Positions 1-34,085 of a stretch of 34,085 nucleotides of DNA are shown here, one piece after another (positions within the stretch are counted from its first letter, which is position 1; every line of letters begins with the position of its first letter). The stretch spans positions 1-34,085 of the forward strand of contig JAIXUI010000141.1 in the NCBI GenBank assembly GCA_027484125.1, read 5' to 3'. Below the pieces are notes generated by a model. The model did not search any database and was not told the DNA's origin. It was given only the letters and a program-made list of their open reading frames with translations. This DNA comes from Bacteroidota bacterium. GTDB lineage: Bacteria; Bacteroidota; Bacteroidia; UBA7662; JAIXUI01. The position numbers and the translations under genes were made by a program.

Positions 1-1
1 T

Positions 2-3000
2 ACTACCACTACCATGTCTTTCTCTTGGACTGATAACGCAGTTTCAGCTCCTTTAGAAACCGGATATGCCATCTATCGTTCTGATGATGGTGGTACTACG
101 TATAACTACGTCGCCAACATGCCGGCTAATGCCACCAATTACACAGACATCGGCTTGCTCTCTGGTACTACTTACCTGTACAGAATCTATGCTGTCAATG
201 AAGGACAGTTTTCTTCTGCCTTTGCAGCTGTTTCAGGTTCTACTATATCTGCTCCTACTGTTACCTCTGTGGGTAGCGGAAACTGGAATTCTCCTGCTAC
301 TTGGTCAACCAATACGGTTCCTGCTGCGTCACAAAATGTAGTGATTGCTTCAGGTCATACGGTTACGATTAACAGCTTGTCTGCAACTTGTAACAACTTA
401 ACGGTAGATGGAACTCTTCGTTATGATAATGTTTCTAACTCAGCACTTGATGTTGTGAACAATGTGACTGTTTCTGCTTCAGGTAATTTTAACTTTGGTG
501 CTGGGGTAACGCTCACACACACCTTGAGAATTGGTGGCACAAGTGCTAATCCAAACGGACTTCAGTCAAATGGAAATCTGACCGTAAATGGAACATTCGA
601 TATGAGTGGTTCTTCTACGGTTAACGTTATTTTTGGCGGTACTTTCAACAGTACGGTTAGTGGTAACGGCGCTACGCTTGACTTTTCTACTGTAACCGTT
701 AATAAAGGCTCTTCCAATGTTGCGATTGTTGACATGGCACGCCCATTTACGGTTAATGGTGCGAACACTTCAGGATTCCTGTCTTTAGTAAACGGAACAT
801 TTAAAATCTCAGGTTCTTTTGCACAATCGAACCCGATTTTTTCTACTATCGCTTACGTAATTCCTGCCAATGCCGGTTTCTGGTTAGATAACGCCAACTT
901 TACCGTTACAGGTCAAGCTGGTTCAGCCGGTAATCAATTAGGTCTTCTTAGACTTTCTTCTGGAACTTTCAACGTTGGTACAGCTGCAGATCACCACTTG
1001 TTGTTTAGCACAGGTGCTACCTTCATCATCGACGGTGCCGCTGCAACCCTTAACGTGGCAGGTGCGTTTGGTTATCCTGCTACAACCTTGGCCTTTAATT
1101 ATACCCAATCTGCGGGTAACATCAACGTAGCGACTTTAGGTAACTCTTCTGCGAACCCTTCGTTTGCACTATCCAGTGCGGGTATCATTGCGAATATTAC
1201 AGGTGGTACTGTTACCATCGTTCGTAGAGCGATGACTACTGGTGTTTCTCCAACTCCTTTAACTGACTATTGGGTTGGACTTTTTGGTGCAGGATTCCTC
1301 AACATGACGGGTGGAAATCTTCGTCTTGGAAATGGAAGCACTCCAACTCCTAATAGCTTCATTACGGTTAATAACGTAGTAAGTGGAGGTACAGGTTATG
1401 CAATTGGTCAGGTACTTACAGTGTCTGGAGGTAGTTTTACCACAGCTGCCACCGTTACGGTTACCAGCATTGGAGCTGGTGGTGTAATTACCCAGGCCAT
1501 GGTAAACAACCCCGGGGTTTACACTTCACTCCCAACCGGAAATATAACCTTAACTGGCGGTACAGGCTCTGGAGCTGTGGTAACCCTTGGTTCTGGTACT
1601 CCTTTCAGAGTTCGCGGAGATGTTTTTAATCTTGACATTGATAACGCTAACACGAATAAATCAGCAGTCCTCCTAACTACCCTTGTAGTAAGAGGTACTG
1701 CTTTAGTTAGCCCCAACACATGCTTAAGTTTGAATGGCTTTGTGTTATTATATAGAGGTGCTTTGTTGGAGAATAATGGTGTTATTGACGCATTTCCAGC
1801 CGGAAGCTCATTCAGCTTTTCTGGTCTTGTGCCTCAGACATATTCTGGTACTGGATTTAACTCACCAGCTGCTGCTTTTGGTATGCAGAATCCAAGTGGT
1901 TTAACTTTAAATGCACCAATACGTTCTCAAAGAATCAATTTCTTTGAAGGGTCAATCAATAATTCTGTTTTAAATAATATCATTTTCGGAACGGGTTCTA
2001 CCACTGTAGTTGTTCAGTATGGTAACTCAGGCGCACCAACTGTTTCTGGAAATTTTGCCACTACTCCGGCTTTCAATGTTGGAACTGCACTTTATGCAGT
2101 TTTAATTGCTCAGGAAACCCAACAGCACATCACTGGTCCTGAAATTCCAACTACTACAGCTAACGGAGTTTGGGCTAGAACCATCAATTTCTTTTCCTTA
2201 ACCAATAATTTCGGAATGAAGATTGTTGGAGGCGATTTGATCATTGGTGACGGCTCTGGAAGTTTAACTACTGCACCTAGCCTCACATTAGGGGGTGGAA
2301 ACGTGGACTTAAATGGAAACAACCTGGTCATTGGTTCTTCCACTGCTGTTCCCGGCTCACTTGCTTATACCTCAGGTTTAGTGGTAGGTTCTGGAAGTAT
2401 GACTCGCTGGTACAACGGTACGGTTAAGTCAGCAGCCTCGGTAGATGGTCTTTTCCCAATGGGAGCAAATACCAACAACCGAAGCATTTTGATTAACCCT
2501 GCTACCTCACTTAGCAGTGGGGGTACTGTTTCAGTAACTGTCAACTCTGCTGGTGGTTTAACACCAATGACTTCCTTCAATGAAGTTTCTGGAGTATCAG
2601 GATTTGTAAACTATAACAACATCGACACACGTTCCAATTCAGGTTGGGCAATTTCTACCGGAAATGGACTTGGTAACGGAAGCTGGACCATTCGTGCTAC
2701 AACCACGAATATGATTCAGTCTTTCAATGCCGGAGATTTGAGACTTGTATCCTCTACTGCTGCTAACCCAATCGGTAGATCATTAGCGAATACAGGAGCA
2801 GCTCCAAATACTCAGGTCAATAAGATTTTGACTTCTACTGCTTTATTGAATAACACCTTCCATGTTGGTACTCAAAATTCCAATGCACTTGCGGTAGTAA
2901 CAGCAATTGCCAGTGGTGACTGGGGTAATGGTGCTACTTGGAATTCAGGTACCCCCCCAACTGCTGCTGAAGCTGCTGTAATTCCTTCTGGAGTTACGGT

Positions 3001-6000
3001 TAATGTTCAAGGAGGTGGTTCATACAATGCCAGCAAATTGACTATTGATAATGGTGGTACTTTAAACTTGAATGCCAATACCCTTAACATAGGTGGTAAC
3101 GTGATATTGAATGGTACTTTCAACGTAGGTGGTGGAACGCTCAATGTAGAGGGTTCAGCTGAGGTTACTTCTGCAACACCTGTTCTTGGTGGAACAGGAT
3201 ATGCTGTAAACAATGTGGTTACAGTTACAGGAGGTTCAGGAAGCAGCGCTACTTTCCTTGTAACCTTGGTAGATGGTTCAGGTGGTATTCAATTGGTGAA
3301 TATTCTTAATCCCGGAAGCTACAATGGACTGCCCACTAACCCAGTTTCGGTAACTGGTGGTTCAGGCTCCGGTGCTACTTTTAACCTCGGTATCTCTACA
3401 ATTGCTGTTGCAGTTGGAACTACAGGTTCGTATCAGCAAACCAATGGTACTGTTGTAGTTGGTACTGCGGGTGGCCACAACAGAACCTTCCAAAACAATG
3501 GTATCACCAATGTTTCAGGTGGTTCACTTGATATCAATGGTAATGCTCAGTTTGCTCAAACAGCCAATGCATTATTTAGTCAGTTAGGTGGTAACATCAA
3601 TGTTGACCCTAACAGCGGAAGTGCTTCTACTTCTGTTCCAGAAGGTATTGATGCGGTTTCATTTGCTGCTACTCCAATCGGAGTTCAGTTGAATGGTGGT
3701 ACCATGACTATCGTTGACCCTGTTTTCTCAGGAACTGGTTTATCAATGAGCTATACGCCAACAATCACCACAAACTGCGTAGGTCATACCCTTGTTTTAG
3801 GTGGTTCATCAGGAACAAACTCAAATAACTCAGTAAACGGCTTCCGTGTAAGCGGTGGTTTGAGTTTCCGTTTGGGTAATGTAACGGTTAATGGTGGTTC
3901 GGGTTCAGGACGTTTTGTGAATCTTGGCCCTGGCACCACTCAAACCATTCTTGGAAACTTTACCATCAACTCAGGTTCTGTTTACCGTCAGGGAGCTACA
4001 AACGTGAACATTGCTGGAAATATTACCAACAATGGAACATGGTTTACTTCAAATGTTCCAACTACCGGTGGACTTGTTAACCTTTCATTCGCGGGTAGCG
4101 GAAACCCTGTTGCACAATCATTAGGAGGTACTGGTACTTTTAGAAACTCAACGCCAACTATTGCAATTGCTTCAGCAGGTACTGGATATTCTCTTGGAGA
4201 TATCTTAACTGTTTCAGGTGGCACATTCACAACTGCTGCTACCTTTAAAGTTACAGGAGTTAACCTTGGTACTATTACTGCACTTACCCTTGAAAGTCCT
4301 GGTGCATATACAGCAGAACCTTCTGGTACATTGAATTTAACAGGTGGTACTGGAACTGGAGCAACCGCTACTTTAACAGCAGGCTCCTTCATTTCAACAG
4401 GTTCTTTTGCTAGTTTAACCTTCAACAACAACTCCTATTTACAAGGAGCAACAGTTAATGTTAACAACTTGGTTGTTGCGGGAACATTGAATACAGCGGG
4501 TTCTCTTATTAACTTGGGAACCAACCACTTAACCTTAGGAACTAGCCCAACTTCGCCTGGCTCGCTTACTGCGGGAACAGGATTCTTCATTTCTACAACC
4601 GGTACGTTTACTCGTTGGGTCGGAACTGGTGCTGTAACGATTACAGCAGCAGCTGGACAATTCCCATTTGCAACTACACAAGGTTTAGACCGTACGTTCT
4701 TTATGGGACAAACCTCTGCTACAACCGGTGGAACCATCAGTGTTCGCTTTGCAGATGCTAACGGATTAGCTACCATAACCCCATCTTATACCGATGGAAC
4801 GGTTACTGTTGATAATCGTACAGCAGGTGGTTGGGTAGTTTCTACCGGAAATGGATATGCCAGTACTACCATGTCGGTGCAACTAAGAGCTGCTAGCATT
4901 TTCCAAAATGTTACCACTCCTGCTGACATGAGAGTGACAGCTGCAAACGGTATTGCTCCTGGTTCACATGGTACTACCTCTACCTTTGTTTCTGGTGTAG
5001 CTAACGTAAGCAGGACAGGTATTTCCTCTGCTTTGTTTAACAGCACCGGAACTTTCTACTTGGGTGGAAACAGCCAGAACTTCCCAGTTATCTATACAGC
5101 GATTGCTTCAGGAAACTGGAATGATGCTGCAACTTGGGATTTGAACGCGGTTCCTCCTTCAACAGCCAATGTAGTAATTGCTACACCATACAATGTTACT
5201 GCTGATGGTACTTCAGCTGCAAATGGTGTTACTGTTCAATCTAATGCTCAATTAACCTTATCAGGTGGTACCCTTGCTATTGGTCCTGCAGGCGGTGGAA
5301 ACCGTATGTTGGATGTGAGTGGTACAGTTGCAATTTCTTCTGGTACTTTGAATGTAAATGGATTTGCCAACTTCGGTAGCGGTTCTTCTTTCAACATGTC
5401 AGGTGGTAACTTCAACATTGATGGTAACTCGGGCACAGCAGCTACTAGTGTAGCATCCAACCAAAACTTGTTGAACTTCTCAGTTGGTTCAGCAGGTAAT
5501 GCAATCACTGCTACAGGGGGTACCATTACCATTGTGGACCCACATGCTAATACAGGGTTGTCTTTTGCGATTAACCGATCTAATTTATCAAATGCAAATT
5601 GTGACTTCAGTGGCACTTTGGTACGCTTTGGAGATGGTACCAGCACAACAGCTGGTGTAGCAAGCCAAGGCTTTAGTGTTGCTACTTTGTTCTCTGGAGG
5701 CATTGCAGTTCCACTTGGTAATGTTCAAGTAAATGGAGGCTCTGGCACTAACCGTTTTGTAAGTACTACAACCAGTACTGCGCAAGCCGTTGATATTACC
5801 GGTACACTTACCATCAACGCAAGTTCTGAAATGCAGATCCCTACAGGTGGTACCTTGAACATCAATGGAACCTTGACGAACAATGGAACCTTAACCTCCA
5901 TTGGAACCCTAGCAGTTAGAGCGACTGGAAATCTATCTCCTATTGCCTCTACTATTGGTGGTTCAGGAACCTTCCGTAACCTTGCGGCTTCACCTACTGC

Positions 6001-9000
6001 CAACTTTACCAACTTCATTATGAATAATGCTTCCGGTGTTACAATTAGCACCCTTAGCAATACAGGAACTGGTACAGTAAGCGGTACATTAACCATGTTA
6101 GATGGTATTATCGATTTAGGAGCTAATACCTTCACGCTTGGTACTTCAGCTTCTTCTATCGGAACGTTAACCTATACTGCCGGAAGCTTTGCTGCTTCTA
6201 CCGGCTTCTTTAGCCGTTGGGTTGGTACAGCTACTTTAACCCAAGCAGGAACCTTCCTCTTCCCATTCAGCTTTGTTGGAAATAATCGTTCAGTCAACTT
6301 TAACTTGCTTAATAGCGGTTCGTTAACTGCCGGAGGCCGAATTTCAGCTCGCCATAATGGTGCAGTTGGAAATACCAACATCACTTCCTTCACTGATAAT
6401 GGTGTATTAGTAGATCGCACCACCAACTCTTCCTGGACATTTGCTCAAAGTGGATTGAACCTCGGTACAAATTCACTGGTTCCTACTGCTTCAGTGATTG
6501 GTGTCGGTGGTTTCTCAGATGTAACAACACTTCGTTTTGTTAATGGAACGGATAATACAACAACAGGTTCTGCAGGAACAGGCACATTTGCCACTCCGGC
6601 AGTATCTCGTGCCTTCCCTAATGCAGCACTTTCTTTAGTTTTCAACAACACTACCTACCGAGTTGGTGGAAATGCTACTACTGCTACATTGGCTCCTACT
6701 ACTTTTGCAATTGCAACAGGATCTTGGGAGGATGTGAATACATGGAACACAGGAATTGTTCCTGATGCTACCAATGACGTAGTGATTACTGGTGGAACTA
6801 CAGTTACTGTGGACGCACAGGCTGCTGTATGTAACGGTATCGCTATCAATCCTAATGGTGGTTTGACGCTTTCAGGAAGCACCTTAAATGTTGCATCTAG
6901 TGCATTTAATAGTGGTAATCTTACAGTTTCCGGCGGTACGCTTAATGTAACCGGAGCGGCTGGTCTTGGACTGAACAACTTCTCTATGTCAACGTTTAGC
7001 ATGTCAAGTGGTAATGTAAATGTTGGTTCAGCAACTTCTGCTAACCGCATCTTCCATTCAGCAGGTACATTTGCTATAAGCGGTGGTAATTTGAATGTGT
7101 TTGGAACCGCCAATTTGTTTGGAGCTAATGTGAGCCAAACTGGAGGTGTTATTGCTGTAGATCCAAACAATGCCAATAATGCAGCTTCAAGTGCAACTGC
7201 TAATGTGGTTTCTTCCGCAGCAGTAGTTAGTGCAGGAACTTCTTACACTGTTGGAACTATCGTAAATGTTTCTGGTGGCGTATTTACCCAGCCAGCACAA
7301 CTTCAGGTTGCTACGCTTTCTGGAACCGGTGTTGCCACTGTAAGGGTAGTGAACCCAGGTATTTACTCCGTACTTCCTACAAACCCAGTAACTGTAACTG
7401 TTTCTTCAGGAGCTGGTTCTGGTGCAACCTTCAATCTTACTCCTGGTATCTTGACGATGGGACTTACTGTTAACACAGCTAGTAGCTTCAGCGGAGGTAC
7501 TATTCAAATTGTAGATCCTGCCATTAGCACTTCAGCTGCAGGAACAACACAAGCATTGAGAATTACTGGTGCTGCTGTTAATAACAGTGCATTTAGTGGT
7601 AGCCACACCATTCAATTTGGAAATGGTGTAAGTACTACTAGTAGCAACGGTGATGGTTTTGTTCTGGAAACTTTCGGAAATAACTCAGTACGTGTTCCTG
7701 TTAATCATGTAACCATCAGTGGTGGTAACCTTGGAAGTCGCTTCCTTTCTCCAGGTCTTTTGGGAATGAACGTTCTTGGAAATCTAACTATCTCCAATAA
7801 CAGTGAATTCAACACATTAGCATCAGGTGGAGAAGTAGTACTTGGTGGAAATATCAGTGTTGGCACAGGTGGAAACTTCACTGCTCTTCGCAATATCTCA
7901 TTAGGTAGTGGTGCTACTTATTCTGCGGTTAATGCTCAGACTATTTCCGGTCCCGGAACCTACCGCAATGCAGTATCTGGTTCTACCGGTAATCTTCGCT
8001 CTGTAACCATCAATAATGGTAATGGAATTACTCTAAGTACCCCAATTATTCTTGATGCAGCTTCTACCCTAACACTCACCAATGGAACGGTAACCACTAG
8101 TTCTACCAATACGCTGACGCTTCGCAATCCATTCACCACAGCAATCTCTGGAGGTTCTTCCAGTGCTTACATTGTGGGGCCGGTTGTAAGAAGAATGTCG
8201 GCTTCCTTAACTGGTGATTCAACTTATGCCTTCCCAGTTGGAGGTGCTGTTTATGCTCCGTTTGAGCTGGTTGCTGCAAAAACACTGAATGCTGGTACAA
8301 CAGACGTTCGTGTTGTCTTGAATGATGTGGCTCCAACCGGTAACCCTGACAATGTGGTTCTTGGCGCACTCAACAACCGTTACTGGCAAGCTTCAGTTAC
8401 TTCTTCTCCTAACTACTTCTCTAGTGCGGTAGTAAGAGTTACAGAACAAGGCCTCGGAGCCAACAATCGTTTGGCTCGCTCTTCTGTTCTAAGTGGAACT
8501 TATACCAGTATTTCATCAGCTCCTGTAACTCCGTTCACTACTATCAGTTCTGATACTGTAACTAGTCTTGGATTCTTTGCAGTTGGTAGCCTGGTCAATT
8601 GTTCAGGAACTCCAGTTGCCGGAACCGCTGCTGCGGCAAACAACTTTGTAGCTCCTGGAGGAACTACTGTGATTAGCTTAAGTGGTCAAACTGCTGCTAA
8701 TGGTATCACTTATCAGTGGCAAGAAAGTAACGATGGAGTATCTGGTTGGGTAAACGTGACTAGCGGACAAAATGGCAATACCACCGCGTACACTACCCCA
8801 GCTCTTGGTGGTACTAAATACTATCGTTGTGTTGTAAACTGTGCGTTTGGTTCTTCCTCTAACTCCAATGTGGTAGGTGTATTTGTTCCATTGAACCTAG
8901 ATTACGATGTTACTCGTCAGACTGGTCAGACTTACACTTCTATCATGAACTCTGGTGTCAACTTTAGTTGGGTTGGTACAAGCACTGATGAAGCATACAC

Positions 9001-12000
9001 TGCACCGCTAGATTTGGCAACACTTGGATTTAATTTCAATTACCAAGGAGTTCCAGTAACTCAATTGCGTGCTCAGGTTAATGGATTCTTAACCTTTAAC
9101 CCTGCTACTACTGCAGGCTTTACCAACAACTTCGCTGCTGCTGGAACTATGGGTGTGCTTGCTCCAATGTGGTTCGACTTTGTAACCTCTCCAAATAATA
9201 ACACACTTGCAGCACTTCAGAGCTCCATCAAGTATCAGCTTACTGGAACCAACAATAACCAAGTACTCACCATAGAGTGGGCCAACCTTGAGTTATTCTC
9301 GTTTTCTGGACCTAGCTTAAACTTCCAAGTGAAGCTTTATGAAGCAACCGGTGCAATCGAGTTTATCTATGGCAACATGATTGCCATGAATGGAAATGCT
9401 AATGTGGTTTATGCATATACCTCAGGTATTTCAGCATTAAACTCCACTGGTGGTGCGGGTAACTTTATTTCTCAACAACTTGAGAACGTAAACAACTTCT
9501 CGAATGCTACTTCGGTTAACAACCTGGCTATCGTGCCAAGCTGTAACACCAAAGTTACCTTTACTCCTGGTACTAACGCTGTACTACCTACAGATCCTTC
9601 TAACGCAACTCTGAACGACAACTGCTCAACTGCAACCCTATTAACAGTAGGTAATGGTGCAAATGCTGATCCTTGTATCGTTTATCGTACAACAGGTTCA
9701 ACGGTTTCTACAAGCGTTCCTAGCTGTTCTGCGAATAGCTCCAACTTACAACAACGTGACGTTTGGTATCAATTCACCTTGACCAATACTTCCAATGTTA
9801 CTGTTACTGTTGTTCCTGGTGGAAACTATGATGCAGTTCTTCAGTTAATCAGTGGTGCTTGCGGTTCTCAAACTTCTTTGAACTGTGTTAATGCTGCTGG
9901 TACTGGATTAACAGAATCTATTACTGCAACTGGTCTTACCGCTGGTACTTACTACATCCGAGTATGGGGTGCAACTGCCAACTCTACCGGTTACTTCAAC
10001 CTTGGTTTGAATGCTGTATTAACCCCTCCAGTTAATGACAACTGTTCAGGTGCTCAGGCTCTTACCCTTGGAACCTCTGTTAACTCTGGTAATACTGCAG
10101 GAGCCACTACATCAACTGGTATTACCATTCCAACTTGTGCAGTTGGTACTGCTGATGATGATGTATGGTACACCTTTACTGCCAACAGTACCTACACTCG
10201 CTTGACTGTTTCTCCAGTAGCCCCTTATAACGCAGTTGTACAAGTGATGACTGGCGCATGTAATGCACTTGCTAACTTGGTTACATGCGTAAACAACTCT
10301 GGTGCTGGTGGTGCTGAAATCTTGGATTTGACAACTGTTGCTGGTACAACTTACCGTGTACGTGTTTACCACTTCGCAAGTGGCTCTACGCCAACAACTG
10401 GATTCTCAATCCTCGCTGAAACGCCAACTGCCGCTTGTCCTGCTCTAACCTCACCATCTGATAACCTGTCGAACCTTGATCCTGCTGTAGATAATACTTT
10501 CAACTGGGCTGCTTCTGCAGGTCCTGGTACAGGAATTACCTACACTTTCCAAGTGTCAACTTCTTCCAACTTCGGCAGCATGCTTGTAAACCAATCCGGT
10601 TTATCTACACTTAGCACTACCATTACTGCAAACACTCTAGCTCAGAGTACCAATTACTTCTGGAGAGTGTTGGCGGTTAATGCAAACGGTACTTCTGCCA
10701 ACTGTACTACACGTCAGTTTGCAACTTCCGGAACATTGCCAAGCTGTGCTACAGGTTTACTTCCTGCTAATGGAGCTACCAACCAGGGAACTTCCCTTAC
10801 TCTTTCTTGGGGTATTCCTTCAGGTAATCCAACCGGTTATGATGTTTACCTAGCTACTAACCAAACCAACGTTGCTAACCAAGCTGTCTTTACTCGTGTG
10901 AGTCAGAATCAGGCTGGTAATAGCTATGTGGCTTCTGGTTTGCAAAACAACACGACCTATTTCTGGAAAGTTGTTCCACGTAACCTTGCCGGCGTAGCAA
11001 CAGGTTGTGCTACACAATCATTTACTACTATTCCAACTCCTCCAGTTAATGATGACTGTGCATCAGCGGTATCTCTCACTGTAAATGGTGCTTTGTTAAG
11101 TGGCGAAAGCTCTTCTAATGCTACTCAAACTTTAGCTCCTTGTGCTGCGGCTCAGGCGAATGATGTTTGGTATAAGTTTACAGCCAATGGTAACCGCGCT
11201 CAAGTGACGGTTGTAGGTGCTGGTGGTTTGAACGCTGTAGTTCAAGCTTTCGGCGGAAGCTGTGGCTCATTAGTGCCAGTTGCTGGTAGTTGTACTAATG
11301 CAACTGGAAACAACGGAACTGAATACATGATTGCAACTGGACTAACAGCTGGTCAAGAGTATTTCATCCGTGTTTACAATGCAAACGCTGGTACCTCTAG
11401 CGGAACTTCCTTCTCTATTAAAGTGGAGAACATCATCACTTGGAGCGGAAGCGCTTGGGTTGGTGGTACTCCAGATGCAAGCACCGGAACTACTCGAGTA
11501 CGTGTTCCTGCCGGAACTTCTGTCACTTTACCAAATGGATCTACCATCGGTGAGCTTGTCGTAGAAGGTAACGGTCAAGTAAGCGTAGGTACAGGAACTG
11601 TGACTATCAATGGTAATGTATCTTTCGTATCGACAGGTGTAACTACTTTCGGCGGAACTGGTACAATTGTTTTTGGAGGTACAGGTACTCAAACACTTTC
11701 TGGTGCAACGGTTCAGTTCAACGGAACAGTTAGAATTGCTTCAAGTTCCACTTTGTCAACAACTACTTTGATTCTCTTGAATAATGGTACCTTGATGCAT
11801 GGAACCGGTACTGCTGGCGGTGGTGGTTCTTTCACCGGAACATTACGTCAAAGAAGAGCAGGTTCTACCAATCCATTGTTGTATAATTTCTGGTCTTCCC
11901 CAATGAGTGGATCTACCATTGCTGCTTTGAACGGAAACAATAACTATTCATTCAATGCGGCTACTCAAAGCTGGACTCCTGAGATTTCATCTGCTGCAAT

Positions 12001-13105
12001 GATTCCTGGTGTAGGCTACTCATCCACCGGTAGCAACTCTGGTTTTGGAACTGCCGGTACACGTCAGTTCAGTGGTATGCCGAATAATGGAAACATCAAC
12101 GTTCCGATGTCTGTAAATCCAGGCATTAACGATGATTGGAACTTGGTTGGTAACCCTTACCCAAGTTCTATCGATGGTGCAACCTTTATTGTTGACAACG
12201 CTGCTAATATGGTTGGCCCTCTCTACTTCTGGAACACAGCCTTTACCACTAACGTTAGTAACAACAACTTTACAGGTGCTGATTATGTAACGCGTACATT
12301 GGCTAACGCTCCGTTCCAGGTAGGGGTAGCTCAAGGTTTCTTTGTTGATGCTACCGCTACTAGCCTTTCCTTCACTAACAGCATGAGAAATGCTACTGCT
12401 GCTTCCATGTTCCGTACCCAGAACAGCATTCAGAGAATTACCCTTCTGGCACACAATAGTCAGAATGTGGCTAATAATACTTTGATTGCTTTCACTGCTG
12501 ATGCAACTGATCAGTACGATAGACTTTGGGATGGACGTAAGAACAAGGGAAATCCAGTTGTAAGCCTCTATAGCCGCTTGAATGGTGAAGACATGGCAGT
12601 TAATGCAATGGGTGAACTTAATTCAGCCAAAGTAGTTGAGCTTGGTCTCGATGTTAATGTTACTGGCCAGCATACGTTTATGATAGACCAACTAGAAAAT
12701 GTGGATGCCTCTACTGGTATTTACCTTCAGGATATGGTTACCGGAACTATGCACAACCTTCGTAACAGTGCGTATGTATTCAACGCAACTTCCACAGGTT
12801 CATTTACTGGTCGCTTCTATCTCCACTTCCAGCCTCTTACTACTTCCGTTCCAACTATCCAGCAAACCAAGCCTGGTATGTTCTTCAGCGCTGATGTGCT
12901 TCGCATCACCGGCCTTGCAGAAGGAACTGTAGTTGAGTCTGTTCAAGTGATGGATCTTAGCGGTCGTCGCGTATTCAATGCGCAAGGACTTGAGCACAGT
13001 GGTACTGTTGAACAAAGAGTAAATCTCCCACTCGGTGTTTACTTGATTGAAGTCTCTACCAACCGCGGTGTATTTACTGAGAAAGTTTTCAAATCAGTGA
13101 AGTAA
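2..13105 (+). CDS. Giant secreted multidomain adhesin-like protein with T9SS sorting domain (5' partial)
   Basis: The frame is open through the left edge (Thr codons precede the first ATG at 14), so the N-terminus and signal peptide lie outside. Numbering from that ATG: FnIII-like domain 1-80; four beta-solenoid cassettes starting with G8-like GxWxxxxTW motifs near 87, 965, 1697 and 2233; Ig-like domain about 2863-2958; a beta-sandwich stretch 2962-3195; PPC-like domains opening with N-D-[ND]-C at 3201, 3341 and 3679, with two FnIII-like domains (3475-3575, 3577-3675) between the last two; another G8-like module near 3807; a WNLVGNPYPS stretch near 4043; and a type A T9SS sorting domain at about 4300-4363 (VMDLSGRRVF...LPLGVYLIEV). 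Composition is Ser/Thr/Gly/Asn-rich with few charged residues. Such proteins are exported by the Sec and then type IX systems and are usually cell-surface-bound or released. Adhesion is inferred from architecture; no catalytic domain is visible. A terminator follows directly. Confidence 0.93.
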   Translation, partial: TTTTMSFSWTDNAVSAPLETGYAIYRSDDGGTTYNYVANMPANATNYTDIGLLSGTTYLYRIYAVNEGQFSSAFAAVSGSTISAPTVTSVGSGNWNSPATWSTNTVPAASQNVVIASGHTVTINSLSATCNNLTVDGTLRYDNVSNSALDVVNNVTVSASGNFNFGAGVTLTHTLRIGGTSANPNGLQSNGNLTVNGTFDMSGSSTVNVIFGGTFNSTVSGNGATLDFSTVTVNKGSSNVAIVDMARPFTVNGANTSGFLSLVNGTFKISGSFAQSNPIFSTIAYVIPANAGFWLDNANFTVTGQAGSAGNQLGLLRLSSGTFNVGTAADHHLLFSTGATFIIDGAAATLNVAGAFGYPATTLAFNYTQSAGNINVATLGNSSANPSFALSSAGIIANITGGTVTIVRRAMTTGVSPTPLTDYWVGLFGAGFLNMTGGNLRLGNGSTPTPNSFITVNNVVSGGTGYAIGQVLTVSGGSFTTAATVTVTSIGAGGVITQAMVNNPGVYTSLPTGNITLTGGTGSGAVVTLGSGTPFRVRGDVFNLDIDNANTNKSAVLLTTLVVRGTALVSPNTCLSLNGFVLLYRGALLENNGVIDAFPAGSSFSFSGLVPQTYSGTGFNSPAAAFGMQNPSGLTLNAPIRSQRINFFEGSINNSVLNNIIFGTGSTTVVVQYGNSGAPTVSGNFATTPAFNVGTALYAVLIAQETQQHITGPEIPTTTANGVWARTINFFSLTNNFGMKIVGGDLIIGDGSGSLTTAPSLTLGGGNVDLNGNNLVIGSSTAVPGSLAYTSGLVVGSGSMTRWYNGTVKSAASVDGLFPMGANTNNRSILINPATSLSSGGTVSVTVNSAGGLTPMTSFNEVSGVSGFVNYNNIDTRSNSGWAISTGNGLGNGSWTIRATTTNMIQSFNAGDLRLVSSTAANPIGRSLANTGAAPNTQVNKILTSTALLNNTFHVGTQNSNALAVVTAIASGDWGNGATWNSGTPPTAAEAAVIPSGVTVNVQGGGSYNASKLTIDNGGTLNLNANTLNIGGNVILNGTFNVGGGTLNVEGSAEVTSATPVLGGTGYAVNNVVTVTGGSGSSATFLVTLVDGSGGIQLVNILNPGSYNGLPTNPVSVTGGSGSGATFNLGISTIAVAVGTTGSYQQTNGTVVVGTAGGHNRTFQNNGITNVSGGSLDINGNAQFAQTANALFSQLGGNINVDPNSGSASTSVPEGIDAVSFAATPIGVQLNGGTMTIVDPVFSGTGLSMSYTPTITTNCVGHTLVLGGSSGTNSNNSVNGFRVSGGLSFRLGNVTVNGGSGSGRFVNLGPGTTQTILGNFTINSGSVYRQGATNVNIAGNITNNGTWFTSNVPTTGGLVNLSFAGSGNPVAQSLGGTGTFRNSTPTIAIASAGTGYSLGDILTVSGGTFTTAATFKVTGVNLGTITALTLESPGAYTAEPSGTLNLTGGTGTGATATLTAGSFISTGSFASLTFNNNSYLQGATVNVNNLVVAGTLNTAGSLINLGTNHLTLGTSPTSPGSLTAGTGFFISTTGTFTRWVGTGAVTITAAAGQFPFATTQGLDRTFFMGQTSATTGGTISVRFADANGLATITPSYTDGTVTVDNRTAGGWVVSTGNGYASTTMSVQLRAASIFQNVTTPADMRVTAANGIAPGSHGTTSTFVSGVANVSRTGISSALFNSTGTFYLGGNSQNFPVIYTAIASGNWNDAATWDLNAVPPSTANVVIATPYNVTADGTSAANGVTVQSNAQLTLSGGTLAIGPAGGGNRMLDVSGTVAISSGTLNVNGFANFGSGSSFNMSGGNFNIDGNSGTAATSVASNQNLLNFSVGSAGNAITATGGTITIVDPHANTGLSFAINRSNLSNANCDFSGTLVRFGDGTSTTAGVASQGFSVATLFSGGIAVPLGNVQVNGGSGTNRFVSTTTSTAQAVDITGTLTINASSEMQIPTGGTLNINGTLTNNGTLTSIGTLAVRATGNLSPIASTIGGSGTFRNLAASPTANFTNFIMNNASGVTISTLSNTGTGTVSGTLTMLDGIIDLGANTFTLGTSASSIGTLTYTAGSFAASTGFFSRWVGTATLTQAGTFLFPFSFVGNNRSVNFNLLNSGSLTAGGRISARHNGAVGNTNITSFTDNGVLVDRTTNSSWTFAQSGLNLGTNSLVPTASVIGVGGFSDVTTLRFVNGTDNTTTGSAGTGTFATPAVSRAFPNAALSLVFNNTTYRVGGNATTATLAPTTFAIATGSWEDVNTWNTGIVPDATNDVVITGGTTVTVDAQAAVCNGIAINPNGGLTLSGSTLNVASSAFNSGNLTVSGGTLNVTGAAGLGLNNFSMSTFSMSSGNVNVGSATSANRIFHSAGTFAISGGNLNVFGTANLFGANVSQTGGVIAVDPNNANNAASSATANVVSSAAVVSAGTSYTVGTIVNVSGGVFTQPAQLQVATLSGTGVATVRVVNPGIYSVLPTNPVTVTVSSGAGSGATFNLTPGILTMGLTVNTASSFSGGTIQIVDPAISTSAAGTTQALRITGAAVNNSAFSGSHTIQFGNGVSTTSSNGDGFVLETFGNNSVRVPVNHVTISGGNLGSRFLSPGLLGMNVLGNLTISNNSEFNTLASGGEVVLGGNISVGTGGNFTALRNISLGSGATYSAVNAQTISGPGTYRNAVSGSTGNLRSVTINNGNGITLSTPIILDAASTLTLTNGTVTTSSTNTLTLRNPFTTAISGGSSSAYIVGPVVRRMSASLTGDSTYAFPVGGAVYAPFELVAAKTLNAGTTDVRVVLNDVAPTGNPDNVVLGALNNRYWQASVTSSPNYFSSAVVRVTEQGLGANNRLARSSVLSGTYTSISSAPVTPFTTISSDTVTSLGFFAVGSLVNCSGTPVAGTAAAANNFVAPGGTTVISLSGQTAANGITYQWQESNDGVSGWVNVTSGQNGNTTAYTTPALGGTKYYRCVVNCAFGSSSNSNVVGVFVPLNLDYDVTRQTGQTYTSIMNSGVNFSWVGTSTDEAYTAPLDLATLGFNFNYQGVPVTQLRAQVNGFLTFNPATTAGFTNNFAAAGTMGVLAPMWFDFVTSPNNNTLAALQSSIKYQLTGTNNNQVLTIEWANLELFSFSGPSLNFQVKLYEATGAIEFIYGNMIAMNGNANVVYAYTSGISALNSTGGAGNFISQQLENVNNFSNATSVNNLAIVPSCNTKVTFTPGTNAVLPTDPSNATLNDNCSTATLLTVGNGANADPCIVYRTTGSTVSTSVPSCSANSSNLQQRDVWYQFTLTNTSNVTVTVVPGGNYDAVLQLISGACGSQTSLNCVNAAGTGLTESITATGLTAGTYYIRVWGATANSTGYFNLGLNAVLTPPVNDNCSGAQALTLGTSVNSGNTAGATTSTGITIPTCAVGTADDDVWYTFTANSTYTRLTVSPVAPYNAVVQVMTGACNALANLVTCVNNSGAGGAEILDLTTVAGTTYRVRVYHFASGSTPTTGFSILAETPTAACPALTSPSDNLSNLDPAVDNTFNWAASAGPGTGITYTFQVSTSSNFGSMLVNQSGLSTLSTTITANTLAQSTNYFWRVLAVNANGTSANCTTRQFATSGTLPSCATGLLPANGATNQGTSLTLSWGIPSGNPTGYDVYLATNQTNVANQAVFTRVSQNQAGNSYVASGLQNNTTYFWKVVPRNLAGVATGCATQSFTTIPTPPVNDDCASAVSLTVNGALLSGESSSNATQTLAPCAAAQANDVWYKFTANGNRAQVTVVGAGGLNAVVQAFGGSCGSLVPVAGSCTNATGNNGTEYMIATGLTAGQEYFIRVYNANAGTSSGTSFSIKVENIITWSGSAWVGGTPDASTGTTRVRVPAGTSVTLPNGSTIGELVVEGNGQVSVGTGTVTINGNVSFVSTGVTTFGGTGTIVFGGTGTQTLSGATVQFNGTVRIASSSTLSTTTLILLNNGTLMHGTGTAGGGGSFTGTLRQRRAGSTNPLLYNFWSSPMSGSTIAALNGNNNYSFNAATQSWTPEISSAAMIPGVGYSSTGSNSGFGTAGTRQFSGMPNNGNINVPMSVNPGINDDWNLVGNPYPSSIDGATFIVDNAANMVGPLYFWNTAFTTNVSNNNFTGADYVTRTLANAPFQVGVAQGFFVDATATSLSFTNSMRNATAASMFRTQNSIQRITLLAHNSQNVANNTLIAFTADATDQYDRLWDGRKNKGNPVVSLYSRLNGEDMAVNAMGELNSAKVVELGLDVNVTGQHTFMIDQLENVDASTGIYLQDMVTGTMHNLRNSAYVFNATSTGSFTGRFYLHFQPLTTSVPTIQQTKPGMFFSADVLRITGLAEGTVVESVQVMDLSGRRVFNAQGLEHSGTVEQRVNLPLGVYLIEVSTNRGVFTEKVFKSVK
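1382..7456 (+). repeat. Four copies of a ~72-residue GTGY...VSGG...NPGxY...GGxGSGA module inside the giant protein
   Basis: Related protein modules lie at residues of about 457-530 (bases 1382-1603), 1058-1130 (3185-3403), 1387-1460 (4172-4393) and 2405-2481 (7226-7456). Each opens with G-T-[GS]-Y, continues with a [VL]-[TN]-V-[ST]-G-G strand, has a P-G-x-Y turn and a [LE]-P-[ST] step, and ends with a G-[TA]-G-[ST]-G-A strand. The solenoid sequence between them does not share this pattern. Copies are diverged at DNA level, so this is an old protein-domain duplication rather than a recent tandem expansion. From memory, similar glycine-rich Y-G modules occur in phage and bacterial surface proteins; I could not search for them. 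Confidence 0.8.
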
Positions 13106-13123
13106 TCCCGTAGGGTCATCTTA

Positions 13124-13162
13124 AATGCCCCTGCCTATTCAGGCAGGGGCATTCTATTTTTA
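13124..13162 (+). terminator. Rho-independent terminator after the giant gene
   Basis: A perfect 12-bp stem has arms at 13124-13135 and 13142-13153, a 6-nt loop (tattca) and a following T-rich stretch (ctattttta). It begins 18 bases after the TAA stop and separates the adhesin gene from the next operon. Confidence 0.9.
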
Positions 13163-13201
13163 TAACTTTTTAGAACTACAAGCTTTAATTTTCTTTCATC
13201 C

Positions 13202-13212
13202 GCTTATATTGC
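13202..13212 (+). promoter_or_regulatory. Putative promoter -7 region upstream of the MORN operon
   Basis: The 11-mer gcttatattgc lies 7 nt before the ATG at 13220. The same 11-mer occurs 9 nt before the VOC gene start (30103-30113). It resembles a degenerate Bacteroidota -7 element (TAnnTTTG). Bases 13206-13221 also form an inverted repeat (atattgc-tt-gcaatat) that covers the start codon. Confidence 0.35.
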
Positions 13213-13219
13213 TTGCAAT

Positions 13220-16200
13220 ATGAAAACATTATTTACTCGTAGCTGCTTTTGCTTACTGGCCTCAATCGTGCTAGAATTATTCAGTACAGTTTCATTTGCC
13301 CAACGTCCAAACATTGGTGCACCCTATATCAAGGGCCAAGCGCGGATTAACATGGGTGTTGAAAAACATGATAAAGGTGACTACCAAGAAGCCATAGATC
13401 AATACAAAAAGGTAAACCCCGGAGATTCGGCTTATGTCCTTGCTCAGTTTGAAATGGGCTTGAGTTATTATGCTGCTAAAAGATACAGAGAAGCTCTAGA
13501 TGTTCTATTTGCAGTAAAAGACAGGCAAGGAAATGCAAGGGATTATCAACTTTTAATAGCAAATGTTTATGATGACTTAGCTATGGCTGACTCTTCTGAT
13601 TGGTGGTACAACAAGGTCAGAAATCAGTTCCCTCTTCACCACATGGCTGATTACGAATCTGCAGTAGCTAGAATTAAGCGAGAAAAGTACGCTGAAGCTT
13701 TAACCTTGCTCTTTAATTCTCTTCAAAAACAACCTTTTTATCTAAAATCACATTATCAGGTTGCAAATCTTGCTGCTGAAGCTGGGCAGCCTGCATTAGC
13801 AATACTTGCGTATCATTTTGCTAGCATTCTTCAAGACAATGCAGATGATAAATTTGAAATTATTAAACTTAATGAAAGTATAGCTTCAGACGAGTTTAGA
13901 AAAGATTTGAAAAATGTTCCAGAAGATTTATTTGGGCATTCAGAGGCCTTATCAGAACTTAATCAATTGATTTTGTCTAAAGTTGCGTTAAACAATAACT
14001 TTAAAGTAGGTATTAAGCTTAATTTCAAATTAACCCGACAACTGCAGCTCATTCTACAAAAACTTCCTAAGTCAACGGAGGGGTTAAATGAACTTGCTAT
14101 TGAGTATCTTAATTTTTATCAGAAAGCCATTGAAGCCAGTTCTTATCAAGCGGTAATTCTTGCAGGGTTAAAAGGTTTAAATTCTGAGGAAATTAATGAT
14201 GCAGTCAAAAAGGAGAAAGCGACTATCAAAAAGTTTGTTGATTGGGCTGGTAATTACTTTTTAGAAAAAAGAGAAACAGTTGTTCTTTCTGATTCAAATG
14301 GAGTAAGAAAGAAATATATGACGCGAATAAAGAAAGGAAACATAGCGGCTTTTGGAGAACGAATTTTAGGTGAAGGTTTAGATGGAGAATGGTCTTTTGT
14401 AGATCAAAATGGTGAAGTGGAAGCAAGAGGAATGTATAAAAATGGAAAACGTGAAGGTAAGTGGGTTTACTTCTCAAATGGCAAATTGTCTCTTACTGAT
14501 ATTTATGAAAATGGAAAAGAGAATGGCCCCTATAAGCGTTTTTTTGAAAACGGAATTGTACGTGAGGAAGGGCAACAAAAGAATGGATTATTTGAAGGAG
14601 AAATAAAAATTTATTACCCTAGTGGAAAATTAAATATAGTCATCAACGCTGTTTCAGGAAAACGATCTGGAAAGACTAAACGATATGATATTGAAGGGAG
14701 CTTAATTTCAGAGGTTCAGGAAAAAGATGATTTATTAGAAGGTAAGGCTGTTTATTTTTATCCTAGTGGGATAAAGAAGTCTGAGGGGCTAAACAAAGCA
14801 AATGAGCGTGTTGGCAAATGGGCTTTCTGGCATAAGAACGGAGAAAAAGAAGCAGAAGGCGATTTTGTTAATGGAAATCTCAATGGAGATTGGATTTATT
14901 GGTATTCTAATGGAGCAAAAGAAAAGCAAATGACTTATGAAAATGGGAAAATTACAGGGATTGCTAAGTCATGGTATCCTGATGGAAAGATTAAGTTTGA
15001 GGAAAATTGGAAGGATGGTGAGTTGAATGGAATCTCAACTTATTATGCAAGAGGAGGTTGGAAATATGCAGCATTTAATTACAACAAAGGGGTTATTAAA
15101 CGTATGCAACATTGGAAACCAGATGGGAGTTTAGTTGCTGATGTTTCAAACAATGTTGATGAATTTAAAGTAGTTTTTTATGATGAGTTTGGACAATTAA
15201 AATCAGAAGGGGCCTACAAAAAAAATGTTCCTATAGGATTGTGGACTTATTACGATAGTGGAGTTAAATCATCTACTGTAACTTTCGTGAATGGAGTGAA
15301 GGAAGGTATTGAACAGGAATATTATAGTAGTGGATCATTAAAGTCAGAATATTTCTATAGAAATGGAGAAATTGATGGCTATTTCAGGAGTTATTTGCCG
15401 TCAGGTGGGCCTAAAGTAGATGGTTTTTTTCAAAATGGAGAACGTGAAGGAACTTGGGAATATTATTATAACCATGGTGTTGTAGATTCTCGTGAATTTT
15501 ATGTTGATGGCAAATTGAATGGTGCTGATAGAGAGTATGAGGTGAATGAAGAGTTAATGTATGAAGAATTCTATGAATACGGAGTGTACAAAGGATTGAT
15601 TCAGTACGATACTCTGGGTAAAGTTTATAATAATAGTCTCTTAAACAACTTTTCTGGAAAGGTGAGAATGCTTCATCCTAATAGAAGAATTAAGTATGAG
15701 GCTAATTATGCCAATGGTTCTAAGGTTGATGAACCTTTAATTCATTACCTTTCAGATGGAACAGTTTTTAGAAAGGAAACATATAAAAATGGTTTACGAA
15801 GCGGACTGTTTGAAGAATTTAATCGTTACGGAAAGTTGTCAGAACGTAGTTGGTATAAAAACGGCGAATTAGATTCGCTAAGTCTGGATTATTCGTTGAA
15901 TGGAAAATTGCAAGATTCAACACAGTATGATTTAGGAAAAAAACATGGTGTTGAAACTTCTTTTCATTTTAGTGGGATTAAAATTTCAGAATCTCGTTAT
16001 GAATGGGGCCTTTTACAAGGTAGTAAGCGCCTTTTTAATGATGAGGGAAAGGTTGTAGCTGTTTTAGAGTATAATAATGATTATTTAGTTGGATTTTCTC
16101 AAATTGGACCAGATGGAAAAATGTCTGCAATGAAATATATTGACGCTCAAACTGCTCAAATACGCGCTCACCATCCAAATGGAAAACTTGCCTTCGAATT

Positions 16201-16516
16201 TCAAATTGTTAGAGGTGTTTTTTCAGGAGCATACAAGATGTTTATGAGTAATGGTAATTTGTTGGCAGAGTGTTTTTATGAAAATGGGCAACGACAAGGA
16301 CTTGCGAAGGATTATTTTAAAAATGGCAAATTAATGCAACAACTTAATTTTGAAAGAAATGACCAGCATGGACCATATAAAAAATACTTTGAATCCGGGT
16401 TGTTAATGGAGAGTGGCCATTATTATTATGGTACACTCCATGGGTTAATTCAATACTATAATACATTAGGTAAAGTTGAAAAACAAGTAAATTACCGATA
16501 TGGGAAACTGCTTTAA
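13220..16516 (+). CDS. Exported TPR plus MORN-variant (MORN_2/YwqK-like) repeat protein
   Basis: The 1098-residue product starts with a signal peptide (residues 1-28, hydrophobic core LLASIVLELF, likely cleavage after S-F-A). TPR-like helices follow at about 35-240, for example G-x-Y-x-x-A-I-x-x-Y around 52-61 and a Y-Y-A-A-K-R-Y-R-E-A-L helix pair. A helical linker runs to about 385. From Gly389 to the C-terminus there are about 30 successive 23-24 residue units of the type G-x-W/Y-x-x-Y-x-x-N-G-K-x-x-x-x-x-x-Y-x-N-G, the MORN-variant pattern. In other proteins such arrays form long beta-hairpin meanders used for binding; the ligand here is unknown. There is no T9SS sorting domain, so the protein is probably periplasmic or anchored by partners. 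Some family members are annotated as antitoxins; I see no toxin partner and do not adopt that label. It is first in a three-gene operon and overlaps the next gene by 17 bases. The A+T content is high compared with the flanks. Confidence 0.9.
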   Translation: MKTLFTRSCFCLLASIVLELFSTVSFAQRPNIGAPYIKGQARINMGVEKHDKGDYQEAIDQYKKVNPGDSAYVLAQFEMGLSYYAAKRYREALDVLFAVKDRQGNARDYQLLIANVYDDLAMADSSDWWYNKVRNQFPLHHMADYESAVARIKREKYAEALTLLFNSLQKQPFYLKSHYQVANLAAEAGQPALAILAYHFASILQDNADDKFEIIKLNESIASDEFRKDLKNVPEDLFGHSEALSELNQLILSKVALNNNFKVGIKLNFKLTRQLQLILQKLPKSTEGLNELAIEYLNFYQKAIEASSYQAVILAGLKGLNSEEINDAVKKEKATIKKFVDWAGNYFLEKRETVVLSDSNGVRKKYMTRIKKGNIAAFGERILGEGLDGEWSFVDQNGEVEARGMYKNGKREGKWVYFSNGKLSLTDIYENGKENGPYKRFFENGIVREEGQQKNGLFEGEIKIYYPSGKLNIVINAVSGKRSGKTKRYDIEGSLISEVQEKDDLLEGKAVYFYPSGIKKSEGLNKANERVGKWAFWHKNGEKEAEGDFVNGNLNGDWIYWYSNGAKEKQMTYENGKITGIAKSWYPDGKIKFEENWKDGELNGISTYYARGGWKYAAFNYNKGVIKRMQHWKPDGSLVADVSNNVDEFKVVFYDEFGQLKSEGAYKKNVPIGLWTYYDSGVKSSTVTFVNGVKEGIEQEYYSSGSLKSEYFYRNGEIDGYFRSYLPSGGPKVDGFFQNGEREGTWEYYYNHGVVDSREFYVDGKLNGADREYEVNEELMYEEFYEYGVYKGLIQYDTLGKVYNNSLLNNFSGKVRMLHPNRRIKYEANYANGSKVDEPLIHYLSDGTVFRKETYKNGLRSGLFEEFNRYGKLSERSWYKNGELDSLSLDYSLNGKLQDSTQYDLGKKHGVETSFHFSGIKISESRYEWGLLQGSKRLFNDEGKVVAVLEYNNDYLVGFSQIGPDGKMSAMKYIDAQTAQIRAHHPNGKLAFEFQIVRGVFSGAYKMFMSNGNLLAECFYENGQRQGLAKDYFKNGKLMQQLNFERNDQHGPYKKYFESGLLMESGHYYYGTLHGLIQYYNTLGKVEKQVNYRYGKLL
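14384..16513 (+). repeat. About 30 tandem MORN-like units (23-24 codons each)
   Basis: Residues 389-1098 divide into about 30 consecutive units averaging 23.7 residues. Anchor residues are a Gly at the unit start, an aromatic pair, then S/N-G-K/x in mid-unit and a Y-x-N/x-G-x turn at the end. The pattern weakens in the units near 620-665 and 870-960 and is clear again at the C-terminal end. The units differ strongly in sequence, so the array is ancient. Confidence 0.85.
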
Positions 16517-18422
16517 AGTCATTTTACTTTTTATTTTAGGGTGTAATTTAGCTTTTGCTCAAGATTTAGAAGTACTTAGAAAACAATTTCCTGAAGACCG
16601 TCAAGTATATCTTAAAAAAATAGAAGAACTTAAGTTTCAATTCAATAAAGACACCTTAGAAATTATTGAAAGAAATGAAGAAGAGCGTATCTTACTAAAC
16701 GATAGGATTATTGATGATGGAAGTGATGAAATAGTGTATGCTCCTCCATTTTCTTCCTACCTGAATGGCAAAGCAACTTCAAGAATTTATGATTCAGGTA
16801 GGTATAAAAATGGTATTGGAGTAATTTCTGATGAACAGAATAGATCTCAAAATGAAGTTTTCTATGATGATATTCGTATGAGAAAAGTAAGTTTCCCCGG
16901 ATTAAGCATGGGAAGCATAGTGCAGCTAAACTATTCATTAAGGATACATCACCCGTTATTTTTATCCTCGAGTTATTTCTCTACTGGTTCGCCTATTTTG
17001 TCTTCAGTATACAGGGTAATTCTTCCTGAAGGCGTTCGTATTGGTTGGCAACTTCGGGGAGATAGCAGCATGGTTAAACTTAGAATTGAAAAGCGAAAGG
17101 GGCTACAAATTCTTGTTTGGGAAGCTACCAATTTGCCAAAATATCGTTTTTATCGTAATGGATTGTCTTATCGACATTATATTCCTCAGATTTATGTATG
17201 GTTGCATTCATACGTAGTTGGTGGTAAGGAAGTCTTATTTAATCATTCTATGGACGCATTTAATAAGTTGAATTATTCTTTTATTCGGGAGGCTATGAAT
17301 AGTGATTTGCCCACACCTCAAAAGCAGCTGGTAGATTCGATTGTAACCTTTATAAAATCACCTCGTGATCGTGCTTCTGCTCTATTTCGTTGGGTACAAG
17401 AGAACATTCGTTACATCAGCATAGAGGATGGGTTTTCCGGTCAGGTACCTCGAACTCCAGAAACTGTTTGTAAAAATGGTTATGGAGATTGTAAAGATAT
17501 GGCAGTGCTTTTAACTCGGCTGATGAAAAAGGCGGGATTGCCTGCTTACCCTGTTTGGATTGGAACACGAGAAGTTCCTCGAGACTTCAGAGAATTGCAG
17601 CATTTGGCATCAAGTAATCACATGATTGCAAGTCTTAAAACCGATACTGGTTGGATATTTCTTGATGCAACCGGAAGAGAGCAAATGTTGGGTCAACCTT
17701 CGGTGTTTACGCAAGGAAGGTATGCTTGTATCGCCATTGACTCTGCTCAATTTGAAAAGGTTTTGGTGCCATGGGAAAAGGCAGACAATAATCAATGGAT
17801 TGATACGCTTTGGTGTAGTATAAAAGGGGATACTTTGCTAGGAAATGGTACAACTAGCTTGTCTGGGTATTACAGAGATAGAATTACCAGCGCGTTTAGA
17901 GACAGAGAACCTGCAAAATATGAGGAGTTGATGAAGGGGATTTTAAGCAGAGGAAATGATAAGTGTAAGATTCAAAAGCCAATGGTTTCGCAATTGTTTG
18001 AACTTGGTAAACCATTGTTGATGACTTTTCAATTGGAACTGGATCATTATGTTAGAAAAATTGATGATGAGTTTTATCTAAATCTTAACCTTAAAAAAGC
18101 TTGGGAAACTCTATATGCTGATACCTCAGGTGGAAGAAGTAATGGGCGAGAATTTGATTTTCTCTTTAAAAAAAGAGACGTTATTGTGTTAACTATTCCG
18201 CCAAATTTTAAACCTGTTAAACTCCCTGAAAACGCGGAAGATAACAATTCATTTTGCCAATGGAAAATCTCTTATCAATTAGATAAAGGAAGAATACTTC
18301 TTCATTCATTTTTTGAATTAAAAAAAGCTGAAGTTAATTTCGAAGAATTATCTGACTTTAATTCGGCATTGATGAAGATAAAAGAAGCTCAAAATCTTTC
18401 ACTAATATTAAAAAAGCAATGA
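16500..18422 (+). CDS. Exported DUF3857/transglutaminase-like protein, catalytic triad intact
   Basis: A 640-residue product with a signal peptide (hydrophobic run V-I-L-L-F-I-L-G-C-N-L-A-F-A, about residues 7-20, then Q). Residues of about 40-230 form a beta-rich region of the DUF3857 type. A transglutaminase-like core spans about 280-400: Cys331 in G-Y-G-D-C-K-D-M, His374 in S-S-N-H-M and Asp389 in F-L-D-A-T-G, at spacing normal for the papain-like fold. The C-terminal 200 residues look like a beta-sandwich. Relatives act as cysteine proteases, amidases or transglutaminases, and the substrate cannot be read from sequence. Export suggests action in the periplasm or at the outer membrane. The start ATG lies inside the preceding gene (17-base overlap) and the stop overlaps the next gene's start (ATGA), implying translational coupling. 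Confidence 0.88.
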   Translation: MGNCFKVILLFILGCNLAFAQDLEVLRKQFPEDRQVYLKKIEELKFQFNKDTLEIIERNEEERILLNDRIIDDGSDEIVYAPPFSSYLNGKATSRIYDSGRYKNGIGVISDEQNRSQNEVFYDDIRMRKVSFPGLSMGSIVQLNYSLRIHHPLFLSSSYFSTGSPILSSVYRVILPEGVRIGWQLRGDSSMVKLRIEKRKGLQILVWEATNLPKYRFYRNGLSYRHYIPQIYVWLHSYVVGGKEVLFNHSMDAFNKLNYSFIREAMNSDLPTPQKQLVDSIVTFIKSPRDRASALFRWVQENIRYISIEDGFSGQVPRTPETVCKNGYGDCKDMAVLLTRLMKKAGLPAYPVWIGTREVPRDFRELQHLASSNHMIASLKTDTGWIFLDATGREQMLGQPSVFTQGRYACIAIDSAQFEKVLVPWEKADNNQWIDTLWCSIKGDTLLGNGTTSLSGYYRDRITSAFRDREPAKYEELMKGILSRGNDKCKIQKPMVSQLFELGKPLLMTFQLELDHYVRKIDDEFYLNLNLKKAWETLYADTSGGRSNGREFDFLFKKRDVIVLTIPPNFKPVKLPENAEDNNSFCQWKISYQLDKGRILLHSFFELKKAEVNFEELSDFNSALMKIKEAQNLSLILKKQ

Positions 18423-20374
18423 AAAGTACGTGGTTAGGTTTCCTGTTTTATTTTCTTTTGATAGGAAACAATGGTTTAATGGCACAAGCTCCGGAACGTA
18501 GCAATTACGAATTTCGCTCGCTTACCGTTAATGAAAGCAAGGATAAAACGTTGTTAAACAAGCCAACTTGGACTCCTTGGTTTGCAAAAAGAATCTATTA
18601 CCAGATTGTTGGTGATGAGTTAAAACGTTTTTCTATTAATCATTATGTTACAGCAGTAACAGATGATAAAGGGGTTGAAGAGAATAACAAAATTAGGTTG
18701 CCGCTCTATTCTAACAACCTCGTTGATGTGAAGGTTAGGGTTGTGAAAGATGGTAAGATATTGGCTTCACACACCGCTTCTGATTTTAAAAAGGTTAAAG
18801 AAGAAGAGGTAGAACTTCAGCTGTTAGCAGTCTCTTCTTTAACCATAGGCTGTTTTATAGAAGTAATTATTCATACAGAAGAAGAAAATGATACCTATGA
18901 TGATGCATATCTACAGTTAGGTGAGGAGGTTGGGCAAATGAATTTTAGTCTTGTAGTTCCAGAAATGTTGAAATTTGATATTCAATTATACAACGCACAA
19001 GCGCCATTGCGGGACACTCTAGTTAATGGTAACAGACATTATCTCTATCAACTTAGTAATGTTCCAGCATTTGAAAGTGAGGAGTATTCCGCAAAGTTGG
19101 CTAATAAAATTAGGGTTGAATACAATTTTTCGGAGAATATTAATAATAATAAGAAATCAATGCGTTACCCTGAAATTGGAAGGGTTTTATTTGATCGACT
19201 AATAGGAGACTTTTCTTCTTATCAATCAGAGCTTAAAAAATTTATTAAAAAAGCCAATAAAGGAGCTACAGAGAAAGAGCGAATTTTAGCTATTGAACAT
19301 TTTTTAAAGACTAATATTGTAGTGAAGTCTGAAAGAAAAATAGATGATGAAATTAAAAGCATAATTAAAAATAAGTTCTGCTCCCGTTATGGGTTCAACC
19401 GTTTGCTTACAGCAGCTTATATTGCTTCTGAAATACCAGTAGAAGTTGTTATTACTTCGGACCGTTTTAATAAAGTTTTTGATAAGAATTTTCATTCTTG
19501 GTCATTTATGAACAATCTCATGTTGTACTTTCCAGGTACTCAATCTTATATAGAACCAGGAAGTATTATAAGTAGAGCTGGTTATGCAGGAAATGAATAT
19601 CTGGGTCAGAATGCTTTACACATCAAGCCAGTGGCTTTAGACGGGCAGTATTCCGGTGTTACGTCTTTCAAAATGGTTTCCATACCAGACTTAGAGCAAA
19701 ACAATGATAAAATGGTGCTCAATGTAAGCATAGAACCAGAGCGCAACACTGCGAAAATCAACTACCATCGTGAGATGTCTAACTTCGCGGAAATGGGGCT
19801 CAGAGGAGTGTATTACTTATCAGGTCAGACAAGTCAGAAAGATTTTTTCTACGATTTTGTTAAAAATACCGGTTCCGGCTGTGGTGTAATCCGTTTAGTA
19901 GCATCTAACTACAATCTGGGCGATGTCAATGAAATGGCTCAACCTTTTGTAATTGATGCAGATTTAAGCTGTCAAGATTATCTTGAAAAAGCTGGTGACA
20001 ATTTGATCCTCAAAGTTGGAGAATTAATAGGAAAGCAAAGTGAATTGTATGAAGATAAGGATCGGAAAAATGACATTGTCCTCCAGTATCCACATGCATA
20101 CGAAAGAATTATTCGGGTTAAAATACCTAAAGGTTATCGTCCAAAGGGTTTGGAAAAACTAGTTATTAAAGATGAATATACCGACGATAAAGGAAGAAAG
20201 CAGTTTGGATTTACAAACAATTGGAAACAAGATGGTGATGAATTGATTTTAACAGGCACTGAGTATTACCAAGGTGTATTTTATCCTAAAAGCCGTTATG
20301 CTGAATTTAGGAAAGTGATCAACGATGCCGCTGATTTTAATAAGTTGGTGATTGTGTTTGAAAAGTTACCTTAA
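18419..20374 (+). CDS. Exported DUF3857/transglutaminase-like paralogue with apparently degenerate active site
   Basis: A 651-residue product with a signal peptide (residues 1-23, W-L-G-F-L-F-Y-F-L-L-I-G...M-A-Q). The overall plan matches the upstream gene: a beta-rich N-terminal half, a transglutaminase-like helical core around 290-380 and a C-terminal beta region. In the core the expected G-D-C-K-D is replaced by F-C-S-R-Y-G-F. Cys321 sits two residues farther from the conserved I/L-P than the catalytic Cys of the neighbour. His359 is kept (N-F-H-S-W), but the Asp of L-D-A-T is replaced by F-P-G-T. I infer a non-catalytic or altered partner, possibly a regulator or scaffold of the intact enzyme. 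The start overlaps the upstream stop by 4 bases, and a terminator follows 22 bases after the stop. Confidence 0.82.
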   Translation: MKSTWLGFLFYFLLIGNNGLMAQAPERSNYEFRSLTVNESKDKTLLNKPTWTPWFAKRIYYQIVGDELKRFSINHYVTAVTDDKGVEENNKIRLPLYSNNLVDVKVRVVKDGKILASHTASDFKKVKEEEVELQLLAVSSLTIGCFIEVIIHTEEENDTYDDAYLQLGEEVGQMNFSLVVPEMLKFDIQLYNAQAPLRDTLVNGNRHYLYQLSNVPAFESEEYSAKLANKIRVEYNFSENINNNKKSMRYPEIGRVLFDRLIGDFSSYQSELKKFIKKANKGATEKERILAIEHFLKTNIVVKSERKIDDEIKSIIKNKFCSRYGFNRLLTAAYIASEIPVEVVITSDRFNKVFDKNFHSWSFMNNLMLYFPGTQSYIEPGSIISRAGYAGNEYLGQNALHIKPVALDGQYSGVTSFKMVSIPDLEQNNDKMVLNVSIEPERNTAKINYHREMSNFAEMGLRGVYYLSGQTSQKDFFYDFVKNTGSGCGVIRLVASNYNLGDVNEMAQPFVIDADLSCQDYLEKAGDNLILKVGELIGKQSELYEDKDRKNDIVLQYPHAYERIIRVKIPKGYRPKGLEKLVIKDEYTDDKGRKQFGFTNNWKQDGDELILTGTEYYQGVFYPKSRYAEFRKVINDAADFNKLVIVFEKLP

Positions 20375-20395
20375 CTTTCTCAATTGGTCAAGTTA

Positions 20396-20421
20396 AAAAG
20401 AGGCTCTTTGGAGCCTCTTTT
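20396..20421 (+). terminator. Rho-independent terminator closing the MORN/transglutaminase operon
   Basis: A perfect 11-bp stem has arms 20396-20406 and 20411-20421 and a tttg loop; the right arm ends in TTTT. The A-run in the left arm pairs with the T-run, so it could work in both directions. Confidence 0.85.
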
Positions 20422-20466
20422 CGATTCAAGCAATTGGCTGGGATGGAATAGGTTTTTTTAAATTAC

Positions 20467-20474
20467 TATCTTTA
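20467..20474 (+). promoter_or_regulatory. Possible -7 promoter element (TATCTTTA)
   Basis: It matches the Bacteroidota -7 consensus TAnnTTTG except for the last base and lies 6 nt before the ATG at 20481. It comes directly after a terminator, where a new promoter is expected. No convincing -33 box is visible. Confidence 0.3.
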
Positions 20475-20480
20475 AGTGGT

Positions 20481-20918
20481 ATGAGTTATTCAGCCCAACT
20501 TAGTTCCAGAAGACGGTGGATAAACGGCTTCTTAGTTTTGTCTTCACTTGTTGGATATCTGCGATGGGGCGGAGGCCAAAATGCCTTTTTCTTAGAAATT
20601 GAAGCAGGAATTTTATCAGAACTCACCAATAAACCGCTTGATTTACTCCATCCGGCTATAGGAATGCCCTTTTCTGGACAGATTTTGTTGCTAATTACTT
20701 TGTTTCAATCAGTGCCCAACAGGGTAGTAAGTTGGTTGGGTTTTGGACTGCTTAGCCCACTAATTTTATTCGTGTTAATCATTAGTATTGCAGCAGGTGA
20801 GCTAGAGATGATGCTTTCCGTATTGCCATATCTGTTTTTCGCAACTTTATATATTACAGCCTGGGTTTTCAAGAAAGAACACCATAAGCACCAAGGCCCC
20901 AAGTCAGATTTACTGTAA
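20481..20918 (+). CDS. Small integral membrane protein of unknown function
   Basis: The 145-residue product has three or four predicted membrane segments: about residues 14-27, 64-77, 82-104 and 110-128. The N-terminus is Arg-rich (R-R-R-W) and the C-terminus is a short charged tail (K-K-E-H-H-K-H). I do not recognise the family. It stands alone between a terminator and a convergent gene that ends 14 bases away. The coding call rests on length, hydrophobic pattern and an upstream -7-like element. Confidence 0.7.
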   Translation: MSYSAQLSSRRRWINGFLVLSSLVGYLRWGGGQNAFFLEIEAGILSELTNKPLDLLHPAIGMPFSGQILLLITLFQSVPNRVVSWLGFGLLSPLILFVLIISIAAGELEMMLSVLPYLFFATLYITAWVFKKEHHKHQGPKSDLL

Positions 20919-20932
20919 CATCATGAAGGATA

Positions 20933-21886
20933 TCATCGTATAAACGAAATTTCGGCTAACTTTTGCTTGGAAACTTCAAACTCGGTGAGCATTCGATTAA
21001 AAATTATGGCCGCAGGTTCAGTTTTTGTAAGAGAGGCGGCTACCTGACCAATTTCCAGCTCACCTTCTTCCAGATCTCCTTCAAACATTCCCTTCTTAGC
21101 TCGTCCTCTTCCGAGAAGTGCAGCCAAGGTTTCTTTGGTGGCTCCTTGCGCTTCGGCTTCTGCCACTTTTTTCCAGAATGTATTCTTGATTAACCTAACA
21201 GGTGTCAGGCTTTTTAAACTGAGCTGAGTGTCACCTTCGCCAGCTTCAGCTACAGCTTGTTTGAAATTGATGTGGGCCGAAGATTCTTCTGCCATTACAA
21301 ACGCACTTCCTACCTGAACGGCATCGGCGCCTAATGCCATAGCAGCCAGCATGGCTTGTCCGCTGCCGATTCCGCCGGCCGCAATCAGTGGAACTTGGAT
21401 TGCCTGTTTCACCAAAGGAATCAGGCATAGGGTGGTGGTTTCCTCTCTTCCGTTGTGTCCGCCTGCTTCAAATCCTTCGGCTACTATAGCGTCAACTCCT
21501 GCAGCCTGCGATTTCAACGCAAACTTCACGTTCGAAACCACATGCACAACCTTGATTCCTGCCTCTTTTAAAGTAGAAGTCCAGGTGGCAGGATTTCCAG
21601 CCGAAGTAAATACAATCGGTACTTTCTCCTCGATAATGATGGCCATGTGCTTATCGATATCCGGGTATAGCAACGGCACGTTAACTCCGAAGGGTTTGTC
21701 AGTGGCTGCTTTGCACTTCTGAATGTGAGTGCGTAGCACTTCCGGATACATGCTTCCGCTGCCGATTAATCCCAATCCTCCGGCATTGCTGACAGCAGCT
21801 GCCAACTCCCAACCGGAACACCAAATCATCCCTGCTTGAATAATCGGATACTGGATGCCAAAGAGTTGGCAAATGCTGTTTTTCAT
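20933..21886 (-). CDS. FMN-dependent nitronate monooxygenase / FabK-like enoyl-ACP reductase family protein
   Basis: A 317-residue TIM-barrel flavoprotein. Visible family signatures are I-I-Q-A-G-M near residues 15-20, S-N-A-G-G-L-G near 33-39, G-F-E-A-G-G-H-N-G with the conserved His at 144, A-A-G-G-I-G-S-G near 170 and G-A-D-A-V-Q-V-G-S-A-F for the FMN phosphate. Members either oxidise alkyl nitronates or, as FabK, reduce enoyl-ACP with NAD(P)H in fatty-acid synthesis. The E-S-S-A-H segment also occurs in FabK, so sequence alone does not decide. Most Bacteroidota use FabI, which makes a nitronate monooxygenase or a general flavin oxidoreductase slightly more likely. It starts 2 bases after the end of the peptidase gene on the same strand, so the two are almost certainly co-transcribed. 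Confidence 0.88.
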   Translation of the reverse strand: MKNSICQLFGIQYPIIQAGMIWCSGWELAAAVSNAGGLGLIGSGSMYPEVLRTHIQKCKAATDKPFGVNVPLLYPDIDKHMAIIIEEKVPIVFTSAGNPATWTSTLKEAGIKVVHVVSNVKFALKSQAAGVDAIVAEGFEAGGHNGREETTTLCLIPLVKQAIQVPLIAAGGIGSGQAMLAAMALGADAVQVGSAFVMAEESSAHINFKQAVAEAGEGDTQLSLKSLTPVRLIKNTFWKKVAEAEAQGATKETLAALLGRGRAKKGMFEGDLEEGELEIGQVAASLTKTEPAAIIFNRMLTEFEVSKQKLAEISFIR

Positions 21887-21888
21887 GA

Positions 21889-24075
21889 TTATAGGTTACG
21901 AAGAAAAAAGTCGGTGATTTTGGTAAATAGTTGCAAGCGGGTTAATCCTCCTCCAATGCCGTGATTTTTATCAGGATATGCCATGAAGTCGAATTGTTTA
22001 TTCTGATTTACTAAAGATTTAACCATCATCATGGCATTCTGAAAATGCACATTGTCGTCGGCGGTGCCGTGAATGAGCAAATAGCTGCCTTTTAGTTTGC
22101 TTACGTCGTTTAGAGGAGAGTTTTCGTCATACCCTTTGGCATTTTCCGCAGGTGTACGCATGTATCGTTCTGTGTAGATAGAGTCGTAATAACGCCAGTT
22201 GATAACAGGAGCTACGGCAACCGCCGATTTAAAAACATCCGCCCCTTTGGTGATGCAGTTGGTGCTCATATAACCGCCGTAGCTCCAACCGAAAATGCCA
22301 ATTCTATTAGCATCTACGTAAGCAAGCGATCCCAGATACTTGGCTGTTGCAATCTGATCTTCAGTTTCCAACTTTCCAAGTTGCAAATAGGTTGATTTTT
22401 TGAAAGCAACACCACGAGCGCCAGTGCCTCTGTTGTCCACAGAAACGACCAGATAGCCTTTTTGTGCCATCATCTGATGCCACATATAATCTGGTCCGCC
22501 CCAGCGGTCGTTGACGGTGTTGTGGCCGGGGCCGCCATAGACATACATCAACACCGGATATTTTTTGTTCGGGTCGAAGTTGGCTGGCTTAATCATCCAG
22601 CCATTCAAATTCACGCCTTGCTCGCTGGTGAAGTTGAAGAATTCTGGTGCTTTTAACTGGTAAGCCGCCAAGGTTTCTTTGAGCTTGGCGTTGTCTTGAA
22701 TCATACGAACCGTTTCACCTTGAAGATTTCTCATGGTGATGGTCGCCGGCTGTCCGGCTGCGCTGTGGTTGTCGATGAAGAAGCTGTAGTCGCCGGAGAA
22801 CGTGATGCTGTGCGTACCTTTCTCTTTGGTAATTCGGTTTTTCGCTTTGCCATTTAAACCTACACTGTAGAGATGGCGCTCCATAGGTGAAACTTCGGCG
22901 GAGAGATAAAACAGGGTTTGCTTCAGTGGTTCGTATCCCAGGAATTCCATCACATCCCATTTTCCTGAAGTGATAGCGCGTATTTGCTTGCCATTCAAAT
23001 CATGGTGATAAAGGTGATTAAAGCCTGTTTTCTCGCTACTCCAAATAAAACCTTGATTGTTTGGAAGGAAAGTTAAATCGTCGTCCACTTCCACATAAGT
23101 GTCGCTGCTGTCGCGAAGGATAAGTTTAGCTTGCAAATTGCGGACATCTACTGTGAGCAGGTCGAGTTTGTTTTGGTGGCGGTTGGTGCGCTGAATCCAT
23201 AACAAGTTGTTGTCTTTGGTCCAGCCTATTCTAGGCAGGTATTCATATTCACCCAAGTTCAGGTTTTGGATGTTGTTTTTATCCAGCGCATACAAATGGG
23301 CAGAAACCGTTGCGTTTTTTTCACCGGCTTTTGGGTATTTGAAGACGTAGTTAGTAGGGTAGAGGCTGTCGTACATGGGCATGGTATAGCTGGGTACGGC
23401 AGACTCGTCGAAGCGGAGAAAGGCGATATGCTTACTATCCGGACTCCAGACAAAAGCTTTGGTGAAGCTGAATTCTTCTTCATAAACCCAGTCGGTATGC
23501 CCGTTGAGCACATGGTTGATTTTGCCATCGGTAGTGATTCTGGTTTCCTTCCCGGACTCCATGTCTTTCCAATAGAGGTCGTTATCGCGCATGTAAGCGA
23601 CTTTTTTTCCATCTGGGGAGAAAGTTGCTAAGGCTTGCTTGCCGGAGTTGATGGCCGCCAGTTTGTTGCTACTTCGGATATACACATAATTCACCTCGCG
23701 GGACGAATGGCGATAAATGGGCTCGCTGTCCACGCTAAGCAGAATCAGACTTTCGTCCTCATTGAAGCTAAAATTATCGAAGGATATGGGCTTGCTTTCA
23801 CCGGCAGGTTTGAGAGATTCCGCATTTAGAATCGTGTCGATGGGTTTGCCGGTTTCGAAACTATAACGGACAATAATCGGCACTCTGGAGGCAGGGTCAC
23901 TGCCGAGTGCAACATAGGTTTTTCCATCCTTCATGGGCGTCATGCCTCTCACCGAACGAGCCATGAATTTGGGCGAAGCCCAAATCTCCTGTAAAGAGAT
24001 TTCCGGAACTTTATTCTGGGCAACAGCCGCTTGAAGGCCTAAAACGGCACTAAGTAATAGGAGCACTTGCTTCAT
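21889..24075 (-). CDS. Dipeptidyl peptidase IV-type S9 serine peptidase, exported
   Basis: A 728-residue product, starting at the ATG that begins a clear signal peptide (M-K-Q-V-L-L-L-L-S-A-V-L-G-L-Q-A-A-V-A-Q). A longer in-frame start at 24132 would add 19 residues before the signal and abut asnS, so I reject it. The N-terminal half is the DPP-IV beta-propeller, carrying D-W-V-Y-E-E-E-F at 195-202; its Glu pair (200/201) grips the substrate amino terminus in DPP-IV. The C-terminal half is an alpha/beta hydrolase: Ser598 in G-W-S-Y-G-G, Asp673 in H-G-T-A-D-D and His705 in K-N-H-G-I. The spacing is close to that of human DPP-IV. It should remove X-Pro or X-Ala dipeptides from peptides in the periplasm. 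It heads a leftward operon and is divergent from asnS, with 58 bases between the starts. Confidence 0.95.
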   Translation of the reverse strand: MKQVLLLLSAVLGLQAAVAQNKVPEISLQEIWASPKFMARSVRGMTPMKDGKTYVALGSDPASRVPIIVRYSFETGKPIDTILNAESLKPAGESKPISFDNFSFNEDESLILLSVDSEPIYRHSSREVNYVYIRSSNKLAAINSGKQALATFSPDGKKVAYMRDNDLYWKDMESGKETRITTDGKINHVLNGHTDWVYEEEFSFTKAFVWSPDSKHIAFLRFDESAVPSYTMPMYDSLYPTNYVFKYPKAGEKNATVSAHLYALDKNNIQNLNLGEYEYLPRIGWTKDNNLLWIQRTNRHQNKLDLLTVDVRNLQAKLILRDSSDTYVEVDDDLTFLPNNQGFIWSSEKTGFNHLYHHDLNGKQIRAITSGKWDVMEFLGYEPLKQTLFYLSAEVSPMERHLYSVGLNGKAKNRITKEKGTHSITFSGDYSFFIDNHSAAGQPATITMRNLQGETVRMIQDNAKLKETLAAYQLKAPEFFNFTSEQGVNLNGWMIKPANFDPNKKYPVLMYVYGGPGHNTVNDRWGGPDYMWHQMMAQKGYLVVSVDNRGTGARGVAFKKSTYLQLGKLETEDQIATAKYLGSLAYVDANRIGIFGWSYGGYMSTNCITKGADVFKSAVAVAPVINWRYYDSIYTERYMRTPAENAKGYDENSPLNDVSKLKGSYLLIHGTADDNVHFQNAMMMVKSLVNQNKQFDFMAYPDKNHGIGGGLTRLQLFTKITDFFLRNL

Positions 24076-24111
24076 GTAGCGAATGTAATCAACATAACAA
24101 ACTCCATTTCC

Positions 24112-24119
24112 TAATTTTG
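24112..24119 (+). promoter_or_regulatory. -7 promoter element (TAATTTTG) for asnS
   Basis: An exact match to TAnnTTTG, 14 nt before the asnS start and inside the 58-base divergent gap. I do not see a clear -33 TTTG at the expected distance. Confidence 0.5.
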
Positions 24120-24133
24120 CGGCAATTAACAAG

Positions 24134-25654
24134 ATGATAGATACAATTCAACACCTTCGCCAGCATATTGGTGGCGAAGTGACCCTTCAAGGATGGGTAA
24201 CACACCAGCGTAGCAGCAAAGGCATCGAATTTATTGTTTTGCGCGATGGCTCCGGAATCGTTCAGTGTGTGCTGGCCGAAGAGAAGCTAGGTGAAGCATC
24301 TTTCGAAGTAGCCAAAAGGCTTACCCAGGAAAGTTCCATCCGTTTAACCGGACAAGTAGTGGCCGATGACCGTCAAGTTGGAGGCGTTGAACTTCAAGTT
24401 TCAGCTTTAGAGCTGATCAGCATCGCGCAGGATTATCCGGTAACCAACAAAGAGCATGGTATCGACTTTCTGATGGACCGCCGCCACCTTTGGTTGCGCA
24501 GCCGTCGTCAGTGGGCGATTATGCGCATCCGCAACACCATCATTCAAGCTATACACGGCTTTTTCCAACGCAATGAGTTCGTGCAAATGGATGCGCCCAT
24601 TTTTACCAGCAACGCCTGCGAAGGAACTTCAACCTTATTTGAAACTGATTTCTACGGTGAACCTGCCTATTTAAGCCAAAGTGGACAGCTCTATGGCGAA
24701 GCTATGGCCATGGCCATGGGTAAGATTTACACCTTTGGCCCAACCTTTCGTGCGGAAAAATCCAAAACACGCCGCCACCTTTCGGAATTTTGGATGATTG
24801 AGCCAGAAATGGCTTTCTACAACCTCGACATGAACATGACGCTGATTGAAGAATTCCTTCGTTCGGTAGTTGGTGAGGTGTTAGAAAAATGCCCAACCGA
24901 GTTGGAAGTAATCGGTAGAGACACTGAGAAACTCCGCGCAGTACTTCAGCCTTTTCCAAGAATTACCTATGAGCGCGCAGTTCGTATTCTAAAAGGAGAA
25001 GAAGAAGTAGAGGGTCGTAATGCCATCAAAACCCTTGAGGCCGATTTGGAGCTTGTAATAGCTAGAATCAACGAAGTACAGCAAGAAATTGCAGATCGTG
25101 AGCTCAAGCTGAGCCAGCCTGGCATGAAAAAGGGCGAAATTGGCTTCAATCAAGCCAAAGTTCAAAAGCTGAAAGAAGAGCTGGCTGAACTCGAAGAACA
25201 AGCACGAAACATCCCTATTTGGTTAGAAAGTGCACGCAACTTCCGCATGGGCAACGACTTCGGCGGCTCCGACGAAACCGTACTCACCCGCTTGTTTGAT
25301 AGCCCCATCATGGTGTACAACTGGCCACATGAGGTGAAAGCTTTTTACATGAAGCGCGATGAACAAGATCCACGCTGGGCAAAAGGTGTAGATGTTCTAG
25401 CACCGGAAGGTTACGGCGAAATCATTGGTGGTGGAGAACGTGAAACCCAATTGGATTGGCTAATTGAAAAAATTAATGAACATCAGCTTCCTATGGAAGC
25501 CTTCGAATGGTACCTCGATCTTCGACGTTACGGGAGCGTGCCCCATTCAGGCTTTGGCCTTGGCTTAGAACGACTTGTAGCCTACATTTGCAAACTACCC
25601 CATGTGCGTGAAACAATTCCGTTTCCACGTTTATATGGTCGAATTGCACCGTGA
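24134..25654 (+). CDS. asnS: Asparaginyl-tRNA synthetase with coiled-coil insertion
   Basis: A 506-residue class IIb aminoacyl-tRNA synthetase that charges tRNA-Asn in the cytoplasm. The N-terminal OB-fold anticodon domain spans about 1-105 (V-T-L-Q-G-W-V). Motif 1 ends in M-D-A-P-I-F, motif 2 is F-R-A-E from 205 with R-R-H-L-x-E-F, and motif 3 is G-F-G-L-G-L-E-R at 473-480. The E. coli enzyme is 466 residues. The excess comes mainly from a highly charged heptad-rich stretch at about 293-366, after the T-Y-x-x-A-V-x-I-L segment, where E. coli has only a short link. It looks like a helical hairpin (Leu/Ile heptads, with a P-G-M-K-K turn near the middle). It is the first gene of the rightward run; its TGA overlaps the GTG of the next gene by 4 bases. 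Confidence 0.97.
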   Translation: MIDTIQHLRQHIGGEVTLQGWVTHQRSSKGIEFIVLRDGSGIVQCVLAEEKLGEASFEVAKRLTQESSIRLTGQVVADDRQVGGVELQVSALELISIAQDYPVTNKEHGIDFLMDRRHLWLRSRRQWAIMRIRNTIIQAIHGFFQRNEFVQMDAPIFTSNACEGTSTLFETDFYGEPAYLSQSGQLYGEAMAMAMGKIYTFGPTFRAEKSKTRRHLSEFWMIEPEMAFYNLDMNMTLIEEFLRSVVGEVLEKCPTELEVIGRDTEKLRAVLQPFPRITYERAVRILKGEEEVEGRNAIKTLEADLELVIARINEVQQEIADRELKLSQPGMKKGEIGFNQAKVQKLKEELAELEEQARNIPIWLESARNFRMGNDFGGSDETVLTRLFDSPIMVYNWPHEVKAFYMKRDEQDPRWAKGVDVLAPEGYGEIIGGGERETQLDWLIEKINEHQLPMEAFEWYLDLRRYGSVPHSGFGLGLERLVAYICKLPHVRETIPFPRLYGRIAP

Positions 25655-26103
25655 GACTAGAAGAAGAGATTCGTCAAAGCAAATTTGAGTCGCCTTACCA
25701 AAAGGTGACGGTCAACATCCTTTATACCTCCAACTGGATACAGAATAAAAGTGCCGGCATTTTTAAATCATCAGGGCTTACCTCTCAGCAGTATAATGTG
25801 TTAAGAATACTGAGAGGTAAACACCCTCATTGTTGTTCTGTTGGATATATCAAAGAAGTGATGCTCGATAAGACGCCTGATGTTACTCGGCTACTGGATC
25901 GCTTAGAAATAAAGGGCTTGGTAAGTCGATCTTATAACGATAAAAACCGCCGCTTTATGGATGTAACCATTACCGATGAAGGAATTCAATTGTTGGAAGA
26001 GGTGCGGCCAACCATGCGTAAAAACGAAGAAGAAGTAAGACATAAGCTTACAGAAGCTGAAGCTGAACAGCTCTCGGCCTTATTGGATAAACTAAGAGGA
26101 TAA
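25651..26103 (+). CDS. MarR-family transcriptional regulator
   Basis: A 150-residue protein starting at GTG in a GTGA overlap with the asnS stop. A winged helix-turn-helix spans about 45-115: L-T-S-Q-Q-Y-N-V-L-R-I-L, then D-K-T-P-D-V-T-R-L-L-D-R-L-E as recognition helix, then the wing D-K-N-R-R-F-M-D-V-T-I-T-D-E-G. Terminal helices would form the dimer interface. MarR proteins are usually dimeric repressors that release DNA on binding small aromatic ligands or on oxidation. Two adjacent Cys (H-C-C-S, about residues 61-62) could be redox-sensitive, but that is speculation. Being coupled to asnS, its level may follow the operon rather than a promoter of its own. Confidence 0.9.
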   Translation: MRLEEEIRQSKFESPYQKVTVNILYTSNWIQNKSAGIFKSSGLTSQQYNVLRILRGKHPHCCSVGYIKEVMLDKTPDVTRLLDRLEIKGLVSRSYNDKNRRFMDVTITDEGIQLLEEVRPTMRKNEEEVRHKLTEAEAEQLSALLDKLRG

Positions 26104-26115
26104 AAGCCGACTTGG

Positions 26116-26661
26116 GTGATCTGGATAGATTATGTGTTAATAGCCATTCTTGTAGCAGGAGCTGCGGTTGGTCTTTGGAAAGGGTTTGTAAAAGAAGCGT
26201 TTTCGCTCCTTGCCCTTTTACTTGGACTGATGGCAGGTTTTGCACTTATGGACAAGGTGGGAAAGGCTTTGGCCAAAAACTTTGACATTCAATCAGAATA
26301 CTGGCCATTTGTTGCTTTTTTGGTTGTTTTGGTGGTGGTTTTGGTAGGGGTTAACTTATTGGGCAAGCTCCTCGATAAGCTGGTGAAGCTGGCTTTGTTA
26401 GGAATTCCCAACCGGATTGCCGGAGCTGTTTTCGGAGCGTTACGTGCAGCTTACACCGCCAGTGTCATGTTGTGGTTGCTCAATCAAATCAGGGTTTTTC
26501 CTCCCGATTTAAAGGCTAAAAGTGTACTCTTCAAGCCCATGTTGAATCTTGCCCCCGATACTTTTGGGCTAATTGGGCTTGTGATTCCTCCTGTAGGAAA
26601 GATATTCCCCGCCATGGAAGCTTTCTTCGCTTCCCTTACACCGCTCTGGACTACTCCATGA
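26116..26661 (+). CDS. CvpA-family membrane protein
   Basis: A 181-residue protein with four predicted membrane helices at about 5-25, 28-46, 62-82 and 97-118. The family's G-x-x-x-G-F-V-K-E-A-F loop follows helix 1. The CvpA family is named for colicin V production in E. coli, and its molecular role is still unclear, with envelope or biofilm links. The start is GTG, 12 bases after the MarR stop. No ATG is available before the first membrane helix, so GTG is favoured. The stop overlaps the next start (ATGA). Confidence 0.88.
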   Translation: MIWIDYVLIAILVAGAAVGLWKGFVKEAFSLLALLLGLMAGFALMDKVGKALAKNFDIQSEYWPFVAFLVVLVVVLVGVNLLGKLLDKLVKLALLGIPNRIAGAVFGALRAAYTASVMLWLLNQIRVFPPDLKAKSVLFKPMLNLAPDTFGLIGLVIPPVGKIFPAMEAFFASLTPLWTTP

Positions 26662-27245
26662 AGTTGGTTTTGCTGGACAGCTACGATTCCTTCACCTGGA
26701 ACCTGGCAGACTACCTTGTGCGCTCTGGTGCGGAGGTAGAAGTAATTGCGAACGATGCCACCCATGTCCACGACAGTCGGTTTGCAGAAGCCGATGGTCT
26801 TGTTCTTTCTCCCGGTCCAAAACGGCCAGAAGATGCCGGAATTCTGATGGATGTTATTCGCTGTTATGTTGCACATAAGCCAATATTGGGCGTTTGCCTC
26901 GGTCATCAGGCATTGGGCATGCATTTCGGATTAAAGTTGATAGAGGCGCCGGAACCGGTTCATGGTAGGACTTCGCACATTACTCACCGAGGAAGAGGGT
27001 TGTTTGAAGGCCTTGGTCAACCACTGGAAGTCATGCGATATCATTCCCTGGTCTTGCAAGAAAATGAGGCAGTGAAGGAAGTTGAAATAGAAGCCAGAAC
27101 CCCCGACGGACTGATTATGGCTTTGCAACATACGAAATGGCCGGTTTTCGGCGTGCAGTTTCATCCTGAATCGATTCTTACTTCCGCTGGCTTAGAATTG
27201 TTGAAAAACTGGACTTCTACAATAAAAAAGCTCAAAAAATCTTGA
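26658..27245 (+). CDS. pabA: Glutamine amidotransferase, aminodeoxychorismate/anthranilate synthase component II
   Basis: A 195-residue class I glutamine amidotransferase. The nucleophile is Cys80 in G-V-C-L-G-H-Q, with His169 and Glu171 in F-H-P-E-S; the N-terminus D-S-Y-D-S-F-T-x-N is typical of PabA/TrpG. It hydrolyses glutamine and hands ammonia to the chorismate-using partner (component I), for folate (PabB) or tryptophan (TrpE). No component I or trp gene is in the window, so the assignment between pabA and trpG is open; isolation from trp genes favours pabA. The start overlaps the cvpA stop by 4 bases. No clear terminator follows. Confidence 0.9.
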   Translation: MKLVLLDSYDSFTWNLADYLVRSGAEVEVIANDATHVHDSRFAEADGLVLSPGPKRPEDAGILMDVIRCYVAHKPILGVCLGHQALGMHFGLKLIEAPEPVHGRTSHITHRGRGLFEGLGQPLEVMRYHSLVLQENEAVKEVEIEARTPDGLIMALQHTKWPVFGVQFHPESILTSAGLELLKNWTSTIKKLKKS

Positions 27246-27309
27246 ACAAGCAGGATAATCATATATTCACAACGGTTAGTGCTTAGTTTTACATCTGAAT
27301 TGTACTTAC

Positions 27310-28077
27310 ATGGGTCTTAACGTCCAACACGAACGCGATTTTTACTTTGTCGATGAAGGACAGGGGCAGCCTCTGGTGCTGCTACATGGGCTATTCGGCG
27401 CATTATCTAATTGGGAGGCAGTTGTTGAACGGTTTTCCAAAAATTATAGGGTGGTAATACCCATGCTGCCCTTGTACACCCTGCCTTTGCTTAAAACTTC
27501 GGTTAAAGAGCTTGCCAAACATGTGCACGAGTTTTTGGCTTTTAAGGGTATTGAAAATCCTATACTTATCGGCAACTCTCTTGGCGGACACGTAGCTTTG
27601 GTTTACGCTTTGCGCTTCTCTGAAAACTACAAAGCCATTGTGCTTACCGGAAGCTCTGGACTTTTCGAAAATGGCATGGGCGGCTCCTTCCCCAAACGTG
27701 GAAGTTATGAGTATATCAAGGATAAAACAGCTTACACCTTCTATGACCCGGCCATGGCTTCTAAAGAACTGGTTGATGAGGTGTTCAGCATCGTGAATGA
27801 CCGCAACAAGGTACTGCGTGTGTTGGCGATGTCCCGCTCAGCCATGCAGGAAAATCTCGCTGATGAGCTCTACCGAATCCAAAAACCAGTGCAGCTAATT
27901 TGGGGTAGCGACGATAAAATTACACCTCCTCACGTTGCCCAGGAGTTTCATAAACTGCTGGTGAAATCTGAATTACACTTCATCGATCAGTGTGGTCATG
28001 CTCCGATGATGGAACGCCCGGAAGAGTTTAATGTGCTGTTCCAGTCGTTTCTGGACAGGGTTACTGCTAACGATTGA
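27310..28077 (+). CDS. Alpha/beta hydrolase
   Basis: A 255-residue single-domain hydrolase. The oxyanion-hole motif is L-L-H-G-L-F-G near 24-30, the nucleophile is Ser90 in G-N-S-L-G-G, an acid is at Asp201/202 (W-G-S-D-D-K-I-T) and the base is His230 in C-G-H-A-P-M-M-E-R-P. There is no signal peptide, so it is cytoplasmic. It belongs to the broad MhpC/epoxide hydrolase-like group; the substrate is unknown. A 64-base gap after pabA suggests its own promoter. The next gene overlaps it by 4 bases. The run hydrolase, CBS protein and NAD kinase recurs in Bacteroidota as far as I recall. Confidence 0.9.
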   Translation: MGLNVQHERDFYFVDEGQGQPLVLLHGLFGALSNWEAVVERFSKNYRVVIPMLPLYTLPLLKTSVKELAKHVHEFLAFKGIENPILIGNSLGGHVALVYALRFSENYKAIVLTGSSGLFENGMGGSFPKRGSYEYIKDKTAYTFYDPAMASKELVDEVFSIVNDRNKVLRVLAMSRSAMQENLADELYRIQKPVQLIWGSDDKITPPHVAQEFHKLLVKSELHFIDQCGHAPMMERPEEFNVLFQSFLDRVTAND

Positions 28078-28733
28078 GACTCGCTGACTTAGCAGGTGAA
28101 AGCCTGCCTTTTCTTAAACTTTCCGATAAAGGGGAGTTTGCTTTGGAACAAATGATTTTGCATAAGGTATTCGATTTGCCTGTTGCAGAATCTTCTGTCT
28201 TCCTCGGAAATCTTTCTGCTGAAGTTATCATTGATCATGCAGCAAGAAGAAAATCTTTGACCTCCTTAGCGGATTACTTCCAGCATGAAGCCTTGCCGGC
28301 TTCTGCGCCCCTCCACCAAGGGGTAGCTTTAATGACTGCGCACCACTTAAGCGTTCTTCCGCTCTTGGATGATGAAGGCCAACTTTCAGGTACCATCAGC
28401 ATGCACGACTTGATGGGGCATTATGCCAGTTTAAGTGGCATCAGTCATCCCGGTGGAAGTTTAGTGCTCGAAATTCCTTCTTACAGCTACTCATTGGCGG
28501 AAATTGCCCGATTAGCAGAGAGTAACAATGCGCATATTCTCTCCAGCTACATTCAGCCGCAACCTGACAGCGGTCGGTTGTTGGTCTTTGTAAAATTCAA
28601 TGTGGCTGATTTAAATGGAATCATCGCTACCTACGAACGCTTTGGCTACGAAGTAGCGGCGCACTTCCACGAATCAGATTTCGATTTTTATTCAGAGCGA
28701 TATCAGGCTTTGATGCATTATCTCAGTTTGTAA
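28074..28733 (+). CDS. CBS-pair plus ACT-like domain protein
   Basis: A 219-residue protein. Two CBS motifs lie at about 7-55 and 60-120, the second containing H-H-L-S-V-L-P-L-L-D-D-E-G-Q-L-S-G-T-I-S. An ACT-like region follows at about 125-200 (L-V-L-E-I-P-S-Y-S-Y-S-L-A-E-I-A-R-L). CBS pairs commonly bind adenine nucleotides, and this layout resembles AcuB-like proteins. The start is TTG in a TTGA overlap with the hydrolase stop; the next in-frame ATG (codon 27) would cut into the first CBS motif, so TTG is preferred. It is 2 bases from nadK, suggesting a nucleotide-sensing role linked to NAD(P), which is inference. Confidence 0.85.
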   Translation: MRLADLAGESLPFLKLSDKGEFALEQMILHKVFDLPVAESSVFLGNLSAEVIIDHAARRKSLTSLADYFQHEALPASAPLHQGVALMTAHHLSVLPLLDDEGQLSGTISMHDLMGHYASLSGISHPGGSLVLEIPSYSYSLAEIARLAESNNAHILSSYIQPQPDSGRLLVFVKFNVADLNGIIATYERFGYEVAAHFHESDFDFYSERYQALMHYLSL

Positions 28734-28735
28734 AT

Positions 28736-29614
28736 ATGGTCATCGGCATTTACGCGCGGCCGCTTAAGGCGGATGCGATGCAGAGTCTGCTGGAATTGCT
28801 CGCAGAGCTCAGCCGAAATCAAGTAGAAATGCTTTTGTATAAACCTTTGTACGACAGTATTGCTAACCTTCAATCGTACCACCACTGCCGTCCTTTCGAG
28901 GACGCCGCCACTTTGTGTAAAGAAGCCGACTGCCTGATTACGGTTGGAGGGGATGGAACCCTACTCGATGCGGTTTCGCTCGTAAGTGGGTGCAACCTTC
29001 CTGTTCTTGGACTCAACTTCGGCAGACTTGGCTTTCTTGCTTCTGTCAATAAACAAGGTATTCGACAAGCCATTGAGCAGTTGGTGCAAGGTAACTATAG
29101 CCTCGACCGTCGTTCCATGGTTGAGCTTCATGCCGACCGTGATTTATTTCAAGGTGTACACCAAGCTTTGAATGAATTCGCCATCCATAAGCGGGATTCT
29201 TCTTCCATGATCACCATTCATGCGTACCTCAATGGCGATTATCTGAATACTTACTGGGCTGACGGACTCATCGTAGCCACTCCTACTGGCTCAACGGGTT
29301 ACTCCATGAGCTGTGGAGGCCCCATTATTCTTCCTCAAAATAAAAACTTCATTGTTACACCTGTGGCGCCACACAATTTAAACGTGCGTCCGGTAATTGT
29401 ACCCGATGATGTGGTCATTTCCTTCGAGATTGAACATCGGGAGAGCAACTTCCTTATTTCTTTGGATAGTCGCACGGAAGTCATCGACTCGACCGTGCAA
29501 TTGGCCATTCGAAAAGCAGACCGCGCCTTTAACTTGATTCGACTTCAACACGAAAATTACCTCACTACTTTACGGAATAAATTGATGTGGGGAATAGACC
29601 GTAGAAATTACTAG
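28736..29614 (+). CDS. nadK: NAD kinase
   Basis: A 292-residue protein, the same length as E. coli NadK. It phosphorylates NAD to NADP in the cytoplasm. The signature G-G-D-G-T-L-L-D-A is at 71-79 with catalytic Asp73, followed by N-F-G-R-L-G-F-L-A. The P-T-G-S-T-G-Y-S-M-S-C-G-G-P segment near 184-197 and the V-T-P-V-A-P-H-N-L-N-V-R-P strand are both characteristic. It is last in its run, and a terminator starts 4 bases after the stop. Confidence 0.97.
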   Translation: MVIGIYARPLKADAMQSLLELLAELSRNQVEMLLYKPLYDSIANLQSYHHCRPFEDAATLCKEADCLITVGGDGTLLDAVSLVSGCNLPVLGLNFGRLGFLASVNKQGIRQAIEQLVQGNYSLDRRSMVELHADRDLFQGVHQALNEFAIHKRDSSSMITIHAYLNGDYLNTYWADGLIVATPTGSTGYSMSCGGPIILPQNKNFIVTPVAPHNLNVRPVIVPDDVVISFEIEHRESNFLISLDSRTEVIDSTVQLAIRKADRAFNLIRLQHENYLTTLRNKLMWGIDRRNY

Positions 29615-29618
29615 ACCT

Positions 29619-29644
29619 GCCGGAACATCGCTTCCGGCTTTTTT
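29619..29644 (+). terminator. Rho-independent terminator after nadK
   Basis: A 7-bp G+C-rich stem (gccggaa / ttccggc, arms 29619-29625 and 29632-29638) with a 6-nt loop, followed by six T residues. Confidence 0.85.
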
Positions 29645-29651
29645 ATTTTTG
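29644..29651 (+). promoter_or_regulatory. -7 promoter-like element (TATTTTTG)
   Basis: It matches TAnnTTTG and lies 4 nt before the ATG at 29656, directly on the T-tail of the nadK terminator. If real, the transcript would be almost leaderless. The T-run could also produce this match by chance. Confidence 0.3.
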
Positions 29652-29655
29652 TACC

Positions 29656-29982
29656 ATGGAGCTTAAAGAAATCACCTCAGCGCTGGTTCGCTTTCGCGAT
29701 GAACGCGACTGGCAACAATTTCACAATCCAAAAGACTTGGCCATTGGGCTGAATGTAGAGGCAGGAGAGTTGCTGGAGCAGTTTCTTTGGAAACAACAAG
29801 GCGAAGAAAATCAAGAGGCAGTGAAAGAAGAACTCGCCGATGTTTTTTCGTTCTGTTTTCTCCTTGCTCACCATTATGGATGGGATATCCCTTCTATCAT
29901 TCAGGATAAAATGTTGAAGAACGCCGACCGCTATCCGGTGGAAAAAGCAAAAGGAAGTAATAAAAAATATAACGAGCTATAA
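29656..29982 (+). CDS. MazG-like nucleotide pyrophosphohydrolase (dCTPase/RS21-C6 type)
   Basis: A 108-residue all-alpha NTP pyrophosphohydrolase. The metal-binding motif is present in full: E-A-G-E at 35-38 and E-L-A-D at 59-62, with the usual loop between and W45 after it. The N-terminal F-R-D-E-R-D-W-x-x-F-H-x-P-K-D-L segment is typical of the RS21-C6/dCTP pyrophosphatase 1 branch, which hydrolyses (d)NTPs to NMP and PPi for nucleotide-pool cleaning. It lies between the nadK terminator and a degenerate spacer. Confidence 0.92.
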   Translation: MELKEITSALVRFRDERDWQQFHNPKDLAIGLNVEAGELLEQFLWKQQGEENQEAVKEELADVFSFCFLLAHHYGWDIPSIIQDKMLKNADRYPVEKAKGSNKKYNEL

Positions 29983-30001
29983 TTCCAACTTTTGGGCATA
30001 A

Positions 30002-30085
30002 CTCGCCTACAATCAGGGTGATATTGAAAGAGTTGATGGGTTTATGCTGGGCACTTTCGTTAGGTTAATACCGGTAAGAAGGTAA
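30002..30085 (+). pseudogene. Possible relic of a DUF4440/SnoaL-like gene
   Basis: In the 140-base gap between two genes, a short frame without a start codon reads L-A-Y-N-Q-G-D-I-E-R-V-D-G-F-M-L-G-T-F before a stop. This recalls the W-N-x-G-D-I-x-x-F-M-x-G-Y-W opening of DUF4440-type NTF2-like proteins. It is only 28 codons, so chance resemblance is quite possible. Confidence 0.2.
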
Positions 30086-30102
30086 AGAAGGCAGCGCGAA
30101 TG

Positions 30103-30113
30103 GCTTATATTGC
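30103..30113 (+). promoter_or_regulatory. Putative promoter -7 region upstream of the VOC gene
   Basis: The 11-mer gcttatattgc is identical to the one 7 nt before the MORN-operon start and here lies 9 nt before the ATG at 30123. Confidence 0.35.
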
Positions 30114-30122
30114 GACAGATTT

Positions 30123-30515
30123 ATGCAGTTCAGCCAGATAAAAGAGACTTGTCTATACGTTAAAGACCTTCGCAGAACGATGGCATTCTACATGGATACC
30201 CTCGGGGTTGAAATGATTAGCTACGTGAAGGAAAGCCATGTGTTTTTTCGGGTTGGCAGCTCTGTTTTGCTTTGCTTTCTTGAAAAACCGGTACGCGAAC
30301 AGGATATTCCTCCACCTCATTATGCTTCAGGAGTCATTCATTTAGCGTTTGAGGCGCCGGAAGGTGAATACGACAACATCCGAGAAGAGGTGGAAAGCAA
30401 CGAAATTGAGATTATCCATGACCATGTCTGGGAGAAAGGCCACCGTTCTTTCTACTTTAAGGATCCGGATGGACATTTGCTTGAAGTGATTGAGCCCGGT
30501 ATGTGGGACAATTAG
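30123..30515 (+). CDS. VOC-superfamily (glyoxalase/bleomycin-resistance-like) protein
   Basis: A 130-residue protein with two beta-alpha-beta-beta-beta modules, at about 4-55 and 68-126. Recognisable strands are L-Y-V-K-D-L-R-R-T-M-A-F-Y, I-H-L-A-F-E and S-F-Y-F-K-D-P-D-G-H-L-L-E-V-I-E-P. Likely metal ligands are the His of I-H-L and the Glu of L-L-E-V. The usual first-strand His is replaced (I-K-E-T-C-L-Y), so the metal site may be altered. Members include glyoxalases, dioxygenases and FosA/FosB-type resistance enzymes, and I cannot choose. It is convergent with the next gene, and the two stop codons share bases (ttag). Confidence 0.88.
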   Translation: MQFSQIKETCLYVKDLRRTMAFYMDTLGVEMISYVKESHVFFRVGSSVLLCFLEKPVREQDIPPPHYASGVIHLAFEAPEGEYDNIREEVESNEIEIIHDHVWEKGHRSFYFKDPDGHLLEVIEPGMWDN

Positions 30516-31312
30516 CCGTTTACTTGTTTTAAATCCTGCTGTAGCATCAGCCCCAGGCGGTCGCCGTGCAACAGGTTATGCCCTTTGTCTAGCATAGCCA
30601 TTTTTACTGGGCACTGCTTCGCCAATTTCTTCCCAATTCCAGGTCTAATTACTTTGTCGTGCTTGCCAAAATAAGCTAGCACTTCTTTTCCTTCTGAAAT
30701 CGCCTGATTCATCCGTTCAGGTGTAAAAGAAGGCCACGAAAGTGCGAACCAGGTTCTGCGAATGCGTTCTGCTTTTTCAATGGTATTGTACTGCCCTTCG
30801 ATAAAACGAAACAAGCCTGAAGGAATAACACCGGCTTTTCGCAACAGGGAGGCCATGGCCATAATCCAATTAGGGTGACGGGTTACGCCTTTCATTAAAC
30901 TTCTTCCTAAAGAGGATCTAGTGGCGAAGCGATAGATTAAACTGTCGCGTATGCCGTCAGGGGCGGTGAGAATTAGTTGTTGATAAGGCGAGCCAGGCTG
31001 TAGAAAAAGTGAAAGGGCTAATCTTGCCCCAATGCTGTGGCCCATTATCGACACTTTCCCATGAAGCAATGGCCTTACAGCGTTTGTGAAGGCGTCGAAG
31101 TCGGTTGGTGTAAGTTGAAATTCGTCCCAAAGGCAAGGTCCGTGGTGTGGCAAGTGAAACGCCAAAACGGTGTACTGTCCCGTTAAGAAAGGCAGTAGTA
31201 CACTCCAATCTTCAGGATTTTGCCCGATTCCATGAAAAGCTATCAGGGTGTCTTTCCCTTCGCAAAGGGTTTTGTAATGCCATGTTAAGGTTCCAGCGGA
31301 AAGGCTTGCCAT
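30512..31312 (-). CDS. Alpha/beta hydrolase downstream of PiT transporter
   Basis: A 266-residue hydrolase. The oxyanion motif is A-F-H-G-I-G-Q near 25-31, the nucleophile is Ser93 in M-G-H-S-I-G-A, the acid is Asp219 in F-G-K-H-D-K-V-I and the base is His245 in D-K-G-H-N-L-L. A lid region of about 125-205 is rich in Arg and Trp. There is no signal peptide. It starts 9 bases after the phosphate transporter gene ends, so the two are co-transcribed; whether the functions are linked is not evident. The substrate is unknown. Confidence 0.88.
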   Translation of the reverse strand: MASLSAGTLTWHYKTLCEGKDTLIAFHGIGQNPEDWSVLLPFLTGQYTVLAFHLPHHGPCLWDEFQLTPTDFDAFTNAVRPLLHGKVSIMGHSIGARLALSLFLQPGSPYQQLILTAPDGIRDSLIYRFATRSSLGRSLMKGVTRHPNWIMAMASLLRKAGVIPSGLFRFIEGQYNTIEKAERIRRTWFALSWPSFTPERMNQAISEGKEVLAYFGKHDKVIRPGIGKKLAKQCPVKMAMLDKGHNLLHGDRLGLMLQQDLKQVNG

Positions 31313-31321
31313 TCTTTATTT

Positions 31322-32719
31322 TCAGAATATCATTCTGAAAAACAAGAATAACACTCCTGACATCACAATGCAAACGGGCAGGGTAAGAATCCAGGCCAAT
31401 GCGATGTTGCGGATGGTGCCTGATTGAAGGTTTTTGATGCCTTTGCTTGCTACCATACTTCCCGCGATTCCTGAAGAAAGTACATGGGTGGTGCTCACGG
31501 GTAAGCCCAAGTAGGTGATGGCCGCAATGGTACTCGAAGCCACTAGTTCGGCAGATGCGCCTTGCGCATAGGTGAGGTGTTGCTTCCCAATTTTCTCTCC
31601 AATGGTCACCACAATACGCTTCCAGCCAATCATGGTTCCGATGCCTAAGGCAAGGGCAATCATGATGATGACCCATTTGGGTGCGTAGTCGGTATATTTT
31701 TTCAAGGAGGCTAACTCTGCCTTCAGCTCCTTCTTATTGTTATCGCTTAGGTCGATGTTGCCATTTTCCAGAAGGCCTTGAATCGCTTTTGCAGATTTCA
31801 GGATGTCGCGGCGAATGGCCAAGTGAATTTTCTCCGGCAACTGCTCTAAGCTATTTACGCCTGCTGCGAAGCCAGCAATCTCGCGCATCTTGGCTTTGGC
31901 CATCATCAAATCTTCGACTTCTGCGGTAGTTTTCAGCTTGGAGGAGTCAATTTCGTTCAGGAAATACTCAATCTGTACGGCATTGTTCCGCATGGTGTCA
32001 ACCGATAGGCTGCGGTCGATGGCGTATTGAGCGGGGAGGATGGCAATTAAAATCAGCATCACCAATCCAACACCTTTTTGTCCATCGTTTTGCCCGTGGA
32101 AAAAGCTTACGGTTGTACAAGTAAAAATAAGGATGGCTCGAATCCAGGAAGGAGGCTTCGCCTGATGATCGGGTTCTTTGAAGATGATGTGCTTTTTCTT
32201 GAGAATCAGTCTCAAAATGAACATGATAGAGACTGCTAAACTGAATCCGAATAGGGGAGAGAAGAGCAGGGAAAGGCCGGTTTCTCCCGCTTTTTTCCAG
32301 TTTACAGCCACTTCTCCTGACTCAGGTAATAGGGAATATGCTAAACCAACGCCCAGGATAGCGCCTATCAAGGTATGAGAGCTGGAGCATGGAATGCCAT
32401 AGTACCAGGTTCCGAGGTTCCAGATGATGGCGGTAAGCAAGAGCGCCAGAATCATGGAGATGCTATGCCAAACGTTTTGATCGATGAGCATGTCTACGGG
32501 CAATAAGCTGATTATGCCCATGGCGACGGTGATTCCACCGAAAAATACGCCCAGTGCGTTCCAGATTCCCGACCAAACAACGGCAGTACCGGGCGATAAG
32601 GAATGGGTGTAAATGACGGTAGCAACCGCATTAGCAGTGTCATGAAATCCGTTGACGAATTCAAAGACGAACGCCAGCAGTAAACAAACTGCCAGCAATA
32701 TGAGTAAGCTGGTGGCCAA
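31322..32719 (-). CDS. Inorganic phosphate transporter, PiT family
   Basis: A 465-residue integral membrane protein that should import phosphate with a cation at the inner membrane. The family's duplicated signature is present: G-F-H-D-T-A-N-A-V-A at 24-33 and L-G-L-P-V-S-T-T-H-V near 404-413. The halves are separated by a long hydrophilic loop of about 250-345 (charged, helical, E-E/K-rich). The start appears to be TTG: a TAA lies three codons upstream and no ATG occurs before the first signature. AAGGAG stands only 2 nt before this TTG, an unusually close Shine-Dalgarno-like match. A TACTTTTG -7-like element lies at 32750-32757 on this strand. It is divergent from the oxyR-like gene. Confidence 0.95.
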   Translation of the reverse strand: MATSLLILLAVCLLLAFVFEFVNGFHDTANAVATVIYTHSLSPGTAVVWSGIWNALGVFFGGITVAMGIISLLPVDMLIDQNVWHSISMILALLLTAIIWNLGTWYYGIPCSSSHTLIGAILGVGLAYSLLPESGEVAVNWKKAGETGLSLLFSPLFGFSLAVSIMFILRLILKKKHIIFKEPDHQAKPPSWIRAILIFTCTTVSFFHGQNDGQKGVGLVMLILIAILPAQYAIDRSLSVDTMRNNAVQIEYFLNEIDSSKLKTTAEVEDLMMAKAKMREIAGFAAGVNSLEQLPEKIHLAIRRDILKSAKAIQGLLENGNIDLSDNNKKELKAELASLKKYTDYAPKWVIIMIALALGIGTMIGWKRIVVTIGEKIGKQHLTYAQGASAELVASSTIAAITYLGLPVSTTHVLSSGIAGSMVASKGIKNLQSGTIRNIALAWILTLPVCIVMSGVLFLFFRMIF

Positions 32720-32749
32720 AGCTCCTTAGTTATAGTTCAATATCCGGCG

Positions 32750-32757
32750 CAAAAGTA
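32750..32757 (-). promoter_or_regulatory. -7 promoter element (TACTTTTG) for the PiT operon
   Basis: An exact TAnnTTTG match on the minus strand, 30 nt before the TTG start of the transporter gene, in the divergent region shared with the oxyR-like gene. No clear -33 box is visible. Confidence 0.45.
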
Positions 32758-32860
32758 AAGTTTGCCTTTCGGGTATGACGCTTGTGTTTGGCTATTTAAT
32801 CATGGCTTAACATTGGTAGTGCAGGAATCAAGTTGTGCATCTGCTCCCGACCTTTGTTGG

Positions 32861-33805
32861 GTGAACCTTCAACAGTTGGAATATCTAGTTGCTGTAGCCG
32901 AAACCGGTCAGTTTGTAGAGGCGGCTAACCGCTGTCATGTTACTCAGGCTACTTTGAGCGCCATGCTGAAAAAGTTGGAAGAGGAGTTGGGGTTGCGGCT
33001 CATCGACCGGAGCCGTCAGCCGGTAAAGCCAACGCCTGCGGGTGAAGCGCTCATCAAGCAGGCTGCTCAAGTGCTTCACCAGGCTAAGCAAATGAAAATG
33101 CTGGCCGAAGAGCTTCTAGGCAGCACTGCAGGAGACTATCGGATGCTTATTATTCCAACCCTTTCCAGTTCTTTTTTGCCGCTTTTTCTTCCTCGTATGC
33201 TGCAGCCGCAGGCAAACTGGACGCTTGACCTCAAAGAGACCTTCACAGCGGAAATGCTGCAGCAGCTTAAACAAGGAGAGGCAGATATGGGCATTTTGGC
33301 TGGTCCCATTGTGGAGCCAGGATTGTTGGAAATTCCGCTTTTTGAAGAGGCTTTTTATTTAATGGCTTCAGCGGACTTGCATGAAAAAGTTTCTAAACCG
33401 CTTAGCTTGGGCCATTTGCCGGATGCGCCGTTCTGGTTGTTGGAAGAAGGCCATTGTTTGAGAAATCAAATGCTTGCCTTGTGCAACCATGTGCAGCGAC
33501 AGCCGGGTTTTACTTATCAAGCGGGAAATACGGAGACTTTGATGCGTTTGGTGCACAGTCATGGCGGGATGACGCTCGTTCCTGCTTTGCAGCTTCAGGG
33601 GCTTTCGGAGGCTTATCAGGCTAGTATGCTGGCGTTTGAGGCGCCCATGCCGGTCCGGAGCATCAGTTTGGTGGTGAGGGAGGATTATCCGAGAAGGCGG
33701 TTCTTGGAGTTGGTTGTGGCTTGCGCACGGGAAGCAGTGGCCGGTTTAGAAGGAGTTTGGTTTGCTGGTGAAAGTGTTAACACCCGAGTGATCCCCATAC
33801 GGTGA
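32861..33805 (+). CDS. oxyR: OxyR-type LysR-family peroxide-sensing regulator
   Basis: A 314-residue LysR protein. The N-terminal helix-turn-helix spans about 1-65 (L-E-Y-L-V-A-V-A-E-T-G-Q-F...C-H-V-T-Q-A-T-L-S-A-M-L-K-K-L-E-E-E-L-G), followed by a linker helix and a periplasmic-binding-like sensor domain. The segment E-E-G-H-C-L-R-N-Q-M-L-A-L-C carries two Cys nine residues apart, as in OxyR. With the GTG start at 32861 they fall at 199 and 208, the same numbers as in E. coli, which supports this start. A longer frame from TTG 32762 would add 33 unrelated residues. H2O2-driven disulfide formation would switch on peroxide-defence genes, none of which lies in the window. It is divergent from the phosphate transporter. 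Confidence 0.9.
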   Translation: MNLQQLEYLVAVAETGQFVEAANRCHVTQATLSAMLKKLEEELGLRLIDRSRQPVKPTPAGEALIKQAAQVLHQAKQMKMLAEELLGSTAGDYRMLIIPTLSSSFLPLFLPRMLQPQANWTLDLKETFTAEMLQQLKQGEADMGILAGPIVEPGLLEIPLFEEAFYLMASADLHEKVSKPLSLGHLPDAPFWLLEEGHCLRNQMLALCNHVQRQPGFTYQAGNTETLMRLVHSHGGMTLVPALQLQGLSEAYQASMLAFEAPMPVRSISLVVREDYPRRRFLELVVACAREAVAGLEGVWFAGESVNTRVIPIR

Positions 33806-33827
33806 TTGTGCGCTGCGGGATTTTTCA

Positions 33828-33866
33828 CGCAGAGGGTGCAATGGTTCCGCAGAGGGTGCAATGGTT
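33828..33866. repeat. Two tandem copies of a 20-bp unit
   Basis: The 19-mer cgcagagggtgcaatggtt occurs at 33828-33846 and again at 33848-33866, a 20-base period. It lies 22 bases after the oxyR-like stop, in non-coding sequence. Confidence 0.9.
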
Positions 33867-33879
33867 TTTTTAAGTAATT

Positions 33880-34085
33880 TATAAAATACTTAGCGTGGGA
33901 AAATGTCTCGCAAAGCCGCGAAGTCGCAAAGTTCTTCATAAAAAAACCTGGTGTATGTCGCGACATACCCTGTGTACGTTGTGATACATCTTACGCGGGT
34001 TATCACAAAGGCCTCTAGGGTTTCTCAAAGCGCACAAAGTTTTAAAGTGATTCTATAAAACCTTGGCGTGGGAAAATGTCTCGCA
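33880..34085. repeat. Intergenic direct repeat, ~173-bp period, running off the window
   Basis: The 20-mer gcgtgggaaaatgtctcgca occurs exactly at 33893-33912 and at 34066-34085 (window end), and tataaaa precedes each copy (33880 and 34054). Within the first unit, heptads of the type cgc(a/g)aag recur every 8 bases at 33909-33931. Similar G-C-A-A-A-G heptads reappear near 34023-34040. From memory, such cgcaaag-rich elements are dispersed intergenic repeats in Bacteroidota. No coding function is visible, and the repeat probably continues beyond the window. Confidence 0.8.
33953..33968. promoter_or_regulatory. 16-bp perfect palindrome
   Basis: The sequence gtatgtcgcgacatac is its own reverse complement. 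A degenerate second version (gtgtacgttgtgatacatc) follows a few bases later. It could be a dimeric-protein binding site or part of the repeat element around it; there is no direct evidence for either. Confidence 0.4.

Follow-up and report, generated by a model that had tools for sequence, protein, structure and literature searches.

The giant open reading frame (ORF) at the edge of the window, that is, of the whole 34,085-nucleotide stretch of DNA analysed here, encodes four cassettes in a row, each opened by a G8 module and ended by a homologous closing unit. An earlier note on this DNA had proposed four solenoid cassettes of this kind, and the proposal is borne out by sequence motifs, profile searches and an AlphaFold2 model of cassette 2. 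Our analysis establishes the modules of the giant protein, their homology, order and spacing, their predicted folds and its secretion tail. We think it probable, with some reservation, that this type IX secretion system (T9SS)-exported giant comprises four beta-solenoid rods that would form a long extracellular stalk with a role in adhesion or display at the cell surface.

The ORF occupies positions 2..13105 of the forward strand, on which all features described below lie, and its 5′ end is truncated by the contig edge; residue numbers refer to the frame starting at window nucleotide 2, in which 4367 residues are readable. The complete ORF of a relative, L048, is 97% identical to it and starts with MKNTYRFGQVLRGAMWAALLLLFATRVDAQ, inspected by eye for an N-terminal signal peptide, whereas the window copy lacks the N terminus. 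At the C terminus, a type A T9SS sorting domain (TIGR04183; 12926..13093, residues 4309–4364) passes the curated cut-off of 23 with 25.3 bits. At E ≤ 0.001, 87 T9SS tails are recognised in the same genome, and 84 of these pass the cut-off. A Pfam scan also places GBD_T9SS_assoc (PF23759) on three stretches of the giant ORF, the best at 9614..9985. The neighbouring genes (MORN, transglutaminase, DPP IV and tRNA synthetase) offer no hint on function.

Cassettes, G8 modules and closing units

The cassettes span 257..2893 (residues 86–964), 2894..5089 (965–1696), 5090..6697 (1697–2232) and 6698..8674 (2233–2891). Their lengths of 879, 732, 536 and 659 residues agree with the variation of about 540–880 claimed before (measured range, 536–879). 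GxWxxxxTW motifs are present near the claimed residues, at 93, 972, 1704 and 2240, against a chance expectation of 0.002 per shuffle of residues 1–2900. The corresponding G8 modules lie at 260..487 (87–162), 2897..3127 (966–1042), 5093..5320 (1698–1773) and 6704..6931 (2235–2310). Modules 1, 2 and 4 pass the curated cut-off of Pfam G8 (PF10162) with 38.4, 24.5 and 28.8 bits, respectively; module 3 falls outside the Pfam matches and is identified by its motif and by a purpose-built profile that, seeded with these four modules, recovers all of them at E 2.5e-22 or better. Pfam G8 misses many relatives, matching 14 of the 65 rows of set A5, some of which have no G8. Downstream of the fourth closing unit, a G8 of comparable strength is absent; a possible degenerate fifth G8 with a short solenoid, at 11438..11638 (3813–3879), scores E 1.2e-5, a value comparable to those of further weak matches to solenoid.

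Three closing units, C1–C3, are of type A and lie at 2315..2887 (772–962), 4520..5080 (1507–1693) and 6125..6685 (2042–2228); the fourth, C4, is of type B and lies at 8093..8617 (2698–2872). All four carry the R[RW]...FP signature of the earlier note, with numbers 4–7 residues higher in our frame (R[RW] at 802, 1538, 2072 and 2730; FP at 818, 1554, 2087 and 2744). The claimed distance of 140–169 residues from closer to next G8 held as a near-fixed spacing and failed as a range, RW-to-G8 distances being 170, 166 and 168 residues.

Pairwise comparison against shuffles reveals clear homology among C1–C3 (z = 10.2–15.1) but no similarity of C4 to any of them (z = −0.6 to 0.5), and a profile iterated from C1–C3 fails to recover C4. 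Because iteration of the first type B profile pulled in type A rows, we compared profiles built from disjoint rows instead. Type A (70 rows) matched type B (18 rows) at 97.1% with E 5.7e-11, and smaller strict type B sets matched at 73–92%, compared with 0.1–0.3% for reversed, G8 and GTGY controls. The profile similarity on which the earlier note had staked the kinship of its four closers is thus present, firmly so within C1–C3 and only remotely, at the profile level, for C4. Judged by its sequence, C4, which carries RR rather than RW, is a separate subfamily and a remote relative of C1–C3. Scans of the rows of both types against Pfam and NCBIfam yielded no covering model; NCBIfam matches to set A5 (kduD and others) and Pfam matches to set A7 (SusE and DUF6898), one row each, were treated as chance.

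Predicted folds and known G8 proteins

The structure prediction that the earlier note had suggested gave, for cassette 2, a parallel beta-solenoid running from G8 into a closing beta-sandwich (pLDDT 80.3 overall and under 50 for model residues 95–179, which include insert M2). A second model, of C1 together with G8 module 2, reached a pLDDT of 89.2. Foldseek searches of the PDB returned nothing at E ≤ 0.001 for either model, so the fold calls depend on a second look with VIA. In this comparison, cassette 2 most closely resembles beta-helix tailspikes and surface adhesins, with Z reaching 11.6 and 49 of 205 chains scoring Z ≥ 8. For the closing unit, most top ranks are filled by GAIN (Z of 7.1, 6.9 and 6.3), FIIND (6.5 and 5.7) and ankyrin ZU5 (5.8–6.0) folds, and the best GAIN match (rmsd 4.6 over 150 residues) stays below Z 8, at the level of common arrangements. 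None of these families has a sequence match to the closing unit. An HL[ST]-type motif for autoproteolysis, expected close to the end of a GAIN/ZU5 domain, is missing from the ends of the closing units, and the ORF has only HIT at 709 and HLT at 1509. The model weakly suggests that the closing beta-sandwich is GAIN/ZU5-like.

Fold comparison with the AlphaFold2 model indicates that the succession of G8, parallel beta-helix and beta-sandwich is common to the window protein and TMEM2/CEMIP. In the TMEM2/CEMIP2 ectodomain report (PDB 8C6I; PMC10206443), G8 belongs to a right-handed beta-helix that stays continuous despite the insertion of additional domains, and domain X, a beta-sandwich, comes after the helix. 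The same text describes these inserts as lectin-like domains and a small sandwich, unlike the GTGY inserts of the window protein; moreover, TMEM2 is a human protein with a single helix and no T9SS tail, whereas four helices are predicted for the window protein. The cassette and closer profiles gave no sequence match to the TMEM2 PDB chain among those listed, and TMEM2 is absent among the listed matches of fold searches with the cassette 2 model, an absence that proves nothing. Because the two lectin-like domains of TMEM2/CEMIP are absent from the Pfam scan of the giant ORF, we do not file the protein as a member of that family. With the SprB-type giant adhesins of gliding Bacteroidota it has in common that it is giant T9SS cargo; the Pfam scan of the ORF found no SprB repeat. 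A search of the open-access literature did not find ‘G8 domain’ together with Bacteroidetes or Bacteroidota, which is weak evidence of absence. Bacterial G8 cassettes offer counterparts for testing the role of G8, which is unclear in TMEM2/CEMIP and fibrocystin.

Two other readings of the rods and their ends deserve attention. The closers might be no domain at all, just alike last coils of a low-complexity solenoid rich in T, G, S and N, and these four residues are indeed enriched in the giant ORF. On reversed and block-shuffled ORFs, however, none of the four profiles has a match at E < 1e-3, which rules out low complexity as the source of closer similarity. The model of C1 with G8 module 2 contains a confident, separate beta-sandwich, and closing units are spread through the class (type A in 75 and type B in 184 of 295 genomes), so that we give this reading almost no weight. 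Alternatively, each rod could be an enzyme, a polysaccharide lyase or hydrolase, as many single beta-helix proteins are and as has been proposed for CEMIP; tailspike depolymerases, pectin methylesterase and alginate lyases are among the best structural neighbours of cassette 2. Yet no catalytic Pfam family scores above cut-off in the ORF, TMEM2, itself a G8 beta-helix protein, is without detectable hyaluronidase activity according to PMC10206443, and four diverged tandem copies would better fit a structural role. Enzymatic rods are, in our estimation, unlikely.

Cassette interiors, GTGY inserts and origin

After removal of G8 and closer, the interiors of cassettes 2, 3 and 4 are collinear (z = 12.0–17.8), whereas that of cassette 1 does not clearly resemble any of them (z = 1.2–3.6). 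GTGY inserts of ~75 residues interrupt the cassettes at differing sites, with 0, 1 or 2 per cassette: M1 (1370..1588, residues 457–529) in cassette 1, M2 (3170..3388, 1057–1129) and M3 (4157..4375, 1386–1458; the best stretch for PHROG phrog_32129) in cassette 2, M4 (7214..7438, 2405–2479) in cassette 4 and none in cassette 3. Without them, cassettes 2–4 shrink from 732, 536 and 659 residues to 582, 536 and 578. The earlier suggestion that solenoid coils were gained or lost stands for one coil-scale indel of ~45 residues, between cassette 3 and cassettes 2 and 4, but the length differences among cassettes 2–4 are mostly due to GTGY inserts. A tree of GTGY modules, its rows thinned from 77 to 64 by dropping near-identical ones, is poorly resolved, and a single clade for the four window inserts is not rejected (p-AU 0.158). 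The module is shared with Hoc-type head decoration proteins of T4-like phages such as Enterobacter phage CC31 (YP_004009865.1), at 44–48% identity over 91% of the query among the 25 listed of 30 matching phage records. This likeness is limited to the GTGY module, which in the phages sits within a Hoc/GDSL protein.

How the row of cassettes arose is less clear-cut. The duplication of whole cassettes claimed earlier accords with the collinear interiors of cassettes 2–4 but not with cassette 1, nor with the best partners, since each window cassette (4 of 4) finds its own in another genome or protein. The cassettes are for that reason ruled out as recent copies; L089 and L091 of genome G112 do contain recently amplified tandem cassettes of this kind. 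Shuffling or recombination among different G8 proteins, rather than duplication within the gene, would account for the outside partners and the divergent interior of cassette 1, and cassette 4 clusters with other type B cassettes. C1–C3 do not form a clade in the tree, although a single clade is not rejected (p-AU 0.279). That result and the collinear interiors speak against shuffling, as does the retention of orthologous A1, A2 and A3 by L092 and L095, and ancient duplication followed by divergence would give an identical pattern. We regard shuffling as possible, with doubt prevailing.

A proposed stalk and its recurrence in relatives

We propose that the type IX secretion system exports the giant protein, whose N-terminal two thirds would form four beta-solenoid rods in a row. 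Each rod would be nucleated by G8, providing the cap and first coils of the parallel beta-helix, and ended by a beta-sandwich of ~165–185 residues, three times of type A and then of type B. Since the type A sandwich is predicted to pass directly into the next G8, the rods would be joined end to end and may stack into the extracellular stalk. Small GTGY domains appear to be inserted in the rods, presumably at loops; together with fn3 and galactose-binding-like domains they are the likely contact points of an adhesin or display stalk that may bind carbohydrates or particles. A broader scheme, which we consider possible but somewhat less likely than not, is that the closers are an undescribed GAIN/ZU5-like superfamily acting as universal C-terminal cap and rod coupler of G8 beta-helices. 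Bacteroidota could thereby make extensible T9SS stalks whose rods are landing sites for modules common to phage capsid decoration proteins. Naming the closing domain would allow many giant ‘hypothetical’ T9SS proteins to be parsed into countable rods.

Closer profiles searched against related bacteria, another of the earlier suggestions, show that the same arrangement of cassettes occurs repeatedly in genomes of the class. Distances from closer to G8 are quantised, 36 of 55 falling between −2 and 13 residues and 16 between 167 and 180. Among relatives with the longer spacing, PKD_6 domains fill the spacer in L092 and L094 (six stretches per protein; best at 553–626 and 1882–1952, respectively), consistent with two PKD_6 domains per spacer. 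L092 also bears SprB repeats (PF13573).

In a first set of relatives, proteins with both closer types have type B last in 14 of 14 cases (13 of 13 without the near copy L048), a count biased toward a ‘B last’ rule because the set was picked mostly via type A matches. A second set, of 40 regions picked by type B matches, has one protein with both types, again with B last (1 of 1). As a strict rule, confinement of type B to the terminal position is broken in this second set, where 5 of 48 type B units have a G8 within the next 400 residues, and four G8–B cassettes succeed one another in L181.

Cassette anatomy and the two types of closing unit

The giant ORF does carry the G8 motifs and R[RW]...FP closing units described in an earlier note, four of each and 4–7 residues from the numbers given there, and we are confident of the cassette architecture as described (G8 module, beta-solenoid, closing unit). 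Cassettes 1 to 4 measure 879, 732, 536 and 659 residues; the note explained differing cassette lengths by duplication of whole cassettes, with solenoid coils gained or lost. Four ~75-residue modules with a GTGY motif are, however, inserted into the solenoids at differing sites (amino acids (aa) 455–530, 1056–1131, 1385–1458 and 2403–2483; window 1370–1588, 3170–3388, 4157–4375 and 7214–7438), and lengths without them are 803, 582, 536 and 578 residues. Cassettes 2–4 then align end to end, and their interiors alone match one another at z 12.0–17.8, whereas the cassette 1 interior reaches only z 1.2–3.6. Because insert-free lengths are close and interiors collinear, homology along the whole cassette is supported for cassettes 2–4, and the inserts, more than coils, explain most of their length spread; besides these, a ~45-residue stretch near the start of cassettes 2 and 4 is missing from cassette 3.

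The four closing units (C1–C4) had also been proposed to be related. Pairwise, this held for C1–C3 (type A; z 10–15) but not for C4, which shows no detectable similarity to them and was never reached by an iterated search seeded with C1–C3. As a query among relatives, C4 recovered a second closer family (type B), and profiles built from disjoint type A and type B rows do match (97.1%, E 5.7e-11; controls, 0.1–0.3%). In a tree of 83 closers, 16 of the 17 type B rows group at 100/89 and all 17 at 86/57, a node short of strong support. Among 65 rows of type A relatives, G8 was the sole Pfam family with any match, and the 17 type B rows gave no convincing match in Pfam or NCBIfam.

Inserts shared with phages and divergence from a near-identical ORF

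Within its own genome the GTGY module occurs in this ORF only; class-wide it is found in 8 of 295 genomes. In G201 it likewise lies within G8 cassettes (locus L096). It matches PHROG phrog_32129 and at least 58 viral-contig loci. Among 50,697 phage records, 30 match, and many of these, with CC31 as one example, bear a head decoration or Hoc annotation. The module is common to the window ORF and Hoc-type head decoration proteins of T4-like phages.

The window is one entire contig (G000:C127) of a 3.33-Mb genome in 167 contigs, and the giant ORF (nt 2–13105, forward strand; 4,367 residues) runs open into its edge. A complete counterpart, 97.4% identical and 4,681 residues stop to stop, is encoded at L048, from a pond MAG labelled Sphingobacteriales bacterium; about 280 N-terminal residues are therefore absent from the window. 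The missing N-terminal domain is 33% identical to window aa 2967–3248, so the cassette array has a copy of another unnamed domain on either side. Background nucleotide identity to L048 is 99.2% (12,269 nt) and drops in three patches: window 1605–2134 (64%), 4526–4590 (82%) and 8972–9208 (66%). The first sits in the cassette 1 solenoid directly after the first insert; aa 535–690 are 65% identical, with dN 0.29 and a dS that was not computable and is taken as saturated. These patches suggest local allele replacement, or else chimeric assembly.

Spread and order of the closers

Type A closers occur in 11 of 60 genomes (own genome counted) and 75 of 295 class genomes, and type B closers in 184 of the 295. 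In a first protein set, from which neither the near-copy L048 nor a small number of fragments was removed, G8 lies downstream of 62 of 74 type A units versus 1 of 19 type B units. A second set, picked through type B matches, contained 48 type B units: 42 without a following G8, five with one within 400 residues and one with G8 farther on. Since G8 follows most type A and few type B units, type A would act as a coupler and type B usually, not always, as a terminator. A strictly terminal type B is contradicted by L181, a G267 protein with four tandem G8–type B cassettes.

The distance from type A closer to G8 is −2 to 13 residues in 36 of 55 cases, 167–180 in 16 and 245–304 in three. The middle group includes L092 and L094, with spacers of ~170 residues. 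Each has six PKD_6 stretches (best, L092 553–626 and L094 1882–1952, directly following a type A unit), whose number and length point to what are apparently two PKD_6 domains per spacer. L092 carries SprB repeats too.

Predicted fold, role and history

Prediction of C1 with the second G8 gave a mean pLDDT of 89.2. The top-ranked neighbours of the closer part were GAIN, FIIND and ZU5 domains (Z 7.1 down to 5.7); the G8 part aligned with beta-helix proteins. Because Z is below 8 and Foldseek alone found nothing significant in the PDB, the GAIN/ZU5 likeness of the modelled type A closer is a lead only. Against predicted viral proteins, Foldseek returned a single short match (E 6.7e-4), and some phage proteins match the G8 part closely. 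Cassette 2 was predicted as solenoid-like (pLDDT 80.3, below 50 at residues 95–179) and reached Z values of up to 11.6 against the beta-helix tailspikes and adhesins that it resembles. The TMEM2 crystal structure (PMC10206443) has the same plan, with G8 within a beta-helix followed by a beta-sandwich and a helix that stays regular despite inserted domains, but in single copy rather than four.

T9SS export is well supported: the ORF has a type A sorting tail above the NCBIfam cut-off (below threshold in Pfam), and the Pfam scan also found G8, fn3 and three galactose-binding-like T9SS-associated stretches. The predicted rods, the adhesin-like fold neighbours and the PKD and SprB domains of relatives make a surface stalk or adhesin somewhat the likelier role; an enzyme is less favoured, as the Pfam scan of the ORF gave no catalytic family. 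On the plain reading, the cassettes reflect old duplication and divergence, although shuffling between G8 proteins is a possible source. Of 73 cassettes overall, 65 belong to multi-cassette proteins; the best partner comes from the same locus for 13 of these 65 and for none of the four in the window. A single C1–C3 clade is compatible with the data but short of support (p-AU 0.279), and recent cassette amplification is evident in genome G112. Ahead of the C-terminal region, aa 3813–3879 (window 11438–11638) may hold a fifth, degenerate G8 and a short solenoid, which two own-genome paralogues (L037 and L038) share.

Follow-up and report, generated by a model that had tools for sequence, protein, structure and literature searches.

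The window, i.e., the whole stretch of 34,085 nucleotides that was analyzed, contains a cassette of three genes, here called A, B, and C, encoding a long repeat protein, a transglutaminase-like enzyme, and a degenerate relative of that enzyme. This raises the question of what three such exported proteins do together. The best explanation, given a probability of about 0.6, is that they constitute an envelope module in which the enzyme B and its pseudoenzyme partner C are mounted on the long scaffold A. Gene order, co-inheritance, the catalytic triad of B and its loss from C, the predicted folds, and the fixed length and dispensability of A are the observations on which this explanation builds, and it is from these that we infer physical contact between the proteins, their chemistry, the substrate, and a location beyond export. 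The trio is a conserved module in many free-living Bacteroidota and probably acts at the cell envelope.

Organization of the Locus

The three genes and the hairpins that surround them are listed in Table 1. An initial annotation, made from the DNA alone, described an operon with overlaps of 17 bases between A and B and 4 bases between B and C, bounded by terminators. The overlaps match the coordinates of the open reading frames, and both hairpins fold. The upstream one was picked up by a pattern scan and has a folding energy of -25.3 kcal/mol (z -6.2), while the downstream one (-18.4 kcal/mol, z -4.0) escaped this simple scan because its T run belongs to the stem.

Table 1. Features of the three-gene cassette, numbered from the first nucleotide of the window.
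Feature	Position	Strand	Description
Intrinsic terminator, 5' of the cassette, at the end of the preceding giant gene	13124-13153	+	13-pair stem with 8 GC, T tail
Gene A	13220-16516	+	1098 aa; signal peptide, TPR-like helical domain, 31 MORN-type β-hairpins
Gene B	16500-18422	+	640 aa; signal peptide, DUF3857, transglutaminase-like core, Cys331-His374-Asp389
Gene C	18419-20374	+	651 aa; signal peptide; full-length B paralog; triad positions occupied by Arg323, Phe363, and Glu379
Hairpin terminator, 3' of the cassette	~20396-20421	+	Identified by folding energy

Signal peptides had been assigned to all three proteins, and they are seen by inspection, with predicted cleavage between SFA and Q in A, AFA and Q in B, and LMA and Q in C. 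The Gln following the cleavage site is conserved in 95, 87, and 91% of the A, B, and C homologs, respectively. The assignment of export rests on this conserved residue, as a crude sequence pattern undercounted A-x-A sites followed by Gln. Anchoring as lipoproteins was considered and rejected, lipobox-like sequences being nearly absent according to a crude pattern. No NCBIfam or Pfam match to a C-terminal sorting domain of the type 9 secretion system was found in A, B, or C. Directly 5' of the cassette, positions 14-13105 of the window hold a repetitive, Gly/Ser/Thr-rich open frame of 4363 aa, the C-terminal end of which resembles a Bacteroidota sorting domain.

Distribution of the Trio

When 345 Bacteroidia genomes were searched, C was found at E ≤ 0.001 in 86 of them, with long matches in 72. 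Sixty neighborhoods around C homologs from this class were inspected. The genes occur as A-B-C, in order and on one strand, in 44; 11 contain B-C (two of these are cut by the ends of the contig or of the fetched region), and five contain C alone. The same order was seen at 48 of 80 named loci, in species that partly overlap with those of the first set. The proposal that the trio is conserved in order is borne out, and the opposite possibility, that the genes usually lie apart, is not what the neighborhoods display. The distances between the genes center near zero and are usually tens of bases at most. Full-length homologs of A, B, and C have median lengths of 1100, 646, and 657 aa, and these lengths are nearly constant despite identities of only ~25-30%.

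The trio is carried by Solitalea, Hymenobacter, Niastella, Lacibacter, Chitinophaga, Pseudochryseolinea, Sporocytophaga, and Cesiribacter, and the carriers in Hymenobacter, Solitalea, and Niastella are cultured. All 20 relatives from the same order as the window genome lack a full-length C, showing that the distribution is patchy and that near kin do not require the module. A fourth conserved neighbor was not found, since clustering of the flanking genes gave only families common to 5-7 loci. A contig from a Sphingobacteriales pond MAG (L119) encodes a C that is 100% identical, in the same gene order, and represents the species of the window or a very near one. Another locus (L191, CALPQG020000217.1) is titled as a Bifidobacterium breve MAG and carries a typical Bacteroidota B-C pair; it is probably misbinned or mislabeled.

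The Enzyme B

B matches DUF3857 (PF12969) with 50.6 bits against a cut-off of 24.6, and Transglut_core (PF01841) with 44.1 against 23. Its Cys331-His374-Asp389 triad was proposed to be intact, and conservation confirms this, as the triad is kept in 127 of 127 homologs aligned to the B profile. Judged from sequence, B would be an exported papain-fold enzyme of the transglutaminase superfamily using Cys-His-Asp, most likely a periplasmic peptidase, amidase, or transamidase. The only solved relative found by sequence, both for B (E 5e-10) and for C (E 5e-5), is 3kd4 (BDI_1141 from Parabacteroides distasonis), which combines DUF3857 with a transglutaminase-like core and was deposited as a "putative protease."

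In line with the initial annotation, B might instead be a true cross-linking transglutaminase that covalently joins A, or surface proteins displayed by it, to an assembly outside the cell or in the outer membrane, with C as a structural subunit. The Transglut_core fold with its triad and the long repeat protein encoded next to B are what would be expected of such a system. However, the triad cannot distinguish cross-linking from hydrolysis, 3kd4 was deposited as a putative protease, and B and C persist in genomes without A, which means that A is not the sole substrate of B. Cross-linking is for these reasons considered an unlikely function. A role as peptidase or amidase is predicted to be at least as likely, and is the more cautious guess since the triad does not imply cross-linking and in view of how 3kd4 was deposited.

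The Pseudoenzyme C

C reaches 19.3 bits with the DUF3857 model, just under the cut-off of 24.6, and has no Pfam match to Transglut_core. The relationship to B is nevertheless seen along the whole protein, as an hhalign alignment of the C and B profiles covers 615 columns with a probability of 99.9. The AF2 model of C has a pLDDT of 92, and its best Foldseek match is 3kd4 (E 9e-25, target TM 0.68, 11% identity).

The hhalign alignment places Arg323, Phe363, and Glu379 of the window protein opposite the Cys-His-Asp triad of B, and across 65 C homologs these columns contain mostly Glu, Tyr/Phe, and Ala/Ser. None of the members of a larger C-family set, aligned on the B profile, has the catalytic Cys or His, while a minority retain Asp in the third position. 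The initial annotation had called C degenerate, with a disturbed Cys and no Asp. The degeneracy stands, as there is no catalytic triad, but the Cys in question (Cys321) is not at the catalytic position, which is that of Arg323. Since Phe363 and Glu379 replace the His and the Asp, the window protein has lost the entire triad.

A catalytic C with its triad in a shifted register would be compatible with the window protein, which carries Cys321 and His359 close to where such residues would be expected. Cys is, however, found at position 321 in only 5 of the 65 homologs and His at position 359 in one, and in 33 of the 65 either Cys or His is missing altogether from the core columns. A displaced triad was not found among these homologs, and continued catalysis by C is exceedingly improbable. 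The absence of the catalytic Cys and His throughout the family identifies C as an old, dedicated pseudoenzyme rather than a decaying gene. C further keeps conserved residues of its own, among them R107, R349, F354-D355, G534, P570, Y617, and K642, indicating that it is under selection.

B and C are each monophyletic, and C and its sister group are united with a support of 100/100; C is an ancient full-length paralog of B. Its closest kin include degenerate proteins of ~740 aa adjoining B-like enzymes (L118, L244, and L246). None of these three loci has a MORN scaffold adjoining the pairs, and L246 has two such pairs in a row. A more distant DUF3857 set contains active/degenerate tandems as well (L236:3921-7800, L237:5037-8860, and L238:3842-10250), organized as pairs or a triplet in which one putatively active member (Cys-His-Glu) is accompanied by one or two degenerate ones. 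Enzyme/pseudoenzyme pairing is a repeated feature of the DUF3857 family at large. All degenerate members may have a single origin, as a quick tree suggested (support 93), but a careful tree supports this grouping with only 57/22.

The Repeat Protein A

The initial annotation credited A with TPR-like helices and about 30 MORN-like repeats, and the repeat number is borne out. The AF2 model (pLDDT 88) displays helices in residues 39-351 and hairpins in residues 353-1098, the latter forming a ribbon of 62 strands, or 31 hairpins, with a mean spacing of ~24 residues. The Pfam MORN_2 model is matched with 112.4 bits (gathering cut-off 29.6). When it comes to the helical part, the Pfam matches are weak, the best one, to TPR_19, reaching 21.8 bits against a cut-off of 25; the profile of the A family matches TPR structures, and AF2 gives a helical-hairpin domain. 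Counting with a repeat HMM gave 18-28 repeats per protein and was replaced by the structural count, as divergent units score below detection and are missed by the HMM.

Full-length A homologs are 1022-1169 aa long with a median of 1100, and 96 of 103 are within 3% of the median. Such a constant length is unusual for a repeat protein. In L108, L129, and L188, A is divided into two adjacent open frames, which may be frameshifts or real splits.

MORN_2 proteins are often labeled as YwqK-type "antitoxins," and this label is the only feature that would point to a toxin-immunity or defense cassette. All three genes are exported, their length is constant, there is no variable tip, their inheritance is congruent, and PADLOC models match none of A, B, and C, making a defense function very improbable.

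Co-inheritance and the B-C Core

A was found in 58 and C in 72 of the 345 genomes, and they occur together in 52 (Fisher p 4e-38, ignoring relatedness). In about 20 of the 72 C-carrying genomes a full-length A was not detected, and some of these are incomplete assemblies. Across 84 loci, the trees of the three proteins are correlated, with r 0.75, 0.79, and 0.86 compared to a permuted maximum of 0.16, although this congruence, like the co-occurrence, also reflects shared species history. The agreement is tightest between B and C (r 0.86; partial 0.66 given A).

The exceptions are informative as to which of the genes belong together. Where C is found locally apart from B, B is present elsewhere in the genome in all four cases tested (Runella and three others). 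One C neighborhood, L098, contains no B, and its genome has a second copy, L094. Five species of the genus g42 (L099-L103) keep A without an adjacent B or C, and no B was found in the four g42 genomes searched. Their congener L043 has the full trio, and also the same downstream gene of ~247 aa as the A-only species. In this genus B and C have apparently been lost jointly and A has been kept. Chryseolinea shows the reverse: the arrangement is the same except that it lacks A, and a search of these genomes at E 1e-60 did not detect A. L256, from a genome outside the class, likewise has B-C only. Taken together, the persistence of B-C without A, the joint loss of B and C, and the presence of B elsewhere when C stands alone indicate that the pair B-C forms the core of the module in functional terms. 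A is a frequent, separable partner: fixed in length, co-inherited, and dispensable.

The same exceptions could be taken to mean that the three proteins are co-transcribed and co-inherited, yet act separately, with C serving a purpose independent of B, for instance the binding of sugars or peptides. A has been lost without a trace on B and C, and C is kept away from B in some genomes. The conserved residues of B and C do not relax in the absence of A. Interface residues that depend on A were rejected for both proteins, as a single C column and no B column responded, which is no signal. Against separate action speak the occurrence of B and C in the same genome wherever this was tested, the tight B-C tree agreement, their joint loss in one genus, and the related active/degenerate pairs in other DUF3857 groups; independent roles are accordingly judged rather improbable.

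A Proposed Envelope Module

In the favored explanation, an envelope module, B would perform Cys-His-Asp catalysis in the periplasm, likely on peptide or amide bonds. C would be a non-catalytic binder of B, or of its substrate, and would regulate or position the enzyme. A is envisaged as a secreted rod in which a TPR-like head, a plausible docking site, is followed by a β-ribbon of ~31 MORN hairpins, constant in number. At ~4.8 Å per strand this ribbon would be ~30 nm if straight, and A may display or tether B-C at a set distance, for instance from the membrane or the cell wall.

A bolder version, which we hold only tentatively and consider unlikely, is that an enzyme needing an inactive twin on a MORN rod of constant number represents an undescribed envelope machine, where the rod would serve as a ruler or bridge near the scale of the periplasm. 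If this is true, the rod of A sets a fixed distance between the enzyme and its anchor.

The B-C pair is old and is present in cultured environmental genera. The genomes without A and those without B-C make up a natural control set, so that the roles of the pseudoenzyme and the scaffold are directly testable, and the outcome would give a first function to the widespread DUF3857 family.

Comparison with Known Systems

The domains of the trio are known, and it is the three-gene arrangement that is apparently new. Searches of the open-licence literature gave nothing on the trio, on DUF3857 combined with MORN or transglutaminase, on MORN plus transglutaminase in Bacteroidetes, or on periplasmic transglutaminase-like pseudoenzymes, and DUF3857 is named there in a single paper. 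Dedicated enzyme/pseudoenzyme pairs are well known for eukaryotic proteases and kinases. To our knowledge, they have rarely been described for bacterial periplasmic transglutaminase-like proteins. The solved relative 3kd4 differs from the trio in that no reported pseudoenzyme partner or MORN scaffold was found for it.

The LIC20035 family adhesin, a Leptospira MORN protein (NCBIfam NF033566), displays a weak whole-protein similarity to A of 105 bits, which is due to the repeats and lies far below the cut-off of 250, and A was not assigned to this family. Foldseek matches of A to the YD-repeat shells of Rhs proteins and teneurins (E 1e-18 to 1e-12) arise from repeating hairpins; the TM of ~0.1 shows that the resemblance is local, and a closed shell was rejected as a model. 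MORN1 of Toxoplasma, Plasmodium, and Trypanosoma also gives a local fold match (target TM ~0.6). MORN-repeat proteins contain from 2 to over 20 repeats each (PMC7725318). A shares with them the hairpin of ~23-24 residues, but is distinguished by being bacterial and exported, by its TPR-like head, and by carrying ~31 repeats at a constant number.
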